Assembly (NCBI GenBank): GCA_016789265.1
Contig: JAEUQK010000001.1
Span: forward strand, 62,001-126,000
Reading direction: 5' to 3'
Length of the DNA: 64,000 bases
Source of the DNA: Blastocatellia bacterium
GTDB taxonomy: Bacteria > Acidobacteriota > Blastocatellia > Pyrinomonadales > Pyrinomonadaceae
Part shown: positions 1-64,000 of the stretch, one piece after another
Layout: the number at the start of each line of letters is the position of its first letter
Position numbering within the stretch: position 1 is the stretch's first letter
The notes under the pieces: generated by a model
Database searches by the model: none
Seen by the model: only the letters and a program-made list of their open reading frames with translations
What the model was told of the DNA's origin: nothing
Translations under genes and position numbers: made by a program

Positions 1-61
1 AAAAGAAAATAGACAGTGCAAAGACCGAATTCGAGGGCCGATCCGGAAATGGACCGGCCAT

Positions 62-1561
62 TTATTTCTTTTCGAATTCGACCAAAAAAGCCGTCATGCC
101 GCTTCCGCCTACGTTGAAACGATATCTGATAGCGTAGCCCTGCTCCGCCAATCTAAACATCGGATAGTGTTTCTCGTTCCATTTCACATCGCGAAACGCG
201 ACCCAGAAACGATCGCCTGACATTTCCGATAGGTCGATCCTCCGCACTCCATCGAAACCGCGAGGCAGAAAATACGCCTTGTCCTCCGCCACCTCAGTAT
301 TGCCATCGACCTTCACGATGCTGATATTCGGGTCGTTTCGGGTCCCAAACCACACGTGATATGCGATCAGATCTTCAAACACATAGATGGTTTGAGGGGA
401 ATCCGTCGGGATATCTGTCGCAAGCCTTTCCCACGCGCACCAGATCTGCGGTGCGCTTTCTGCTTTGGCATAATTTACGAAGCCGGCCCCAATGAGAAAT
501 ATCGCCACTGTGAGGAGACCATACCTCACAATTCGATTCGAGATCTCCGTCAAGAAGACGGCAGCGAGCATCAGAATCGGAGCGAAGATCACGATCAAAT
601 GTCGCGAGCCCCAGATCGAATACGGAGAAATCCAGCTTATCGCAAAGGCAATTACCATAGGCACCAACGTGATGATACCGAGAAGCCAAAACCGTTCGTG
701 TCCGTCATTTTTCCTCCACTCGATGAGGTAAATGAGTTTTGCCGCGGCGATAACTACTACTAGCGGCAAAGTGATCTGTATTATCGTCGAAGGCTCGGTA
801 CTGCTCACCTGATAATAGAACGGCTCGACCATGTCGAACACCAGATCGAACATCGATCGCAGGCCGGGTCTAGCGATCCAGCCGATATTCTGAGAAACAT
901 CCGACCCGGCATTCGCGGCCTTTATTATCGTGATCATCCATGGAACGAACGCCGCGAGGTCGATGCCAAACATGATCAGAACGTGCCTGAGCTTTATCCT
1001 CTGAAGAATGGCGATAACAACAACCTCGCCGATAACGATCAGCCAGCCGAAATAATGCGTATGAATCAGCAGAACATTAACGGTCGTCAATATCCAGATG
1101 TTTTTGCCGCGAAAGAAAAAGCGCGAGAAAAGCCAGAGGGAGACGAGCGAAAGAAACAGCAAAAGGCTGTACATCCTCACTTCCTGCGCGTATTTGATGA
1201 GCGAACCGTTGACCGCAAAGAACAACAAGGCCAACAGAAATGCCGAGGTTTTCAGCTTAAGTTCCCTACACAAGCTTATGAATGGATAGATCGAAGCAGA
1301 CGAACACACTACAGAGAATAAGCGTAGCCAAAACACGCCTTCGCCACCGATGCCGGCCCAGGCTTTCAACAGCACATAAAACAATGGCGGGTGTATAAGG
1401 TCCTGAGCAACGAACCCGAAGAGCGAACTCCAAGAATGTTCGGCAGCATGGATGCTGAAGATCTCATCAAACCACAGACAAGCATCCGTCAAACGCCACA
1501 CCCGAATGGCAACGTAGATCAGGCAAAGTCCTGCTATTAGAATTCCGCGTTTTCCGGTCAT
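62..1561 (-). CDS. GT39/ArnT-like membrane glycosyltransferase
   Basis: Polytopic inner-membrane protein of about 499 aa that resembles the dolichyl-phosphate-mannose/undecaprenyl-phosphate sugar transferase superfamily (GT-C fold). The first membrane helix (GILIAGLCLIYVAIRVWRL) is followed by an acidic WFDE motif in the first extracytoplasmic loop, where this superfamily keeps its catalytic acid. Many hydrophobic helices follow, then a soluble C-terminal domain. I place the start at the ATG at 1561, directly before the first helix; a TTG at 1627 would add 22 residues. Neither has a clear Shine-Dalgarno. It is the last gene of a minus-strand group with the cysteine dioxygenase. Sugar donor and acceptor cannot be told from the sequence. 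Confidence 0.75.
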   Translation of the reverse strand: MTGKRGILIAGLCLIYVAIRVWRLTDACLWFDEIFSIHAAEHSWSSLFGFVAQDLIHPPLFYVLLKAWAGIGGEGVFWLRLFSVVCSSASIYPFISLCRELKLKTSAFLLALLFFAVNGSLIKYAQEVRMYSLLLFLSLVSLWLFSRFFFRGKNIWILTTVNVLLIHTHYFGWLIVIGEVVVIAILQRIKLRHVLIMFGIDLAAFVPWMITIIKAANAGSDVSQNIGWIARPGLRSMFDLVFDMVEPFYYQVSSTEPSTIIQITLPLVVVIAAAKLIYLIEWRKNDGHERFWLLGIITLVPMVIAFAISWISPYSIWGSRHLIVIFAPILMLAAVFLTEISNRIVRYGLLTVAIFLIGAGFVNYAKAESAPQIWCAWERLATDIPTDSPQTIYVFEDLIAYHVWFGTRNDPNISIVKVDGNTEVAEDKAYFLPRGFDGVRRIDLSEMSGDRFWVAFRDVKWNEKHYPMFRLAEQGYAIRYRFNVGGSGMTAFLVEFEKK

Positions 1562-1654
1562 CGTAGAGGAAAGAAACTGAAAAATGCGAACTGACAACCA
1601 ATAACTGGCAGAGAACTTTCGTCCCAAAACAGCTAATGGTCTGAAGTTATCGGT

Positions 1655-2230
1655 TTACAGTTGAATACCGTCGCAAAGCCTTCCGTCGATACTTGTATAA
1701 CACAGCGTCACTTCCTTGAACGTGTCGGTGTCGCGGCAATACGAGAGGCATCGGTCGTAAGGTTTGGAATAGATATGAATACTTACGGCTCGTTCGTCGT
1801 ATTCGGCAAGGTTCAGAACCTGGTGGATCGGTTCTTCAAGATCTACTGTAGCGGCCAGGCATTCAGCAAGTTCAAATGAATTAGTTTCACGAAGTTTACA
1901 ATAACCAAGCGATTCGTTTATCTCTTCGATCGCAAAATTCTGTCCCTTTAGCCTTCCGATCGGGACCGTCATCCAGCACCGTTGATCCCAATGATTATGC
2001 ACCCGGGAGACCTGGCCCTTCTCCCAGCAGATCGCCATCATCTCGAACCGGTTGTCTTTATATATCAAATTACGCGTATAAAATTTCGGGCTAAAGTGAA
2101 GATATTTATCGAGTGAGGACAGCTCAACAGGATGGCTGTTCAGGAACTCATAGACCGGCTCGCAGACGAATAATTCGTCCGGTATTTCGCAGAGGCCTTT
2201 GACCAAAGTACTTATTTCGACTGTTGCCAT
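1655..2230 (-). CDS. Cysteine dioxygenase type I family protein
   Basis: 191-aa cupin protein of the cysteine dioxygenase family, which oxidises cysteine to cysteine sulfinate with non-haem Fe(II). The family block is clear: YTRNLIYKDNRFEMMAICW, then VSRVHNHWDQRCWMTV, which holds the two iron-binding histidines (HNH), and a later LAEYDERAVSIHIYSKPYDRC segment with the third. Length fits bacterial members (about 170-200 aa). It starts 3 bases after the stop of the upstream 156-aa gene, so the two are probably co-transcribed. Some family members act on 3-mercaptopropionate or other thiols, so the exact substrate is not proven. Confidence 0.88.
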   Translation of the reverse strand: MATVEISTLVKGLCEIPDELFVCEPVYEFLNSHPVELSSLDKYLHFSPKFYTRNLIYKDNRFEMMAICWEKGQVSRVHNHWDQRCWMTVPIGRLKGQNFAIEEINESLGYCKLRETNSFELAECLAATVDLEEPIHQVLNLAEYDERAVSIHIYSKPYDRCLSYCRDTDTFKEVTLCYTSIDGRLCDGIQL

Positions 2231-2233
2231 TTA

Positions 2234-2704
2234 CTAAACGCCTTGTACGGTTCTGACCACAAGCTTCTTGATCTCCTCTGGACACCCCTGAATAAGGTCG
2301 ATCCTTGGCCAGATCTCAAGGTGAGGATGCTGCACCGATTCATTCAAATGGACAATTACCCAGTTTGAAGACACCCCATCATATAGATACCCTTTTGCGG
2401 GACTCACGCGGCCATCAACAACGGTCTGCGGTTTGAACTTTTTTGCCTCTTGCTGAGCCGCTCTGATCGCATTTATAGTTTCTGGGTCCGCTACTCCGCT
2501 ACATCTGACCACAGATAGCGACTTCTGAAATTCCGGAGACCGGCCTCCCGGAGGCGGGTTTTTCGACATTACGGTCAGCAGATACTGAACCAACAGAACG
2601 TCCTCGCGAAGATTTGACGCAGGCATTGCACCGACGACCTGATCGACGTTAAAGAATACCGGCAGTGTGGGATTCGAAGCTTGGGGTGCTAAAAGGTGTG
2701 CCAT
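2234..2704 (-). CDS. Conserved-type hypothetical protein, 156 aa
   Basis: I do not recognise this soluble protein with certainty. It has no signal peptide or membrane helix. The middle part (LREDVLLVQYLLTVM, later VADPETINAIRAAQQEAKKF) resembles the helical layout of peptidoglycan-binding-like domains, in which a repeat unit is followed by 'D..T..A...FQ', but the match is weak. The ATG at 2704 is preceded by GGAG at about 7 bases, which supports this start. It lies upstream of and close to the cysteine dioxygenase gene. Confidence 0.6.
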   Translation of the reverse strand: MAHLLAPQASNPTLPVFFNVDQVVGAMPASNLREDVLLVQYLLTVMSKNPPPGGRSPEFQKSLSVVRCSGVADPETINAIRAAQQEAKKFKPQTVVDGRVSPAKGYLYDGVSSNWVIVHLNESVQHPHLEIWPRIDLIQGCPEEIKKLVVRTVQGV

Positions 2705-2790
2705 CTTCTTACTCCATCAAAAATATATTATCTCACTCAGATCCGCAAAACCGTTTATATGACAGAGGAGACCGGAACATTTTGTAGAGC

Positions 2791-4686
2791 CTACTTCCTT
2801 AAGAACTCTAGAAACTCCTGCTCGTTTCTCGTCAGGCCCGGGAATGTTGCTATAGTCTTACCGTCAGCATCTACTAACGCATAGAACGGCAATGCGACGG
2901 TGTTGTACATCTCCTGTTCCATCTGCTGCTGTTTTTCATAGATCTCGCCCTCACCGTCCGTGTAAAGCCGGGCGAGAACAAATTTATTCATCTCCGCGGC
3001 AACGGCCGGCTTTGGAAAGATGTTTGCCTCCATCCACCGGCAATTGGTACACGTGTAGCCCGTGAAATCGATGAAGATCCGTTTGTTCTCCGCTTTCGCT
3101 TTTTGAAGCGCCGCTTCGTAATTATTCGTGATCCAAGCCGGCTCGCCCGAACCGCCGCCGAACTTATTCGCGGCGGATACTTCAAGTTCGGGCGGCAGGA
3201 AAGCCTCCAGTTCGCCAAGTTTTGCGCCGAAAAGACCCGTAATTAGATAAAAACTGATCGCGAGACTCAATATCGCAGAAACCAATCTGAAGGCCCCGAT
3301 CCGCTCTGGTTTTGAATCGTGAGAAAGCTGAAACTTACCGAGCAAATACAGCGACAAGATAACGCCGATAGCGATCCAGATCGCAAGCACGACGCTGCGC
3401 GTGAAGATTCCCCATTTCCATACAAGGTCAACGTTTGAAATGAATTTCATTGCGGCCGCGACCTCGAGAAAACCCATCGCGACCTTGACCGAGTTCATCC
3501 ATCCGCCGGCACGAGGCAATTGCGAGACCCATTGCGGAGCGACCGCGAGCACAAAGAACGGCAATGCAAAAACCGTCGAGAAGGCGAGCATCCCGACCAG
3601 CGGCATCTGCCAGTTTCCCTGCGACGCGGAAACTAAGATCGTTCCTACGAAAGGCGAGGTACACGTGAAGGACGTCAGCGTGAACGTCAAACCCATCAAT
3701 AAAGCGCCTACGACGCCGCTCCCTTCACCTTCGTGCGAACGCGTTACGCTATCGAGTTTGGTGAGAATTCCGGTCGGGATCGTGATCTCGTATGCACCGA
3801 AAAGATTGAATGCAAAAAAAAGAAAGACCGCGGCGATCAGAATGTTCACCCACGGATTCGCTGCGAAAAGGTTAATGCCCGCCGCACCGACAAAGATCGC
3901 AAGCAGCATCCCGACCAAAGTGAATGTTGCGACGATGCCGATCGAATATATCGTTGCTAACCGCACAGCCTTGGTCCTGGAGCCCGCCGAATGATTCGTA
4001 AAATACGATACCGTTATCGGGATCATCGGAAACACACACGGCGTAAGCAGCGACAGCGCGCCCAGCGTTGCCGCTAGCCAGATGAATGACCAAATGTCAG
4101 TCGGCGTTTGGCTGTTAATTGCCTGGGTTGGAGTGGGCGCGGAGGACTGGCCCGGACTCTCGACAACCGCTTCCGGTATACCTCCGACCTTTTTGACGTC
4201 TTCCTCACCTGCAAACGTAACCCTTTTGCTCCGCGGCGGCAGACAGAAAGTGTCGTTACAAAGTTGAAATCTGACGTCGAGGGCGATAGCGTCCGAAGGA
4301 GCGTTCTCCAGAGCCTTAAGCGGTACCGTAAATTCAGCTCGTTCCGTAAAGAACTTAGTTTCAAGCGCCTTACCGTTAATGATGAAGTTATTATCGGGTT
4401 TTATCTGGGGCTGAGGCGTTAAGATCTTGCCGGCGATCTCAAACATATTTCCAACCGGGACCTTTATTGTCGTTGCGATCGGCCCGCCGTCCGGTTGATC
4501 GAGTGCATAAAGATGCCAACCGGGTTCGACCTCGGCGATGAGTTTTACGGATACTGCCGCTTCCTTGCTGATCTCTTTACCTTTCGAATCAGAGTCAAGT
4601 CGCCACTTTGTCGGATTTTGCGCGATAGCAGCTGTGGAGAGCAGCAAAATGATCGTTATGTATTTCAGATGGTGAAGAAGCTTCAT
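2791..4686 (-). CDS. dsbD: Thiol:disulfide interchange protein DsbD
   Basis: 631-aa membrane protein that moves electrons from cytoplasmic thioredoxin to the periplasm. Order of parts: signal peptide (KYITIILLLSTAAIAQ); periplasmic N-terminal domain with its cysteine pair in CNDTFCLPP; a central helical bundle with the two membrane cysteines in LTPCVFPMIP and TSFTCTSPF; and a C-terminal thioredoxin-like domain with CTNC in TGYTCTNCRWME. The open frame extends to 4869, but the ATG at 4686 sits right before the signal peptide and has AAGGA about 8 bases upstream, so I choose it. It is divergent from the pyruvate dehydrogenase genes, with about 160 bp between them. Confidence 0.93.
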   Translation of the reverse strand: MKLLHHLKYITIILLLSTAAIAQNPTKWRLDSDSKGKEISKEAAVSVKLIAEVEPGWHLYALDQPDGGPIATTIKVPVGNMFEIAGKILTPQPQIKPDNNFIINGKALETKFFTERAEFTVPLKALENAPSDAIALDVRFQLCNDTFCLPPRSKRVTFAGEEDVKKVGGIPEAVVESPGQSSAPTPTQAINSQTPTDIWSFIWLAATLGALSLLTPCVFPMIPITVSYFTNHSAGSRTKAVRLATIYSIGIVATFTLVGMLLAIFVGAAGINLFAANPWVNILIAAVFLFFAFNLFGAYEITIPTGILTKLDSVTRSHEGEGSGVVGALLMGLTFTLTSFTCTSPFVGTILVSASQGNWQMPLVGMLAFSTVFALPFFVLAVAPQWVSQLPRAGGWMNSVKVAMGFLEVAAAMKFISNVDLVWKWGIFTRSVVLAIWIAIGVILSLYLLGKFQLSHDSKPERIGAFRLVSAILSLAISFYLITGLFGAKLGELEAFLPPELEVSAANKFGGGSGEPAWITNNYEAALQKAKAENKRIFIDFTGYTCTNCRWMEANIFPKPAVAAEMNKFVLARLYTDGEGEIYEKQQQMEQEMYNTVALPFYALVDADGKTIATFPGLTRNEQEFLEFLRK

Positions 4687-4759
4687 CGTCGTCCTTAATA
4701 GTATTATTTGAAGATAAATATCGCCAACAGTGATCGCGATCAGTCCGGTAAATACGGTT

Positions 4760-4788
4760 TTGCAGAAACCAGACCCCTCGCCTATAAT
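4760..4788 (+). promoter_or_regulatory. Putative sigma-70 promoter of the pyruvate dehydrogenase genes
   Basis: A perfect TATAAT lies at 4783-4788, with a weak -35 (TTGCAG, 4760-4765) 17 bases upstream. Transcription would begin near 4795, giving a leader of about 50 bases before the TTG start of E1alpha at 4846. This is downstream of an ATG at 4708 in the same frame, which argues against that longer start. Confidence 0.55.
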
Positions 4789-4831
4789 AATGAGTTTACG
4801 CCGAATATTTATTCGCGATCTTTTGCAGTTC

Positions 4832-4836
4832 GGAGG
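4832..4836 (+). promoter_or_regulatory. Shine-Dalgarno deciding the TTG start of E1alpha
   Basis: GGAGG lies 9 bases before the TTG at 4846. No comparable site precedes the ATG at 4708. Confidence 0.65.
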
Positions 4837-4845
4837 GGCATAACC

Positions 4846-5979
4846 TTGCCAAAAGCAGCAGTTAGTCACAAAACAGCGGGCGATCGGAACGGATCGGCCG
4901 CAAAATCCACCAAACCGTCAAAGGCGAAAGCCGATAAGAACGGAAATGAGGATTTCGCTATCGTTGAACTCGCTAAGGCGGAGTATCAGAAGCGCCGCAA
5001 ATCGCAATTCGAAGCGATCAAGAAGACAGACAAGAAACTTCTTCGCGAAATGCTCTACCAAATGGTGCTTGGCCGCAGATTCGAAGAGAAGTGCGCCGAA
5101 GTTTACCGCATGGGCAAGATCGGCGGTTTTTGCCACCTGTATATCGGCCAGGAAGCTATTGGCGTCGGTTCGATGATGGCGTTAAAGCCCTCGGACATGG
5201 TGATCACCTCTTACCGCGATCACGTGCAGGCGATGGTCAAGGGCATCTCGCCCGAAGCCGTTATGGCTGAGCTTTATGGTAAAGAAGGCGGCTGCGTAAA
5301 AGGCAAAGGCGGTTCGATGCACATGTTTTCCGCCGAGCATGAATTCTTTGGCGGACACGGTATCGTCGGCGGCCAGATCGGTGTCGGAACCGGTATGGCG
5401 TACGCTGCAAAATACAAAGGAACCGATCAGGTCACGTTATGCTTCTTCGGAGAGGCGGCGGTTAATCAGGGTATTTTCCACGAATCGCTAAATATGGCAC
5501 AGCTATGGAAGCTGCCCATTATTTACATCTGCGAGAACAACCAGTACGGAATGGGCACGTCGCAGGACCGAGCACTGAGCACTCGCAATATCGCAAAGAA
5601 AGCCGACGCATTTGAAATGGCGAATGAGTTCGTTGATGGAATGGACGTAATGGCGGTTCGCGAGGCCACCCTACGTGCGATAAAACGTGCCCGCGAAGAA
5701 TCGCTTCCGACGCTATTGGAAGTTAGAGCATATCGATACATGGGCCACTCGATGTCTGATCCCGGTAACTATCGAACGCGAGAAGAGATCGCGAAATATC
5801 AGGAACGCGACCCGATCGTGCTGTTCAAGGACAGCCTTAAGGAAGCCAAGGTTTTGACAGAAAAAGATTTTGAGAGCATCGAACGAGAGGCCGTCGAAGC
5901 AACCGCCAGAGCGGTCAGATTCGCAGATGAAAGTCCATATCCGGCGGGAGATGAGCTGTTAACCGACGTATTTGCATAA
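4846..5979 (+). CDS. pdhA: Pyruvate dehydrogenase E1 component, alpha subunit
   Basis: Thiamine-diphosphate subunit of the pyruvate dehydrogenase complex, which decarboxylates pyruvate and passes the acetyl group to E2. The cofactor region is visible as FFGEAAVNQGIFHESLN...ICENN, a variant of the GDGA...NN motif, and the regulatory-loop-like segment is RYMGHSMSDPGNYRTREE. I choose the TTG at 4846 (377 aa, normal for the family) because GGAGG at 4832-4836 lies 9 bases before it and a TATAAT box sits just upstream. The frame stays open to an ATG at 4708, but that would lie upstream of the promoter and add a low-complexity tail. E1beta follows 2 bases after the stop. A branched-chain 2-oxoacid role is less likely but cannot be excluded. 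Confidence 0.9.
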   Translation: MPKAAVSHKTAGDRNGSAAKSTKPSKAKADKNGNEDFAIVELAKAEYQKRRKSQFEAIKKTDKKLLREMLYQMVLGRRFEEKCAEVYRMGKIGGFCHLYIGQEAIGVGSMMALKPSDMVITSYRDHVQAMVKGISPEAVMAELYGKEGGCVKGKGGSMHMFSAEHEFFGGHGIVGGQIGVGTGMAYAAKYKGTDQVTLCFFGEAAVNQGIFHESLNMAQLWKLPIIYICENNQYGMGTSQDRALSTRNIAKKADAFEMANEFVDGMDVMAVREATLRAIKRAREESLPTLLEVRAYRYMGHSMSDPGNYRTREEIAKYQERDPIVLFKDSLKEAKVLTEKDFESIEREAVEATARAVRFADESPYPAGDELLTDVFA

Positions 5980-5981
5980 TT

Positions 5982-6965
5982 ATGGCTGTTTTAACGATTC
6001 GTGATGCACTGAACCAAGCATTACGAGAAGAAATAATCAGAGACGAAAACGTTTTCGTCATGGGCGAAGAGGTTGCCGAATACGACGGTGCCTACAAAGT
6101 GACGCGCGGATTGTGGAAGGAGTTTGGCGATAAGCGTGTCGTTGATACTCCGATCACCGAACTTGGTTTTGCGGCCGTCGGGGTCGGTGCGGCGATGGCT
6201 GGCCTGAGGCCCGTTATCGAGTTCATGACTTGGAATTTCTCGATCCTCGCCTCTGACCAGATCATCAACCACGCAGCGGCGATGCGGTATATGTCCGGCG
6301 GGCAGTTCAAAGTGCCGATCGTTTTCCGTGGACCGAACGGCTCGGCGTATCAGGTATCTTCGCAGCATTCACATGCGATAGAGTCGATGTACGCAAACTT
6401 TCCCGGCCTCAAGGTCGTAATGCCTTCAACCGCCGCGGATGCAAAGGGGCTTCTGAAAGCATCGATCCGCGATGACAATCCTGTGATCTTCATGGAACAG
6501 GAACGCATGTACGGACTTAAGGGTGAAGTTCCGGAAGACGAGGACTTTATCATTCCACTCGGCGTAGCCGACGTTAAACGAGAAGGTTCGGATTGCACCA
6601 TAGTGGCCCGTTCGATGACCGTACCCTTGGCTTTACAGGCTGCCGAGAAGATCCAGGCAGAATTCGACGTTTCTGTCGAGGTCATCGATCCGCGTACCAT
6701 CAAACCGCTCGACATTGACACGATCACCAATTCTGTAAAGAAGACGAATCGCCTCGTGATCGCCGAAGAATCGCATTCATTTGCATCAGTGGGTGCCGAG
6801 ATCGCGTATCAGGTGATGGATACTGCGTTCGATTATCTCGACGCGCCGATCAAACGAATTTCAACAGCGGAGACACCGATACCGTATGCGAAAAACCTCG
6901 AAGCCGCCGCGCTCCCGAGCGTTGAAAGTATCATCGCGGCTGTAAAGGAAGTTTGTTATTTATAG
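5982..6965 (+). CDS. pdhB: Pyruvate dehydrogenase E1 component, beta subunit
   Basis: 327-aa partner of E1alpha that completes the heterotetrameric E1 and binds the E2 peripheral domain. Family features are clear: an N-terminal LTIRDALNQALREE...VFVMGEEV block, the central MTWNFSILASDQIINHAAAMRYMSGGQ block, and the C-terminal transketolase-type domain with EVIDPRTIKPLD and VIAEESHSFASVGAEI. Length is standard. It begins 2 bases after the E1alpha stop, so translation is likely coupled. Its own stop codon is followed at once by the start of a small secreted protein gene. Confidence 0.94.
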   Translation: MAVLTIRDALNQALREEIIRDENVFVMGEEVAEYDGAYKVTRGLWKEFGDKRVVDTPITELGFAAVGVGAAMAGLRPVIEFMTWNFSILASDQIINHAAAMRYMSGGQFKVPIVFRGPNGSAYQVSSQHSHAIESMYANFPGLKVVMPSTAADAKGLLKASIRDDNPVIFMEQERMYGLKGEVPEDEDFIIPLGVADVKREGSDCTIVARSMTVPLALQAAEKIQAEFDVSVEVIDPRTIKPLDIDTITNSVKKTNRLVIAEESHSFASVGAEIAYQVMDTAFDYLDAPIKRISTAETPIPYAKNLEAAALPSVESIIAAVKEVCYL

Positions 6966-7304
6966 ATGGTGAACGATCGAGTCGTAAAACTTGGTTCCCT
7001 GTTAATGGCCTTGGTTGTTGCCTCGGCGGTTTTTGGCCAAGGTTCGGGTTTGCCAAGGTTTCGAAAGCATGAGAGTTACTCGACTGTTCGGATAAAGATG
7101 CTAAAGGCAGGGTGGAAGCCCTATCATGCATCTGACTCCGACGAGTGTAATGGTGACGAACGCTGCGAAGGCAGGCCAGAGATGAAAACTTGTTCTGGCA
7201 CCGGAATGGCATTTTGCGTATTTCTTTGGAAACGAAACGGCAAGACCGCATATATTCAGACCGCCGGAGAAAATACAGCTTTGGAAAGCTATCGTGTCAG
7301 ATGA
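6966..7304 (+). CDS. Small secreted protein of unknown function
   Basis: 112 aa with a convincing signal peptide (KLGSLLMALVVASAVFGQ, cleavage likely after Ala-Val-Phe-Gly-Gln or nearby). The mature part of about 87 residues holds four cysteines in the pattern DEC, ERC, KTC, AFC, which could form two disulfides outside the cytoplasm. I recognise no family. The ATG follows the E1beta stop directly, and the stop overlaps the next start (ATGA), so it is transcribed with the dehydrogenase genes although nothing links it to pyruvate metabolism. Confidence 0.7.
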   Translation: MVNDRVVKLGSLLMALVVASAVFGQGSGLPRFRKHESYSTVRIKMLKAGWKPYHASDSDECNGDERCEGRPEMKTCSGTGMAFCVFLWKRNGKTAYIQTAGENTALESYRVR

Positions 7305-7708
7305 GCATTGTGGATAAAAAAGCTGCAAAACAGGAATACAAGGCGTCACACCGGCCGATGGGCGTCTTTCAGATAAGGAACACTCAAAACGAAAAGATCT
7401 TCGTCGATTCGAGCATTAATGTGCCCGGGAAGATCAATCGGCTAAGATTTCAATTGAACGCCGGTGTTCATAAGGACAAAGGCCTTCAGACTGAATGGAA
7501 TGAGTTCGGGGAAAGTGCCTTCGAGTTCGAGATACTTGAGCCGGTCGAACCTCGCGATGACCCGAATTATGATTACGCGGGCGACCTGAAGATACTTGAA
7601 ACCCTCTGGCTTGAAAAGCTGGAGCCGTACGGCGAGAACGGGTACAACGATAGGAAAATGACACAGGAAGAGCGCTTGCGGATGATCGCCGCGAACCGAA
7701 AGATCTGA
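7301..7708 (+). CDS. GIY-YIG nuclease family protein
   Basis: 135-aa protein similar to the short cytoplasmic GIY-YIG proteins of Firmicutes, which begin with KEQYK..KP.MGVF.I and continue with N.K..LQ.EW...GE..F..EILE. Here the matching parts are KQEYKASHRPMGVFQIRN, GKINRLRFQLNAGVHKDK and LQTEWNEFGESAFEFEILE. The GIY and YIG signature tyrosines are replaced (GVF...FVDS), so nuclease activity is uncertain. The start at 7301 overlaps the upstream stop in an ATGA; the longer open frame from 7190 lies inside the preceding gene. The gene sits between E1beta and E2. Confidence 0.75.
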   Translation: MSIVDKKAAKQEYKASHRPMGVFQIRNTQNEKIFVDSSINVPGKINRLRFQLNAGVHKDKGLQTEWNEFGESAFEFEILEPVEPRDDPNYDYAGDLKILETLWLEKLEPYGENGYNDRKMTQEERLRMIAANRKI

Positions 7709-7712
7709 ATTT

Positions 7713-9014
7713 ATGGCTGAAAAATTCCTAATGCCGAAACTGTCGCCCACGATGGAAGAGGGACAGATCTCCCGATGGGTGAAGAACGAAGGTGACAAGT
7801 TTGACGCGAATGAAACGCTCGCCGAGGTCGATACCGACAAAGCGACGATGGAAATGACCGCCCTTAGCGGCGGCACCTTGCTGAAAATATTGAAGCAGGC
7901 CGGGGACACCGCCTTACTCGGCGAGGCTATCGCGATAATCGGAAATGCCGGCGACGACATTTCTGCTCTACTCAACGAAGTCTCAACAAATGGCGGAGGT
8001 AAGCCAGCCGAAGCGCCGAAGTCAGCGCCGCCTGCGGCAGAGGGTGGTTTGTCGCAGCCTGCGAAATCGCCACAACCGATCAGCCAACCTGCGACAGTTC
8101 CTCAGTCGGCGGTCCCCAATTTGCAGTCGAACGGAGGCCGTATGATAGTCTCGCCGATCGCGGCCCGGATGGCGGCGGACAACGGCATTGACCTTCGCTC
8201 AATAACCGGAACGGGACCGAATGGCCGAATTATCAAGCGCGATATCGAAGAAGCTCTTGCGGGTGGAATGCGAACGCCCTCATCTGCAGTCGCGAAGACA
8301 TTCACGCCATCGACCATTGTCGGTGCTTCCGCTTATCACGATGAAACGACATCCAAGATGCGAAACGTCATTGCGTCGCGACTTGTCGAGTCGATCGGCC
8401 CGATCCCGACATTTTATCTTACGGTCGAGATCGAGATGGACAACGTGATAACCACGCGAAAGCAGATCAATGCAACGCTCGACGACGATAGCAAGATCAG
8501 CGTCAACGACATTATTGTCAAAGCGGCGGCAATGTCACTTCTAAAACATCCTTGGGTGAATGCGTCTTATCAGGACAAACATGTCCGTTTTTATGAACAG
8601 GCAGACATCGGCGTAGCTGTGGCCATTGACGAAGGGCTCATTACTCCGGTCGTTCGAGGTGCGAATCTGAAAGGACTAGCCGAGATCTCCGCTGAAATAA
8701 AAGACCTGGCGACAAAAGCAAAAGCTAAAAAACTCCAGCCTGAAGAATACACAGGTGCCACGTTCTCCATCAGCAATCTCGGAATGATGGGCATCAAGGA
8801 ATTTACGGCCATCATCAATCCACCAGAGGCAGCAATACTTGCCGTGGGCGGTGCAAATCCGATACCGGTAGTTCGCGACGGACAGGTTGTTGTGAGAAAC
8901 ATAATGAGTGTCACAATGTCGTGCGACCATCGCGTAGTCGATGGGGCGACCGGAGCAAGATTCCTGCAGACATTCAAGCAAATGCTCGAGAGCCCGGCGA
9001 TGATGCTTCTTTAA
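7713..9014 (+). CDS. pdhC: Pyruvate dehydrogenase E2, dihydrolipoamide acetyltransferase
   Basis: 433-aa core subunit that takes the acetyl group from E1 and gives it to CoA. One N-terminal lipoyl domain carries the lipoylation lysine in DTDKATMEM (about residue 44). An Ala/Pro-rich linker follows, then the peripheral subunit-binding domain (SPIAARMAADNGIDL...GTGPNGRIIKRDIE, about residues 145-185), then the catalytic domain with the active-site motif DHRVVDGATGARFL near the C-terminus. It begins 4 bases after the GIY-YIG gene. No E3 (dihydrolipoamide dehydrogenase) gene is nearby, so E3 must be encoded elsewhere. Confidence 0.95.
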   Translation: MAEKFLMPKLSPTMEEGQISRWVKNEGDKFDANETLAEVDTDKATMEMTALSGGTLLKILKQAGDTALLGEAIAIIGNAGDDISALLNEVSTNGGGKPAEAPKSAPPAAEGGLSQPAKSPQPISQPATVPQSAVPNLQSNGGRMIVSPIAARMAADNGIDLRSITGTGPNGRIIKRDIEEALAGGMRTPSSAVAKTFTPSTIVGASAYHDETTSKMRNVIASRLVESIGPIPTFYLTVEIEMDNVITTRKQINATLDDDSKISVNDIIVKAAAMSLLKHPWVNASYQDKHVRFYEQADIGVAVAIDEGLITPVVRGANLKGLAEISAEIKDLATKAKAKKLQPEEYTGATFSISNLGMMGIKEFTAIINPPEAAILAVGGANPIPVVRDGQVVVRNIMSVTMSCDHRVVDGATGARFLQTFKQMLESPAMMLL

Positions 9015-9030
9015 GTATTTGAAATTCATC

Positions 9031-10035
9031 ATGTCCGCGAATTACGCGAAAGGCCGCGAAGGAGATCTTTCGGTTTTATTTCGAGTGGTTCGCGGGCGAA
9101 CTTTTCTGGAAAACGATCAAGATACTCCAAGTCTAAGGCCTCACGCTGCGCTCGTCGGCGTGCAGGTCTTGTTCGGATCCTTACCTGTTATCGCAAAAGT
9201 TGTGCTCCCGGTGATTCCGGCAGTCTCTATGGTCGGTTTCCGCGTGGGGGCGACCGCATTGGTCCTCTTTGCGGTGCAGCTTTATCGGAGGCGTGTCCGG
9301 CTTCAGTTCAAGGAAGATTACATCAAACTCGCCATTCTGAGCATCTTCGGTGTCACGCTGAATCAAATGCTCTTCATCGGCGGTCTCTCTCTTACAAAGG
9401 CCTCGAACACTTCCCTGCTTGCGGTCACCATTCCTATCTTTACGCTCGTTGTCAGTGCGATCGCCGGAACCGAAAAGTTACGCACGGTCAAGACTTTCGG
9501 TATTTTTCTCGCTGCCGCCGGAATAGTCTTTCTCATTGACCCGCGAAAAGCTTCATTCTCTTCGCAGACCACGCTTGGCGATGCCATGATCATCATCAAT
9601 TCGCTCTGCTACGGTATTTTTGTCGCAACGTCAAAAGAGACGATCACCCGAAACGGAGCCTTTCGATCAATGATGTGGATATTTATTTTTGCCGCGATCG
9701 TCTGCGTTCCGGCGGGAATGTATACGTTTTCTACCGTCGAAATATCGAGTATCGGGTCGCGGACATGGTTCCTTCTAGCCTATATTTCTGTGATCGCGAC
9801 CGCCGGCCCTTACCTGCTGAACGCGTACGCCTTGTCAAAGGTAAATCCCTCAATTGTAGCCGTTTACATTTACCTTCAGCCGATAATCGGGTTTATACTC
9901 GCGGTAATATTTTTGAACGAGATCTTGGACCTCAGGTTCATTGCCGCTGCGATCTTGGTCTTTGCCGGCGTATTTTTGACGACAAGGGGACGGAACAGGA
10001 AAGAAGTTGAGGTGCCGCTGACTAACGAATTATGA
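9031..10035 (+). CDS. EamA-family (DMT superfamily) transporter
   Basis: About 334 aa with ten predicted membrane helices in two EamA repeats. The first repeat begins at HAALVGVQVLFGSLPVIAKVV and the second at GDAMIIINSLCYGIFVATSK. The family export metabolites such as amino acids or nucleosides; the substrate cannot be inferred here. The start is uncertain: ATG at 9031 is used, the frame is open from 9019, and about 30 hydrophilic residues precede the first helix. It follows E2 by 16 bases and may be read through from that operon. Confidence 0.8.
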   Translation: MSANYAKGREGDLSVLFRVVRGRTFLENDQDTPSLRPHAALVGVQVLFGSLPVIAKVVLPVIPAVSMVGFRVGATALVLFAVQLYRRRVRLQFKEDYIKLAILSIFGVTLNQMLFIGGLSLTKASNTSLLAVTIPIFTLVVSAIAGTEKLRTVKTFGIFLAAAGIVFLIDPRKASFSSQTTLGDAMIIINSLCYGIFVATSKETITRNGAFRSMMWIFIFAAIVCVPAGMYTFSTVEISSIGSRTWFLLAYISVIATAGPYLLNAYALSKVNPSIVAVYIYLQPIIGFILAVIFLNEILDLRFIAAAILVFAGVFLTTRGRNRKEVEVPLTNEL

Positions 10036-10098
10036 TTTCTCGAAACACTTGGTAACTTTTTGCGTAAAACAAGCGTCAAAGAAAACTGATAGTTCAAA

Positions 10099-10383
10099 AT
10101 GCCGACACAGATCACACAGCGAGAATCAAACGGGCGAACGTACCTTCAGGTTGAGGGTGACATGCTCGTTGACGACGCACTTCTCATAGAGCGTATCGCC
10201 GACGAGATCCATGCCGATTCCGGAACGCACGTTACCATCGATCTTGCTGACCTGGATTTTCTCGACAGCGATTCGGCATCCGTCCTCAAACGTCTTGACA
10301 GCAAGACCGGCATTTCTATCGAGGGCCTTGAGATCTTTCTTCAATCCGCGATCGATTCCGCCGAACGCGGCAATGCTGCCTAA
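10099..10383 (+). CDS. STAS-domain-like protein
   Basis: 94-aa soluble protein. The segment THVTIDLADLDFLDSDSASVLKRL fits the STAS core seen in anti-sigma factor antagonists (beta strand VxxDLxxxxFxDS, then a helix). In that family the serine after the aspartate is the phosphorylation site; here it would be the DSDS segment near residue 58. No anti-sigma kinase or phosphatase gene is adjacent, so partner and role are unknown. The fold is inferred from one motif and length. Confidence 0.6.
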   Translation: MPTQITQRESNGRTYLQVEGDMLVDDALLIERIADEIHADSGTHVTIDLADLDFLDSDSASVLKRLDSKTGISIEGLEIFLQSAIDSAERGNAA

Positions 10384-10384
10384 C

Positions 10385-10406
10385 GGAACGCGGACACCCT
10401 CGATCG
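10385..10406. repeat. Copy of dispersed GAACGCGGAC-type element (degenerate)
   Basis: The sequence GGAACGCGGACACCCTCGAT, just after the STAS-like gene, closely matches GGAACGCGGACGCCCTCGTC upstream of atpC (35079-35099). It lies between two genes and codes for nothing recognisable. Confidence 0.4.
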
Positions 10407-10467
10407 CAGTCTTCACATTCGATCATTACATTTCCCCATTTGGCGAAAACCGTATAAATTGTAACGA

Positions 10468-11490
10468 ATGAAAGTTCGCGAGATAGCCCAATTCCTTAAC
10501 GGCGAACTGGTTGGCGACGGCGCGGTCGAGATCTCATCGGTTTCAGACATTTCCCTTGCGATGGAAGGCCAGATCGCCTTTTATGAGAAGGACGAACCGC
10601 TAACCGACACCCATGCATCTTGTGTCATACTTGGAGAGTCCGCGACTCCACGGGCAGAGACAGGTCGCTTGGGAAGTGCGTCTCTCATCGTCGTCTCTAA
10701 CCCAAAACTCGCCTTCGCAAAGATCGCAACTCTCCTTCATCCTCCCAAACGACGCGAACCCGAGATCCACCACTCAGCCATTATTTCCGACTCGGCAGAG
10801 ATCGGCGCAACGGCGTTTATCGGTGCATTCGTAACCATCGGCGAAAATTCTAATATCGGCAAAGGCTCGCAATTGAGGGCAGGCGCCAAGGTCGGCGACA
10901 ATGTTCGGATCGGTAAAGACTGCGTCCTGCATCCTAACGTATCCATCGAAGACGGCTGCACAATTGGTGATAACGTTATTCTCCACGCCGGAGTCGTGAT
11001 AGGTGCCGATGGTTTCGGATACGTCCGCGACGGTGAAAACGGCTACGTCAAATTCCCGCAGATCGGAACCGTCGTCATTGAAAACAACGTCGAGATCGGA
11101 GCGAACACCTGCGTTGACCGTGGAGCCTTGGGCGAAACGCGCGTCGGCGAAGGCACAAAGATCGACAACCTGGTTCAGGTGGGGCACAACGCCCAAATAG
11201 GAAAACGCTGTGTGATCGCTGCCCAAACCGGCATATCCGGCAGCGTCACGATCGAAGACGACTGCGTAATCGGGGGCCAGGTCGGTTTTGGCGATCACGT
11301 TACCGTAAAGTCAGGCGCGGTTATCGGTTCACAGGCCGGCGTGCTGCCCGGCAAGATAGTCCGACCCGGTGTCTGGTGGGGTACCCCCATCCAACCGCTC
11401 GACGAATACAAACGCCAAAACGCCATGGTAAAGGGTCTCGAACGCCTAAGGAATGAAGTAAAGGCTCTTAAGAAAACTACCGGGGACTGA
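10468..11490 (+). CDS. lpxD: UDP-3-O-acylglucosamine N-acyltransferase LpxD
   Basis: 340-aa enzyme of lipid A synthesis that adds the N-linked acyl chain to UDP-3-O-acyl-glucosamine. The N-terminal uridine-binding domain ([24 protein letters not shown]) is followed by a long left-handed beta-helix of hexapeptide repeats ([20 protein letters not shown] and so on). The catalytic His region is [12 protein letters not shown], and GADGFGYV is the conserved family loop. Length is typical. It shows that the organism makes a lipid A outer membrane. lpxB and lptD are nearby but not in the same operon. Confidence 0.96.
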
Positions 11491-11601
11491 CGAATGAACG
11501 TCGTGTACGGTTATGCATATTTTCCGTATTGAACTCCATAGGTCGACCTCGTGAACCTTTCTGTCACCGCCTTCGTATCAAGCCGAAACGGAGGCGTTGA
11601 T

Positions 11602-12246
11602 ATGAAACTCATTGCGATATTTTTGCTTTTCGCCGCGGCCGCATTCGCACAGTCGGACCCGGTAAACCTACGTACCGCTAAAGGCAACACGCTTTCGTCG
11701 CCCGAACTTCCGAAGCTCAAACTGAGATTTGACGACGATTTCAAATATGCCGGCGGGCAATCTTTTATTCTTTACAATGTCGCACGTGCAGAACAGCACT
11801 TCTTTGTCGATGCCGATAAGGACGGAAAGGTGTCGCGGCTGTACTGGGTGCAATTCGAAGGCTATCTGCCTTCGAACACCTATGCATACGATTACGACAG
11901 CCCAAAAAAGGTAACCATTGGCGGACTCGAGTTCTTCGCGGATGTTTACGCGCGAAAGGTTGACCCTAAAGAAGGCCGTCCTGATTCCGATGGCAACAAA
12001 GCCCGCGAATTCTTACTCTCGAAAGGATACAAGATCGCGAGTGACGAAGTGATGATGCAAAGGCTTGTGAATATGGTAACGCCGGATAATCGGACAGAGC
12101 TGATGATCATTTACCTTGAAGTGCTGACGCCGACCGGCCTGACCGCGGCCGACCTTAATAAAGGCGGAAGATCCGAGAGCAAATGGCCCGAGATATCGGC
12201 CGGACTGCTCGAACGGGCGATCGAAGATCTGAGGATCATAAAGTGA
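11602..12246 (+). CDS. Secreted protein of unknown function, 214 aa
   Basis: Signal peptide KLIAIFLLFAAAAFAQ followed by a soluble mature domain of about 198 residues, with no recognised family. It contains an acidic Asp-rich segment (FVDADKDGKVSRLYWVQFEG), loosely like a calcium-binding loop, but this is not firm. The ATG at 11602 has GGAGG 7 bases upstream, so it is preferred over the frame opening at 11551. The next secreted protein gene starts 14 bases after its stop, so the two probably form an operon. Confidence 0.75.
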   Translation: MKLIAIFLLFAAAAFAQSDPVNLRTAKGNTLSSPELPKLKLRFDDDFKYAGGQSFILYNVARAEQHFFVDADKDGKVSRLYWVQFEGYLPSNTYAYDYDSPKKVTIGGLEFFADVYARKVDPKEGRPDSDGNKAREFLLSKGYKIASDEVMMQRLVNMVTPDNRTELMIIYLEVLTPTGLTAADLNKGGRSESKWPEISAGLLERAIEDLRIIK

Positions 12247-12260
12247 AAAGGAAAAAAGCC

Positions 12261-12665
12261 ATGAAAATAAACACTTCTGCTACCGCTCTTCTTTCTGCAT
12301 TACTTTTGTCATGTACCTACGCACCTACGGCAATTGCCGGCGACGGGATCGCGGGTGATTGGACCGGCGAGTCGATCTGCACTGTTCGCCCGTCGCCCTG
12401 CAATGATGAGCATGTCATCTACCATATTTCCGAACCGGATGCCGAAGGCAAACTTAAGATTCGGGCAGACAAGTTAGTGAACGGGAAACCCGAGGATATG
12501 GGGACGCTAGACTGCACCTACGAGGCCAAGAGATCGCACCTTAATTGCCAAATGAAAAATGGTGTTTGGGATTTTGATGTGGTCGGCATAAAGATGACGG
12601 GCACACTCAAACTGGCGGACGGCACGCTTTACCGGCGTATCTCGGTAACGAAATCCGAAAGCTGA
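12261..12665 (+). CDS. Small secreted protein of unknown function, 134 aa
   Basis: Starts at the ATG at 12261 with AAAGGA upstream; a longer frame from 12183 overlaps the previous gene and is not needed. The N-terminus is a signal peptide (ATALLSALLLSCTYAPTAIAG). A lipoprotein form with the cysteine in LLSC is also possible. The mature part has paired cysteines (ICTVRPSPCN, LDCTYEAKRSHLNCQ) and a beta-rich pattern with GDWTGES near the start, reminiscent of small lipocalin-like extracellular proteins. No family is recognised. Confidence 0.7.
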   Translation: MKINTSATALLSALLLSCTYAPTAIAGDGIAGDWTGESICTVRPSPCNDEHVIYHISEPDAEGKLKIRADKLVNGKPEDMGTLDCTYEAKRSHLNCQMKNGVWDFDVVGIKMTGTLKLADGTLYRRISVTKSES

Positions 12666-12681
12666 AGATTGGGGTTTCAAA

Positions 12682-13824
12682 TCAAACGATCTTCAAAACA
12701 GCCTCGGCGGCACGTTTGGAGGCTCCGCCGTGGCCGAGTTTGTCGGCGGCTTTGTTCAGCTCCTGCCTGACCCTCGCATTCTCACTTGGTTCCAGAAGTC
12801 GGAACAGTTCGGCGGAAAGGGTTTCAGGAGTAAATTCGTCCTGGATCAATTCGTTTGCCACTCGTTTACCGGCGATCAGGTTTATCAATCCGAAGTGCTC
12901 GACATCGATCAATGGCCGAAGAAGTTTGTAGTTGACCGATGAGGTCTTGTAAACGATCGCCATCGGTACGCCAATGATCCCAGCCTCTAGCGTTGCCGTA
13001 CCGCTCGTTATCGCGGCGGCATCAGATGAATTCAACGCGTCGAACGTTTCACCCTCGATCCAATAAATGTTTTGGTCGCTGCGTTTCGATCGTTCGTCGA
13101 TCTTTTCGATCTTTCCTGGCGGCAATGCAACCAGGAATTGGATAGAGCTATCACGAGCCAACATTACACTTGCTGTCTTTAGTAGTACTGGTAGTATGCG
13201 TTCGATCTCGGCTTGCCGGCTTCCCGGCAGAAGCGAAACGATCGGCTTCATCAGATCGATGCCGTGCTTTGTACAGAAATCGACCTTGGACAAACTTGCG
13301 TGAACCTCACGAGCTAGTGGGCTTCCGACGTATTCGACATGACCTATCCCGTGTTTTGCATACCAGTCTTTCTCAAACGGAAGTATCGAGATCAGAAGAT
13401 CGATGTATTTCCTCAACGTTCGGATCCTGTATTTTCGCCACGCCCACAATTGCGGCGAAATATAATACACGACCTTTAAGCCCTTCTTCTTCAAGGTCTT
13501 TGCCAGTTTCAAATTGAAATCGGGAAAATCGACGAGAATCGCCACGTCAGGCCTGCGGCGTAAGGCTTCATTCCGAAGTTTTCGAAATGCACCGTAAAAC
13601 ATCGGAAGTGCACGCCCGATCTCAGTCAAACCAACGATGGACAGATGGTCGGCCTCGACTATCGCTTCGACGCCCGAAGCACGCATTTTGGGACCGGCCG
13701 CACCGAAAAACGAGAATTCGGCGTCCGGATGCGAAGCCATTAATGCGTCAACGAGTTTGGCAGCGTGCATGTCGCCTGACGCTTCGCCCGCAACTATCAT
13801 AATGTTCAGACGCTTCTTGTTCAT
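12682..13824 (-). CDS. lpxB: Lipid-A-disaccharide synthase LpxB
   Basis: Glycosyltransferase of family GT19 that joins lipid X and UDP-2,3-diacylglucosamine into the lipid A disaccharide. Diagnostic segments are IMIVAGEASGDMHAAKLV at the N-terminus, the central VVYYISPQLWAWRKYRIRTLRKYID, and LLPGSRQAEIERILPVLL, followed by the C-terminal ITSGTATLEAGIIGVPMAIVYK donor-binding site. The ATG at 13824 gives 380 aa; the frame is open to a TTG at 13848. It is convergent with the small secreted protein gene, with 16 bases between the stops. Confidence 0.96.
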   Translation of the reverse strand: MNKKRLNIMIVAGEASGDMHAAKLVDALMASHPDAEFSFFGAAGPKMRASGVEAIVEADHLSIVGLTEIGRALPMFYGAFRKLRNEALRRRPDVAILVDFPDFNLKLAKTLKKKGLKVVYYISPQLWAWRKYRIRTLRKYIDLLISILPFEKDWYAKHGIGHVEYVGSPLAREVHASLSKVDFCTKHGIDLMKPIVSLLPGSRQAEIERILPVLLKTASVMLARDSSIQFLVALPPGKIEKIDERSKRSDQNIYWIEGETFDALNSSDAAAITSGTATLEAGIIGVPMAIVYKTSSVNYKLLRPLIDVEHFGLINLIAGKRVANELIQDEFTPETLSAELFRLLEPSENARVRQELNKAADKLGHGGASKRAAEAVLKIV

Positions 13825-14054
13825 GGACAAAGCACAGGCAATCTCCAATGTTAGAGGAAATCGCGAAAATACGCTAAAGACAAACCTTTAGGCAAATTCG
13901 GGCATCAAATTCCCTGTTTTCATCAATAACAGACAATGCAAGCGGCTTGCTTGCAGATGCCGTCTAAAGCCTCTAAAATATAGGGTTTGTGCTCACAATG
14001 AGACGGTTTGTCTTAAATCTTGATCATTATTGTATTTTCCTATTGGAGGAGTTT

Positions 14055-16820
14055 GTGAAACTTCGCGTTTTCATCTTTGTATTATTAGTTTCAGCCTTCG
14101 CGGCCATTTTACCTGCGGCCGCTCAGACCGACTCGGTGATCGCTCAGATCTCCTCCTCGTCAAGCGAGTCTTTTGCCGGAGCAATAAGCGGTGACGGTAG
14201 ATTTGTGGTGTTCGAATCGTCAGGTGACGTGGCAACCGTTAATCCTCGCAACGCCGACCGCAATCCCGAGATATTCTTATGGGACTTTGCACAAAGACGC
14301 ATCTACCAGATCACGGACACTAAATCAGTACTAAAGAATACTTTCGGGTCGCCCACCCAAGACAACATCAAGATCGACATCGTCAACAAGCGTCCGGTGA
14401 TCAGCCAGAACGGGAGATGGATCGCCTTTGCCTCAAACGCAACGGCTTCGACTGTAGCCTTGCCGGATTCAACCAATCCGGGCAGCTTCAACGGCAACGA
14501 TTACAATACTCAGAGCCCACCACCGTGCACTCTGCCGACACCGACGCCGACGCCTACTCCGACAGCGACACCGACGCCTTCATCGAGTCCGACACCGACC
14601 CCGTCACCGACCTCGACGCCGTTCAACAATCCGTTGTCCTGCGATGCAAATATGGAGGTTTGGTTGTACGAGATCCCGGCATACGGTCCGGCAGACCTGC
14701 ACTCGGGCGACGAGATCGCTCCTGTGGATCTGACCGGCGGATCATTTACCAGGGTCACAAATTCAGTTCCGAGCCGCCTTCCTCAGGAAGGATCGATCTT
14801 CAGGCAGCCTTTCGTTGCCGACGATAATCATGACGTGAGCATCGACGATGACGGCAACACGATCGCGTTTGTTTCGACACGAGATCTTGTTACCGGCGGG
14901 AACCCATTCCCTGCCGAGGACAACGACGAGATTTTCACGTACGTGCATGCGGGAAGCTCGACATTTGCGGACTACGGCAAATTGGATCCTGCTCAACTTG
15001 AAGGCGAAAGTTCAAGCAACAACGTCGAAAGCAAGGCACTCGCGGATCGGGTCCCGTCCGTCGGTATCGGCACCGGAGTGATAAGTCAGGTCACTCGCAC
15101 GACGCGTGGGATCATTTCGAATCCTATTTACAACAAAAATCCGACGATATCCGGGAATGGGTCTCGCGTAGTTTTCGCGAGTACGGGAGATAATCCGATA
15201 ATCGGCATGACCGGAGGAAACAATCCCTTGGCGAGCAGGAACGAGGAGATATTCTTTTCAGACCTCGATGCAGCGGGTGCACCGACAGGCATCAAACGGC
15301 AGGTTACCGTAACGACGCCGACTAACCCGGGCGAGCCGGTCAACTTGTTTGAATTCGGCAAACGTATGAGCCGAAACGGACAGTTCATCGCTTTTGATTC
15401 TTTCGCTGACCTTGCGAATGAGAACAGCGGAACGAACTATACGTCGTTTGGGACTTATTTGTACGACGCCACGGCAAACACTTTCCGGCGTTTGCTGGCA
15501 CGAAGCAATGCCGACACGGCTGCGACCGGCGGCGATGTGGCACGTTATCCCAGCTTTACGGATTATGACGTAAGCGGCGTTCCCGCGACACTCGTGCTCG
15601 AAACGAGATTGAATATCAAACCGGACGGGACTATTCCGGCGACGGCTTCTGACGGCCTTAACAATGACGATACAAGACCGGTTCAGGTCTACAACTACCC
15701 GCTGACGGTGCCTGCGGCGACGGCAACGTTTTCGCGGATCACCAAGTTCCCGATCTCATCCGGCTTTCTGGCTCAGACCCAACCGCTGACATCCGATACT
15801 TCGTCTCGATATGCGTTCAACTTTGCGTTGACCGAGTTGGGCGGTGGAAACCCCGACAATTTATCAGAAGTTTATTACCTTTACGTTCCCGCGGTTACAA
15901 CGCCATCGACCACGACGGAAGAGTTGTTCTTCGTAACAGGTGCGAGTGCCTTGCCGATCTTGCCGACGACGAGTGCTTCGCCAACACCTACGCCCACGCC
16001 GACGCCTACGCCGACACCGAGTCCGACGCCGACGCCGAGCCCAACTCCGACACCCACTCCGACGCCGACTCCTTCGGTCACGCCGAGTCCGACCCCGACC
16101 CCTACTCCCGTAACGCCGGCAGCGGTACAGGGAATGTCGGCAGGGATGCTCGTCAAGTTGAATTACGCCGCGGGTTTCAGCCCTGCGGTCACGCCGAGGA
16201 CGGCCGTCGGTTCGCTTCAGCGTTCGACGACTCTGCCGATAGAGCTGAGCGGTGTTTCGATGACAATTCGCGGCTTTGCTTGTGGGCTCAAATCGGTCAG
16301 CGACAACGCTATCGAGTTTGTAACGCCTATCGCTCTTACCGCCGGATCGACGCAGACAAACTATCCTGTCGTTATCAACAACCAGGGCACGGTGATCAAG
16401 GGTTTTGTGACATTTGTTCCTTCGCGGCCCGATATCTTTAACGATAACGGTGGCCCTGGCGGACGTGCACAGGCGACGAACGTAACGAATCGGGTGCATA
16501 CTACCGAGCCTTTCACCGTCCGTACCGTCAAGATCAAAGGCGGCGTAAAGACGGCGACAGTGCTTCGATTGCGATTGACTGGTGTCGAAGACACCGAAAC
16601 GACGAATTTCAATATACGTATCGGAAGCTCGATCATCGCGGGAACCCAGGTCCTTACGGGAGGCGTCTTGGTCGAACCGGGTGTCTATACGGTCGATTTC
16701 CAACTTCCTCCGGGCCTCAACCTCGCCGGCGACGTTCCGATCGTGGTAACTATCGTGACGGCCTCGACGAGTTACTCATCAAGGCTTGACGATACGGCTC
16801 CGCGGATAAGGATCTTGTGA
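14055..16820 (+). CDS. Large secreted beta-propeller protein with Pro-Thr linkers
   Basis: About 921 aa. GTG at 14055 is preferred: GGAGGAG lies at 14045-14051 and the signal peptide (KLRVFIFVLLVSAFAAILPAAAQ) begins right after it; the frame is open to 13989. The N-terminal two thirds hold repeats such as SGDGRFVVFESSGDVA, SQNGRWIAFASNATAS and SRNGQFIAFDSFADLA, typical of TolB/PD40 propeller blades. Two long Pro-Thr/Ser linkers interrupt it (about residues 160-190 and 643-690). The C-terminal region (ELSGVSMTIRGFACGL onward) resembles the acidobacterial TIGR03437-type C-terminal domain. It is probably cell-surface or extracellular; function unknown. A terminator follows. Confidence 0.8.
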   Translation: MKLRVFIFVLLVSAFAAILPAAAQTDSVIAQISSSSSESFAGAISGDGRFVVFESSGDVATVNPRNADRNPEIFLWDFAQRRIYQITDTKSVLKNTFGSPTQDNIKIDIVNKRPVISQNGRWIAFASNATASTVALPDSTNPGSFNGNDYNTQSPPPCTLPTPTPTPTPTATPTPSSSPTPTPSPTSTPFNNPLSCDANMEVWLYEIPAYGPADLHSGDEIAPVDLTGGSFTRVTNSVPSRLPQEGSIFRQPFVADDNHDVSIDDDGNTIAFVSTRDLVTGGNPFPAEDNDEIFTYVHAGSSTFADYGKLDPAQLEGESSSNNVESKALADRVPSVGIGTGVISQVTRTTRGIISNPIYNKNPTISGNGSRVVFASTGDNPIIGMTGGNNPLASRNEEIFFSDLDAAGAPTGIKRQVTVTTPTNPGEPVNLFEFGKRMSRNGQFIAFDSFADLANENSGTNYTSFGTYLYDATANTFRRLLARSNADTAATGGDVARYPSFTDYDVSGVPATLVLETRLNIKPDGTIPATASDGLNNDDTRPVQVYNYPLTVPAATATFSRITKFPISSGFLAQTQPLTSDTSSRYAFNFALTELGGGNPDNLSEVYYLYVPAVTTPSTTTEELFFVTGASALPILPTTSASPTPTPTPTPTPTPSPTPTPSPTPTPTPTPTPSVTPSPTPTPTPVTPAAVQGMSAGMLVKLNYAAGFSPAVTPRTAVGSLQRSTTLPIELSGVSMTIRGFACGLKSVSDNAIEFVTPIALTAGSTQTNYPVVINNQGTVIKGFVTFVPSRPDIFNDNGGPGGRAQATNVTNRVHTTEPFTVRTVKIKGGVKTATVLRLRLTGVEDTETTNFNIRIGSSIIAGTQVLTGGVLVEPGVYTVDFQLPPGLNLAGDVPIVVTIVTASTSYSSRLDDTAPRIRIL
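14532..14621 (+). repeat. Pro-Thr-coding low-complexity repeat, first block
   Basis: CCGACNCCGACN-type hexamers coding Pro-Thr within the large secreted protein. It probably forms an extended, possibly O-glycosylated linker. Such DNA is prone to length change by slippage. Confidence 0.85.
15981..16120 (+). repeat. Pro-Thr-coding low-complexity repeat, second block
   Basis: Longer block of the same CCNACN hexamer type (Pro-Thr with some Pro-Ser), about 45 codons, separating the propeller region from the C-terminal domain. Confidence 0.85.
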
Positions 16821-16844
16821 TCTTTTTGAAATGCGGTTGAATTT

Positions 16845-16876
16845 GAAGCGGGTTTCGGCCCGCTTCTTCGCTTTTT
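16845..16876 (+). terminator. Rho-independent-like terminator
   Basis: GAAGCGGG (16845-16852), loop TTTCGG, CCCGCTTC (16859-16866), then TTCGCTTTTT. The 8-bp stem is perfect. It lies 24 bases after the stop of the propeller protein. Confidence 0.7.
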
Positions 16877-17033
16877 GGAGTCCTGATCAGTTCCCGTTTA
16901 TGGACTTATAAGAGTTGATAATGAGGTGCTGATGTACTATTCTGGAAACGATGGCCCTTACCGCAATTTCGATCTGGTGAAGCAATTCTCTAACTAATAA
17001 ATACACGCAATATTAAAAGGACTTATTAGCAAT

Positions 17034-18023
17034 ATGGCAGGAAAAGATGTAAACACGATGAAGATCTCGCCCGTCGTTTGGAAGAATGGCGACGTCATCA
17101 AGTGGGAAGACGCGAATATTCACGTGATGTCGCATGTCATCCACTATGGCTCAAGCGTTTTTGAAGGGATTCGCTGCTACAACACTTCGCAGGGCTCGGC
17201 TGTTTTTCGTCTGCCCGAGCACATTCAGCGCTTGCTCAACTCGGCAAAGATCTACCGCATGGACCCGCCGTATTCACGCGAAGAGATCTGTAACGCAACG
17301 GTCAACCTGATCCGCGAGAGCGAGCTCGATTCGTGCTACATTCGGCCCGTTGTTTTCCGCGGGCTTGATATGGATAACCCGTCGTTCGGCGTTTACGGAA
17401 TGAACAACCCGATCGACACCTACATCGCGATGTGGCAATGGGGCAAATACCTCGGTGAAGAGGCTATCGAAAACGGCATCGACGTCTGCGTTTCGAGTTG
17501 GAACCGCATCACGTCAAACTCAATGCCCGCAATGGCAAAAGCAGGTGCGAATTATATGAATTCGCAGCTCATCAAGATGGAAGCCAAACTGCTCGGATTT
17601 GCCGAGGGCATTGCACTTGATGATCGCGGCTTCGTTTCCGAGGGGTCGGGAGAAAACCTCTTCATCGTCAACAATGGCAAGCTGATCACTCCGCCGCTTG
17701 GTGCTTCGATACTGCCTGGGATAACGCGAGACTCGGTTATCCAGATCGCACGTGAAATGGGCATCGAGGTCATTGAAACTTCCATCCAGCGTTCGGCCCT
17801 TTACCTTGCGGACGAACTGTTTTTCACGGGCACTGCCGCCGAAATATCGCCGATCCGTTCGGTCGATCACATTAAGGTTGGCAATGGCAAACGAGGCGAA
17901 ATGACCAAAGCGTTTCAGGACGAGTTCTTCGCGATCATCGACGCACGCCGACCGGCTCCGAACAATGCACAATGGCTCACGTTCATAGCCGACGCTGAGG
18001 AAAAAAAAACGGCAGTAGCCTAG
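17034..18023 (+). CDS. ilvE: Branched-chain amino acid aminotransferase
   Basis: 329-aa class IV PLP aminotransferase that makes leucine, isoleucine and valine from their 2-oxo acids. Family markers are the N-terminal VIHYGSSVFEGIRCY block, the PLP lysine in MAKAGANYMNSQLIK (about residue 165), and EGSGENLFIV...ILPGITRDSVIQIAREMG. Length is near the usual 300-360 aa. AAGGA lies about 13 bases before the ATG, a little far. It is followed by a strong terminator, so it is probably a single-gene transcript. Confidence 0.93.
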   Translation: MAGKDVNTMKISPVVWKNGDVIKWEDANIHVMSHVIHYGSSVFEGIRCYNTSQGSAVFRLPEHIQRLLNSAKIYRMDPPYSREEICNATVNLIRESELDSCYIRPVVFRGLDMDNPSFGVYGMNNPIDTYIAMWQWGKYLGEEAIENGIDVCVSSWNRITSNSMPAMAKAGANYMNSQLIKMEAKLLGFAEGIALDDRGFVSEGSGENLFIVNNGKLITPPLGASILPGITRDSVIQIAREMGIEVIETSIQRSALYLADELFFTGTAAEISPIRSVDHIKVGNGKRGEMTKAFQDEFFAIIDARRPAPNNAQWLTFIADAEEKKTAVA

Positions 18024-18045
18024 CTTCCGCTTAATCGATGTCTCC

Positions 18046-18080
18046 AAAGCCCTGCTTTTCGCAGGGCTTTTCTTATTTTC
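18046..18080 (+). terminator. Rho-independent terminator of ilvE
   Basis: AAAGCCCTGC (18046-18055), loop TTTTC, GCAGGGCTTT (18061-18070), then TCTTATTTT. A perfect 10-bp stem. It ends directly at the start codon of the next gene. Confidence 0.88.
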
Positions 18081-19598
18081 ATGGATGAGTCCGGCGAATC
18101 AGGAAAGATCGGCGCCACGCTCGACATTGTGGTGTTCGCTTGCGGTGCACTCGTAATGATCTACGAGATCATCGGTTCGCGGATACTCGCTCCGTTCATC
18201 GGCACATCGACCTATGTCTGGACAAGCCTCATCGGCGTCATCCTCGGGGCACTTAGCCTCGGATATTGGCTAGGCGGAAAGACTGCGGACCGCAAGCCGG
18301 ACGTCAAATATCTTGCGACAGCTATCCTCATCGCCAGCGGCCTCGTTTCCTTCACAACGATCGCGAAAGAAACCGTGCTTTCGATCATCGCTTCGGTGCC
18401 GATGTGGCTTGAGTTCAAGGCACTGGTCGCCGCTCTCGTGCTATTTGCACCCGCAAGCGTCGCCCTCGGTTTTGTCACGCCTTTCGCAGTACGTCTTCGC
18501 ATCGCTTCTTTGGGTGAAGCGGGAAAGACCGTCGGCCGCCTTTACGCACTCTCGACCGTCGGGAGCATCGCCGGGACCTTTTCCGCAGGCTTCGTGTTGC
18601 TTCCATTTGTCGGCAGCGTACGCACGCTTTACATCATTGCGGGAAGCCTGTTCGTGCTCTCGCTGATGCTTGTGCCTTTTGCTCTGACGCGAAAGCACAT
18701 TGCCGCCGTAGCATTGCTTTTGCTCGGCATTTCGGGAAGTGAGCTTTGGCGATACACGCTTTATCGCACCAACGATCTTCTGGATATCGACACCGAATAC
18801 AGCCGCGTCCAGGTCTTTCGTGCCGAAGACCGCCAGACCGGACGCCCGATCCGTGCCCTTTCGTTCGATCCGCTTTCCACCCAGTCCGCGATGTTCCTTG
18901 ACGGCGACGAACTCGTCTTTGAATACACCAAGTTCTATCACCTGATCCGCGTGCTAAGGCCCGAACTCGGGCGTACGCTGATGATCGGCGGAGCGGGTTA
19001 TAGCTTTCCGAAAAGCTATCTTTCCGCATATCCGGAAGCTACGCTCGACGTCGTAGAGATCGACCCGGCAATGACCCGCATCGCACGCGAACACTTTCGC
19101 CTGACGGACGATCCGCGGTTGCGTATCTATCACCGGGACGGACGTCTTTTTCTGAACGACGCGGCCTGCAGCGGATATGACGCCGTATTGATGGACGCTT
19201 TTGGAACGCTCTTTTCGGTTCCCTTTCACCTGACGACGCACGAAGCCGTGGTGAACATTTACCGCTGCCTGAACGAAGACGGCGTGGTCGTTTTTAACAT
19301 CGGTTCGGCGATCCGCGGGCCTGCAAGCCGGTTTCTGCAAGCCGAATTTCGCACCTATCAGGAGGTATTTTCAAACGTCTATCTCTTTAAGGTCCGCCCC
19401 GAACGCTCCGATGACGAGCTTCAAAACCTTATCATCGTCGCCTGCAAACGAGAGTGCTTGCCCGCCGAAGCACGCGACCCGTTTACCGATTCCCTGCTTT
19501 CACGCCGCTATACCGACGCCTTTCCCCTCGAAACACCCGCACTCACCGACGACCTAGCTCCTGTCGAACGCTACAACTCCATCGCCCAGTCCAACTAG
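18081..19598 (+). CDS. Membrane-fused spermidine-synthase-like protein
   Basis: 505 aa: an N-terminal block of about seven or eight membrane helices (LDIVVFACGALVMIYEIIGS to about residue 225) joined to a C-terminal Rossmann methyltransferase-like domain of the spermidine/spermine synthase type. The nucleotide-binding parts are TLMIGGAGYSFPKSYL and LDVVEIDPAMTRIAREHF, followed by a VLMDAFGTLFSVPFHLTT segment. The GG-GDG loop of true polyamine synthases is altered to GGAGYSFP, so polyamine synthesis is not assured. The ATG at 18081 abuts the ilvE terminator and lacks a Shine-Dalgarno; a start inside the N-terminus is possible. Confidence 0.8.
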   Translation: MDESGESGKIGATLDIVVFACGALVMIYEIIGSRILAPFIGTSTYVWTSLIGVILGALSLGYWLGGKTADRKPDVKYLATAILIASGLVSFTTIAKETVLSIIASVPMWLEFKALVAALVLFAPASVALGFVTPFAVRLRIASLGEAGKTVGRLYALSTVGSIAGTFSAGFVLLPFVGSVRTLYIIAGSLFVLSLMLVPFALTRKHIAAVALLLLGISGSELWRYTLYRTNDLLDIDTEYSRVQVFRAEDRQTGRPIRALSFDPLSTQSAMFLDGDELVFEYTKFYHLIRVLRPELGRTLMIGGAGYSFPKSYLSAYPEATLDVVEIDPAMTRIAREHFRLTDDPRLRIYHRDGRLFLNDAACSGYDAVLMDAFGTLFSVPFHLTTHEAVVNIYRCLNEDGVVVFNIGSAIRGPASRFLQAEFRTYQEVFSNVYLFKVRPERSDDELQNLIIVACKRECLPAEARDPFTDSLLSRRYTDAFPLETPALTDDLAPVERYNSIAQSN

Positions 19599-19667
19599 AC
19601 CCGAAACACGATCTGTCCCTCATCAGAGTGTGGAATACCGTAGCGCAAGTAAACGCTTGCCGAACAG

Positions 19668-22223
19668 CTAACGCAGGCCCTGTCCAAATTGTTCGGTGCC
19701 GAAGGAGCCGATGCCGTTGAGGCGGAATGAGAATGTGATGCGGTTTTCGTTGCGAACGCCGACGTTGAACGTATAGAACTGCACGGCGAGCGAGCAGCAG
19801 TCGTACGCGTAGCCCAAGGTGTAGAGCGAGCTGATAAGCGGCGAGAGTCTGGCTGATCGGCGGTTCTGGAAATCGAAGAAGAGCGACGTTCCGCCGTACA
19901 AGCCTTTTTCACGATTGCCAATAAAGACGGACGGGCTCCATTGCGAACCGCGAAGCGTTCCGGCTTCTTTTCCGTCAGCGTTGGCGTATCTCGCAAGCGA
20001 CGGGATAAGCGTGACGGCACGCGTGTAATAGAACGTCTGAAAGAATTTGAGCGTCGGCGTGTCGTAACCTACGGTAGCCGATATCGCACGCAGGCCGTCG
20101 CCCTGAACGCCGACATCCATTCTCGCGTTCACGAAGACGGTCTTTTGCGGCCGATAGGTCGCGTCGATGCTCAACGGAGCAAACCTTCGCGGAACGCCGC
20201 CGTATGTATAGAAAGAGGTCGCCGTGATCGGTGCGATCTGGTTGCGGCGTCCCGGTTCGAGGGCTCCGCCGAAATACTTATCAAAGAAATACTTGCCGCG
20301 CACCGTGAGCGTGAAGAGTTCGTAAGGCTGAACGGCCTCAACAGCGGTGCTCTTTGTCGAAGGCGAACTTGCCGGCGACGTAAGCGACGAATCAGAAACG
20401 TCGATGGTACTCGAGATCTCGGAAAGCTTTTTCTGTGCTTCACTCGTCACCGCTTCGGAATATCGCCGCGTGTAGATGCGGTTGGTGACGCCAAACTCAA
20501 ACTCGTTCGTGTCCGTTATCGTGTCGAGATAATCGAACCGGATGATCTTGTTGAAATTATCGACGCCTTTGATGTAGCGATACGTTGCAAAGGGCTCGAT
20601 AACGTGCCGAAAGCGAAACTTGTTCTCTTTCCCGTAGAAATTCCTTGCCAACGCGACCGGGCGAATGTCGAACTCGAACTCGCCGTACTTGCGAATGACG
20701 TCGCGGCCTGTGACCTGTCGCATGTCGTTGAACGAGTTTGAATAATACGTGACGCGTGCGGCACCGGTCGCGGTAAAATTGAAATACTTCGTGTTGATCG
20801 GCAGGGACAACTGCGGATAGATGTCCAAACGCTGTCCGAGCACAGGCGATACGACCGGATCGTTGCCGGTCAATGCCCGGTAGGCGTTCACATCATCAAC
20901 TTCCTCACGCCGGGAAACGCCTTCGACGCTTGCCTTGAAACCGAAATAGACGGGTTCGAGAAACGAGATACGCGTCGGACGCTTTTCGAAATTCACGCTC
21001 GGCAGGTTTCGTGTCTTGACGCGTACATTCGGAATAGAGATCGTCTGCGAACGAGCGAGCAGATTCAGCGTGTAGCTGTTCCAGCTCTTGTTAACAAAAG
21101 CCTGAGAGACTTCGATCGGCGAAATGATCTGCTGAACGCCGTCGAGAAACTGCTGGCGAAACGCAAGATTAGAGGTCAAGCGAACGTCTGCTGCGGCAGT
21201 GAATCCGTTTGCAAAATAATGAACTCCCTCTGCGTAAACAGTAGAACCGCCCTGGTCAGGATGCGTTGCATCTTCCTTGGAACCGATGATCCGGTCCTTT
21301 ACCGCGTAGAAACCGAAATTGAAATAGGAACGCGAATTTGCACGGGAACGAAAGTCCAATCCATAACCGACACCGCGGGATGAGTAGAGATCGGCTCTTA
21401 TCGTAACATCGGCCGAACGACCAAGCGTCTTGAAGTAAGCACCCGAAACACGAAGGCCTTTGTTTCCCGAAAAGCTGAACGTCGGCGTAAGAAAACCCGA
21501 GGCACGATCACGCTTCTTGATCGGTATCGAAGCGAACGGGACCGGCAGGATAGTGATGTCCTTTATCTTGAACTTGCCGTTCTTTAGTTTTACACGGTCA
21601 TTGGTCTTGATACGTGCTTCGTCCGCAGTGAACGACCATTTCGGCACGGCTTCTTCACAGGCGGTGAAAACCCCTTTCGTAACGACCACTTCATCGAGCG
21701 AAACGCGTTCGACCCTTTCGGCGGTAAAGTAGATCACGGTACCGTCGTTGGTCTGATTGGTAAAGCCTGTCGAATCTTCGAACACGCCTAGCTTGGTCTT
21801 GTAGTTCCACGTAGCCGTCGCTCCGGTGATACGCTGGTCGTCGCCCTGGTCAAATACGACGCTGCCTTCGGCGATCATCTTGTTCTCGGCTTCGATCAAG
21901 GTGATCTTATCTGCCTGCAGGCGATAGATGCCGAAACGCACATCGACATTACCTGTGTGCACGACCACACGCTTGCCGGGTTCGCCCTCGACCGTCTGCT
22001 GGCCGGAATAAACGACGACCTCGCCGTCACCGCCTTCCGGTGTGACCGAAGGCTTCTTTTGTCCGGGAACGGCGGTCTGTTCCTGAGTAATGGGATTGAT
22101 GTTTGGAGTATCGGTGATCGGGTTCGCAACGCGGCGGTCCACCGGATTGGTCTGCTGGCTGAAAACCGCAAAAACCGATAGACAGAACAATGCCGAAAGA
22201 TAAAAAACTCGCCGAAAATGCAT
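19668..22223 (-). CDS. lptD: LPS-assembly protein LptD
   Basis: 851-aa outer-membrane beta-barrel that inserts lipopolysaccharide into the outer leaflet. After the signal peptide (about residues 1-22) comes an OstA-type N-terminal domain (VVVHTGNVDVRFGIYRLQADKITLIEAENKMIAEGSVVF), then a barrel rich in alternating aromatic strands. The central IKIKDITILPVPFASIPIKKRDRASGFL segment matches the conserved LptD plug-to-barrel region. The C-terminus ends in strand-like YTFNVGVRNENRITFSFRLNGIGSFG. It is divergent from the NtrC-type regulator, with 81 bp between the starts. Confidence 0.9.
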   Translation of the reverse strand: MHFRRVFYLSALFCLSVFAVFSQQTNPVDRRVANPITDTPNINPITQEQTAVPGQKKPSVTPEGGDGEVVVYSGQQTVEGEPGKRVVVHTGNVDVRFGIYRLQADKITLIEAENKMIAEGSVVFDQGDDQRITGATATWNYKTKLGVFEDSTGFTNQTNDGTVIYFTAERVERVSLDEVVVTKGVFTACEEAVPKWSFTADEARIKTNDRVKLKNGKFKIKDITILPVPFASIPIKKRDRASGFLTPTFSFSGNKGLRVSGAYFKTLGRSADVTIRADLYSSRGVGYGLDFRSRANSRSYFNFGFYAVKDRIIGSKEDATHPDQGGSTVYAEGVHYFANGFTAAADVRLTSNLAFRQQFLDGVQQIISPIEVSQAFVNKSWNSYTLNLLARSQTISIPNVRVKTRNLPSVNFEKRPTRISFLEPVYFGFKASVEGVSRREEVDDVNAYRALTGNDPVVSPVLGQRLDIYPQLSLPINTKYFNFTATGAARVTYYSNSFNDMRQVTGRDVIRKYGEFEFDIRPVALARNFYGKENKFRFRHVIEPFATYRYIKGVDNFNKIIRFDYLDTITDTNEFEFGVTNRIYTRRYSEAVTSEAQKKLSEISSTIDVSDSSLTSPASSPSTKSTAVEAVQPYELFTLTVRGKYFFDKYFGGALEPGRRNQIAPITATSFYTYGGVPRRFAPLSIDATYRPQKTVFVNARMDVGVQGDGLRAISATVGYDTPTLKFFQTFYYTRAVTLIPSLARYANADGKEAGTLRGSQWSPSVFIGNREKGLYGGTSLFFDFQNRRSARLSPLISSLYTLGYAYDCCSLAVQFYTFNVGVRNENRITFSFRLNGIGSFGTEQFGQGLR

Positions 22224-22304
22224 CGAGAATCCCGAGGGGGTAAATGAATGCTAACACGAAATCCCAACAACCTTAAAACGTTGTGGTAAACTTCGCTTTA
22301 CGGG

Positions 22305-23669
22305 ATGGAAAACGGGTTAAATACGTCGAAACAAAAGGTTTTGGTCGTCGAGGACGAGGAGCTGATGCGGAATATCCTCCGCACGCTGCTCGAAGACGAG
22401 GGCTATGAGGTCTTCACGGCCGATAGTTCCGAGGCCGCTTTGAAAGTCTTTCCCGAAACGGTCATAGACGTTACTTTGACCGACATAAAGATGTCCGGAA
22501 TGGACGGCCTTACGCTGCTCGACCGCATAAAGGCCATCGACGAACACGCATTGGTCATCGTGATGACGGCTTTTTCATCGGTCGATTCGGCCATAGCCGC
22601 ACTTCGCAAAGGTGCGTACGATTACATTACGAAACCGTTCGTCAATGAGGACCTTCTGCAGACCGTAAGGAACGCTATCCGCAACCGAGAACTTTTCAGC
22701 GAGAACCGTGCTCTCCGGCGTGAACTGAACCGCAGAGGCAAATTCGCCGACATCATCGGTTCGAGCGATAAGATACGGAAAGTGTTCGACCTCGCAGGAA
22801 AGGTCGCAGACACCAATGCCAATGTCCTTATCACAGGTGAAAGCGGAACAGGCAAGGAACTGATCGCACGAGCGATACATTTCAACAGCAGCCGTTCGGC
22901 AAAGCCGTTCCTCGCCGTCAACTGCGGTGCATTGCCTGAATCGTTGCTGGAAAGCGAATTGTTCGGACACACAAAAGGCTCGTTCACAGGTGCGATAGCA
23001 GACAAGAAAGGACTCTTTCGTTCGGCTGACGGCGGTACGATCTTCCTTGACGAGATCGGCGAGATGCCGTTACCGCTGCAGGTTCGCTTGCTTAGGGCAT
23101 TGCAGGAACACGAGGTAACGCCGGTCGGTTCGTCGGTTCCGGTGAAGTTCGATGCACGGATCATAGCCGCAACAAATCGCGATCTGGAGAAAGAGGTCGA
23201 AGCCGCCAATTTCCGCGAAGACCTTTTCTATCGGCTTAATGTCATCGAGATAACGCTGCCTCCTCTGCGAGAAAGGCGAGAAGACATTCCTGCGTTGGCA
23301 CGCCATTTCGTTTCGAGAGTCGCGGAAAAGCAAAGCACTGCCGAAAAGGCAATATCCGAAGAAGCGATGAATGCACTGCGAAGTTACGATTGGCCGGGAA
23401 ATGTCCGCGAACTCGAGAATGTGATCGAGCGTGCATTCATCCTCAGCAGTGATGAAATAACAACGAGCGACCTTTCGGCGAAGTTCAGCAATTCGTCTTT
23501 GACAGTTACAGGGAACGAACCTGATACACTCTCGCTCGAACAAATGGAACGCAGGCACGTACTCGAGACGCTCAGAGCTACCGGCGAGGACAAAGTTGCT
23601 GCTGCAAAGATACTCGGCATCGATCTCTCGACGCTTTACCGCAAGCTGAAACGATACGAGGAGCTTTAG
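22305..23669 (+). CDS. Sigma-54-dependent NtrC-family response regulator
   Basis: 454 aa with three domains. The receiver domain (residues 10-125) has phospho-acceptor Asp60 in TLTDIKMSGMDG and the conserved Lys in YITKPF. The AAA+ domain has Walker A GESGTGKE, Walker B GGTIFLDEIGEMP, and the sigma-54 contact loop as GSFTGA instead of GAFTGA. The C-terminal Fis-type helix-turn-helix is VAAAKILGIDLSTLYRKLKRY. No sensor kinase is adjacent, so the signal is unknown. The stop codon abuts that of the convergent lipoprotein gene. Confidence 0.95.
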   Translation: MENGLNTSKQKVLVVEDEELMRNILRTLLEDEGYEVFTADSSEAALKVFPETVIDVTLTDIKMSGMDGLTLLDRIKAIDEHALVIVMTAFSSVDSAIAALRKGAYDYITKPFVNEDLLQTVRNAIRNRELFSENRALRRELNRRGKFADIIGSSDKIRKVFDLAGKVADTNANVLITGESGTGKELIARAIHFNSSRSAKPFLAVNCGALPESLLESELFGHTKGSFTGAIADKKGLFRSADGGTIFLDEIGEMPLPLQVRLLRALQEHEVTPVGSSVPVKFDARIIAATNRDLEKEVEAANFREDLFYRLNVIEITLPPLRERREDIPALARHFVSRVAEKQSTAEKAISEEAMNALRSYDWPGNVRELENVIERAFILSSDEITTSDLSAKFSNSSLTVTGNEPDTLSLEQMERRHVLETLRATGEDKVAAAKILGIDLSTLYRKLKRYEEL

Positions 23670-24170
23670 TTATTTGGAGCTTAATTCGATGACGAAGAAG
23701 TCGGTTCCGTCGATGCGTGAAATGGTTCCTTGTTCGTACGGTGCTTGATAAAGGTCGTTTGCCGGATAAGCCGTACCCTCGACCGAAGAACCTCCGGCAC
23801 TTTCTCCCTGGGCCACAAGCTCTGCAGGGAACCAATCTTCGACCTGGACTTCCTTGGGTGCTCCCGGCGAACGCGCGGCAAGCTGTTCGGTCAGCTTCTT
23901 TGCATCTTCAGGCGAAAGGCGAAATACGGCCGTAAGCGTCTTCCTAGCTTCGTCTTTCTTCCACGCAAGGTCCTCGGTCTCCCATGCGAAATTGATCAGC
24001 ATTCCGAGCTCTTCGGCATTGGTGTTAGCTTTGTTTTGAGTGGCGGCTGCCGTACGTGAATTCGAAATCGTGCCCGGAGCATTGGCTGTGCCTTGCGGAC
24101 TTCCGCATGCAGACAACACAACGCCTGCGATCATTATTGTGAGGATGGCCAAAGGCCGAAGAAAATGCAT
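23670..24170 (-). CDS. Putative lipoprotein of unknown function
   Basis: 166 aa with a type II signal: hydrophobic stretch LAILTIMIAGVVLSAC with lipobox LSAC (Cys at about residue 22). An Asn/Thr/Ala-rich tether follows, then a small domain with DLAWKKDEARKTLTAVFRLSPEDAKKLTEQL. I do not recognise a family. It probably sits on the periplasmic face of a membrane. It is convergent with the response regulator gene, with no gap. Confidence 0.75.
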   Translation of the reverse strand: MHFLRPLAILTIMIAGVVLSACGSPQGTANAPGTISNSRTAAATQNKANTNAEELGMLINFAWETEDLAWKKDEARKTLTAVFRLSPEDAKKLTEQLAARSPGAPKEVQVEDWFPAELVAQGESAGGSSVEGTAYPANDLYQAPYEQGTISRIDGTDFFVIELSSK

Positions 24171-24256
24171 TGCCCAATATTAGAAATTATGGCGGTTCAT
24201 TGCAATTCGCGTAAAATACCTTCGCAAAAACGTTTCGCCATATCGTCAAGACCCTT

Positions 24257-24790
24257 ATGTGTACTTACATCGTTAAAGCCGCACTTATCCTGATGCTGAT
24301 CTTCACGGCATCTGTTGCAATTTACCCCCAAGCGTCGGGACCGAAAGCCGCCGTGATGGCGTTCTACAAATATGACCGGTCGCATTCGCAGGTATTCAAT
24401 CGCCGTAACATCGATGCACGCAGACAGTGGTTCGGCACCGAGCTTTATAAACTGTTAATAAACGAGCTTGCCAGAGAAAAAGCGTATCTCGCGAAAGGTC
24501 CGACCGACAAACCGCATTTTGGCGACGGGCTTCCCTTTCAGCCGCTTGATGAAACGTGCGAGCTGAACGGCAGGAGCTATCGACGCACGATCTCTTACGG
24601 TCAGGTCACGGTCAAAGGCGATATCGGCAATGTCGATGTCTATTTCAAATATCCTAAGGGCTGTAACATTCCCGACGTACTCTTTGCCGTGAACATGAGC
24701 AAAGAACGCGGCCGATGGCTGATAGACGACGTTCGCTACATAGCTGACAACACTTCGCTCGTCGAAGACCTGAATCGAAAGGAATACTGA
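24257..24790 (+). CDS. Secreted protein, possible DUF3828-like
   Basis: 177 aa with an N-terminal signal peptide (VKAALILMLIFTASVAIYPQ). The mature part contains a helix-rich region (RQWFGTELYKLLINELAREKA), two cysteines (ETCELNG, KGCNIPD) and ends with GRWLIDDVRYIADN.SLVEDL. The overall plan, a short helical start and a closing strand-rich 'W.IDDI.Y', resembles DUF3828/lumazine-binding-like periplasmic domains, but this is a tentative match. It is followed by a 130-bp spacer before the mutase gene, in which I see no structured RNA. Confidence 0.65.
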   Translation: MCTYIVKAALILMLIFTASVAIYPQASGPKAAVMAFYKYDRSHSQVFNRRNIDARRQWFGTELYKLLINELAREKAYLAKGPTDKPHFGDGLPFQPLDETCELNGRSYRRTISYGQVTVKGDIGNVDVYFKYPKGCNIPDVLFAVNMSKERGRWLIDDVRYIADNTSLVEDLNRKEY

Positions 24791-24920
24791 CTGGGGCTGA
24801 CATCGTCCCGATGGCCATAAGTCAAAGGCAAAAATCAGCCCGATCCGTAAGTCTGGCGAGCCGGACGCTCACCGCTACAGTCGGCTTATGCTAAAATTCT
24901 GGTTTATACATCTATAACGT

Positions 24921-26594
24921 ATGACACCAGAGATCAAAGAAGCCTTAACGGAAGCCGAAGCAGATAAGCAGCGTTGGGAAGCCGAAACGCTCGGAAAAGT
25001 GCTCGAGAAAACGCCTGAACGAAAGCAGAAGTTCGAGGGAGTCTCGCTTGAACCGGTCGAGCGGCTTTACACCGAGGCTGACAGCGAAGGCATCGACGTA
25101 GGCTTTCCCGGCGAGTTTCCCTACAAACGCGGCATTCACCCGACGGGCTATCGCGGCAAGCTCTGGACGATGCGTCAGTTCGCCGGTTTCTCCTCGCCTG
25201 AAAACACAAACGCACGCTTCAAATATCTGATGGAGCACGGCCAGACTGGATTGTCCGTTGCATATGACCTTCCGGCTTTGATGGGCCTCGACGCCGATTC
25301 GCCGCTGAGCGAAGGCGAGGTGGGCAAATGCGGAGTCGCGGTTTCGTCGCTTGCCGATTTCGAGGTTCTCTTTGACGGCATTCCGCTCGATGCTGTAACA
25401 GTTTCGCAGACGATAAACGCACCCGCACCGATCTTCCTCGCGATGTACCTGGTCGTCGCGGAAAAGCAAAAGGCAGACTTCAACAAGATCTCGGGTACGC
25501 TCCAGAACGATATCCTAAAGGAATACATCGCACAAAAGGAGTGGATCTACCCGATCAAGCCCGCGATGAAGCTCGTGATCGACACGTTCGAATACACGAC
25601 CAAATACGTCCCGAAATACAACCCGATCTCGATCTCCGGCTATCACATCCGCGAAGCAGGTGCGACCGCTCTGCAGGAGCTTGCGTTCACATTGCGTGAC
25701 GGCGTCGAGTACGTTCAGTACGGCGTCGATCGCGGTATGGACGTCGATGAATTCGTTCCGCGGCTATCGTTCTTTTTCAACGCACACAACGATTTCTTTG
25801 AAGAGATCGCGAAGTACCGTGCGGCACGTGTCGTGTGGGCACGCACGATGAAAGAACGCTTCGGTGCGAAGAACCCGCGTACGATGCAGCTTCGTTTCCA
25901 CACACAGACTGCCGGAGTTTCGCTCACCGTACAGCAGCCTCTGAACAACATCGCACGCGTTGCCATTCAGGCTCTTGCAGGCGTGCTCGGCGGAACGCAA
26001 TCGCTCCACACCGACAGTTATGACGAAGCACTCGCTTTGCCTACGGACGAAGCGGCACTTATCGCGCTTCGCACACAGCAGATCATCGCCGAAGAAACAG
26101 GTGTTGCGAACACGGTCGATCCGCTCGGCGGTTCGTGGTATGTCGAATCGCTTACGGAAAAGATGATCGGCGGCTGTATGGATTACTTCGCCAAGATCGA
26201 CGGTTTCGGCGGAATGGTCGAAGCGATCGAGGCCGGTTTCCCTCAGCGCGAGATCCAGGAATCGGCTTATCAGTATCAGAAAGCCGTCGAACGCGGTGAG
26301 CAGACTATCGTCGGCGTGAACAAATACGTGATGGAAGAGGAAAAGACCAAGGTCGATATCCTCCAGATCGACGAAGCCGTTCGCGATCATCAGCTCGAAC
26401 GTCTCGCACACGTAAAGGCCACACGCGACAATGGTGCCGTGGTAAACGCTCTCGACAAACTAAAGCTCGCCGCCCGAGCGAACGAGAACACGATGCCCGC
26501 CATCATCGAAGCCGTCGGTGCATACGCCACCGTCGAGGAGATATGCGTCGCCCTCCGCGATGTGTACGGCATCTACGAAGAACCGGCATTTTGA
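24921..26594 (+). CDS. B12-dependent acyl-CoA mutase large subunit, isobutyryl-CoA mutase type
   Basis: 557-aa substrate-binding TIM-barrel subunit of the methylmalonyl-CoA mutase family, without a C-terminal B12 domain. The discriminating residues point to isobutyryl-CoA mutase: Phe87 in RQFAGFSS (Tyr in methylmalonyl-CoA mutase) and Gln205 in EYIAQKEW (Arg in methylmalonyl-CoA mutase, where it binds the carboxylate). The QTINAPAP segment also fits that group. The enzyme would interconvert isobutyryl- and n-butyryl-CoA. The small B12-binding subunit, a MeaB/IcmF-type chaperone and an epimerase are not in the window. Database annotation will probably say methylmalonyl-CoA mutase. Confidence 0.85.
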
Positions 26595-26653
26595 TCGCAT
26601 AAGAACACACCTCTTATCCAAGAGAGGAGCTTCTTCTGCAAACTCGCTCGTTT

Positions 26654-27946
26654 TTATTTACCGTAGCTCACACGCCAGATCTTGCGCGCACCGTCGTCGG
26701 TGATGAGCAGAGAACCGTCGGGCAGCACGAGCAACCCCACGGGACGGCCCCAAACTTCGTTCGAGTTCTCGTCCGGAAGCCAGCCTGAGACAAAATCTTC
26801 GTATGAGTTCCCTTCGAGTTTGCCCTTATCGTCAAATTTGATACGGACAACCCGGTAACCGGAGAGTTTCGCCCTGTTCCACGAACCGTGAAACGCGACG
26901 AATGCATCGCCCTGATACTCCTTTGGAAACATCTTGCCCGAGTAAAACTGGATACCGAGAGCTGCGACATGTGATGTGAAAAGAACGTCGGGCACGATGG
27001 CTTTCTTTAGAAGTTCAGGGTTTTCGCCTTTGCGACGCGGGTCTTCGTTCTGCCCGATATATGAAAATGGCCAACCGTAGAAACCGCCTTCCTTAACGCT
27101 CGTCGCATAATCGGGGACGAGGTCATCACCAAGTCCGTCCCGTTCGTTCACCGCCGTCCAAAGCTCGCCTGTCTTTGGGTTCCAGGCTAAGCCGATCGGG
27201 TTTCGAAGCCCGGAAGCGTAGATCCTGTGGTTCTTGCCGTCCGGGTCATAGACGGAGATCGCCGCACGCTTCGGGTCAGCCTCGACGTCAACGTTTGTCG
27301 CAGAGCCTATCGAGACGAACATCTTCTTTCCGTCCGGCGAAAAGAGAATGTTACGCGTCCAGTGCTGGTTATAGCCGCCCGCGGTTAGTTCGACGAGTCT
27401 TTCGGGCTCGGCGGATGCCTGCGTTTGCCCGCTTTTGTATGCAAAGCGGACGACCGAATCGGTGTTCGCCACATAGAACCAATCCCTGTGAAAAGCCATC
27501 CCGAACGGCTGTGCGAGTTTGTCGGACCACACGAATCTTTCGTCCGCAACGCCGTCCTTGTTCTTGTCGCGAAGTACGATGATCGAATTAGCACGCGAAT
27601 CGGCAACGAACACATCTCCGTTCGGAGCAAGTGCCATCCAACGGGGATATCGGAATTCGCCCTCCGCAAAAACGTTCACCTTAAAGCCTTTAGGCACGGT
27701 CAACTTTGCGTTCGCCGGCTGCGGAATGACGCGTGAGTTTCGTCTCGCACTCACGGTATGAAACGGCGGCGGGAGCTTTGCCGGATCATACGAAAACACG
27801 GTCGGCTTATCCGTCTGTACGATCTCCGGAAGCTTAGGCGGATCAGTAACTGGCGTGGGCGAAGGCGTCTGGCACACTGCTGTTACAGTTACACCGATGA
27901 CCATCAATGCTGCTGCAAAAAGTTCTTTGGTATACTCTAGGCTCAT
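26654..27946 (-). CDS. PQQ-type sorbosone/glucose dehydrogenase-like secreted protein
   Basis: 430 aa: signal peptide (LFAAALMVIGVTVTAVCQ), a short Pro-Thr tether, then a six-bladed beta-propeller of the GSDH/L-sorbosone dehydrogenase family. Characteristic parts are VFAEGEFRYPRWMALAPNGDVFVADS, GYNQHWTRNILFSPDGKKMFVSIGS and SGLRNPIGLAWNPKTGELWTAVNERDGLGDDLVPD. Such proteins oxidise aldoses or related sugars in the periplasm with PQQ, but many lack proven activity. The start is close to and divergent from yraN (19 bp), so the promoters must overlap the coding ends. Confidence 0.87.
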   Translation of the reverse strand: MSLEYTKELFAAALMVIGVTVTAVCQTPSPTPVTDPPKLPEIVQTDKPTVFSYDPAKLPPPFHTVSARRNSRVIPQPANAKLTVPKGFKVNVFAEGEFRYPRWMALAPNGDVFVADSRANSIIVLRDKNKDGVADERFVWSDKLAQPFGMAFHRDWFYVANTDSVVRFAYKSGQTQASAEPERLVELTAGGYNQHWTRNILFSPDGKKMFVSIGSATNVDVEADPKRAAISVYDPDGKNHRIYASGLRNPIGLAWNPKTGELWTAVNERDGLGDDLVPDYATSVKEGGFYGWPFSYIGQNEDPRRKGENPELLKKAIVPDVLFTSHVAALGIQFYSGKMFPKEYQGDAFVAFHGSWNRAKLSGYRVVRIKFDDKGKLEGNSYEDFVSGWLPDENSNEVWGRPVGLLVLPDGSLLITDDGARKIWRVSYGK

Positions 27947-27965
27947 GGTTTCCTAAGTGAAGTTT

Positions 27966-28439
27966 ATGTCAGTGGTTTCTCTTATTGAAGAGGATAAACG
28001 CCCCGAACGGCGCAGCACAAGTGAGACCGGTTCGAAAGGCGAACGGATCGCCGCTGAGTTCCTTGTCCGCAAGGGCTATCGCCTCGTCATGGCGAATTTC
28101 ACCGTGCCGATCGGACGAAACCACAACGGGGCACAGGTCAAAGGCGAGATCGACATTATCGCACTCGACGGCGACACACTTTGCTTCGTAGAGGTGAAAA
28201 CTCGGCGAAGCGACGAATTCACCGGCCCGCTGTCCAACGTCGATCTTCGAAAACAGCGAAACATAACACGAACCGCACGGGTCTATCGGCGTATCTTTGG
28301 CGTAAGCAACATGACATACCGGTTCGATGTTGTTACGGTCATCGACGATGGGGTCAGCGAGCCAAACATCGAACACTATAAGTCCTATTGGACCGGATCT
28401 AAGTTTAGAAAACGTGTTTGGGCAGATGAATTTCAGTGA
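27966..28439 (+). CDS. yraN: YraN family (UPF0102) protein
   Basis: Predicted nuclease-like protein of about 157 aa with a restriction-endonuclease fold. The family signature is clear: GSKGERIAAEFLVRKGYRLVMANF, then GEIDIIALDGDTLCFVEVKTRRSDEFTGPLSNVDLRKQRNITRTARVY, which carries the E...D...ExK active-site pattern. The cellular role of the family is not settled. ATG at 27966 is used; a GTG at 27957 is in frame. Neither start has a strong Shine-Dalgarno. Confidence 0.87.
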   Translation: MSVVSLIEEDKRPERRSTSETGSKGERIAAEFLVRKGYRLVMANFTVPIGRNHNGAQVKGEIDIIALDGDTLCFVEVKTRRSDEFTGPLSNVDLRKQRNITRTARVYRRIFGVSNMTYRFDVVTVIDDGVSEPNIEHYKSYWTGSKFRKRVWADEFQ

Positions 28440-28511
28440 GGATCCAACATCCCGGATTTAGTTGGAACTATCGGATTTTTGCGGGCGTAATACACGAAAA
28501 CACTTACCATT

Positions 28512-30851
28512 ATGAAAAAGCTCATTCTTTCTATTGTCGTCCTGTTCGCTGTCACAGGCCTGTTTGCACAACAGCCGCCTCTCATAGACCGTGAATTGAT
28601 CTTTGGTAATCCGGAATATGCAGGAGCACAGATCTCGCCTGATGGAAAATATATCTCGTTCATCAAACCCCTGAACGGAACGATGAATATTTGGGTCAAA
28701 GGCATCGATGAGAAGTTCGACGCTGCTCGTCCGATGACCAACGATCAGGCACGACCTGTCCGCAGCTATTTCTGGTCACGTGACAGTAAATACATTTTGT
28801 TCGTTCAGGATAAAGGCGGCGATGAGAATTTCAATGTCTATGCCGTAAATCCTGCAGACAAACCGGCGGCCGGTTCACCGGTTCCCGCGGCTCGAAACAT
28901 TACGGACGCTAAGGGCATTAGAGCTATGATCCAGGCTGTGCCCGAGTCGGACCCTGACGCGATCTACGTCGGCATAAACGATCGCGACAAGGCTTGGCAC
29001 GACCTTTACAAGGTAAAGATCTCAACCGGCGAACGAACCCTAATAAGCGAAAACCGCGACCGTCTTCAGGGCATGGTCTTTGATAATGCCGACAAGCTTC
29101 GGCTTGCTACGCGTTCCGCACCAAATGGCGATACGGAGATCCTCAAGATCGGGGCCGACGGCAAAGGAACAAAGATCTATGATTGCAACGCGTTCGAGAC
29201 CTGCGGGCCGATCCGCTTTCATAAAGACAATAAACGCGTCTATTTTGAGACTAACAAAGGCGATCTTGACCTTATCGAACTCGTGCTGATGGATGCGGAT
29301 ACCGGAGCCGTTACTAAGGTTGAAAGCGATCCGCTCGGCAGGGTCGATTTTGGCGGGATCTCGTTCTCCGAGGTCACAAAAGAACCCATCGCAACGACCT
29401 ATACCGATGACCGGGTACGCATTATCTGGAAGGATAAAAAGTTCGAGAAAGACTATAACTACATCAAGAAATCGCTCGGAGACCGCGATATCAACTTTCA
29501 GTCCTCGACAAGGGACGAATCAAAGTTCATCGTCGTGACCTCAAGCGATGTCGATCCGGGAACCGTCTGGCTCTTTGACCGCAAATCGAGAAATCTGAGC
29601 ACGCTCTATCAGGTTCGTGAAAAGCTCGACCGCAAATCGCTCTCGCCGATGAAGGCGGTTCGTTACAAGTCGTCTGACGGAATGGAAATACCGGCCTATC
29701 TGACCATTCCGAAGGGCTCGGATGGCAAAGATCTTCCGACCGTTCTTTTCATTCATGGCGGGCCGTGGGGACGAGACGTTTGGGGTTATCATCCGTACGC
29801 ACAGTTTCTCGCAAACCGTGGATATGCGGTTCTGCAGCCTAATTTTCGTGCATCGACCGGTTACGGCAAGAAGTTCCTGAACGCCGGCAACAACGAATGG
29901 GGACAGAAGATGCAAGACGACATCACCTGGGGCAAGAAATACCTGGTCGAACAGGGCATCTCCGATCCCAAACGTGTCGCCATAATGGGCGGAAGCTATG
30001 GCGGTTATGCAACTCTTGCGGGTGTTACATTTACGCCGGACGAATATGCGGCGGCCGTTGCGATAGTAGCTCCGTCAAATCTAAAGACGCTTCTCGAATC
30101 CGTTCCTCCATACTGGGAAGCTATCCGCGAAACATTTTACAAACGAATGGGGGACCCGCGAACGCCGGCAGGCTTGGAACAGATGAAGCGTCAGTCGCCG
30201 CTGACCTATGCCGATAGGATCAAGACGCCGCTGCTGGTCGTTCAGGGTGCCAACGATCCGCGTGTGAACAAACGCGAATCCGATCAGATAGTCGTTGCAC
30301 TTCGTGACAGGAATTATCCAGTCGAATATCTTGTCGCACCTGACGAGGGACACGGCTTTGCTCGCCCGGTGAACAACATGGCTATGATCGCCGCATCGGA
30401 GCGATTTCTAGCCAAGCACATCGGTGGGCGCTTTCAGGAATCGATGTCGCCCGAAGTGGCAAAACGCTTGGCCGAGATCACTGTCGATCCCAAGACCGTT
30501 TCACTCGGTACAACTTCGAAGAAAAATGAGTTTATCGGCCCGGCGACCGTGGATGTTAACGGCAAATGGAACCTCTCGGTCGACGCTCCGGGACAAACAG
30601 TTGATGTCGTACTCGATCTGGTCCAAAACGGCGAAACATTGACAGGCACAATGAATTCAACTGCAGGCGGAGGAAATGTTACAAAGGGTTCTGTTTCAGG
30701 AAAGGTAATGAAGCTGACGATCAATGCCGACATTCAGGGACAACCGACCCAACTCGAAGTTGAAGGAACGATCGATGGCGACAAGATCACCGGTGCGATA
30801 CTTGCTCATGGACTGGGAAGTTTCAGTTTTGTCGGGAGTAAGTTTAAGTAA
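28512..30851 (+). CDS. S9 family peptidase with extra C-terminal beta domain
   Basis: 779-aa secreted serine peptidase of the prolyl oligopeptidase/dipeptidyl-peptidase group. A signal peptide (KKLILSIVVLFAVTGLFAQ) leads into a beta-propeller (ISPDGKYISFIKPLNG, YFWSRDSKYILFVQDK), then the alpha/beta-hydrolase domain. The catalytic Ser is in GGSYGGYATL (about residue 497), Asp in QGANDPRVNKRESD and His in DEGHGFARP. After the usual family end (about residue 660) comes an extra module of about 110 residues starting at GKWNLSVDAPGQTVDVVLDL, rich in strands with repeated GTM/GSV/GTI turns, looking like a small beta-barrel. A bidirectional terminator follows. Confidence 0.93.
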   Translation: MKKLILSIVVLFAVTGLFAQQPPLIDRELIFGNPEYAGAQISPDGKYISFIKPLNGTMNIWVKGIDEKFDAARPMTNDQARPVRSYFWSRDSKYILFVQDKGGDENFNVYAVNPADKPAAGSPVPAARNITDAKGIRAMIQAVPESDPDAIYVGINDRDKAWHDLYKVKISTGERTLISENRDRLQGMVFDNADKLRLATRSAPNGDTEILKIGADGKGTKIYDCNAFETCGPIRFHKDNKRVYFETNKGDLDLIELVLMDADTGAVTKVESDPLGRVDFGGISFSEVTKEPIATTYTDDRVRIIWKDKKFEKDYNYIKKSLGDRDINFQSSTRDESKFIVVTSSDVDPGTVWLFDRKSRNLSTLYQVREKLDRKSLSPMKAVRYKSSDGMEIPAYLTIPKGSDGKDLPTVLFIHGGPWGRDVWGYHPYAQFLANRGYAVLQPNFRASTGYGKKFLNAGNNEWGQKMQDDITWGKKYLVEQGISDPKRVAIMGGSYGGYATLAGVTFTPDEYAAAVAIVAPSNLKTLLESVPPYWEAIRETFYKRMGDPRTPAGLEQMKRQSPLTYADRIKTPLLVVQGANDPRVNKRESDQIVVALRDRNYPVEYLVAPDEGHGFARPVNNMAMIAASERFLAKHIGGRFQESMSPEVAKRLAEITVDPKTVSLGTTSKKNEFIGPATVDVNGKWNLSVDAPGQTVDVVLDLVQNGETLTGTMNSTAGGGNVTKGSVSGKVMKLTINADIQGQPTQLEVEGTIDGDKITGAILAHGLGSFSFVGSKFK

Positions 30852-30873
30852 CCCCGATCAACGCCTAAAAGAA

Positions 30874-30910
30874 AAGCACCCGTTTTATCGCGGGTGCTTC
30901 TCTTTTATCT
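30874..30910. terminator. Bidirectional terminator between convergent genes
   Basis: AAGCACCCG (30874-30882), 8-base loop, CGGGTGCTT (30891-30899), with T-rich sequence after it on the plus strand (CTCTTTTATC) and on the minus strand (CTTTTAGG). It serves both the S9 peptidase gene and the convergent ChaN gene. Confidence 0.82.
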
Positions 30911-31792
30911 CTTGCTTCGAGGTTCCTTTGCGTCGGTCAAGATCACAAAATCGCCTACATCGGTGTCTCTCGCCTTGTTGAAATTCCTGAAGTCATCGAC
31001 GTACTTTATCGTAACCACCAATGCCTTTGCTTTCTTTCGATAACGTAAGAAATGTTCGACCGTTCCAAGGCGGTTCTCGGTGTGAAATCCGCCGTTAAGG
31101 TGAACAACCAGCGATCTCTTATTCTTTTTAAGGCTTCGGGCGACCGAATAGGCCATCGTCGCATCCCAAAGCGATTGCGAGCTTAGTATCTTATCGATAC
31201 CCATCTGAGCCTCCGGACTCGGGCCCATCAGTGCCTTGAATTTCTTTGAATATGCTTCAGAAGCTTCGGCGTAAGGTAATGGTGCAAGCCATTTTTTGGC
31301 CTCTTTTGTAAGCGGCTTCAATGCATCTCGTCCGCCGCGCGAGACCATGTTCACATATCGACGCGGAGCGTTTGCCGCGACCACATCAAGCCGTTTCTCC
31401 TTGGCCAATTCGACAAGCGGCCGGTAATCGGTCTTGTAATTTCCCCAGGGCCGCGAACTAAGCATGAAATGGTTCTCGGAGATCAATCCTTTCAAATACT
31501 CGTCCAAAACGATCTGAACGTCGCTTTCGAACATCTCTAGCGACAATGTCACTTTTCGACTCGGATAGTACTTCTCGACTGCTTTCTTGAATATCTCGAA
31601 CTGAACGGCGTGTCCGACCGAATCGTCATGGAGTTCACCCAGGAATACTGCGTCAGTTCCCTCGAGAGCGTTAACAATTGCCTCGATGGAAGATGCATCA
31701 CCCTTTCCGGTGAAAACAGAATACTTTGAAGGGGTTTGTGAAAAGGCCTGTGCCACTGAAACTAAAAGGATCAAAACTATTATCTTGAACAT
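30905..31792 (-). CDS. ChaN-family haem-binding protein
   Basis: 295 aa with a signal peptide (FKIIVLILLVSVAQAFSQ). It belongs to the ChaN/EreA-like (Tiki-related) superfamily: VFLGELHDDSVGHAVQFEIFKKA, LSLEMFESDVQIVLDEYLKG, and VAANAPRRYVNMVSRGG match the conserved blocks, including the EH pair (GELHDD). Family members such as ChaN and PhuW bind haem and are encoded with haem receptors. Here the gene follows a TonB receptor gene by 37 bases on the same strand, so the two are probably co-transcribed and cooperate in haem or iron uptake. No lipobox cysteine is present, so it is likely periplasmic rather than a lipoprotein. Confidence 0.85.
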   Translation of the reverse strand: MFKIIVLILLVSVAQAFSQTPSKYSVFTGKGDASSIEAIVNALEGTDAVFLGELHDDSVGHAVQFEIFKKAVEKYYPSRKVTLSLEMFESDVQIVLDEYLKGLISENHFMLSSRPWGNYKTDYRPLVELAKEKRLDVVAANAPRRYVNMVSRGGRDALKPLTKEAKKWLAPLPYAEASEAYSKKFKALMGPSPEAQMGIDKILSSQSLWDATMAYSVARSLKKNKRSLVVHLNGGFHTENRLGTVEHFLRYRKKAKALVVTIKYVDDFRNFNKARDTDVGDFVILTDAKEPRSKR

Positions 31793-31829
31793 TTAGCTTC
31801 AGATTAACACAGGCCTGCGTTGATCGCGA

Positions 31830-34325
31830 CTAGCGGAGCTCCCAGGTAGTACCGATCGTAAACGAACGTCCTCGAGCAGGTGCATAGACGAACTGCTCGT
31901 GATAGTACCGGTCGAAGAGATTCGAGATGCCGGCATTTATGCTGAAGTTGAACTTCTCCCGTCGGAAATAATATCCCCCGGACATATTGTGGGACACGAA
32001 ACCTGCTTCGGGACCGGCATTGATCGTACGGAACGAATCCGACAGCCGATGCTGCGTCGTAACGACTCGCGTATTGTAGTCGAAGAAATAATTCTTCCCA
32101 ACGTTCTGCCAACGGATACCTGCATTCGCACGGACCGGGCTGATGAAATCCAGCGGCACGTGTTGGTCGAGGTCGTCACCGCGAAGGTAGCTAAAGTTGC
32201 CGTACGGTGTCAGATACCCCAGGCTGATGCGGAAAGGAGCGTCAAACTCGGCTTCAAACCCCTGGATACGTGCCGTTCGTACGTTTCGAGTTTGATACAC
32301 GTCAAGCATCGAACGACCGCTCGGAATGCGAACACCCGTGAACGTCGTCGCGAGGAAATTGTTGAAATAATTGTTGAAATACGTTGCCGATGCGACCAGG
32401 CGTTTTGTACGCAGCTTCAGGCTCGTATCGACGTTGATACCCGTTTCAGGCACAAGATGGGGATTGCCGACCAAAAACCCTTCGGCAGAACCTGCATCCG
32501 TAAAGAACCTTTCGGAAATATTCGGCGTGCGGAACGAACGCCCGACACGCGCCGAGACGCTCAATTTATCCGTCAGTCTGTAAACAGCGCCGATATCACC
32601 GGTGACCGCTGAATTGGTCACATTCAGTCCGTCGGCCAAGCCGGTCAAACCAAGCTGTTCGATCTGTTCGGGTGTCAATCTAGGATCGATCGCGAAATTG
32701 GTCGTCGGCAAAGATGTTGTCTTGAACCGGTCGAACCTAATGCCTCCCGTAAGTCTGAGCCTGCTTGTCAGGCGGTAATCGTCTTGAACGAAAGCCGCAA
32801 TGTTTGAAAGATTCGCATCCGGAACGCTCCGGGTATTCCTGACGGTTCGGTTCGTCGAATAAGGTGTTGATGCCGAGACCTGAAGCCTGTGATCACTATT
32901 ATCATCGCGAAAGAAACTCGTTCCTGCGATCACATTATGCGTTCCAAAGACCCAGTCAGTCTGAACATCAAATCCAGCCGTTTTGGTATCGGTAACTGTC
33001 TCGCTGAACTGATACACACCGGGAAAAAACGGCGGCACTGGCCCGACCGTGACGATATTTGTAAAGTTCCTGTACTGTGTTTGATAGAAAGCCTTTGCCG
33101 AGACCCGCTGCAGGTAATCCGTGATCGCCGCGATATCGTATCCGACATTGAATTTGTCGCGATTATTGAACGGGAAAAATGCGTTGAACACTCCAACCTG
33201 TCCAGAAATTCCGGTATTCGCACCGGCAAGTCCTGCCGATCCGATATTGCCGGCGCGCCTTCGTTCATAGTTCAGCTTGAGATTGCTCGTGTCATTAAGA
33301 AAGAAACGAAGTGTCGCCTGACTATTGCTGCTGTGCGACTGCGAATTCAGCACTTCGCCGTCATTCGTGATCTGTAGGTCCTCTTCTTCCCTTAGCCGTG
33401 CCGCTTCCGTCGGATCAGGTAAGCCGGAGAAATAGCTGCCGAAACGGTCCATCGATTGGGCAATTCGGAATGCAACATATTTTCCGGACCCGTTCACACC
33501 GAGCGTTCCTTTTCGGCCGTTTTCGCTCGTACTGTAAAGCGTGTCGAGCGTGGCACCGAATCGAAAGCCTTTTTCGCGTCTAACGGGAGTATCTTTTGTG
33601 ATGATGTTGATCGTTCCGGCCAGTGCATCGGTCCCATAGAGCACCGATCCGCTACCTCGAACGACCTCGACCGACTCGATCTGGGATGTATCCACTAGTC
33701 CGATCTCGACACCCGATTGTCCCGTTGACGTACGGCTGTTATTGAGTCGCTCGCCATCGACCAGTATCAAGACGCGATTGCTGTCCAATCCCCGGATACG
33801 CGGACGCACCTGAAAACCGCCTTCGTTCACCGTGGAAGTCCCCGGAAGTGTGCGAAAAATTTCGCCGACACTGTTGATGTTCTTTTCCTCGAGTTGCTGT
33901 CGTCCGATCACCGAGACCGGAACGGCCGTCTCCTCGCTCGTAACCTGTGTTCGGGTAGCTGTCACCGTCACGGTTTCACTGACCCCGCCGACCGAAAGAA
34001 CAACGTCAATCGAAGCATTTGGCTGATCGCCTAACGCCACTTCTTTATTCAATGAAGTAAACCCTGCTGCAGAAACCAAAAGCCTATAATTTCCAGGCTT
34101 TATCCCGTCAAGCAAAGCAACGCCGTTCGCGTCGGCAACCATACTTCTGAGAGCCACGGTGCCGATCGTCAATTCGATCTGAGCATTAGGGATCGCGGCG
34201 CCGTTGGAATCTTTGACAGTGATCGAGACATTAGAGGTAGTGCCTTGCGCTAAAACCGCGCTTGACACAAACAGGATCAATAAGAGCGTTCTGAATGCCA
34301 ATTTGAGAAAGGATGATTTGAACAT
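31830..34325 (-). CDS. TonB-dependent receptor, probably haem/iron
   Basis: 831 aa: signal peptide (about residues 1-26), carboxypeptidase-regulatory-like domain (VSITVKDSNGAAIPNAQIELTIG to about residue 110), plug domain (VPVSVIGRQQLEEKNINSVGEIFRTLPG...RPRIRGLDSNRVLILVDGERLNN), and a 22-strand barrel ending in RGRSFTIGTTWELR. A segment SFRTPNISERFF...GNPHLVPETG resembles the FRAP/NPNL box of haem receptors. With the adjacent ChaN gene this suggests haem or haemoprotein uptake, though the ligand is inferred. The 346 bp upstream of the start holds a candidate regulator site and the atpC terminator. Confidence 0.88.
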   Translation of the reverse strand: MFKSSFLKLAFRTLLLILFVSSAVLAQGTTSNVSITVKDSNGAAIPNAQIELTIGTVALRSMVADANGVALLDGIKPGNYRLLVSAAGFTSLNKEVALGDQPNASIDVVLSVGGVSETVTVTATRTQVTSEETAVPVSVIGRQQLEEKNINSVGEIFRTLPGTSTVNEGGFQVRPRIRGLDSNRVLILVDGERLNNSRTSTGQSGVEIGLVDTSQIESVEVVRGSGSVLYGTDALAGTINIITKDTPVRREKGFRFGATLDTLYSTSENGRKGTLGVNGSGKYVAFRIAQSMDRFGSYFSGLPDPTEAARLREEEDLQITNDGEVLNSQSHSSNSQATLRFFLNDTSNLKLNYERRRAGNIGSAGLAGANTGISGQVGVFNAFFPFNNRDKFNVGYDIAAITDYLQRVSAKAFYQTQYRNFTNIVTVGPVPPFFPGVYQFSETVTDTKTAGFDVQTDWVFGTHNVIAGTSFFRDDNSDHRLQVSASTPYSTNRTVRNTRSVPDANLSNIAAFVQDDYRLTSRLRLTGGIRFDRFKTTSLPTTNFAIDPRLTPEQIEQLGLTGLADGLNVTNSAVTGDIGAVYRLTDKLSVSARVGRSFRTPNISERFFTDAGSAEGFLVGNPHLVPETGINVDTSLKLRTKRLVASATYFNNYFNNFLATTFTGVRIPSGRSMLDVYQTRNVRTARIQGFEAEFDAPFRISLGYLTPYGNFSYLRGDDLDQHVPLDFISPVRANAGIRWQNVGKNYFFDYNTRVVTTQHRLSDSFRTINAGPEAGFVSHNMSGGYYFRREKFNFSINAGISNLFDRYYHEQFVYAPARGRSFTIGTTWELR

Positions 34326-34445
34326 AATAAAAACTCCTCGCGGGCAATATAAGCAATCACCGTTCCCTTTTCCGTTATCGGCGTGAAACCCAGTAGTAAC
34401 GCGGAAAAAACAGCACGGATATGAAAAGCTGAAATCGTAATATGT

Positions 34446-34466
34446 GAATAATTAAGAAAATAATTC
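34446..34466. promoter_or_regulatory. AT-rich inverted repeat, possible Fur-type site
   Basis: GAATAATT and AATAATTC flank a 5-base spacer; seven of eight positions pair. It lies 121 bases upstream of the TonB receptor start. Size and base composition suit a Fur-family operator, but it does not match the classic GATAATGATTATC box closely. Confidence 0.3.
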
Positions 34467-34615
34467 CAAAACCGCGAATTTTTCTGCACCTGAATTCCAC
34501 TTTCATTAAGGGTATTCTCGCGTACGTCTCCGTTCAAGTAAGCCCTGCTTGATCTCTGTTTGGATTCACGTTAGAAAGACTGTTACCTTCGGTAAATCAA
34601 GGAGAGGTTGTTTTA

Positions 34616-34647
34616 ATACTAAAAAGCCGCAAGCGGGCGCATGCGGC
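34616..34647 (-). terminator. Terminator of the atpD-atpC operon
   Basis: On the minus strand GCCGCA, a 10-base loop, TGCGGC, then TTTTTAGTATT. It lies 25 bases after the atpC stop. Confidence 0.75.
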
Positions 34648-34672
34648 ATCGATCTGTAAAATTGATCTTGGA

Positions 34673-35074
34673 CTATTTTCCCGAAGCGAGTTGGACACGA
34701 GCATTCGCCGCTTCCAGCCTTTCGCGAACCGCAGAAGTCGATTCGATGTCGGACGATGCGACGGCGGCCAGTTCTTTCTCCGCCGCTTCGCGCTCCGTTT
34801 TTGCATCGTTTAGATCTATCTCGTCCGCCGTTTCGGCCGAGTCGGTAAGCACGGACACTTTGTTGTCGCTTACCTCAACGAATCCACCTGACACTGCGAT
34901 CTTGTCCGATCCACTCTTGGACGTATAAGACAGGACACCAGGTTTCAACTCAGATACTAGTGGTGCGTGGTTGGTAAGAATGCCCGCTTCGCCCGAAGCG
35001 GTCGGAATCGTCACCGACTCAACCTCTGCGTCCAGAACTTTCTTTTCGGGAGTTACGATCTCTAGTTTTAGCAT
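34673..35074 (-). CDS. atpC: ATP synthase F1 epsilon subunit
   Basis: 133-aa central-stalk subunit. The N-terminal beta-sandwich is typical: LKLEIVTPEKKVLDAEVESVTIPTASGEAGILTNHAPLVSELKPGVL, then AVSGGFVEVSDNKVSVLTDSAE. The C-terminal helical hairpin (AKTEREAAEKELAAV...AVRERLEAANARVQLA) is complete. The ATG at 35074 is preferred; an in-frame ATG at 35101 would add residues coded by a palindromic repeat. It follows atpD by 78 bases, a spacer that contains a GC-rich hairpin. The other F1Fo subunits are not in the window. Confidence 0.94.
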   Translation of the reverse strand: MLKLEIVTPEKKVLDAEVESVTIPTASGEAGILTNHAPLVSELKPGVLSYTSKSGSDKIAVSGGFVEVSDNKVSVLTDSAETADEIDLNDAKTEREAAEKELAAVASSDIESTSAVRERLEAANARVQLASGK

Positions 35075-35078
35075 AAAT

Positions 35079-35147
35079 GGAACGCGGACGCCCTCGTCCA
35101 CATCTTCTTGGTTAATAAATGACAGAACGCGGACGGGGGCGTCCGCG
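35079..35147. repeat. GC-rich palindromic element in the atpD-atpC spacer
   Basis: A perfect hairpin CGCGGACG-GGGG-CGTCCGCG (35128-35147) with a related half-copy GGAACGCGGACGCCCTCGTC (35079-35098). The same GAACGCGGAC core is seen after the STAS-like gene (10385). It may be a REP-like element, or it may tune the relative expression of atpD and atpC. Confidence 0.55.
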
Positions 35148-35152
35148 CTCCG

Positions 35153-37167
<2,015 letters not shown>

Positions 37168-38145
37168 TTGAGCGATCTAAGAAAACTCGAACTTCCGCCA
37201 CAGGGCCTTAACACGCTTTTCGGCGTCCAGGATCAAAATATCAAGTATCTCGAAACGCTTCTCGACGTGAGCATCGGTGCTCGCGGAAATGAGCTTTTGA
37301 TCGATGGCGATCCGCGTGATATCGAAACTGTCGAACAGATCTTGAGGGAATTTGGCGAGCTGTTTGACGAAGGCCAGCATTTCACCGACAAAGAGCTAAG
37401 AGACGCCTTTAAACAGATAGCTGAGGACCGGGCCTATTCCTTGAAGGATTATTTCTTGAAAGCACGATTTAATCCGGCAGGCAAAAAGCAGGTCGCGCCA
37501 AAGACGGCTAATCAGCGGAAGTATCTCGATGCGATCGCGAACAACGATCTCGTTTTTGGTATCGGTGTTGCAGGAACCGGAAAGAGTTATCTTGCTGTCG
37601 CGATGGCGGTCGATGCCCTTTTTAAGAAACAGGTCAGCCGCATCATCCTTACGCGTCCGGCGGTAGAGGCCGGTGAGCGGCTCGGTTTTTTGCCCGGCGA
37701 TCTACAGGAGAAAGTAGATCCGTATCTCCGTCCGCTTTACGACGCTTTGTTCGACCTCGTTGACGCGGAAAAGGTAACGAAGATGCTCGAAAAACGCATT
37801 ATCGAGATCGCCCCCCTAGCGTTTATGCGCGGCCGCACGCTGAGCGATGCGTTCATTATCCTCGACGAAGCGCAAAATACCACGAGTGAACAGATGAAGA
37901 TGTTTCTCACTCGCATCGGTTTCGGGTCAAAGGCCGTGGTGACCGGCGACCGAACGCAGATCGACCTTCCGCGCGGCCAGAAAAGCGGACTTAAGGAAGC
38001 GGAAAAGGTCCTTGCCGATCTCGATGGCATCGAGTTTGTTTACTTCTCGGAAAAAGACGTGGTCCGCCATAAACTCGTCCAGATGATCGTTCAGGCATAC
38101 GACGCACATACGAACGAACAGGAATCGCGACCCGGTGATAGTTAA
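37168..38145 (+). CDS. PhoH-like ATPase
   Basis: About 325-aa P-loop ATPase of the PhoH/YbeZ family, usually linked to RNA metabolism and found next to ybeY. Walker A is [15 protein letters not shown], Walker [15 protein letters not shown], and [19 protein letters not shown] is the conserved sensor region. The family N-terminus (E. coli YbeZ starts its conserved part at an ITLEP-like segment) aligns with [15 protein letters not shown], so the TTG at 37168 gives the expected size. The frame is open to a GTG at 37066, which would add 34 non-conserved residues. It overlaps ybeY by 11 bases. Confidence 0.92.
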
Positions 38146-38605
38146 CCTCCAGCGTAAAGTTAAGATCAAGACAGCGGCATATATGCCGTTTGTCGTTACG
38201 CTTCGTTCAGCGGTCGAGGAAACTAACGGCGGAAATTTCTCGATCGCATTCGTTTCGGACAAACGAATGAAAGAGCTAAATAAGCTTTTTCGCGGCAAAG
38301 ATTCAACGACCGATGTCCTATCGTTTCCGTACGAACCTGACGAATTCGAAACTTCACATCAGGCAGGCTTCACGGCCACCGACGAGCTTCCACCGGAAAG
38401 CGGAAGTCATGCATTTCTCGGCGATATTGTGATCTCTATTGAACAAGCGCAACGCCAAGCTAAAGAGAATAAACTTTCGCTCGATGACGAGATCAAGCAG
38501 TTGATCCTTCACGGTGTTCTCCATCTTTGCGGATACGATCATGAAACAGACAACGGCGAAATGAATAAACTCGAGCTTTTGCTGAGAAAGAAACTTAAGA
38601 TCTGA
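38135..38605 (+). CDS. ybeY: Endoribonuclease YbeY
   Basis: 156-aa zinc-dependent RNase involved in rRNA maturation and ribosome quality control. The zinc site is the H3 motif in [14 protein letters not shown] near residues 127-140. The upstream block [16 protein letters not shown] (FxGxxxxTDVLSFP in the family) is conserved, followed by [19 protein letters not shown]. The GTG start at 38135 overlaps the phoH end, so translation is coupled, as is common for this gene pair. Confidence 0.95.
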
Positions 38606-38678
38606 TCTCACCTGGAGTCTGAAAAGTTGAGCAAAGCCGTCTGTTTTCTCTTCTAACTCTGTGGCAGAATCAACATAA

Positions 38679-40217
38679 ATGTCCGAAACACAAAAAACTG
38701 CCGAACCGTGTGTAATGGTCATCTTCGGCGCCACTGGAGATCTTACGAAACGCAAACTCTTTCCGGCGCTATACAACCTTGCTAAAGATGGGCACATGCC
38801 GTCAAACTTCGCGATCGTTGGTGTCGGGCGTCAGGAAATGCTATCAGACGAATTCCGTGACCAGATGATCGCGAACTTGAAGGAATTTGCCGGGACGAAT
38901 GGCGACCACGAACTGATCAAATGGTTTTGTGATCGCACTCACTACACCGGCGGCGATTTTAACGACGATAAAAAGCTATTTGCAGATATCAAGGATATGC
39001 TTCGCGATGTCTGCGCTGCGAATAAGATCCCCGAAAACTTCTTTTACTACATGGCGATTCCGCCGGATCTTTTCGCAAACGTCACGGAAAAGATCGTTGC
39101 GAATGGACTGGGCAAAGAGGAGGATGGCAAATGGCGAAGGTTTATTTTTGAAAAACCATTCGGGCACGATCTTGACTCGGCGAAACAGCTGAATGCCGAA
39201 CTTCTTCAGCTGCTAAGCGAACGTCAGATCTACAGGATCGACCACTATCTGGGTAAAGAGACAGTACAGAATCTATTGGTATTCAGATTTGGAAACAGCA
39301 TTTTCGAACCGATCTGGAACCGTAATTTTATCGATCATGTGCAGATCACGGTAGCAGAAAAGCTCGGCGTCGAACTTCGTGGCGGTTATTATGATTCGGC
39401 CGGCGCGCTTCGGGACATGATCCCGAACCACATCTTTCAGCTTGTAACGTTGACTGCGATGGAACCACCTGTTTCTTTTGACGCCGATTCGGTTCGCGAT
39501 GAACAGGCGAAGATCTTGCAGGCAATACAACCGTTCTCTCCGGAAGACGCACTGCATTGTGCGGTTCGCGGACAGTATGATGCAGGGACAATAGACGAGA
39601 GATCGGTTCCGGCTTACAGGACCGAGGAAAAGGTTGCACCAACATCAAATACTGAGACTTACGCCGCATTGAAACTTGCTATCGACAATTGGCGTTGGGC
39701 TGACGTCCCGTTTTACGTCCGAACAGGAAAGCGACTTGCCACCAAACACTCCAGCATCGTCATCCAGTTCAAGAAAGCGCCTTTCGTTCTCTTTCGCGAC
39801 ACTTCGATCGAACGCCTTACGACTAACCGAATCGAGATCCACATACAGCCCGACGAAGGAATAACCCTGCATTTCGGTGCAAAAATGCCCGGCCCGGTCG
39901 TGAAAATGGGTGCGGTAGATATGGACTTTAATTATGTCGATCACTTTGGCGAACAGATCAGCACTGGATACGAACGCCTTTTGTTTGACTGCATGATCGG
40001 CGACGCTACTCTATTCCAACGAGCGGACATGGTCGAATCAAGCTGGCGGATCGTGACGCCTATCCTCGATGTTTGGCAGGCAATTCCGGCACGTAACTTT
40101 CCAAACTACGCATCGGGATCATGGGGTCCGCAAGAGGCCGATGATCTTCTTTCCCGTGACGGCCGGAAGTGGAAAAATGAAGAACCGCGGATCGATATGC
40201 GAAGGCCGAAACAATGA
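38679..40217 (+). CDS. zwf: Glucose-6-phosphate 1-dehydrogenase
   Basis: 512-aa first enzyme of the oxidative pentose phosphate pathway. The NADP-binding motif is [20 protein letters not shown] and the active-site signature is [21 protein letters not shown]. The substrate and dimer regions ([33 protein letters not shown]) are intact. It overlaps the next gene (pgl) by 4 bases (ATGA), so the two first pathway steps are coupled. The start has no strong Shine-Dalgarno. Confidence 0.96.
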
Positions 40218-40945
40218 AGTTAACAGTCTGCAAAGACCTGGATGAGCTGAGTTCAAAGGCGGCGGCCGAATTTGTTCGCATTGCAGAAGAGTCAATAAGC
40301 GAACGCGGAAGATCAACAGTGGCACTCTCCGGCGGATCAACACCAAAAGCACTTTATCAAAAGATCGCAAACGTTGATCTGGATTGGCCCAAGATCTTCT
40401 TCTTTTTTGGCGATGAACGCAATGTTCCCGCCGATGACATCCAAAGCAACTACAACCTCGCAAAGACGGAACTTTTCGAAAAGCTGCCCGTTTCGAAATG
40501 GAACGTGGCGGCATGGCCAACCGAGATCTCCTCACCCGAGGAGGTCGCACGAACCTATGAGCAGATGTTGGAGATCTCATTCGAATCAATTACTGAGCAT
40601 GATCAACGTCCGAGATTCGATCTGGTTCTCTTAGGAATGGGCCCGGACGGGCATACCGCTTCCCTTTTCCCCCACACTCGGGCACTCAGTGAGACCAGAC
40701 GTATAGCCGTTGCAAACTGGGTTCCTCAGCTTGATACATGGCGATACACACTTACGTTTCCCGTAATCAACAACGCAAGAAACATAATGTTCCTGGTCGC
40801 CGGAGGAGATAAATCGAGCGCTGTTAGGTCCGTGATCGAAGGCGAGGCTATTCCGATGGAACTTCCCGCTCAATCCGTTGATCCGGCTCATGGCGAGCTG
40901 TTCTGGTTTCTTGACGAAGCGGCCGCCGCCGAACTCTCCTTGTAA
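40214..40945 (+). CDS. pgl: 6-phosphogluconolactonase
   Basis: 243-aa enzyme of the NagB/RpiA-like fold that hydrolyses 6-phosphogluconolactone made by Zwf. Key parts: [17 protein letters not shown], the catalytic region [43 protein letters not shown] and [17 protein letters not shown]. The ATGA overlap with zwf supports the assignment. Confidence 0.95.
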
Positions 40946-40994
40946 ACATTTGATTTTCAATGTTACTAAACCTACCATTCAGACTTATAAGATT

Positions 40995-42311
40995 ATGGAA
41001 CTTGAGATAGCGGCTTGCTTGTCGATCCTGGTCGTCCTCGTCTTTTTGGCGACCGTCGATATGGCGTTTTCGCATCTTTCTGATCTTAGCCTGCGACGAC
41101 TTTCGTCTGACACCGAAGACGCGGGAAAGAAAAGGACTTACATTTTTCTTCGCCAGATCCTCGATGACCGTCCGCGTTTTAGGTTTGGCCTATCGTCTGC
41201 GATCCAGTTCCTGCTCATAACTTTCACCGTACTGGTCACGGTCTTAACGCTTCGTTACACACAGGACCGGACCTGGCTTTTGGTTTTTGCGTTGATGATC
41301 GGGTTACTCGCGACGGTTCTCTTCCGTCAAATACTTCCTCGGCTGATCGTTCGGAGCAATGCCGAATCAGTCCTGCTCTTTTTGTTGCCGATAGTTAGAC
41401 CTTTGTATCAAATAACCGCCCGAGTTACGGCACCATTGACCTCGCTTTTTGCTACTCGTGAACAACTTCAAAAGATCGAGGCGACTGTCTCTCCGGATAC
41501 TTCTGATGAAAAAGACGACGACGAAGATATCCAGGCGTTACTCGAGGTCGGTGAGGCCGAAGGAATAATCGAAGAAGAAGAACGAGAGATGATCGAATCG
41601 ATGGTCGAGTTCGCGGAAACACGTGCGGGTGAAATAATGACCCCGCGAACCGAGATCTGCGCTGTCTCAGCCGATTCGACCATTGGTGTCGTGCGCGATC
41701 TGATCATCGCGGAAAAATACTCTCGACTGCCTGTCTATCGTGAAAATATCGACAACATCGAAGGGACGATATATGTTCGCGACTTACTCCAGGTTTGGGC
41801 GGAGGGCGGAAAAGAGGACGAGCCAATTTCACCATTGCTTCGCGATGCCTTTTTTGTGCCCGAGACCAAAACGGCCGCCGAACTTCTGAAAACGATGCAG
41901 GTCAACCACGTCCAACTCGCCATAGTTGTAGACGAATACGGCGGCGTCGCGGGAATTGTAACGGTCGAAGACTTAATTGAAGAGATCGTCGGCGAGATCG
42001 AAGACGAAGACACCGAAGACGAAGAGATAATAGAGATAATCGAGGGCGAGGACGGCTATTTTGATGTCCTTGGCTCGACAGAGATAGACAAGATCGAGCG
42101 TTTGTTCGGCATCGAACTTGAAGATGATGACTACACGACGATCGCCGGGTTGGTCACATCAGAAGCAGGACACGTACCGAAGGTTGGCGAGATCCTCAAC
42201 ATCCGCGGCCTCGAAATAAAGGTCAAACACGCCGACGATAAGAAACTCGCACTATTGAGGATTCGGCGGCATACCAGCGAGGATAGTGAGAACTCCGATT
42301 TCCAGGAGTGA
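40995..42311 (+). CDS. CNNM/CorC-type membrane protein with CBS domains
   Basis: About 438 aa. An N-terminal membrane part (IAACLSILVVLVFLATVDMAFSHLSDL and three further helices) is followed by a CBS domain pair (GEIMTPRTEICAVSADSTIGVVRDLI; VPETKTAAELLKTMQVNHVQLAIVVDEYGGVAGIVTVEDLIEEIVGEIEDE) and a C-terminal CorC/HlyC domain (LGSTEIDKIERLFGIELEDDDYTTIAGLV). Members export Mg2+ or Co2+; older names call them haemolysins. The start at 40995 is chosen because the membrane part begins there; the frame opening at 40878 lies inside pgl. Confidence 0.9.
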   Translation: MELEIAACLSILVVLVFLATVDMAFSHLSDLSLRRLSSDTEDAGKKRTYIFLRQILDDRPRFRFGLSSAIQFLLITFTVLVTVLTLRYTQDRTWLLVFALMIGLLATVLFRQILPRLIVRSNAESVLLFLLPIVRPLYQITARVTAPLTSLFATREQLQKIEATVSPDTSDEKDDDEDIQALLEVGEAEGIIEEEEREMIESMVEFAETRAGEIMTPRTEICAVSADSTIGVVRDLIIAEKYSRLPVYRENIDNIEGTIYVRDLLQVWAEGGKEDEPISPLLRDAFFVPETKTAAELLKTMQVNHVQLAIVVDEYGGVAGIVTVEDLIEEIVGEIEDEDTEDEEIIEIIEGEDGYFDVLGSTEIDKIERLFGIELEDDDYTTIAGLVTSEAGHVPKVGEILNIRGLEIKVKHADDKKLALLRIRRHTSEDSENSDFQE

Positions 42312-42357
42312 GAATGTCATTTGTGTTATACTTTCGGAAATTCATTGGAGGTAGGTT

Positions 42358-43017
42358 ATGTCGATCAGATTGGGTGATGAAGCACCGGACTTTACCGCGC
42401 AGACGACAGAAGGCGAGGTCAATTTTCATGAATGGCTCGGCGACAGCTGGGGAGTCCTTTTTTCTCACCCGAAGGACTATACTCCAGTCTGCACCACCGA
42501 ACTCGGGATGGCTGCAAAGCTCAAACCGGAATTCGACAAACGCAACGTCAAGATCATCGGGTTGAGCGTCGACCCTCTCGAATCTCATGAGGGTTGGGAA
42601 AAAGACATCGAAGAAACCCAGGGCACTGCCGTGAATTTTCCGATGATCGCCGATTCGGACCGAAAGGTCTCTGACCTATACGGCATGATCCACCCGAACG
42701 CAAGCGATACCTTCACAATTCGCTCGGTTTATGTAGTCGGCCCGGACAAAAAGGTAAAGTTGATGATCACCTATCCCGCAAGCACGGGCCGCAACTTTGA
42801 CGAGATACTTCGCGTGATCGATTCGCTTCAGTTAACCGCAAATTACAGTGTCGCGACACCGGTCAATTGGAAAGATGGCGACGATTGCATCATCGTCCCG
42901 GCCGTCACCAATGAGCAGGCGAAAGAGAAATTCCCTGCCGGATTTACGGAAATAAAACCGTACCTCCGCATAACGCCCCAACCGAACAAGGTTAAAGGGG
43001 AGAGCCATTCGGCGTGA
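42358..43017 (+). CDS. 1-Cys peroxiredoxin (Prx6 type)
   Basis: 219-aa peroxidase that reduces hydrogen and organic peroxides. The peroxidatic cysteine is in HPKDYTPVCTTELG (about residue 45); the long C-terminal dimerisation domain (RVIDSLQLT...VATPVNWKDGDDCIIVPAVTNEQA) places it in the Prx6 group. A cysteine is present in GDDCIIVP, but no typical 2-Cys C-terminal motif is seen. GGAGG lies 8 bases before the ATG. The following gene is on the same strand. Confidence 0.94.
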   Translation: MSIRLGDEAPDFTAQTTEGEVNFHEWLGDSWGVLFSHPKDYTPVCTTELGMAAKLKPEFDKRNVKIIGLSVDPLESHEGWEKDIEETQGTAVNFPMIADSDRKVSDLYGMIHPNASDTFTIRSVYVVGPDKKVKLMITYPASTGRNFDEILRVIDSLQLTANYSVATPVNWKDGDDCIIVPAVTNEQAKEKFPAGFTEIKPYLRITPQPNKVKGESHSA

Positions 43018-43097
43018 ATGGCTAAGTAACCTCAGTTTGAAGCGCAGCGATCGGAGAAACGAGGTCAGCGATCCTGCGCCTTTTATCAGCAAGTCCT

Positions 43098-43595
43098 ATG
43101 AAACTCCAGGCTCAGGTTGGCGAAGAGGTCCATCAAGTAAATATCATGCGCGATGGTAGCAACGTTGTCGCAAAGATAGGTGACCGCGTGTACAGGCTTG
43201 AGTCGTCTGAGGTCGGACCGAATGTCCATTTATTCAAGGTAGATGGGAAGATCTATGAATTATGCGTTACCGCATCAGGTGATTCATTTCGAATATCAAT
43301 GGATCGAAATGAACTTGACGTCAAGATCATCGACCCTAAGAAGTTGAGAGGATCAGGAAGCAATTCCGGTGACACCGATGGCGTAGCCGAGATCAAGACG
43401 ATGATGCCTGGAAAGGTAGTACGATTTGTGGCGAACCCGGGACAAGACGTCGAAAAAGGCGATGGCGTGATCGTCGTCGAAGCGATGAAAATGCAGAACG
43501 AACTTAAGTCGCCAAAGGCAGGAACGCTAAAAGAGTTTCGCGTTAGCGAAGGCGATACTGTAAGTGCGGGAGACGTTCTTGCTTTAGTTGAATGA
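43098..43595 (+). CDS. Biotin carboxyl carrier domain protein (acyl-CoA carboxylase type)
   Basis: 165 aa. The C-terminal biotinyl domain (about residues 90-165) has the target lysine in VVEAMKMQNELKSPKAG. The N-terminal region (QAQVGEEVHQVNIMRDGSNVVAKIGDRVYRLE) looks like the beta-barrel part seen before the carrier domain in propionyl-CoA or 3-methylcrotonyl-CoA carboxylases. No carboxylase or transcarboxylase subunit is next to it, so the partner is unknown. The next gene is convergent, separated by a small palindrome. Confidence 0.88.
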   Translation: MKLQAQVGEEVHQVNIMRDGSNVVAKIGDRVYRLESSEVGPNVHLFKVDGKIYELCVTASGDSFRISMDRNELDVKIIDPKKLRGSGSNSGDTDGVAEIKTMMPGKVVRFVANPGQDVEKGDGVIVVEAMKMQNELKSPKAGTLKEFRVSEGDTVSAGDVLALVE

Positions 43596-43623
43596 CCCGC
43601 GTATTTATCGCTGCGGGCCCTCT

Positions 43624-43642
43624 GAACGCGCATCCCGCGTTC
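43624..43642. repeat. Small palindrome GAACGCG-N5-CGCGTTC
   Basis: Perfect 7-bp inverted repeat with loop CATCC between the convergent biotin carrier and lyase genes. It shares GAACGCG with the elements at 10385 and 35079-35147. There is no T-run, so it is not a clear terminator. Confidence 0.45.
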
Positions 43643-43654
43643 CGGAGAACACAA

Positions 43655-45145
43655 CTAGCGGTTAATTCGGGCCTTTACCGCCCGGTCCAGATTCTCCCTC
43701 GCAAGTTTTAGCCCGTCGGTGACTTCGACGAACCACGCATCATCTTCAACCTCAAACTCGCGTTCGACACCGAGAGCACGTTTTGTCTCGGACGGCGCGG
43801 TGCCCCCGTAGATCGTACGAATGTTAACAAAGTTCTCCGGCGAGACGGCAGCAATAAGCTCGTCTTCGGTCATGTGAAGGTCGCGGCCGATAACCTCGTT
43901 AGCTGACTTTTGCAGGATCTCAAAGGTCACATCGGTTCCGGCATCGATCGCCGCTTTCACACAGTTGCCCACGATCTTGTGCGAAACGCGGAACGGCAGC
44001 CCTTCTTTTCTCACTATCGTGTCCGCCAACTCGGTCACTGCGATGAAATTCTCGCCGGCACGTTTTTTAAGGACATCAAAATTGAAAGTTGCAGACCGCA
44101 GGGTACTCGCAAAAAGAGCGACCGTTCGATCGGCATCGCGCATCGCTGAGTAAATGAGCGGCTGCAAGTCGTCCTCGACGTCATTTATGTCGCCGAAAGG
44201 TGTGTTGTGCACTGCGGTAAGCACCCCAAGAGTCTGGCCGAGGGCCTTACTGCCGATCGCGCGTATGTGCTCTAACGCGACCGGATTTCGCTTCTGCGGC
44301 ATGATCGATGAACCCTGAACATAACCATCAGGCAGACGTATCGCATTGAATTCCATCATGGCCATGAGCAGGAATTCCTGTGCAAACTTGCCGGTATTTA
44401 CCAATAACGCAGCAACAGCGCCCAGCGTTTCCGTAAAATAGTCAACAGAGGCGATAGAACCATATGAATTCACGGTCGGTGCCGTAAACCCGAGGAGTTC
44501 AGCGACTCGATGCCTGTTGATCGGAAATCCCGTTGTCGTGATCGCACCGGCGCCCAGCGGGCAGTAATTCATATTCTCGAACGCACGCATCAGACGCTTG
44601 ATATCGCGGCCAACATTCTCAGCCATTGCAAGCAGAAAATGAGCCATTGTCGACGGCTGCGCCGGTTGTGTATGCGTGTAAGCCGGGATCAGCGTCTCGT
44701 GGTGTTGAGAGGCGAGATCGAGAAACACTCTTCGCAGATCCATCGCAGAACGCATCAAATTCAGGCAATCCTGACGCAAATGCAGCCGATAGATAGTTAC
44801 GTCGATGTCGTTGCGGCTTCGGGCGGTGTGGAGCTTTCCAGCGATGTCGGGGTCGCAAAGCTTAGCGATCTCTTGCTGCAGCAAATAAAAAAGATCCTCG
44901 AATGTTCCGTCGTATTCGCGTCCGCGGATCCCGTCGAAGTCCAGTTCGGTCAAGGCTCTGAGAATCTCATTCAGTTCAGCTTCACTAACGATCCCTTGTT
45001 CGCCGAGCATTACGGCGTGAGCAAGATCGACCTGATGATAAGCGTCGAGGAAATGCTCCTTTGCGTCCGCGAAACAATCCGCCAGGACGTTGTCCTTATA
45101 GCTCTGTGCCGGAAATTTCTCCGTCTGTTCTTTGCTCTGCATCAC
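43655..45145 (-). CDS. ArgH-family lyase (argininosuccinate lyase-like)
   Basis: 496-aa member of the fumarase/aspartase superfamily. The superfamily signature is GSSIMPQKRNPVALEHIRA and the substrate region is HTARSRNDIDVTIYRLHLR. Standard argininosuccinate lyases read SRNDQ..TD.RL and begin with LWGGRF; here Gln is Ile and the N-terminal WGGRF block is missing. The gene overlaps the secreted PIG-L gene by 4 bases and ends an operon with a symporter, a catabolic setting. It may be a lyase for another N-substituted aspartate, releasing fumarate, like EDDS lyase, which shares such features. True ArgH activity is still possible. Confidence 0.85.
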   Translation of the reverse strand: MMQSKEQTEKFPAQSYKDNVLADCFADAKEHFLDAYHQVDLAHAVMLGEQGIVSEAELNEILRALTELDFDGIRGREYDGTFEDLFYLLQQEIAKLCDPDIAGKLHTARSRNDIDVTIYRLHLRQDCLNLMRSAMDLRRVFLDLASQHHETLIPAYTHTQPAQPSTMAHFLLAMAENVGRDIKRLMRAFENMNYCPLGAGAITTTGFPINRHRVAELLGFTAPTVNSYGSIASVDYFTETLGAVAALLVNTGKFAQEFLLMAMMEFNAIRLPDGYVQGSSIMPQKRNPVALEHIRAIGSKALGQTLGVLTAVHNTPFGDINDVEDDLQPLIYSAMRDADRTVALFASTLRSATFNFDVLKKRAGENFIAVTELADTIVRKEGLPFRVSHKIVGNCVKAAIDAGTDVTFEILQKSANEVIGRDLHMTEDELIAAVSPENFVNIRTIYGGTAPSETKRALGVEREFEVEDDAWFVEVTDGLKLARENLDRAVKARINR

Positions 45146-47796
45146 TTTCCGGCCTTTGAGAGGCTCAGCAAATTCGCGAATATCCGGTATGCTCCGGGAT
45201 TTCCAACCGGCAACTGCCTGAACCAGGAATAGGAAGTGTAAATATACTTTCCTTTTCCAACTTCCGCATAGACCATTCCCCCTATACGTTCAGGTTCGCC
45301 TTCGTCGTGTGATTCCAGCAACGCCGTATATTTTGTCGAGTCAAAGTCTGTGAAACCGTAAAGGTTTCGTTCCTGAACCCAGTTCAGCCAATCGGCGTCG
45401 CCGATCTTATTTGGGAAGTTGAAGATCGGATGTCCGGGTACCAATACCTTGATCGAGGCGTTCTCGTCCGTGACGCGAAAATTACCGTCCATTTTCGCCG
45501 GATACGGCGGCAAATTGAGGCGAATGTATTCCTGCTGCTGATATTGAGTGATCAGCGTGCCGCCATTCTTCATGAATTCGATCAGGCGCCCATTGTTCGA
45601 GACATAATCGGGCCTGACTTGTGAAGCTCTGACGCCGACCACGATCGTATCGAACTGAGAAAGGTCACCGGTCGACAGCGCCTTTTCGTCAAGCATCGTG
45701 ACGTTGAGGCCCATTCTTTTTATCGCATCCGGAACCTTGTCGCCGCTTCCCATGATATAGCCCACTCGTACGGGAGCGACCTTCAGATCCAATACCTTAG
45801 CTGAGATTTCTGCATTGGTATAAATGCGGTGGGTTTGGATGTGAGGATACGCGATCTCTTGGACCTTTTGGCTGTACGATCTTCCGTCCATTTCCGCCAC
45901 CGCTTTAAGCGTATAGGAGTCCGCCTTTGTGTTTGCCGGTATTGTAAGATCGAAAGCAACCGCTGTCGTATCCCCTTTCCGAGGCAGATCGAAATTTGCC
46001 GACGCGGGCGTAAGTGTCCAGCCGGCAGGCAGGTCCAACTTCGCGGACCCCTTCGCTGCGGACGACGAATTGTTTTCAACCGTCATCACGACCCGATATT
46101 TCTGTGCTTTGTTTGAGGCCGGAGCGATCAAAAGATCCGATTCAAGCCCGACCGTAAGCGCGGGCACCACGTTCACCTCCCTTCGAATCTCGCCACGTAT
46201 ATCGTCAGAGTAACGGTATTGAACGTCTCGCTCAACTTCGATCTCTTCACCGCCGACGTTCAATTTCACGGTCGCGCGAATCAACGAAGGAGCAAATGGC
46301 ATATTCTTGCTCATGCCTGCGTTGGCCCAATCAAAGTTGTAGTTCTTTCTCGGAGATTCAAGCCAGTAGGGCTGGGTTAGTTTTGCGTCGGCAGACGCCG
46401 TCACTTTGAAGAATGCCGCGCCGAAGGAGGTCTCTCTTCGTGGACGGAATCCTGTCTCGGACGCCTGTTGAGGTTCATCAGTCTTTACCGCAGTCCATCC
46501 AGACGGAACCGAAAGCGTTGTATCGACAATGTTTACTTTCGAGTTATCCGGAGCAAACACTCGCACCGAAACATTTGCCGAATCGCCGGCGACCATCGTC
46601 TCGGTGCTATTCAGTGCGTCGACGACAATACCAGCCGCAGCCTGCAAAGCCGCCGCAAACTCTCTTTGCTTCTCTCGGCAAAACTCCTTTGAGAGCGGAT
46701 TTCGTGTTGACCACTCCGCGTCGCGCGCTTCCTTGTGTCCACGGGCAAGAATTGGGATAAGTTTTTCGGGCGCATAGGGATCGTATGACTTAAGAGCCTC
46801 TGCGGCCGTCGCCTGCAAAACCTTCAGCTTTTGGATAAATGGCTCGGAACTGTCACCCGCCAATCCGGCAATGCCGACGATGGAAGTATCTATACCCTCG
46901 AAAACACTCGATTCCGTTCCGGTCGAACCACCCACCGTTTCCGACAATCGCATACCCGAGGTCTGTTTTCCGCGTAGCTCGAGCGTTCCCATTTCCTGAG
47001 ACTTGTGTTGGCTCCGACCTTCCATTGCTATCTCAAAATACGATCGCCCGATCAGGGTGTTGTACTCTCCGGTGTTCAAGGTCAGGGTCGGGGTATTCTG
47101 AGGATTGTTCACAAAGCTTTGAGAAACATAGAGTTTCTTCGCCTGCCAAGTTTCCAGTCCTTCGCTAAGCTGCTCGGGAAACTGCTTTGGATCTGCGGCC
47201 GCCTTAAATGCGATAGGTGTCAGGTAACCTGCAAGCTGGTGCTGTCCGTGTCCGTCGGTAGGGCCACCTACAAATCGGGAAATAATGACAAGAGGCCGAT
47301 ACAGCCTGATCGCTCGAACCATGTCCCCGAGAACTTCCCTTTCACCCCAGATCCGTGAAGCCTCTTCACGTTTCTTTGAAAACCCGTAATCCATCGTGCG
47401 CGTAAAGAACTGCGAACCGCCATCGAGGCGTCGGGCCTGCAGCAGTTCTTCAGTACGGATCACACCCAACCCTTCAAAGAGTTCTTGGCCGATCACGTTC
47501 TGGCCGCCGTCACCTCGATTGAGCGCAAGGTACGCGGTTCTCGCGTTTTCCCTGCGTGCAAGATAAGCAAGCAAACCCGAATCTTCGTCATCAGGGTGCG
47601 CCCCAGTGTGCATCGCGCTCGCAGTCGTCTGCAAACGCTTCAGCATTTGCCCTAGCCCGATCGCGCCCATATCGTAAATTGGACGAACCTGAGCAAGGAC
47701 TGTTCCGGATCCAACCCATACGATCTGAGAGAAAAAAACGGCAGAAAGAATTACAAAAGATTGAAACCTTCGAGTGATCGAACCCTTACCTTCCAT
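45142..47796 (-). CDS. Secreted PIG-L/LmbE-type deacetylase with C-terminal domains
   Basis: About 884 aa from the ATG at 47796 (frame open to 47835). A signal peptide (RRFQSFVILSAVFFSQIVWVGSGTVLAQ) is followed by a zinc-dependent N-deacetylase domain (about residues 45-250): HPDDED with the zinc ligands, and GPTDGHGQHQLAG with the third histidine. The middle part holds Ig/NEW3-like beta domains (VMTVENNSSSAAKGSAKLDLPAGWTL). The C-terminal part (VGYIMGSGDKVPDAIKRMGL...LITQYQQQEYIRLN) resembles a glutamine-amidotransferase-like fold. It would deacetylate an N-acetyl sugar compound outside the cytoplasm. It overlaps the lyase gene and follows the symporter by 7 bases. Confidence 0.87.
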   Translation of the reverse strand: MEGKGSITRRFQSFVILSAVFFSQIVWVGSGTVLAQVRPIYDMGAIGLGQMLKRLQTTASAMHTGAHPDDEDSGLLAYLARRENARTAYLALNRGDGGQNVIGQELFEGLGVIRTEELLQARRLDGGSQFFTRTMDYGFSKKREEASRIWGEREVLGDMVRAIRLYRPLVIISRFVGGPTDGHGQHQLAGYLTPIAFKAAADPKQFPEQLSEGLETWQAKKLYVSQSFVNNPQNTPTLTLNTGEYNTLIGRSYFEIAMEGRSQHKSQEMGTLELRGKQTSGMRLSETVGGSTGTESSVFEGIDTSIVGIAGLAGDSSEPFIQKLKVLQATAAEALKSYDPYAPEKLIPILARGHKEARDAEWSTRNPLSKEFCREKQREFAAALQAAAGIVVDALNSTETMVAGDSANVSVRVFAPDNSKVNIVDTTLSVPSGWTAVKTDEPQQASETGFRPRRETSFGAAFFKVTASADAKLTQPYWLESPRKNYNFDWANAGMSKNMPFAPSLIRATVKLNVGGEEIEVERDVQYRYSDDIRGEIRREVNVVPALTVGLESDLLIAPASNKAQKYRVVMTVENNSSSAAKGSAKLDLPAGWTLTPASANFDLPRKGDTTAVAFDLTIPANTKADSYTLKAVAEMDGRSYSQKVQEIAYPHIQTHRIYTNAEISAKVLDLKVAPVRVGYIMGSGDKVPDAIKRMGLNVTMLDEKALSTGDLSQFDTIVVGVRASQVRPDYVSNNGRLIEFMKNGGTLITQYQQQEYIRLNLPPYPAKMDGNFRVTDENASIKVLVPGHPIFNFPNKIGDADWLNWVQERNLYGFTDFDSTKYTALLESHDEGEPERIGGMVYAEVGKGKYIYTSYSWFRQLPVGNPGAYRIFANLLSLSKAGK

Positions 47797-47803
47797 AACA
47801 AAA

Positions 47804-49483
47804 TTACGCCTCCACGGCTGCATCTTTACCAGCACTTGAATCGGTCAGACTAATTAGGTATCCCGCGATAACAGTTACCAAACATCCGACAACGTTGAAC
47901 CAAAGAAACTCTATTTTTGTGTAATTACTCGCGACCCAGACCGAAGCTATACCGAACAGCAGTCCGAAAAAGGCTCCTCGCGCCTTTGCACGCTTCACCC
48001 CGATGGCAAGCACGAAGACGCCGAGCAACGAACCATAAAAGAAAGATCCGAACTTATTTACCACTTCGATAAGCGAGCCCAGATTTGTCGCGTACATCGC
48101 GACGATACAAGCAAAGATGCCCCACACGAATGTCGCGACCCGTCCAAATGCCACATAGTGACGGTCCGTATCGTTTTGATTGAAATGCCGCTTATAAAAA
48201 TCGATCGTCGTTGCCGTAGCAAGAGCGTTCAGTTCGGCAGATATTGAAGACATAGCGGCCGCAAAGATAGCAGCGATTATCAACCCGATCACGCCCATAG
48301 GCATATTAGCGACAACGAACGACGGAAAAACATAGTTGACATCGTTAAAGCTTGAGTTGCTGGTCGTTGCCTTAACGTAATCGACCGCGTCTTTCCGTGC
48401 GTCGTTGAAGCCTTTATCGGCAGCCACATAGGCTGCTCGAGTTTGATCGTTCTGATTTTCAATAAATTCAACCGCTGCTTTCTCTCGGACCTCATGCGCG
48501 GAATTGAATTTAGTTTGAAGCGACTGATACTGAGCGGTACCGGCGACCTTGGCGTCCTCGACCGGATTGAAGATCATAGGCGGCGTCGCAAACTGATAAA
48601 ACACGAACACCAGCACACCGATCATTAGGATCATGAACTGCATCGGGATCTTCAGAAAGGCACTCATCAGGAGTGACGTCCTGCCTTCGCTTACCGATCG
48701 CGCGGTCAGAAATCGCTGTACCTGGCTCTGATCGCAGCCGAAATATGACAAGAATAAAAAGAACGCGGCGATGATCCCTGACCAGAGAGTGTATTTTTCC
48801 GTGAGATCGAAACTCGTGTTTACGGTATCGAGTTTACCGAGTGATCCTGCGAGATGCAGTCCGTCAGCGATCGAGACGTTTGCCGGAAACTGCGATATGA
48901 CAACAAACATCACAACGGTCATCCCGACGAAGATCACGATCATCTGCTTTACGTCGGTCCACGTAACAGCCTGAACGCCGCCAACCATGGTATAGATCGT
49001 CGTCGAGAGACCGATTGCGAAGATGGTCGCTATCTCGCTCCACCCCAATACGATCGAAAGGATAACTGACGGTGCGGCGATGATCACACCCACGCCTAAT
49101 CCGCGCGAAATCAGAAAGAAGAAACTTGTCAGCGATCGGGTCTTGGCGTCGAATCTTTTCTCAAGATATTCGTAAGCCGTGTAGACGTTCGCCCGATAAA
49201 AGAACGGCACTACGGTGACACAGAGGATGACCATCGCAAGCGGCAATCCGTAATAGAATTGCAGAAAACGCATTCCGTCCGTGTATGCCTGGCCGGTGGT
49301 TCCAACGAGCGTGATCGCCGAAAGCTGGGTAGCCATTACCGAAAGCCCCACCGCCCACCACGGCAAGCTCCGGTTCGCAAGAAAATAGCCTTCGGCACTG
49401 CCGCTGTGCTTTGTCATCCTGACGCCGTCCCAAATGACGTACGTAAGATATGCGACAACGACCGCCCAATCAAGAAATCTCAT
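47804..49483 (-). CDS. Sodium:solute symporter (SSS family)
   Basis: 559-aa inner-membrane protein with about 13 helices. The SSS signature is seen in [33 protein letters not shown] and in [11 protein letters not shown] at the N-terminus; [26 protein letters not shown] is the conserved region after TM6. A soluble loop near residues 330-390 is longer than usual. The substrate could be a sugar, an amino acid or a similar solute. It lies 7 bases after a small membrane protein gene and 7 before the PIG-L gene, so all form one operon. Confidence 0.92.
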
Positions 49484-49490
49484 TGATCTG

Positions 49491-49634
49491 TCAGCTCGAA
49501 AAGTATCTTGAGAACGCCCAAAGCGCAGAGATCACAACTATGGTCGTGATCACGACCGCGACATAAACCTTGTGCCACCAGCTATCCGGCAATTCCTCAA
49601 CAGGTTCCGTCTTTTTCGCAGCGTGTGATCCCAT
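49491..49634 (-). CDS. Small single-helix membrane protein, 47 aa
   Basis: ATG at 49634; the frame is open to a TTG at 49676, which is less likely. The protein has a polar N-terminus ([21 protein letters not shown]) and one membrane helix ([23 protein letters not shown]). It ends 7 bases before the symporter start. Several SSS-type transporters are paired with small membrane proteins in the gene next door, so an accessory role is likely but inferred. No family is recognised. Confidence 0.6.
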
Positions 49635-49660
49635 ATCTTGTGGTAAGGATTTTGCAATGG

Positions 49661-49698
49661 GCCGGATGCTCAGCAATTTACACTGCTGAACACCCGGC
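49661..49698. other. Long intergenic hairpin between receptor and transporter genes
   Basis: GCCGGATGCTCAGCA (49661-49675) pairs over all 15 positions, with two G-U pairs on the minus-strand transcript, to TGCTGAACACCCGGC (49684-49698) around an 8-base loop. On the minus strand no T-run follows; on the plus strand GTTTTT follows. It is therefore not a simple terminator of the TonB receptor gene and may be an mRNA-stability or attenuation structure inside a longer transcript. Confidence 0.6.
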
Positions 49699-49722
49699 GT
49701 TTTTCAACCCGCCCTTGCCCGT

Positions 49723-52683
49723 TTAGAAAATGAACTTAAAGCCGATCTGGGCCTGACGGCTATCCAACGATGTTACGGCACGCGTTTGGGGAGTCGGCAG
49801 TGCCTGTGTCGGATTGCCGAGTGCGTCAGTCGTAACGGTCAAGCTGTTGATCTGGTAAACGCTGTTAATGTTGAAAAGATTCAGGAACTCGGCAAAGAAC
49901 TCGAGTTTGTACCTTTCCGTAAACGGAATGAACCGCGAATACCTTAGATCAACGTTAAACTGCTTAGGCGTCGTGCCCGAGTTCCGTGTGATGCCAACCG
50001 GGTTATCCGACCCAAGAAATCCATCCAGGTTGATATCCGTTGCGGCTACGATGTTGAACCGCTCACCGCTGTTGGCAGTAGCTGTGATGCCAAACTGATT
50101 GTTGTTCAGGACGTAGTTCCACGTCTTGTTAGAGAAGTTGAAATCAGGGCGGCCTACAAAACTTGCTACGAACGTGTGCCTCTGATCCGCGAGTGAAGGT
50201 CCGATGTCGCGTTTTCGATTTGTCGGATCCTGCACCACCAAATTGCCGCTCTGCGTCGCGACCAGATTTTGCTCCGGAGCATCATCTTCAGCCTTGGACA
50301 GAGTGTAGTTCACGCTGAATTGGTAGCCTCTGGAAAACCGCTTGTTGAGCTGCAGGGTCATCGCGTCATACTTCGAGTTCCCGACAGATTCCGCCATCAA
50401 GATATTGTTGAATCGAGGATCCATCCGGGTTGTCGAGTTGACCGTATTGCTGAATATAGGACGACCATCGGCGAGCGTGCTCGTCGGATTTATACGGTTG
50501 ATGTTCCTGTAGAGCGGAATGTGACGCCCGGCCGAATGAATATACCCGACTGTGAACGATAGGTCCTGCGTGATCGCCTGTTCGAGCTGGGCGTTCGCAT
50601 GTATCGCGTACATATTCTCGAAATCGGGAGCGATCGTTTCGATGCTCTGCTGCGGAAGGACCGTTCCTGCCGGAAGTGAGCCGAGAGTGCTCGGGAAAGC
50701 CGGAGCACCTGCGGTTGACGGCGCGAATGTGAAGTTGAAATAAACCGGACTGCCGTTGTTCTGGATGGCACGCTGGTAAAAATCAAGATAGACCGTATCG
50801 TAGTAGATGCCGGCACTTGCGCGTATCACTGTCGGCCGGTTTCCGTCTCGTAACCCGTAAACGATGCCCAATCGCGGGGCGAAGTTATTCTTGTCAACCT
50901 TGAATTTCTGCGAAGCAGAAAACGGCGAAGAACTGTTGGCATCCGGAATGTCATACTGGTCATACCTTACGCCGTAATTCAACTTGAGATTTCTCGTGAT
51001 CTTCCAGTCGTCCTGTGCAAAAAAGTTGTAAAACGTCGATTGATACTCGATATCAGGGCTGCCGAATGCTTCAACATAGTTCGTGTAGCACCTCGTCGCA
51101 CCGCTCGCACAAGTCACACCGGCCTGCACAACTCCGGTCCTTGCTGAAACGTATGCTCCAATGCTCGGGAATGTGTACCGAGCGAAAACATTTGACCGGC
51201 GCGTGTCGTCAATTCGATTAAAACCGAATCCGAATTTCGCGACGTGGTCACCCGTTGTCCACGTCAAGTTGTTCTGTATCTGATTCGTGACTTGAAGCGG
51301 GGCGATCGTGTCGTCATTTTCCGGAGCGCCAAAATTCGCGACTCCGGTGATTACAATACTCGGTCCTGTCCCGGAATTCGCATTAGCCACATTGCGGGAA
51401 TCACGCTTTGCATACTGGTAACGAAACTCGTTAACAAAACTTCCTGAGAGGATCGATGCCAACTGCAGTCCTAAAGAATATGACTTATCGTCAAAATCAA
51501 TACTACGCTCGAGCGTCGTCAGGCCTCCTGCGATATTGTCAGGAGACAAGTTCTTAAAGTAATTGAATCTGCCCGATAATCGGTTCGACTGATTCAGCTG
51601 TGCATCACTTCGAATAATAAAGAAGTTTACTTTTTGAGCCGCAGGGATAGCCGTTGGAAACGCGCTTGCGGGCACACCGGCAGCGATCAATGCCTGTTTA
51701 TTCGCATCAGATATCGTGATCACACGCTGCGGTTCTCCGCCAAGATCGCGATTCACCCACTCATAGCCAGTATAGAAATGCCATCGGTCTTTGATTATCG
51801 GGCCGCCAACAGCTCCAGTTACGTTGTCGACTTTTGTTTCCGGCTTCTGCGAGGTCGGCGATGTGTTGAATGGACGCGACGACATCGCGGTCCTACGGAA
51901 CCGATAGCTCGCTGAACCGTGGAAGCTATTCGTTCCAGTAGGCGTTACGGCATTCATGATCAGTCCCGGGGTGTTGCCGAATTCTGCCGCGAAGCCATTT
52001 GTAACGAGCTGCACTTCGCTGACAAACGTGTCGGAGATCGGCATCAGGCGAATTCCGCCGCGGTCCGCTTGCGTGTTGTTGTTACCGTCGAGCTGATAGT
52101 TAGTTCGGCGGGTATAACCATTTGCGTTGATTCGCGGAACGCCAAATTCAATGTTCGGCCGTCCGGTCACGTTGGACTGAAGCAGTGCAAAGTTGTACGG
52201 ATTTCGAGAAACGTTCGGGAGATTCTGTACTTCGCGAGTATTCATCACTCGGCCAAGATCGATCTTTCCCGGATCGGCTATTGGCGCGTCAGAGGTGATC
52301 GTGACGGTTTCACTCACCGCACCCGCTTCGAGCGTAGCGTTAACGGTTGCGATCTGGCCCGTGGTTAACGTAATGCCTTCGCGGACGAGGCGTTTGAAAT
52401 TTGTCGCCTCGATCGTGATTCGATAATTACCAAGTGGCAGCAACGGCAGCCTGTAAACTCCGCTGCTGTCCGTCGTAACAGTTCGTTCGGTACCGGTGCC
52501 GACATTCGTTGCCTTGACTGTAGCTGATGCGATCGCAGCTCCATTGGCATCGCTGATGATACCTTCGATCTGGCCGTTCAGAGCCTGTGACTGCGCGTCG
52601 ACATTGACAGCCGTTGCTGCGACAAATACTAGAAACAGAACTGCCAGCGAAAAGAGTTTATTGAGTTTAGACGTTGTCTGCAT
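49723..52683 (-). CDS. TonB-dependent receptor, Oar-like
   Basis: 986 aa: signal peptide (FSLAVLFLVFVAATAVNVDAQ), carboxypeptidase-regulatory-like domain (GIISDANGAAIASATVKATNVGTGTERTVTTDSSGVYRLPLLPLGNY), plug-like region (GRVMNTREVQNLPNVSRNPYNFALLQ...FVSEVQLVTNGFAAEFGNTPG), and a large barrel ending in SLDSRQAQIGFKFIF. It fits the Oar/SusC-like receptors common in Acidobacteria. No SusD partner is next to it. The symporter and PIG-L genes follow on the same strand, which suggests that the receptor imports their substrate or a precursor. The upstream region carries a putative operator and -35 box. Confidence 0.88.
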   Translation of the reverse strand: MQTTSKLNKLFSLAVLFLVFVAATAVNVDAQSQALNGQIEGIISDANGAAIASATVKATNVGTGTERTVTTDSSGVYRLPLLPLGNYRITIEATNFKRLVREGITLTTGQIATVNATLEAGAVSETVTITSDAPIADPGKIDLGRVMNTREVQNLPNVSRNPYNFALLQSNVTGRPNIEFGVPRINANGYTRRTNYQLDGNNNTQADRGGIRLMPISDTFVSEVQLVTNGFAAEFGNTPGLIMNAVTPTGTNSFHGSASYRFRRTAMSSRPFNTSPTSQKPETKVDNVTGAVGGPIIKDRWHFYTGYEWVNRDLGGEPQRVITISDANKQALIAAGVPASAFPTAIPAAQKVNFFIIRSDAQLNQSNRLSGRFNYFKNLSPDNIAGGLTTLERSIDFDDKSYSLGLQLASILSGSFVNEFRYQYAKRDSRNVANANSGTGPSIVITGVANFGAPENDDTIAPLQVTNQIQNNLTWTTGDHVAKFGFGFNRIDDTRRSNVFARYTFPSIGAYVSARTGVVQAGVTCASGATRCYTNYVEAFGSPDIEYQSTFYNFFAQDDWKITRNLKLNYGVRYDQYDIPDANSSSPFSASQKFKVDKNNFAPRLGIVYGLRDGNRPTVIRASAGIYYDTVYLDFYQRAIQNNGSPVYFNFTFAPSTAGAPAFPSTLGSLPAGTVLPQQSIETIAPDFENMYAIHANAQLEQAITQDLSFTVGYIHSAGRHIPLYRNINRINPTSTLADGRPIFSNTVNSTTRMDPRFNNILMAESVGNSKYDAMTLQLNKRFSRGYQFSVNYTLSKAEDDAPEQNLVATQSGNLVVQDPTNRKRDIGPSLADQRHTFVASFVGRPDFNFSNKTWNYVLNNNQFGITATANSGERFNIVAATDINLDGFLGSDNPVGITRNSGTTPKQFNVDLRYSRFIPFTERYKLEFFAEFLNLFNINSVYQINSLTVTTDALGNPTQALPTPQTRAVTSLDSRQAQIGFKFIF

Positions 52684-52828
52684 AAGAAGGTTCTCCGTTG
52701 CGTAGAATCATCGAAAAAAAAAGCTGCGAGCCTTTAGGACTTCGCGAACAAATTGCTTTATGACATTCCTGTCCGGCGGGAGTCGATCAGTGTAATGAAA
52801 ATCGTTTGTCGGTACTTCCAACAAAGTT

Positions 52829-52855
52829 TTATTATGAAAGGCTGTTCTGTGTCAA
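52829..52855 (-). promoter_or_regulatory. Putative promoter of the TonB receptor gene
   Basis: On the minus strand a perfect TTGACA (52855-52850), then an AT-rich TAATAA (52834-52829) at 15 bases. Spacing is short and the -10 weak. The receptor ATG is about 145 bases downstream. Confidence 0.4.
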
Positions 52856-52865
52856 GTTTACACAA
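52847..52865. promoter_or_regulatory. Putative ROK operator at the TonB receptor gene
   Basis: CTGTGTCAAGTTTACACAA: TGTGT and ACACA form an inverted repeat around 7 bases. It matches 13 of 19 positions of the palindrome at 54278-54296 and covers the putative -35 box, as a repressor site would. Confidence 0.5.
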
Positions 52866-52977
52866 AGTTAATTGCTTCTTTCACAATATGCCGTTGCGAC
52901 ATCTGGCTTTCTCTGTTTTCCGTCATTTCCCTCCAGATCGGTCAGAGGCTCTCGGCTTTTCTACTAAGATAACTCCC

Positions 52978-54177
52978 TTAGCTCATCGAACCAAACTTCC
53001 GGGCCAGAACCAATCCGATTGCTCCGGTAAGCGTTGGCGACTCGCCGAGTGTTGATGGGAGCAACTCGGTCTGCGGCAAGCCGGCCAGCACGCTTCGCTC
53101 CGAAACGCGCTGAAGTTCGTCCTTGTAAAGATCCCACGCCTTTGTGACCTTGCCGCTCACGACGACGATCTGAGGGCTAAGGCCGACTATCAAGTTTGAA
53201 ATGCCATTGCCCAGATAATGCATGGTTTCGCGAAGCGATTCGACTGCGTGCTTTTCACCGTTTACCGCAAGCTCGATGAGATCGCCGATATCGATATTCG
53301 ACTGTTTCAGATCGTCGATCTTCAGCAAACTCTTGTACCGTGCAACAAGCGCTTTTTCGGAAGCGTACGCTTCCCAACATTCGCGGCTGCCGCACGAACA
53401 CTCGACCGGGGCATTGTCGCCCGCTATCATATGCCCAAACTCACCGCCCGCCCCCATTTCGCCACGATATACCTGGCCGTCGAAAATGATGCCGGTCCCG
53501 ACACCTTCTCCGACAAGTATCATCAGAAAGGTGTCTATTTTTCGTGTCTTTTCCTGGCCAAACCACAACTCAGCAAGAGCGGTTGCGTTCGCGTCGTTTT
53601 CAACGATAACGTGAGATCCGGTCTCTTCTTCGATACGCTTGCAGATATCCCAGTCACGCCAGTTGAAGTATGGTATATGAAAGATCTTTCCCGATCTTTG
53701 GTCGACAAGACCCGGAACACTCATTCCGATCTCGATCCCCTGGTCATGAAACGGCTCAGCAATGCGCCGCGTTCGCTCAAGTATCTGGGCGGTCATGAAT
53801 TCTACGTCCGGAGACGTAGAAAAAGTTTCTTTCTGAAGGATATTTCCCGCCAGATCAGCTAATGCGATCGTCGTGGTCCGCGGTGTGAGATCAACCCCAA
53901 TAGCAACCGGAACTCCGGTCCTTAGCTCATACAACTTTGGCTTTCGGCCGCCGGTCGATTCACCGGAACCGATCTCGACGATCATTCCGTCCGCCAGCAA
54001 TTCGTCAACGATCACCGATACCGTCGATCGGTGCAGTTCCGTTTGCCTTGCGATCTCGGCACGCGAGATCGGAGAACGGTCGCGAACATAGTTCAATACG
54101 ATCTGCCGATTAATATCACGGATCGTATTTAACCGCGCGATCTCATTCTTTGCCTTCTGAAGATTTATTCGCCGCAT
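52978..54177 (-). CDS. ROK-family transcriptional regulator
   Basis: 399 aa: an N-terminal winged helix-turn-helix (IVLNYVRDRSPISRAEIARQTELHRSTVSVIVDELLADGMIVE, about residues 25-70), then a ROK sugar-kinase-like domain. The nucleotide/sugar segments are VAIGVDLTPRTTTIALADLAGNI and VENDANATALAELWFG; the zinc motif is CSCGSRECWEAY. Such proteins (NagC, Mlc, XylR) are usually repressors relieved by a sugar or sugar phosphate, often an amino sugar. It lies upstream of the receptor, symporter and deacetylase genes on the same strand and is likely to control them and itself. Confidence 0.92.
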   Translation of the reverse strand: MRRINLQKAKNEIARLNTIRDINRQIVLNYVRDRSPISRAEIARQTELHRSTVSVIVDELLADGMIVEIGSGESTGGRKPKLYELRTGVPVAIGVDLTPRTTTIALADLAGNILQKETFSTSPDVEFMTAQILERTRRIAEPFHDQGIEIGMSVPGLVDQRSGKIFHIPYFNWRDWDICKRIEEETGSHVIVENDANATALAELWFGQEKTRKIDTFLMILVGEGVGTGIIFDGQVYRGEMGAGGEFGHMIAGDNAPVECSCGSRECWEAYASEKALVARYKSLLKIDDLKQSNIDIGDLIELAVNGEKHAVESLRETMHYLGNGISNLIVGLSPQIVVVSGKVTKAWDLYKDELQRVSERSVLAGLPQTELLPSTLGESPTLTGAIGLVLARKFGSMS

Positions 54178-54277
54178 TTTCGAGGCATTGGGCCAGCCCG
54201 GGACTTTGTTGGGTCTAAAGACAAAGAAACAATAACTTGAAATAAATCACATTTCAAGTCGCGGTTTCAATTTTCGA

Positions 54278-54296
54278 TTGTGCCATTTTGGCACAA
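54278..54296. promoter_or_regulatory. Perfect palindrome, putative ROK operator
   Basis: TTGTGCCATTTTGGCACAA: 8-bp arms TTGTGCCA/TGGCACAA with a 3-base centre. It lies 101 bases upstream of the ROK start codon and 60 bases from the mutL stop. Probably an autoregulatory site. Confidence 0.6.
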
Positions 54297-54355
54297 ACCT
54301 ACTCATTTATCGGTTTATGTGCCGTAACAGCATCCATCCGTTTTAAAGACTTTTG

Positions 54356-56311
54356 CTAAGTTCGATGGAATCCGCGCTCAATATCTTTCATTGAAAGGCG
54401 GAGAACCACTGGGCGGCCGTGGGGACAGGTTGTTGGGGACGACGTCGTGAGAAGCCCCTCGATAAGCCACTGCATCTTTTCGGGCGTCAGTTTCATGTTT
54501 ATCTTGACAGCGGCCTTGCAGGCCAGTGAAGCAGCTATATCGTCCCGGAGGGTTGATTTTGCATTACCGCGTTTTTCGATCTCGACATTGTCAAGTATCT
54601 CTGCAAACAGATTCCTCGCCTCAGCCGGCGGAAGGTCAGTAGGTATAGATTTGATCGCGACCGTTCGACCCGACAGCCGCATCACACCAAACCCGAGATC
54701 CTGAATTTCGTCTTCAATGAGTTGGAAGGCCTCGGTTTGCGCAGGTGTCAGGTCTAACGTCTCAGGCAGAAGCAAATTCTGAGACTCGATCGGACGCTCA
54801 GTCTCTTTTCGGCGAAACTTATCAAACAAGATCCGTTCGTGTGCAACATGCTGGTCGATCAAAAGCAGGCCCTCGTCATCGACGGCAATTATGAAACTAT
54901 CATGCAGTTGCGCGATCGGGCGGATCTTTGCCCCGGAGATGCTCTCGACACCGACCGACTTTGCCAGCTTTTCCGCCGAATTGACTGGCGGAAGCACAGC
55001 ATAGCTTTTCGGGGCCGCATCGACGGGGAACTCGCGCCCCACATTCGCGGTATCAGCCCGGATCTCGACTGCCTTTTCGAATGCTCTCGATATCTCGTCT
55101 AACCTCTGCTCTGTGTCCGAAACTGTCGCGGTGAGCAGTTCGAATGCAGGCTGGTCCTCAATTATTGGAGATCGATCCACAAACTCAACACTCGGAGAGC
55201 GAGGGATAGTGCCGTCATTCGCCGTATCGACGTTTCCGGTGGACACAAGTTCCTTGTCAAATTTCTCTGGCAGGGGGGCAACCGACGAAACGGTTTGTTC
55301 TGAAACATTTGGGACGATTCCCGCCTTTGACAAAGCCTCACGGACCGCTTCAGCTATCACATCTTTTACGGCTTCGCTTCGTCGAAACCGGATCTCTGTT
55401 TTCGCCGGGTGAACATTTACGTCAATTTCTTCGACCGGGACATCCAGAAACAGAAATGCGACCGGATAAACCCCGTGAGGAAGAACCGAGCGATATCCCT
55501 CGATCAGGCCGCCGGCAATGGTCTTGTCTCGAACAAATCGCTGGTTTACGAAAAAATACTGCGAATCTTTACTTGTGCGGCGTTCTCGCGGTGCTGAAAT
55601 AAAACCCGACACCTTAGCGACATAGTCGCGCCCGCCGGAAACCGGCAGCAGGCTATCAAGCAGCCCGCCGCCGAATATCTGAAATGCTCGTTCGCGGAGT
55701 TCCTTAGCCGGAGAAGCCGCTAAAACTTCCCTTCCGTTATTAGTAAGCGTAAAGGCTATTTCAGGATGGGCGAGGGCATAATGTGTAACAATGCTTGCAA
55801 TGTGATAATTCTCGGTCGCTTCAGATCTCATGAATTTTCTGCGAGCCGGGGTATTGAAGAAAAGATCTCGGACCGAGATCGTTGTTCCAACGTCGCGTGC
55901 AGCATCCTTTACATCAATTAGCCTCCCGCCTTCGACCACTACTCTGGTGGCCGCGATCTCGCCTTCGATCTTCGTGACAAGTTCTACTTTGGCTACGGAC
56001 GCGATCGATGCCAGGGCTTCACCTCGAAAGCCGAGAGTATTGATCGCCGCCAGATCATCAAGAGTACTTATCTTTGACGTCGCATGACGCTCGAACGCAA
56101 GGATCGCATCATCGCGTACCATTCCCTCACCGTTGTCTGCGATCCGCATCAATCGCCGGCCGCCAAGTTCGACCTCGACGTGGATCCGGCTTGCCCCGGC
56201 GTCGATAGAATTCTCGACCAGTTCTTTTATGACGGACGCCGGCCGCTCAACAACCTCGCCGGCCGCGATCTGGTTAGCAAGATTATCCGCCAAGACCTTT
56301 ATCTTGTTCAT
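54356..56311 (-). CDS. mutL: DNA mismatch repair protein MutL
   Basis: 651-aa GHKL ATPase. N-terminal motifs are ELVENSIDAGA, DNGEGM, GFRGEALASI and GTTISVRDLFFNTPARRKF. The C-terminal half carries endonuclease-type motifs: DQHVAHERILFD (near residue 485, consensus DQHA..E....E, so two positions differ), ACKAAVKI, CPHGRP and the final FHR. This is the nicking MutL found in species without MutH. It starts one base after the bshC stop, so the genes are co-transcribed. No mutS is nearby. Confidence 0.96.
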   Translation of the reverse strand: MNKIKVLADNLANQIAAGEVVERPASVIKELVENSIDAGASRIHVEVELGGRRLMRIADNGEGMVRDDAILAFERHATSKISTLDDLAAINTLGFRGEALASIASVAKVELVTKIEGEIAATRVVVEGGRLIDVKDAARDVGTTISVRDLFFNTPARRKFMRSEATENYHIASIVTHYALAHPEIAFTLTNNGREVLAASPAKELRERAFQIFGGGLLDSLLPVSGGRDYVAKVSGFISAPRERRTSKDSQYFFVNQRFVRDKTIAGGLIEGYRSVLPHGVYPVAFLFLDVPVEEIDVNVHPAKTEIRFRRSEAVKDVIAEAVREALSKAGIVPNVSEQTVSSVAPLPEKFDKELVSTGNVDTANDGTIPRSPSVEFVDRSPIIEDQPAFELLTATVSDTEQRLDEISRAFEKAVEIRADTANVGREFPVDAAPKSYAVLPPVNSAEKLAKSVGVESISGAKIRPIAQLHDSFIIAVDDEGLLLIDQHVAHERILFDKFRRKETERPIESQNLLLPETLDLTPAQTEAFQLIEDEIQDLGFGVMRLSGRTVAIKSIPTDLPPAEARNLFAEILDNVEIEKRGNAKSTLRDDIAASLACKAAVKINMKLTPEKMQWLIEGLLTTSSPTTCPHGRPVVLRLSMKDIERGFHRT

Positions 56312-56312
56312 T

Positions 56313-57995
56313 TCAGAGATAAACTACACGGTGTCCGCGATCTTCCAGGTCTATCGCCCGGTAAACCCAATCGACAAAATTGATACCGTAGCGGTCAATG
56401 AAATACCCAATATTCAGCGAGCGTTCCTGGAGGTGGCCGTTCGGCATTAATGCGGCAAACATAGAGGTGATCTGTCTATTTATCGTCTCATCCTTTCTTA
56501 CCTGAACGTGATGGAACTTATTTCGCAGCGATGCAATATGGTAGATGATCCGTCGGCGGCGTTTTGCCAAACTGTCTGAGAGTGTTGGGTCGATCTGCAA
56601 AAGGCCCGCGTCCAGCTTGTGCAGTTCGGTGTTCACTCGTTCCTCTACGTCAGCGAATAGCTTAGCCGTGTCCTTGTTCAAATGCTGCTCGACGATACCC
56701 GGCAGAAGGTCGTCGATCCCTTTGAAAAGGTCGTCAAACCTAAGACCGTACCTGCCAAGTGTCTTCGCATGCTTGGTCTCGACAAAAGAGAAACTCTGGC
56801 GATGGAGTATCGTGGTGACGGGGCGTCCGAGGATCCGATAAACCTCCCCGCTCTGGGCGAAATATGAGATCTCAGCACCTCCGCCGAAATAACAGATGGT
56901 CGGGAGAATATAGTCTTGGACCACCGAGCGGAGAACGACGCTCGGAGAAAATCGAGTCGGTTCGTGGGCAGCTATTTCCGCGAGTTCGTGCAGTGAGAAT
57001 TCCCGTTTTCCGTCCTTTGTCTTGAAGGTTCCATCCTTGCTTTTCTTCAAAGAATTCCGCGTGTCATCGCGAGCCTGCCAAAATAGCGGAAAATAGTCGT
57101 CCCCAATATGGACTTGTGCCGGGAAACCGTCGGCCACCAGCTGCTCACTTCTCTTCTGAAGAGCCTCGACGAGCTCTGCTGATCGCTTGATAGCCTCGAC
57201 GTACACCGGGGCCGCAAGCAGCTTCAACGCGTTGTTAAGCGGACACAGCACTATCAGTCCGTATTTGCCCAAAAGCCTCGTGAGCATGACGCCGAACGCG
57301 TCTCCGTAGTATTCGCCCGGCTTCCAGCTTTCGGTTACAAGTGAGCGAAGTTCATCAGTGAACTCTGTCGGCGCAATGTTATGGAAAAGCTCGTCGATGG
57401 TTTCCTTGATCGAGTCATCGAGCTTTACATAACCGACCGGCCAATTATCGTGGCAGCGTTTAGGCTCATTTTTCAACTCCACGACACCGCCTTTCTTGCC
57501 GACGATGAACGTGTTAGATACTTCTTCGAAATCGTGATCTTCAGTTGCGACCCAAAAAACCGGGACTGCTTTGAAACCGCGGCCACGCAGACAATCGGCC
57601 ATTTGAACCGCTGAAAGCGCCTTGTAAATGGTGTACAAGGGCCCGGTAAAAAGACCCGCCTGCTGGCCCGATACCACGGCGACGGTGTCGGATCCCCGAA
57701 GCAATTCGATATTCTCGAGGGTCTTCTGAGTCGCTCCAAATTTCAAATTGGTATCGCGTAAGGCGTTACAAAGAACATTGCGGTCAGCCGTATAATTCGC
57801 CAGAACCTCGGGAATGCGGTCGGCTACCTCTGTGTGCGATGAAACTGCGTTGGGATAGTATCGACGCAGCGACGTCGGATCGTTTTGATAGGCCGTGAAT
57901 AGCTTTGATTGGCCAGGGATCTCGCTAAATTGCAAACTCTCGGCTCGAAGCGTGATCGTTTTATCGACACCCGGACAGGCAATTTCTGTAGTCAC
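56313..57995 (-). CDS. bshC: Putative cysteine ligase BshC (bacillithiol synthesis)
   Basis: 560-aa protein of the BshC family, which adds cysteine to glucosaminyl-malate in bacillithiol synthesis. Recognised by VAVVSGQQAGLFTGPLYTIYKALSA, VPVFWVATEDHDFEEVSNTFIV, the central GEYYGDAFGVMLTRLLGKYGLIVLCP, and PTICYFGGGAEISYFAQSGEVYRILGRPV, followed by a long helical C-terminal part. Length is slightly above the usual 520-545. bshA and bshB are not in the window; the secreted PIG-L protein at 45-48 kb is not BshB because it is exported. Confidence 0.94.
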   Translation of the reverse strand: MTTEIACPGVDKTITLRAESLQFSEIPGQSKLFTAYQNDPTSLRRYYPNAVSSHTEVADRIPEVLANYTADRNVLCNALRDTNLKFGATQKTLENIELLRGSDTVAVVSGQQAGLFTGPLYTIYKALSAVQMADCLRGRGFKAVPVFWVATEDHDFEEVSNTFIVGKKGGVVELKNEPKRCHDNWPVGYVKLDDSIKETIDELFHNIAPTEFTDELRSLVTESWKPGEYYGDAFGVMLTRLLGKYGLIVLCPLNNALKLLAAPVYVEAIKRSAELVEALQKRSEQLVADGFPAQVHIGDDYFPLFWQARDDTRNSLKKSKDGTFKTKDGKREFSLHELAEIAAHEPTRFSPSVVLRSVVQDYILPTICYFGGGAEISYFAQSGEVYRILGRPVTTILHRQSFSFVETKHAKTLGRYGLRFDDLFKGIDDLLPGIVEQHLNKDTAKLFADVEERVNTELHKLDAGLLQIDPTLSDSLAKRRRRIIYHIASLRNKFHHVQVRKDETINRQITSMFAALMPNGHLQERSLNIGYFIDRYGINFVDWVYRAIDLEDRGHRVVYL

Positions 57996-58090
57996 TCTAT
58001 CTTTCGCTCCTGAGATATCAGATTATAGAGGCTGAATCGCCAACTGCAAGGCGAGACGCCCGTCGACCTCGCGTCCGGCTTCGACACTAA

Positions 58091-58125
58091 AGAAAAAACG
58101 CCGGACAGATATTTCCGCCCGGCGT
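58091..58125 (-). terminator. Terminator of the BNR-repeat protein gene
   Basis: On the minus strand ACGCCGG, a 14-base loop, CCGGCGT, then TTTTTCTTTAG. It lies 22 bases after the stop. Confidence 0.75.
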
Positions 58126-58146
58126 AACAAACCATAGGATCAGGGT

Positions 58147-60330
58147 TCAATTTCCGCTGTTCGAGGCTGTTTCGACCTGTCGCTGAATGCTGTAAACCCC
58201 TGACGAATGAGTCCCGGCATACATTTTCCGCGGGTCGTTCGGGTCAAATACAAGCGACCAAATGCGGCGGCTCGGAAGCTTGAGGTCCTTTGAATCGAAA
58301 CGCTTCCATTTCATTCCTGCATCTTCGGAGATGAAGATGCCGCCATCGTTTTCAAGAGCGCTTGAGAGAATTATCGTATCGGTATTGTTCGGATCGATCA
58401 GGATCGAGGTAAAGTTCCCGAGCGGAAGATTTCCGCCACGGCGGTTCCACGTACGGCCGCCGTCACGGCTAAGATAAAATGCCTGGATAGTAGCAACGTA
58501 AAGATAATTCGGCCGTTTCGGGTCACTTGCGATGGCATTAACAGGAATGCCGTCGGGCGAGGCGTTCACCTTTGACCAAGTCTTGCCATCATCAGTGGAA
58601 ACTAAGACACCGGACCGAGCCGTTCCAGCCCAAATGGTTCCGGGCACTAATGAAGAGGTGTGTATCGCAAAGACATTCTCGTCAATGCCGTTTCCAAATG
58701 AGAGTTTTTCCCATCCCTTTGTGAGGTCGTAAGTGCGGTAAAGGCCATTGTTAGTTCCCGCAAGGATGCCCGACCTATCGTCACCAGTGAACGATAACAC
58801 CTTGATCGTCTCGGTGATTGACGGAATTAGTTTTGGCCCTGCGGCCGCAGCATTAGCAGGAGGCGTTGTCGGCTTTGCCGAAGCGGTCGTTTTTACTGAC
58901 ACAGCGGGCTTCTTTACGGCCCCTTTTGCGGGTGCTTTGGCGGGTGTTTTTGCCGGACCTTTTACCGGACGCTTAACAGGTGCCTTTGCTGCTGAAACGA
59001 TCGCCCAGTTCACTCCACGGTCTATCGACTTGTAAAGCCCCTTGTTTGTTCCTAGATAGATCAGGTTCGGATTAACGCGGTCCTGTAGAACGGTGAACGG
59101 TTGATCCTGATTGATATTAAGTCCTTTTGCCTGTGTCCATGTTCTCCCGCCGTTCTCGCTGAGAAAGAAGAACCCGCCGCTGGACGAAGTATTCATCGTG
59201 GTCGCGTAAAGCCTGTCGGGCTGTTCGACGTCGGCCACGATCGAATAAGTAAATCGACTGGTAAAGCTGTCGTTGGTTGGTGCGAAATTGCGGCCGCCGT
59301 CGTTTGAAACAAGTACACCGTAATTATTTGTGCCGATGAAGACCCGATTCGGAGCATCCGGATGAACTGCGATCGAATTTATCTCGACATTGCGTCCGGT
59401 TGTGAGTGACCATGATCTTCCGCCATTGGTACTCATCCAGAACCCTTCGGTTGTGCCGGCGTAGATCGTTCCGGGAATGGAAGGATGCTGGACAATATCG
59501 CGTGTACGCCGCGACTGGCCCGGAATTCCCTGTATCTTTTTCCAGTTATCGCCGCCGTTGAATGACTCGTAGATGCCGCTGCATGCAGAAGCAATGACGT
59601 GGTTGTTGTCCGTGTTATTGATCGTGATCGCAAAGATGTCAGAGTCGTCGATCATTCCCGACTTTATCAAACGCCAACTCTTACCATTGTCTATCGACTT
59701 GTAAGGCCGCCAGCTTGTACCCGCATAAATAATGTTCTGGTTCTTTGGATCGACCGCCATCGAATTGATATCAACAGGGGACGTACCTGATTCGACCTTG
59801 CTCCAATCCTCACCGGAATCCTTGGAAACAAATATCCCGTTTTTCGAACCAACATAAATGATGTTCGGGTCCACCTTCGATTGCGTCATCGCGTGGATCG
59901 CTTCGTCCTTTAACTCTTTCTTTTCGTCCCACGTTTTTCCGCCGTCAGTCGATTTGAAGAAGCCGCCGGGAAGCTTGCCGCGATGGCCCGAAGCATAGAT
60001 AACATTGGAATCGCGGCTATCAACAAAGAGTTGGTCAAGGGTCAGCATCGTCTTATCAAAGTTTGCGAGAAGCCGCCAATTCTTGCCGGCGTCGGTCGAC
60101 ACATGTATCTGGCCATCCATGGTGCCGATGTAAAGCTTGTTCTTGTCGCGGGGATCGATCGCAACGGAGCGAACATCACCGCCGTTTGGCCCGAGAACCT
60201 GCCACACCGCCTTACTTGACGCGTCAGAAAAGGTGTTTCCGCCGTCAAAAGCCCCAGCAGGTACTCGAAGGAATGAGACCAGCAAAAATGCCGTAAGTGC
60301 AAAACTCAGATAGGTGCGGAATGTCTTCAT
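58147..60330 (-). CDS. Secreted BNR/sortilin-like beta-propeller protein
   Basis: 727 aa with an N-terminal signal peptide (YLSFALTAFLLVSFLRVPAGA). The protein is built of repeated propeller blades containing Asp-box-like motifs such as STDAGKNWRLL, STDGGKTWDEK, SKDSGEDWSKV, SNDGGRNFAPT and SEDAGMKWKRF, each followed by 'DP.n.n.iYaGT'. This is the WD40/YVTN or Vps10-like exo-sialidase superfamily, and members often have no known enzyme activity. A Lys-Pro-Ala-rich linker (about residues 448-495) splits the propeller regions. Probably extracellular or periplasmic. Confidence 0.85.
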   Translation of the reverse strand: MKTFRTYLSFALTAFLLVSFLRVPAGAFDGGNTFSDASSKAVWQVLGPNGGDVRSVAIDPRDKNKLYIGTMDGQIHVSTDAGKNWRLLANFDKTMLTLDQLFVDSRDSNVIYASGHRGKLPGGFFKSTDGGKTWDEKKELKDEAIHAMTQSKVDPNIIYVGSKNGIFVSKDSGEDWSKVESGTSPVDINSMAVDPKNQNIIYAGTSWRPYKSIDNGKSWRLIKSGMIDDSDIFAITINNTDNNHVIASACSGIYESFNGGDNWKKIQGIPGQSRRTRDIVQHPSIPGTIYAGTTEGFWMSTNGGRSWSLTTGRNVEINSIAVHPDAPNRVFIGTNNYGVLVSNDGGRNFAPTNDSFTSRFTYSIVADVEQPDRLYATTMNTSSSGGFFFLSENGGRTWTQAKGLNINQDQPFTVLQDRVNPNLIYLGTNKGLYKSIDRGVNWAIVSAAKAPVKRPVKGPAKTPAKAPAKGAVKKPAVSVKTTASAKPTTPPANAAAAGPKLIPSITETIKVLSFTGDDRSGILAGTNNGLYRTYDLTKGWEKLSFGNGIDENVFAIHTSSLVPGTIWAGTARSGVLVSTDDGKTWSKVNASPDGIPVNAIASDPKRPNYLYVATIQAFYLSRDGGRTWNRRGGNLPLGNFTSILIDPNNTDTIILSSALENDGGIFISEDAGMKWKRFDSKDLKLPSRRIWSLVFDPNDPRKMYAGTHSSGVYSIQRQVETASNSGN
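58846..58985 (-). repeat. Lys-Pro-Ala linker-coding repeat
   Basis: Short repeats coding PVKGPAKTPAKAPAKGAVKK within the BNR-repeat protein gene. It resembles a flexible, basic linker. Confidence 0.7.
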
Positions 60331-60525
60331 AATGCTTCAGTAAAACCGGCAAGCGCCGTGCGGATCGGACCGTATTGGTTCAGATGGCAAAACGGACCAC
60401 TTTGTTTGCAATCAATCGGTGTTTAGAGAGCCGATCGGGTCGAGGAGATTCGGTCTTCGATAAGCGAAACGATACTTTATCTATTCTACAAAAATTCGTT
60501 GTTAATGCAATACATTAAGTGGACT

Positions 60526-60557
60526 AAAAAAGGCCCGCATTTCTGCGGGCCTTTTTT
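60526..60557 (-). terminator. Strong terminator of the OmpA-like gene
   Basis: AAAAAAGGCCCGCA (60526-60539), loop TTTC, TGCGGGCCTTTTTT (60544-60557). A perfect 14-bp stem that works on both strands; it lies 31 bases after the stop of the OmpA-like gene. Confidence 0.88.
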
Positions 60558-60587
60558 GATGTTCGTATCCTTTCGGATAAGAAGCGG

Positions 60588-63101
60588 TTACGGGTTCGGA
60601 TTATCGGCACCCGGCGGTATACGGTAAAGTTTGGTCTTGACCGTTCCATCGGCTGACGCACCGCCGTTCACAAGCGTGATGCGGCTGCGGTCGAACTTAC
60701 GGAAGTTGATGTGGTTCGTGATGAGTTTTTCACGAGCCGCGATCTCCTTGTCCGTACCGTAATTGATGATGTATCCCTGGTTATTCGGGTTGTTCGACAG
60801 TTCTGCGAAGAAGATGTCGAGACGTCCGCGAATGTCGTCGTTCGGCAGTTTGCCGAATTCGTCGACGAGGACTGAATCCGGTTTCGGAGCGATGCCGGAA
60901 GTCTCACTTGCCGAATTCGGGCAGTTGCAGCCTGCGGGGAGTCCGCCAAGTTCAACTGTCGCGGTCACGGAAGAGCCAGCCATCTCGCGGGTCGTACGAA
61001 CCGTGATGCTCGGCGTTCCCTGTCCGGATTCGATCGTGCCACTGGATACTGACCAGTTGTACGTGACATCCGTCGTGCCGCCTGCCGCGGTCGCGGTGAA
61101 CGTCATCGTGTCGCCAGGATTCGTGATGCCTGCCGGGCCGCTAACTGTAAGCGTCGGGCACGCACACGGCGAGATGCACTTGCAGGACTCGACCGTCACG
61201 GTCTGTGTCTGGGTCTTACCGCACAAGCCACAGCCGTCATCGACGCCTGCAGTTATCGTGTAAGTTCCCGGAGCGACTCCGCTGAGATCCCACGAAACGG
61301 TTGCACCCGTTCCAACGATACGGCCGCCCGAGACGGTGTAGTTGTAAGTAAGTACATCGTTTTCAGGATCGACCGCGGTGGTGGTCACGCTGACAGTCGT
61401 ACTGTCGTTGCAGACCTCGCCTTCAGCCGGGACCTGACCAGCCGGGCAACCCAGTTTGATCAGATTGTCGCTGACCGTAAGACCGGTAACATCAGCCGGT
61501 TTGTTCTCGACCTCAGCCTGACGCGGATTGCGGCGGCCGATAAATGCCTGGAACAGGAAGCCGTGCGGATCGTTCGACGTAACGAAGCCCGGAGGGACGC
61601 CCGACCACGTCGTTGTTGAGACCGCATAACCAGCCTGTGTACATGGACCGAGTGCGGTCGGAGCACCGCCCGTCGACCCCTGGAAGAGGCACGGAACAAG
61701 GGCCGTCTGCGTGACGATCCTGTCAGTGTCAAAGCTGTCGTTATCCTGCTGGTTAAAGTGGTAGCGATAACCAAGGCTGAATCCGAACCAGCGTGCCGGG
61801 AAGATGCGGGCGCCGACGAGAGCCTCATAGGGATCGTTCTCAAACACGTTCGGTGTACGACCGCCTACATATCGAAGACTTCGGAATTCGGCGATCGGCT
61901 GGAAATAACGGTTGACCGGAAAATCGGTTCCGACCGAGAGCAGCAGTTCGTCGGGCCGATCGAGAAGCGTTGCTTCGGTTCCGGCAAAGTCGCCCTTTAC
62001 ACTGCTGTTCTTGTTGTAGCCAACGTTAACGGCAATGTTCCACCATTTACGAACGCGAGCATCAAATGCACCCGTCAGCAGAATGTCGCCCCGCGACCAC
62101 TTGCCGCCCGGGCTTGCACCACGCTGAAGCTGGTTGAAGCCGGAAAAATCGTCCGCGCTGTCACCGTAGAAACGGTAAGCAGCCACAAGAGCAACGCCCC
62201 ACCAGTCATTAACGTCATTGAAACGGATCTTGCCGCCCGCGGTAAATGTGCTGAACGCAGATTCACCGTAGGTGCGATTAATGAACGGAGCATCGGGCAG
62301 ATAGCTCGGAGCAGTTGTAAAGACCGTCGGATATTCCGATCCGCGTTGGCATACATTGCTAACGATCACGCCAGAGCATGCATACTGGAATACGATTCCG
62401 GGAAGAATGCTGCCGTAAACAGAACCGAGCCCGGGGAAATTGCTTGCGCCGCCGCCCGCGGTCGGAGTTCCGATAAGCGGAAATGTTCCTACCGGGTATC
62501 CGAAGAGCGGTCCGGAAAATGTGCCCGGTGCTCCTCCGAAGTTTCCTGCACTGCCCCCAACATACGGGAACTGAACAAACGGCTGCGACCCCTGTGGACG
62601 GAATACCGCTGTGTTTTCCAGCGGGCCATTGCCAGGTCCGGAAGGAGCCAGAATGACGGCCGCCGGGCTTACGAGCGATCCATTGAACGCTCTAAGCCGC
62701 GAATTCGGCAGGTAGAAACTCGAAAGATTCCCCGGCGAATTCACCTTGACCGCACGGTAACCATCGGTATTGAAGAACAACTCGAAGTTGTTCAACACAC
62801 CAACCTGGAAGCTAAGCGGGACTTCCGTGAAATCCGCATTTCCCGGATCACGGTCAAAATTGCTGTAAGCCGCGCTGAAAGTGTACTCACCTTTTCTCAA
62901 GGTTTGTCCATCATAAACAGTGAACAATCCGGTGGGACCACCCATCGGACCTCCTGTTCCAATTGTAGGTGCAGTGTTTCTGTCGTCTTTGGCCGATCGC
63001 TTGTTCTTATCAACGCTGACTGCGGTTTGCGAAAACGCTACCGCGGCGAGCGACAAGCAGACCAGCGAAACAATAAACACTCTGTAAGCGAGTTTCATCA
63101 T
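60588..63101 (-). CDS. Outer-membrane protein with PKD-like repeats and OmpA-like C-terminus
   Basis: 837 aa. The signal peptide (VFIVSLVCLSLAAVAFSQ) is followed by a beta-barrel-like region (FTVYDGQTLRKGEYTFSAAYSNFDRDP to about residue 480, with FELFFNTDGYRAV and PARWFGFSLGYRYHFNQQ). Two PKD/Ig-like domains come next (VTTTAVDPENDVLTYNYTVSGGRIVGTGATVSWDL; MTFTATAAGGTTDVTYNWSVSSGTIES), with a Cys-rich CKCISPCACP segment between. The last part (VDEFGKLPNDDIRGRLDIFFAELSNNPNNQGYIINYG) looks like an OmpA/MotB peptidoglycan-binding domain. The start has GGAGGAAT just upstream. It may tie the outer membrane to the cell wall. Confidence 0.85.
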   Translation of the reverse strand: MMKLAYRVFIVSLVCLSLAAVAFSQTAVSVDKNKRSAKDDRNTAPTIGTGGPMGGPTGLFTVYDGQTLRKGEYTFSAAYSNFDRDPGNADFTEVPLSFQVGVLNNFELFFNTDGYRAVKVNSPGNLSSFYLPNSRLRAFNGSLVSPAAVILAPSGPGNGPLENTAVFRPQGSQPFVQFPYVGGSAGNFGGAPGTFSGPLFGYPVGTFPLIGTPTAGGGASNFPGLGSVYGSILPGIVFQYACSGVIVSNVCQRGSEYPTVFTTAPSYLPDAPFINRTYGESAFSTFTAGGKIRFNDVNDWWGVALVAAYRFYGDSADDFSGFNQLQRGASPGGKWSRGDILLTGAFDARVRKWWNIAVNVGYNKNSSVKGDFAGTEATLLDRPDELLLSVGTDFPVNRYFQPIAEFRSLRYVGGRTPNVFENDPYEALVGARIFPARWFGFSLGYRYHFNQQDNDSFDTDRIVTQTALVPCLFQGSTGGAPTALGPCTQAGYAVSTTTWSGVPPGFVTSNDPHGFLFQAFIGRRNPRQAEVENKPADVTGLTVSDNLIKLGCPAGQVPAEGEVCNDSTTVSVTTTAVDPENDVLTYNYTVSGGRIVGTGATVSWDLSGVAPGTYTITAGVDDGCGLCGKTQTQTVTVESCKCISPCACPTLTVSGPAGITNPGDTMTFTATAAGGTTDVTYNWSVSSGTIESGQGTPSITVRTTREMAGSSVTATVELGGLPAGCNCPNSASETSGIAPKPDSVLVDEFGKLPNDDIRGRLDIFFAELSNNPNNQGYIINYGTDKEIAAREKLITNHINFRKFDRSRITLVNGGASADGTVKTKLYRIPPGADNPNP

Positions 63102-63393
63102 ATTCCTCCGCCGAAAATCAAAAGATTAAGTTCAGTCTTCTTTAGCAAAATCTAAGTACGATCTTAGTCAAGTATTGCTATCCAAGTATCACACACCCAC
63201 CATAGTTAGCCAAATCTCATTGGCTTAATTACTTAGGCAGAAAGTCAAAGTTAATGCTGTTGTTTGCGTTTTCGTCAAGAATCGACAAACAGATGCCACT
63301 ACAACTATTGACAACAGCTGGTCGTTCCCTTGTCTCGAAGTTAACGCAAACTTACCCGAAAAGCAAGTATTTTTAACAAATTACGTATTTTTC
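63102..63393. other. 292-bp intergenic region
   Basis: An AT-rich spacer between the OmpA-like gene and the glutamate dehydrogenase gene. It must contain the promoter of the former. I see no gene, tRNA or clear hairpin. Confidence 0.5.
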
Positions 63394-64000
63394 TTAGGCG
63401 TATATGCCTCTCATCCTTGTATCGTATGCGACTCGGTCAATGGCCAACATATAAGCTGCGGTCCTCGAATCTACGTTATGTTTTTCCGAGTAATGAACGA
63501 GTTCGTTGAAACTGGCCACCATTTTGTCAGCTAAACGCTCGTTGACCTGGTCCTCAGACCAGAAGTAACCCATACGATCTTGGACCCATTCAAAATAGGA
63601 AACCGTTACGCCGCCAGCGTTGCAGAGAATATCCGGGATCACGAAGATTCCCTTTTCATGCAGGATCTTGTCCGCCTTAGGTGTTGTCGGCCCGTTGGCT
63701 CCCTCGGCCAAGATCTTGCATCTGATCCGATCTGCGTTTTCAGAGGTTATCTGGTTCTCGGTCGCACACGGTGCGAGGACGTCGCACTCGAGCTCCAAAA
63801 GTTCCTTATTTCCAACTTGATCGGCGTTCGGATATCCCTCGAATGACCTGTTTTGCTGCCAATACTCGAGCACATGTGGGATGTTTAGTCCGTCTTTGTT
63901 ATAGATACCGCCTGCAATATCGGAAATACCCATCACCTTGTAGCCGGTCTCATACATTAACTGTGCTCCGATTCCGCCAACATTGCCCGAGCCCTGGACG
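63394..64000 (-). CDS. Glu/Leu/Phe/Val dehydrogenase, C-terminal part (window edge)
   Basis: The C-terminal ~202 residues of an amino-acid dehydrogenase; the frame runs off the window at 64000, so the N-terminus with the catalytic lysine is missing. The NAD(P)-binding GxGxxG is seen as [17 protein letters not shown] at the edge. Further family parts are [84 protein letters not shown] and the terminal [18 protein letters not shown]. This fits glutamate dehydrogenase best; an ATG at 63957 is internal and is not the start. Confidence 0.93.

What the first reader, a model, noticed from the sequence alone, without database searches (positions are those of the whole stretch)
43655..54296. Candidate uptake-and-breakdown system: ROK repressor, TonB receptor, small TM protein, Na+ symporter, secreted PIG-L deacetylase and ArgH-like lyase
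Six genes on one strand make a logical route. An outer-membrane receptor takes up a compound, an exported N-deacetylase (HPDDED, GHGQHQL) trims it, a Na+ symporter imports the product, and a C-N lyase could split it and release fumarate. A ROK regulator of the sugar-sensing type sits at the head. The last four genes are separated by 7 bases or fewer, or overlap. The combination does not match a named pathway known to me. An N-acylated amino sugar or amino-acid conjugate is a possible substrate, but this is inference.
Basis: partly seen in the sequence, partly recalled or inferred. Interest (0 to 1): 0.72.

Follow-up and report, generated by a model that had tools for sequence, protein, structure and literature searches.

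The report
Bacillithiol-backbone uptake and breakdown operon
This soil-bacterium operon most likely takes up and dismantles the sugar–malate backbone of bacillithiol, a common bacterial antioxidant, using an enzyme that databases mislabel as an arginine-synthesis lyase; no such breakdown route was found in the papers searched.

Summary
They form a conserved unit: the lyase lies beside the secreted PIG-L enzyme in 18 of 18 same-genus genomes that have it, and receptor–small TM–symporter–PIG-L–lyase persists as a block at other chromosomal sites. A 21-bp palindromic operator sits at both promoters of the ROK-headed cluster; its pattern occurs at only four sites in the 3.88-Mb genome and is absent where ROK is absent.

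The substrate can be narrowed. Two genes upstream lies bshC. In other Acidobacteriota the same PIG-L and symporter sit inside complete bacillithiol operons (bshC-bshB1-bshA-PIG-L-SSS), and once bshB1-bshA-PIG-L-lyase. In Proteobacteria, Bacillota and Deinococcota, PIG-L and this lyase travel with sugar ABC transporters, glucosamine-type kinases and glucosamine-6-phosphate deaminase. The lyase is a separate clade from ArgH with the arginine-binding loop replaced.

Best reading: bacillithiol or its conjugates are trimmed by PIG-L to glucosaminyl-malate, imported, and split by the lyase to fumarate plus glucosamine. Architecture and linkage are shown; regulation rests on sequence footprints; every chemical step is inferred. 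I found no description of it in the papers searched. Confidence about 0.7.

The parts
43655..45145 (-). ArgH-superfamily lyase, predicted glucosaminyl-malate lyase (496 aa; ATG alternative at 45142)
   Evidence: Pfam/NCBIfam; distinct clade from ArgH, 100/100 support, with a changed substrate loop; AF2 pLDDT 94.1, nearest solved folds EDDS lyase and ASL; next to PIG-L in 18/18 same-genus genomes that have it
45142..47835 (-). Exported PIG-L/LmbE-type N-acylglucosamine amidase with NEW3 domain and C-terminal domain (likely true start ATG 47796)
   Evidence: Pfam PIG-L + NPCBM_assoc; Zn triad H80-D83-H199 and base D82 invariant in 29 homologues; signal-peptide-like N-terminus; AF2 pLDDT 89.2, PIG-L domain resembles BC1534, BshB, LnmX and chitobiose deacetylase
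47804..49483 (-). SSS family Na+ symporter
   Evidence: SSF/TIGR00813 above cut-off; best solved relative by sequence 5nv9
49491..49637 (-). 48-aa single-TM protein directly before the symporter
   Evidence: No family match; conserved at 41-72% identity before SSS in most of the loci compared that have SSS upstream of PIG-L
49723..52683 (-). Oar-like outer-membrane receptor (CarboxypepD_reg + beta barrel)
   Evidence: moves with SSS-PIG-L-lyase to other loci
52805..52825 (.). Predicted ROK operator at the receptor promoter, TTTGTTGG-N5-CCGACAAA, just downstream of a conserved TTGACA
   Evidence: Pattern at 4 sites in the whole genome, 2 of them here; 0.22 expected in the window with 1 mismatch allowed; conserved in all nine ROK+ loci aligned
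52978..54177 (-). ROK (NagC/Mlc-like) transcriptional regulator
   Evidence: ROK genes recur beside the lyase and PIG-L in other phyla
54205..54225 (.). Predicted ROK operator at its own promoter, TTTGTCTT-N5-CCAACAAA
   Evidence: promoter-like hexamers immediately upstream
54356..56311 (-). mutL (flanking; separates the cluster from bshC)
   Evidence: TIGR00585 above cut-off
56313..57995 (-). bshC, bacillithiol cysteine-adding enzyme
   Evidence: TIGR03998, 448 bits, cut-off 265.8; only copy in the genome

Best explanation
A ROK-controlled locus for uptake and breakdown of the glucosaminyl-malate (GlcN-Mal) backbone of bacillithiol (Cys-GlcN-malate), its conjugates or its acetylated precursor. 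Bacillithiol-type molecules cross the outer membrane through the receptor. The exported PIG-L enzyme hydrolyses the amide on the glucosamine nitrogen, as the bacillithiol-conjugate amidase Bca does inside Bacillus, leaving GlcN-Mal. The Na+ symporter, with its small TM partner, imports GlcN-Mal. In the cytoplasm the ArgH-like enzyme acts as a GlcN-Mal lyase: beta-elimination from the malate moiety gives fumarate and glucosamine, which a kinase and GlcN-6-P deaminase carry into glycolysis. The ROK protein represses until an inducer appears. In relatives without the lyase the older core (PIG-L + symporter) probably returns GlcN-Mal to BshC for re-use. Shown: gene order, conservation, exclusion from ArgH, conserved operator-like sites, bsh linkage. 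Inferred: substrate, every chemical step, transport direction, ROK binding, the inducer.
For: (1) bshC lies two genes upstream; the genome has BshA (493 bits), a BshB1-like 252-aa PIG-L protein and BshC. (2) In three Acidobacteriota genomes of two other families, one operon reads bshC-bshB1-bshA-PIG-L-SSS, with BshA, BshB1 and BshC above curated cut-offs; a fourth genome (L105) reads bshB1-bshA-PIG-L-lyase with bshC convergent; in three genomes of a further family bshC directly abuts PIG-L. (3) The same lyase lies beside ROK genes, sugar ABC transporters and PIG-L in Alphaproteobacteria, Bacillota and Deinococcota. (4) Kinase and GlcN-6-P deaminase genes adjoin the lyase: NagB over its cut-off in Paroceanicella, NagB-II-like in Roseomonas and Bosea, NAGK-like directly after the lyase in 11 Bacillota loci, PfkB in Alphaproteobacteria. 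Paroceanicella has transporter + lyase + kinase + NagB with no PIG-L nearby. (5) The lyase keeps the superfamily catalytic residues, but ArgH's YNKDxQE loop is replaced by D-(I/M/T)-(N/V/Q)-D. (6) LmbE-type enzymes act on N-acylglucosamine cores, and Bca is presumed to free GlcN-malate for recycling (PMC4101496). (7) Operator-like sites.
Against: No enzyme assay exists. The host appears to make bacillithiol, so a GlcN-Mal lyase would drain its own precursor unless tightly controlled; L105 even puts the lyase in a bsh operon. Outside this genus most same-class genomes do not have PIG-L next to bshC. The window has no kinase or deaminase gene in the cluster, and the genome's NagB-II-like protein is below the curated cut-off (226 of 430 bits). 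The PIG-L protein is far below the Mca cut-off (36 of 277 bits). No O-glycoside-cleaving member of this superfamily is known to me.
Confidence: 0.7

Rival explanations
1. S-succino repair or salvage: the lyase removes fumarate from S-(2-succino)cysteine or S-(2-succino)bacillithiol, as the 2SL enzyme does, and PIG-L only frees the cysteine adduct.
For: 2SL is a lyase class I enzyme that releases fumarate from N-acetyl-S-(2-succino)cysteine (PMC9706529). The bsh linkage found here fits thiol chemistry as well as it fits the backbone.
Against: Does not explain the glucosamine-type kinases and GlcN-6-P deaminases beside the lyase, the sugar-type ABC transporters and ROK regulators, or Paroceanicella, where lyase + kinase + NagB occur without PIG-L nearby. 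No gene like the yxe partners was seen in the Acidobacterial locus.
Confidence: 0.12
2. Breakdown of a different glucosamine conjugate (another 2-substituted succinate or N-acyl amino sugar), with bacillithiol linkage coincidental or secondary.
For: Kinase and deaminase genes demand only an amino-sugar product; Alphaproteobacteria, which use glutathione rather than bacillithiol, carry the cassette.
Against: Complete bsh operons containing PIG-L-SSS or PIG-L-lyase; GlcN-malate is the one common natural conjugate of glucosamine with a 2-substituted succinate known to me.
Confidence: 0.12
3. Amadori-type substrate (fructosyl-aspartate or asparagine): the lyase makes fumarate and an amino-deoxy sugar.
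For: PfkB kinases and SIS deglycases are used in fructosamine pathways (own knowledge); PfkB and SIS genes adjoin the lyase; such N-substituted aspartates suit the superfamily.
Against: The SIS proteins match NagB-II or GlmS best and the fructoselysine deglycase model only at 20-29 bits; true NagB in Paroceanicella; PIG-L would have no role.
Confidence: 0.03
4. Ordinary second argininosuccinate lyase beside an unrelated deacetylase and transporter.
For: TIGR00838 is passed (350 bits, cut-off 279.5) and RefSeq names many members argH.
Against: Canonical ArgH exists elsewhere in the genome beside an argG-like gene; separate clade and replaced arginine-binding loop; conserved company in many lineages.
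Confidence: 0.03

Closest known systems
Bacillithiol-conjugate amidase Bca and mycothiol-conjugate amidase Mca
   Same: PIG-L/LmbE fold, HPDD...H metal site, N-acylglucosamine amide as target, product GlcN-Mal or GlcN-Ins presumed recycled (PMC4101496)
   Different: Here about 850-900 aa with NEW3 and a C-terminal domain, and exported in Acidobacteriota; coupled to an importer and a lyase; scores far below the Mca model
S-(2-succino) lyase 2SL / yxe pathway
   Same: Lyase class I enzyme releasing fumarate from a succinated thiol in a dedicated salvage locus
   Different: Different partners; here amino-sugar kinases and deaminases and a PIG-L amidase, no N-acetylation genes
EDDS lyase
   Same: Top structural match of the lyase model (6rx8, 6g3d); fumarate-releasing
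   Different: 28% identity; EDDS lyase acts on aminopolycarboxylates; the pocket loop differs
Argininosuccinate lyase (ArgH)
   Same: Fold and the superfamily catalytic residues
   Different: Arginine-side loop YNKDxQE replaced; separate clade; not in an arginine operon
NagC-type ROK control of amino-sugar use (nag loci)
   Same: ROK repressor with palindromic sites at its own and the target promoter; NagB and kinases in distant versions of the cassette
   Different: The operon carries an outer-membrane receptor, PIG-L and lyase in place of NagA and a PTS

Membership tests
Argininosuccinate lyase (ArgH) | TIGR00838 score above the curated cut-off | tested here: met
   350 bits, cut-off 279.5; canonical ArgH in the same genome scores 628
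Argininosuccinate lyase (ArgH) | Arginine-binding loop (Y-N-K/R-D-x-Q) conserved | tested here: not met
   All 8 ArgH rows have Y-N-(K/R)-D-(M/L)-Q-E; all 42 subfamily rows have D in place of Y and none has the Q
Argininosuccinate lyase (ArgH) | Groups with ArgH in a tree | tested here: not met
   Two groups split at 100/100 support
Argininosuccinate lyase (ArgH) | Argininosuccinate cleavage | not testable with these tools
   Needs an assay or argH complementation
Aspartase/fumarase superfamily | Signature SSxMPQKxNP loop and TH(x)Q motif | tested here: met
   Invariant in 38 subfamily members
PIG-L/LmbE N-acylglucosamine hydrolases | HPDD(E) and distal His metal triad | tested here: met
   H80, D82, D83, H199 invariant in 29 sequences; PF02585 above cut-off
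Mca/Bca conjugate amidases | NCBIfam mycothiol_Mca cut-off | tested here: not met
   36 bits against 277; not filed as Mca or Bca, only said to work like them
Mca/Bca conjugate amidases | Amidase activity on thiol conjugates | not testable with these tools
   Needs purified protein
Bacillithiol metabolism locus | Physical linkage to bshA/bshB/bshC in more than one lineage | tested here: met
   Window bshC; L181, L182, L183, L105, L178-L180
ROK-regulated operon | Shared palindromic operator at the regulator and target promoters, lost when the regulator is lost | tested here: met
   binding itself not tested
SSS symporter | SSF domain and TIGR00813 cut-off | tested here: met
   262 bits, cut-off 184
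2SL / yxe S-succino pathway | Acetyltransferase, deacetylase and ABC partners of the yxe locus | tested here: inconclusive
   None seen in the Acidobacterial locus by family scan; no direct comparison with the 2SL sequence was made
TonB-dependent transporter | TonB box and energised uptake | not tested
   Only domain content was checked

The most novel reading that the evidence does not exclude
A widespread bacterial pathway that scavenges and catabolises bacillithiol through a glucosaminyl-malate lyase (C-O beta-elimination giving fumarate and glucosamine). In Acidobacteriota it is joined to an extracytoplasmic bacillithiol salvage cycle (exported amidase + Na+ symporter + BshC), an analogue of the gamma-glutamyl cycle of glutathione. 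It exists in exchangeable-transporter versions in several phyla, including Alphaproteobacteria, which are glutathione users, and the enzyme is systematically mislabelled argH.
Probability: 0.6. Interest if true: 0.85.

Novelty: new variant of a known kind. Interest (0 to 1): 0.77.

Why it matters
Bacillithiol and its derivatives have been called the most broadly distributed low-molecular-weight thiols (PMC6282198), yet in the papers searched I found its synthesis and use described but no route for its uptake or breakdown. This locus gives a testable one, predicts a new enzyme activity for a large family now annotated as argininosuccinate lyase (which can falsely suggest arginine synthesis in genome models), and suggests that bacteria that do not make bacillithiol feed on it.

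Tried and rejected
Canonical arginine role for the lyase: rejected. General PIG-L-bshC linkage across the class: not general; outside the genus only G053 of the class relatives has them within about 6 kb, so the claim rests on specific operons. Plasmid search with BshC: three records, not followed. Plasmid search with the symporter: only weak, general SSS hits. Other regulon members: of the two remaining operator-pattern sites, one lies inside an ORF and one is a low-complexity TTTG run. Literature: searches for bacillithiol with symporter, uptake, catabolism, GlcN-malate or lyase terms found no prior description; most subscription papers are not in that library. NagB-II neighbourhood in the own genome (C14): no kinase or transporter partner recognised. 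A Bacteroidota test of the bsh link could not be run because no Bacteroidota centre was available. The first script on bsh neighbours found only part of the operons because of overlapping long ORFs in GC-rich DNA; repeating it with bshA/bshB queries revealed the full operons.

Full report
OBSERVATION. The lyase is not the genome's arginine enzyme: a canonical ArgH sits on another contig beside an argG-like ORF and scores 628 bits against TIGR00838, the window protein 350, the two being 32% identical. The genome has only two PIG-L proteins, this one and a 252-aa protein that reads as BshB1.

CONSERVATION. The large PIG-L protein is found in 58 of 60 genomes searched (own and relatives). The lyase subfamily is present in 18 same-genus genomes (own genome included), each time next to PIG-L. 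Comparing 20-kb neighbourhoods: five genus members without the lyase (L075-L079) also lack ROK and receptor, and most keep (small TM)-SSS-PIG-L beside mutL, with bshC further out in four of the five. Lyase-bearing genomes have ROK and receptor inserted between mutL and the small TM gene and the lyase appended after PIG-L. In six genomes (L069-L074) the block receptor-small TM-SSS-PIG-L-lyase sits at unrelated loci without ROK, mutL or bshC. So there is an old core (SSS + PIG-L) and a joint later gain. In the PIG-L tree, two Gammaproteobacteria with SSS-PIG-L-lyase branch beside the lyase-bearing clade of this genus (support 94/92, just under the threshold used), which suggests transfer of the set as a unit.

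REGULATION. Aligning the intergenic regions shows a 21-bp palindrome, TTTGTYKN7MRACAAA, just downstream of a conserved TTGACA in front of the receptor gene, and a second one in front of ROK. In the window both sites match exactly; 0.22 matches are expected even with one mismatch allowed. In the whole genome the pattern occurs at four places: these two, one inside an ORF, and one in a TTTG run. Of nine loci with ROK plus L098, the relaxed pattern finds both sites in nine and one site in L064, whose upstream site is degenerate; it finds none in the loci examined without ROK. Binding is inferred, not tested.

BACILLITHIOL LINK. bshC lies two genes upstream (448 bits, cut-off 265.8) and the genome also has BshA (493 bits, cut-off 273.7). 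In 217 Acidobacteriota genomes PIG-L and bshC lie close together outside this genus in six: G221, G257 and G214 (one family; directly adjacent, same strand), G254 (another family), G162 and G183 (a third family). Reading these loci gave contiguous operons bshC-bshB1-bshA-PIG-L-SSS in G254 (L181), G162 (L182) and G183 (L183), with BshA at 380-394 bits, BshB1 at 251-266 bits and BshC at 308-397 bits, all over curated cut-offs. In an independent locus found through the lyase (L105), the order is bshB1 (split in two frames)-bshA (500 bits)-PIG-L-lyase with bshC convergent (432 bits). L163 also has the lyase facing bshC (440 bits), but its MAG label 'Acidimicrobiia' may be a binning error. Chance proximity is unlikely: by my own rough estimate about 0.4% of genomes would show it, against 6 of roughly 90 genomes with both genes, in three families besides the window's own.

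THE SAME CASSETTE ELSEWHERE. tblastn against plasmids put the large PIG-L (26-38% identity) and the lyase (about 40%) within a few kb of each other in Aminobacter, Rhizobium, Agrobacterium, Thalassospira and Loktanella, and in Deinococcus wulumuqiensis. The four such regions read each have a sugar-type ABC transporter, ROK and a PfkB/sugar kinase. A scan of 84,980 species genomes with a lyase alignment gave 80 loci; within about 9 kb, 40 have PIG-L, 34 ROK, 66 a transporter gene, 25 a PfkB or NAGK-type kinase close by, 4 a NagB or SIS protein, 2 bshC (many contigs are short, so these are lower bounds). Eleven Bacillota loci have a NAGK-type kinase directly after the lyase. Paroceanicella has transporter-lyase-ATPase-ROK kinase-nagB without PIG-L nearby (NagB 242 bits, cut-off 237), Roseomonas and Bosea a NagB-II-like protein (313 and 322 bits, below the cut-off of 430). 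This minimal version is the strongest pointer that the lyase product is glucosamine.

THE ENZYMES. The lyase subfamily is one clade against ArgH (100/100). It keeps the SRND, TH, SSxMPQKxN and ELAD elements but changes ArgH's arginine-side loop YNKDxQEDK to D-(I/M/T)-(N/V/Q)-D, most often HNTPFGDI(N/V)DxED or HNTPFTDMNDSEG. Its AF2 model (pLDDT 94) matches EDDS lyase first and ASL next. The PIG-L protein keeps the LmbE metal triad (H80, D83, H199) and base (D82); its catalytic domain resembles BC1534, BshB, LnmX and chitobiose deacetylases. It has a signal-peptide-like N-terminus in the Acidobacterial, gammaproteobacterial and Paenibacillus sequences inspected, but none in Alphaproteobacteria, where an ABC transporter imports the substrate first (read by eye). 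LmbE-type enzymes act on N-acetyl- or N-acylglucosamine cores, and Bca is presumed to free GlcN-malate for recycling (PMC4101496).

MECHANISM. Bacillithiol is Cys-GlcN-malate (PMC4360819). Removing the acyl group gives GlcN-malate, which carries an O-succino group. Lyase class I enzymes typically eliminate fumarate from O- or N-succino groups, and 2SL does so from an S-succino group (PMC9706529). The proposed chain is therefore amide hydrolysis outside, Na+-driven import, elimination to fumarate + glucosamine, then phosphorylation and deamination. The cluster in the window lacks the last two genes; a NagB-II-like protein is encoded elsewhere (226 bits, below cut-off). A difficulty is that a producer of bacillithiol would destroy its own intermediate; ROK repression is the natural answer and is why the operator sites matter.

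RIVALS. S-succino-thiol repair is the most serious (0.12) because the bsh linkage suits it, but it does not explain kinases, NagB and sugar transporters. A different glucosamine conjugate (0.12), an Amadori aspartate (0.03) and a plain second ArgH (0.03) remain.

KNOWN OR NEW. Nine literature searches found bacillithiol synthesis, S-transferases and Bca, but no uptake, extracytoplasmic salvage or GlcN-malate lyase; the library lacks most subscription papers, so prior description cannot be excluded. I file it as a new variant of a known kind (thiol and amino-sugar salvage loci) with a predicted new enzyme activity.

Noticed in passing
49491-49637 (-): A 48-aa single-TM protein without any family match sits 7 bases before the symporter and is conserved before SSS across the genus and in two genera of another family; it may be a symporter subunit.
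   Followed up: partly
L100, L101 (Gammaproteobacteria, one Woeseiaceae): SSS-PIG-L-lyase cassette 50-66% identical to the window's in PIG-L and lyase, with PIG-L branching beside the Acidobacterial genus clade: likely lateral transfer of the unit.
   Followed up: partly
L088, L090, L092, L093, L095-L097 and most loci: RefSeq names this subfamily argH, and the curated TIGR00838 model passes the members tested: a systematic misannotation that could falsely complete arginine synthesis in genome models.
   Followed up: partly
L089, L094 (Deinococcus plasmids): Versions with a small MshB/Mca-like PIG-L in the cassette; D. deserti has the lyase and the small PIG-L without a large one in the region read.
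   Followed up: no
L132-L173 (Alphaproteobacteria): The large PIG-L lacks a signal peptide when paired with an ABC transporter there and has one when paired with SSS, so its place in the route appears to have switched between outside and inside.
   Followed up: partly
L163: bshC beside the lyase in a MAG labelled Acidimicrobiia; possibly a mis-binned Acidobacterial contig.
   Followed up: no
L091 (Haladaptatus plasmids): An archaeal ArgH-like lyase that branches outside both ArgH and this subfamily and lacks the HNxPFxDxND loop; mandelate-racemase-type and MFS genes lie nearby.
   Followed up: no
38679-43595 (+): Neighbouring opposite-strand genes: glucose-6-phosphate dehydrogenase, 6-phosphogluconolactonase/glucosamine isomerase-family protein (40214-40945), CNNM/CorC protein, 1-Cys peroxiredoxin, biotin/lipoyl-domain protein; several are conserved beside PIG-L in relatives.
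   Followed up: partly
58147-60330 (-): Sortilin/BNR-repeat protein next to bshC, conserved in that position in the genus.
   Followed up: no
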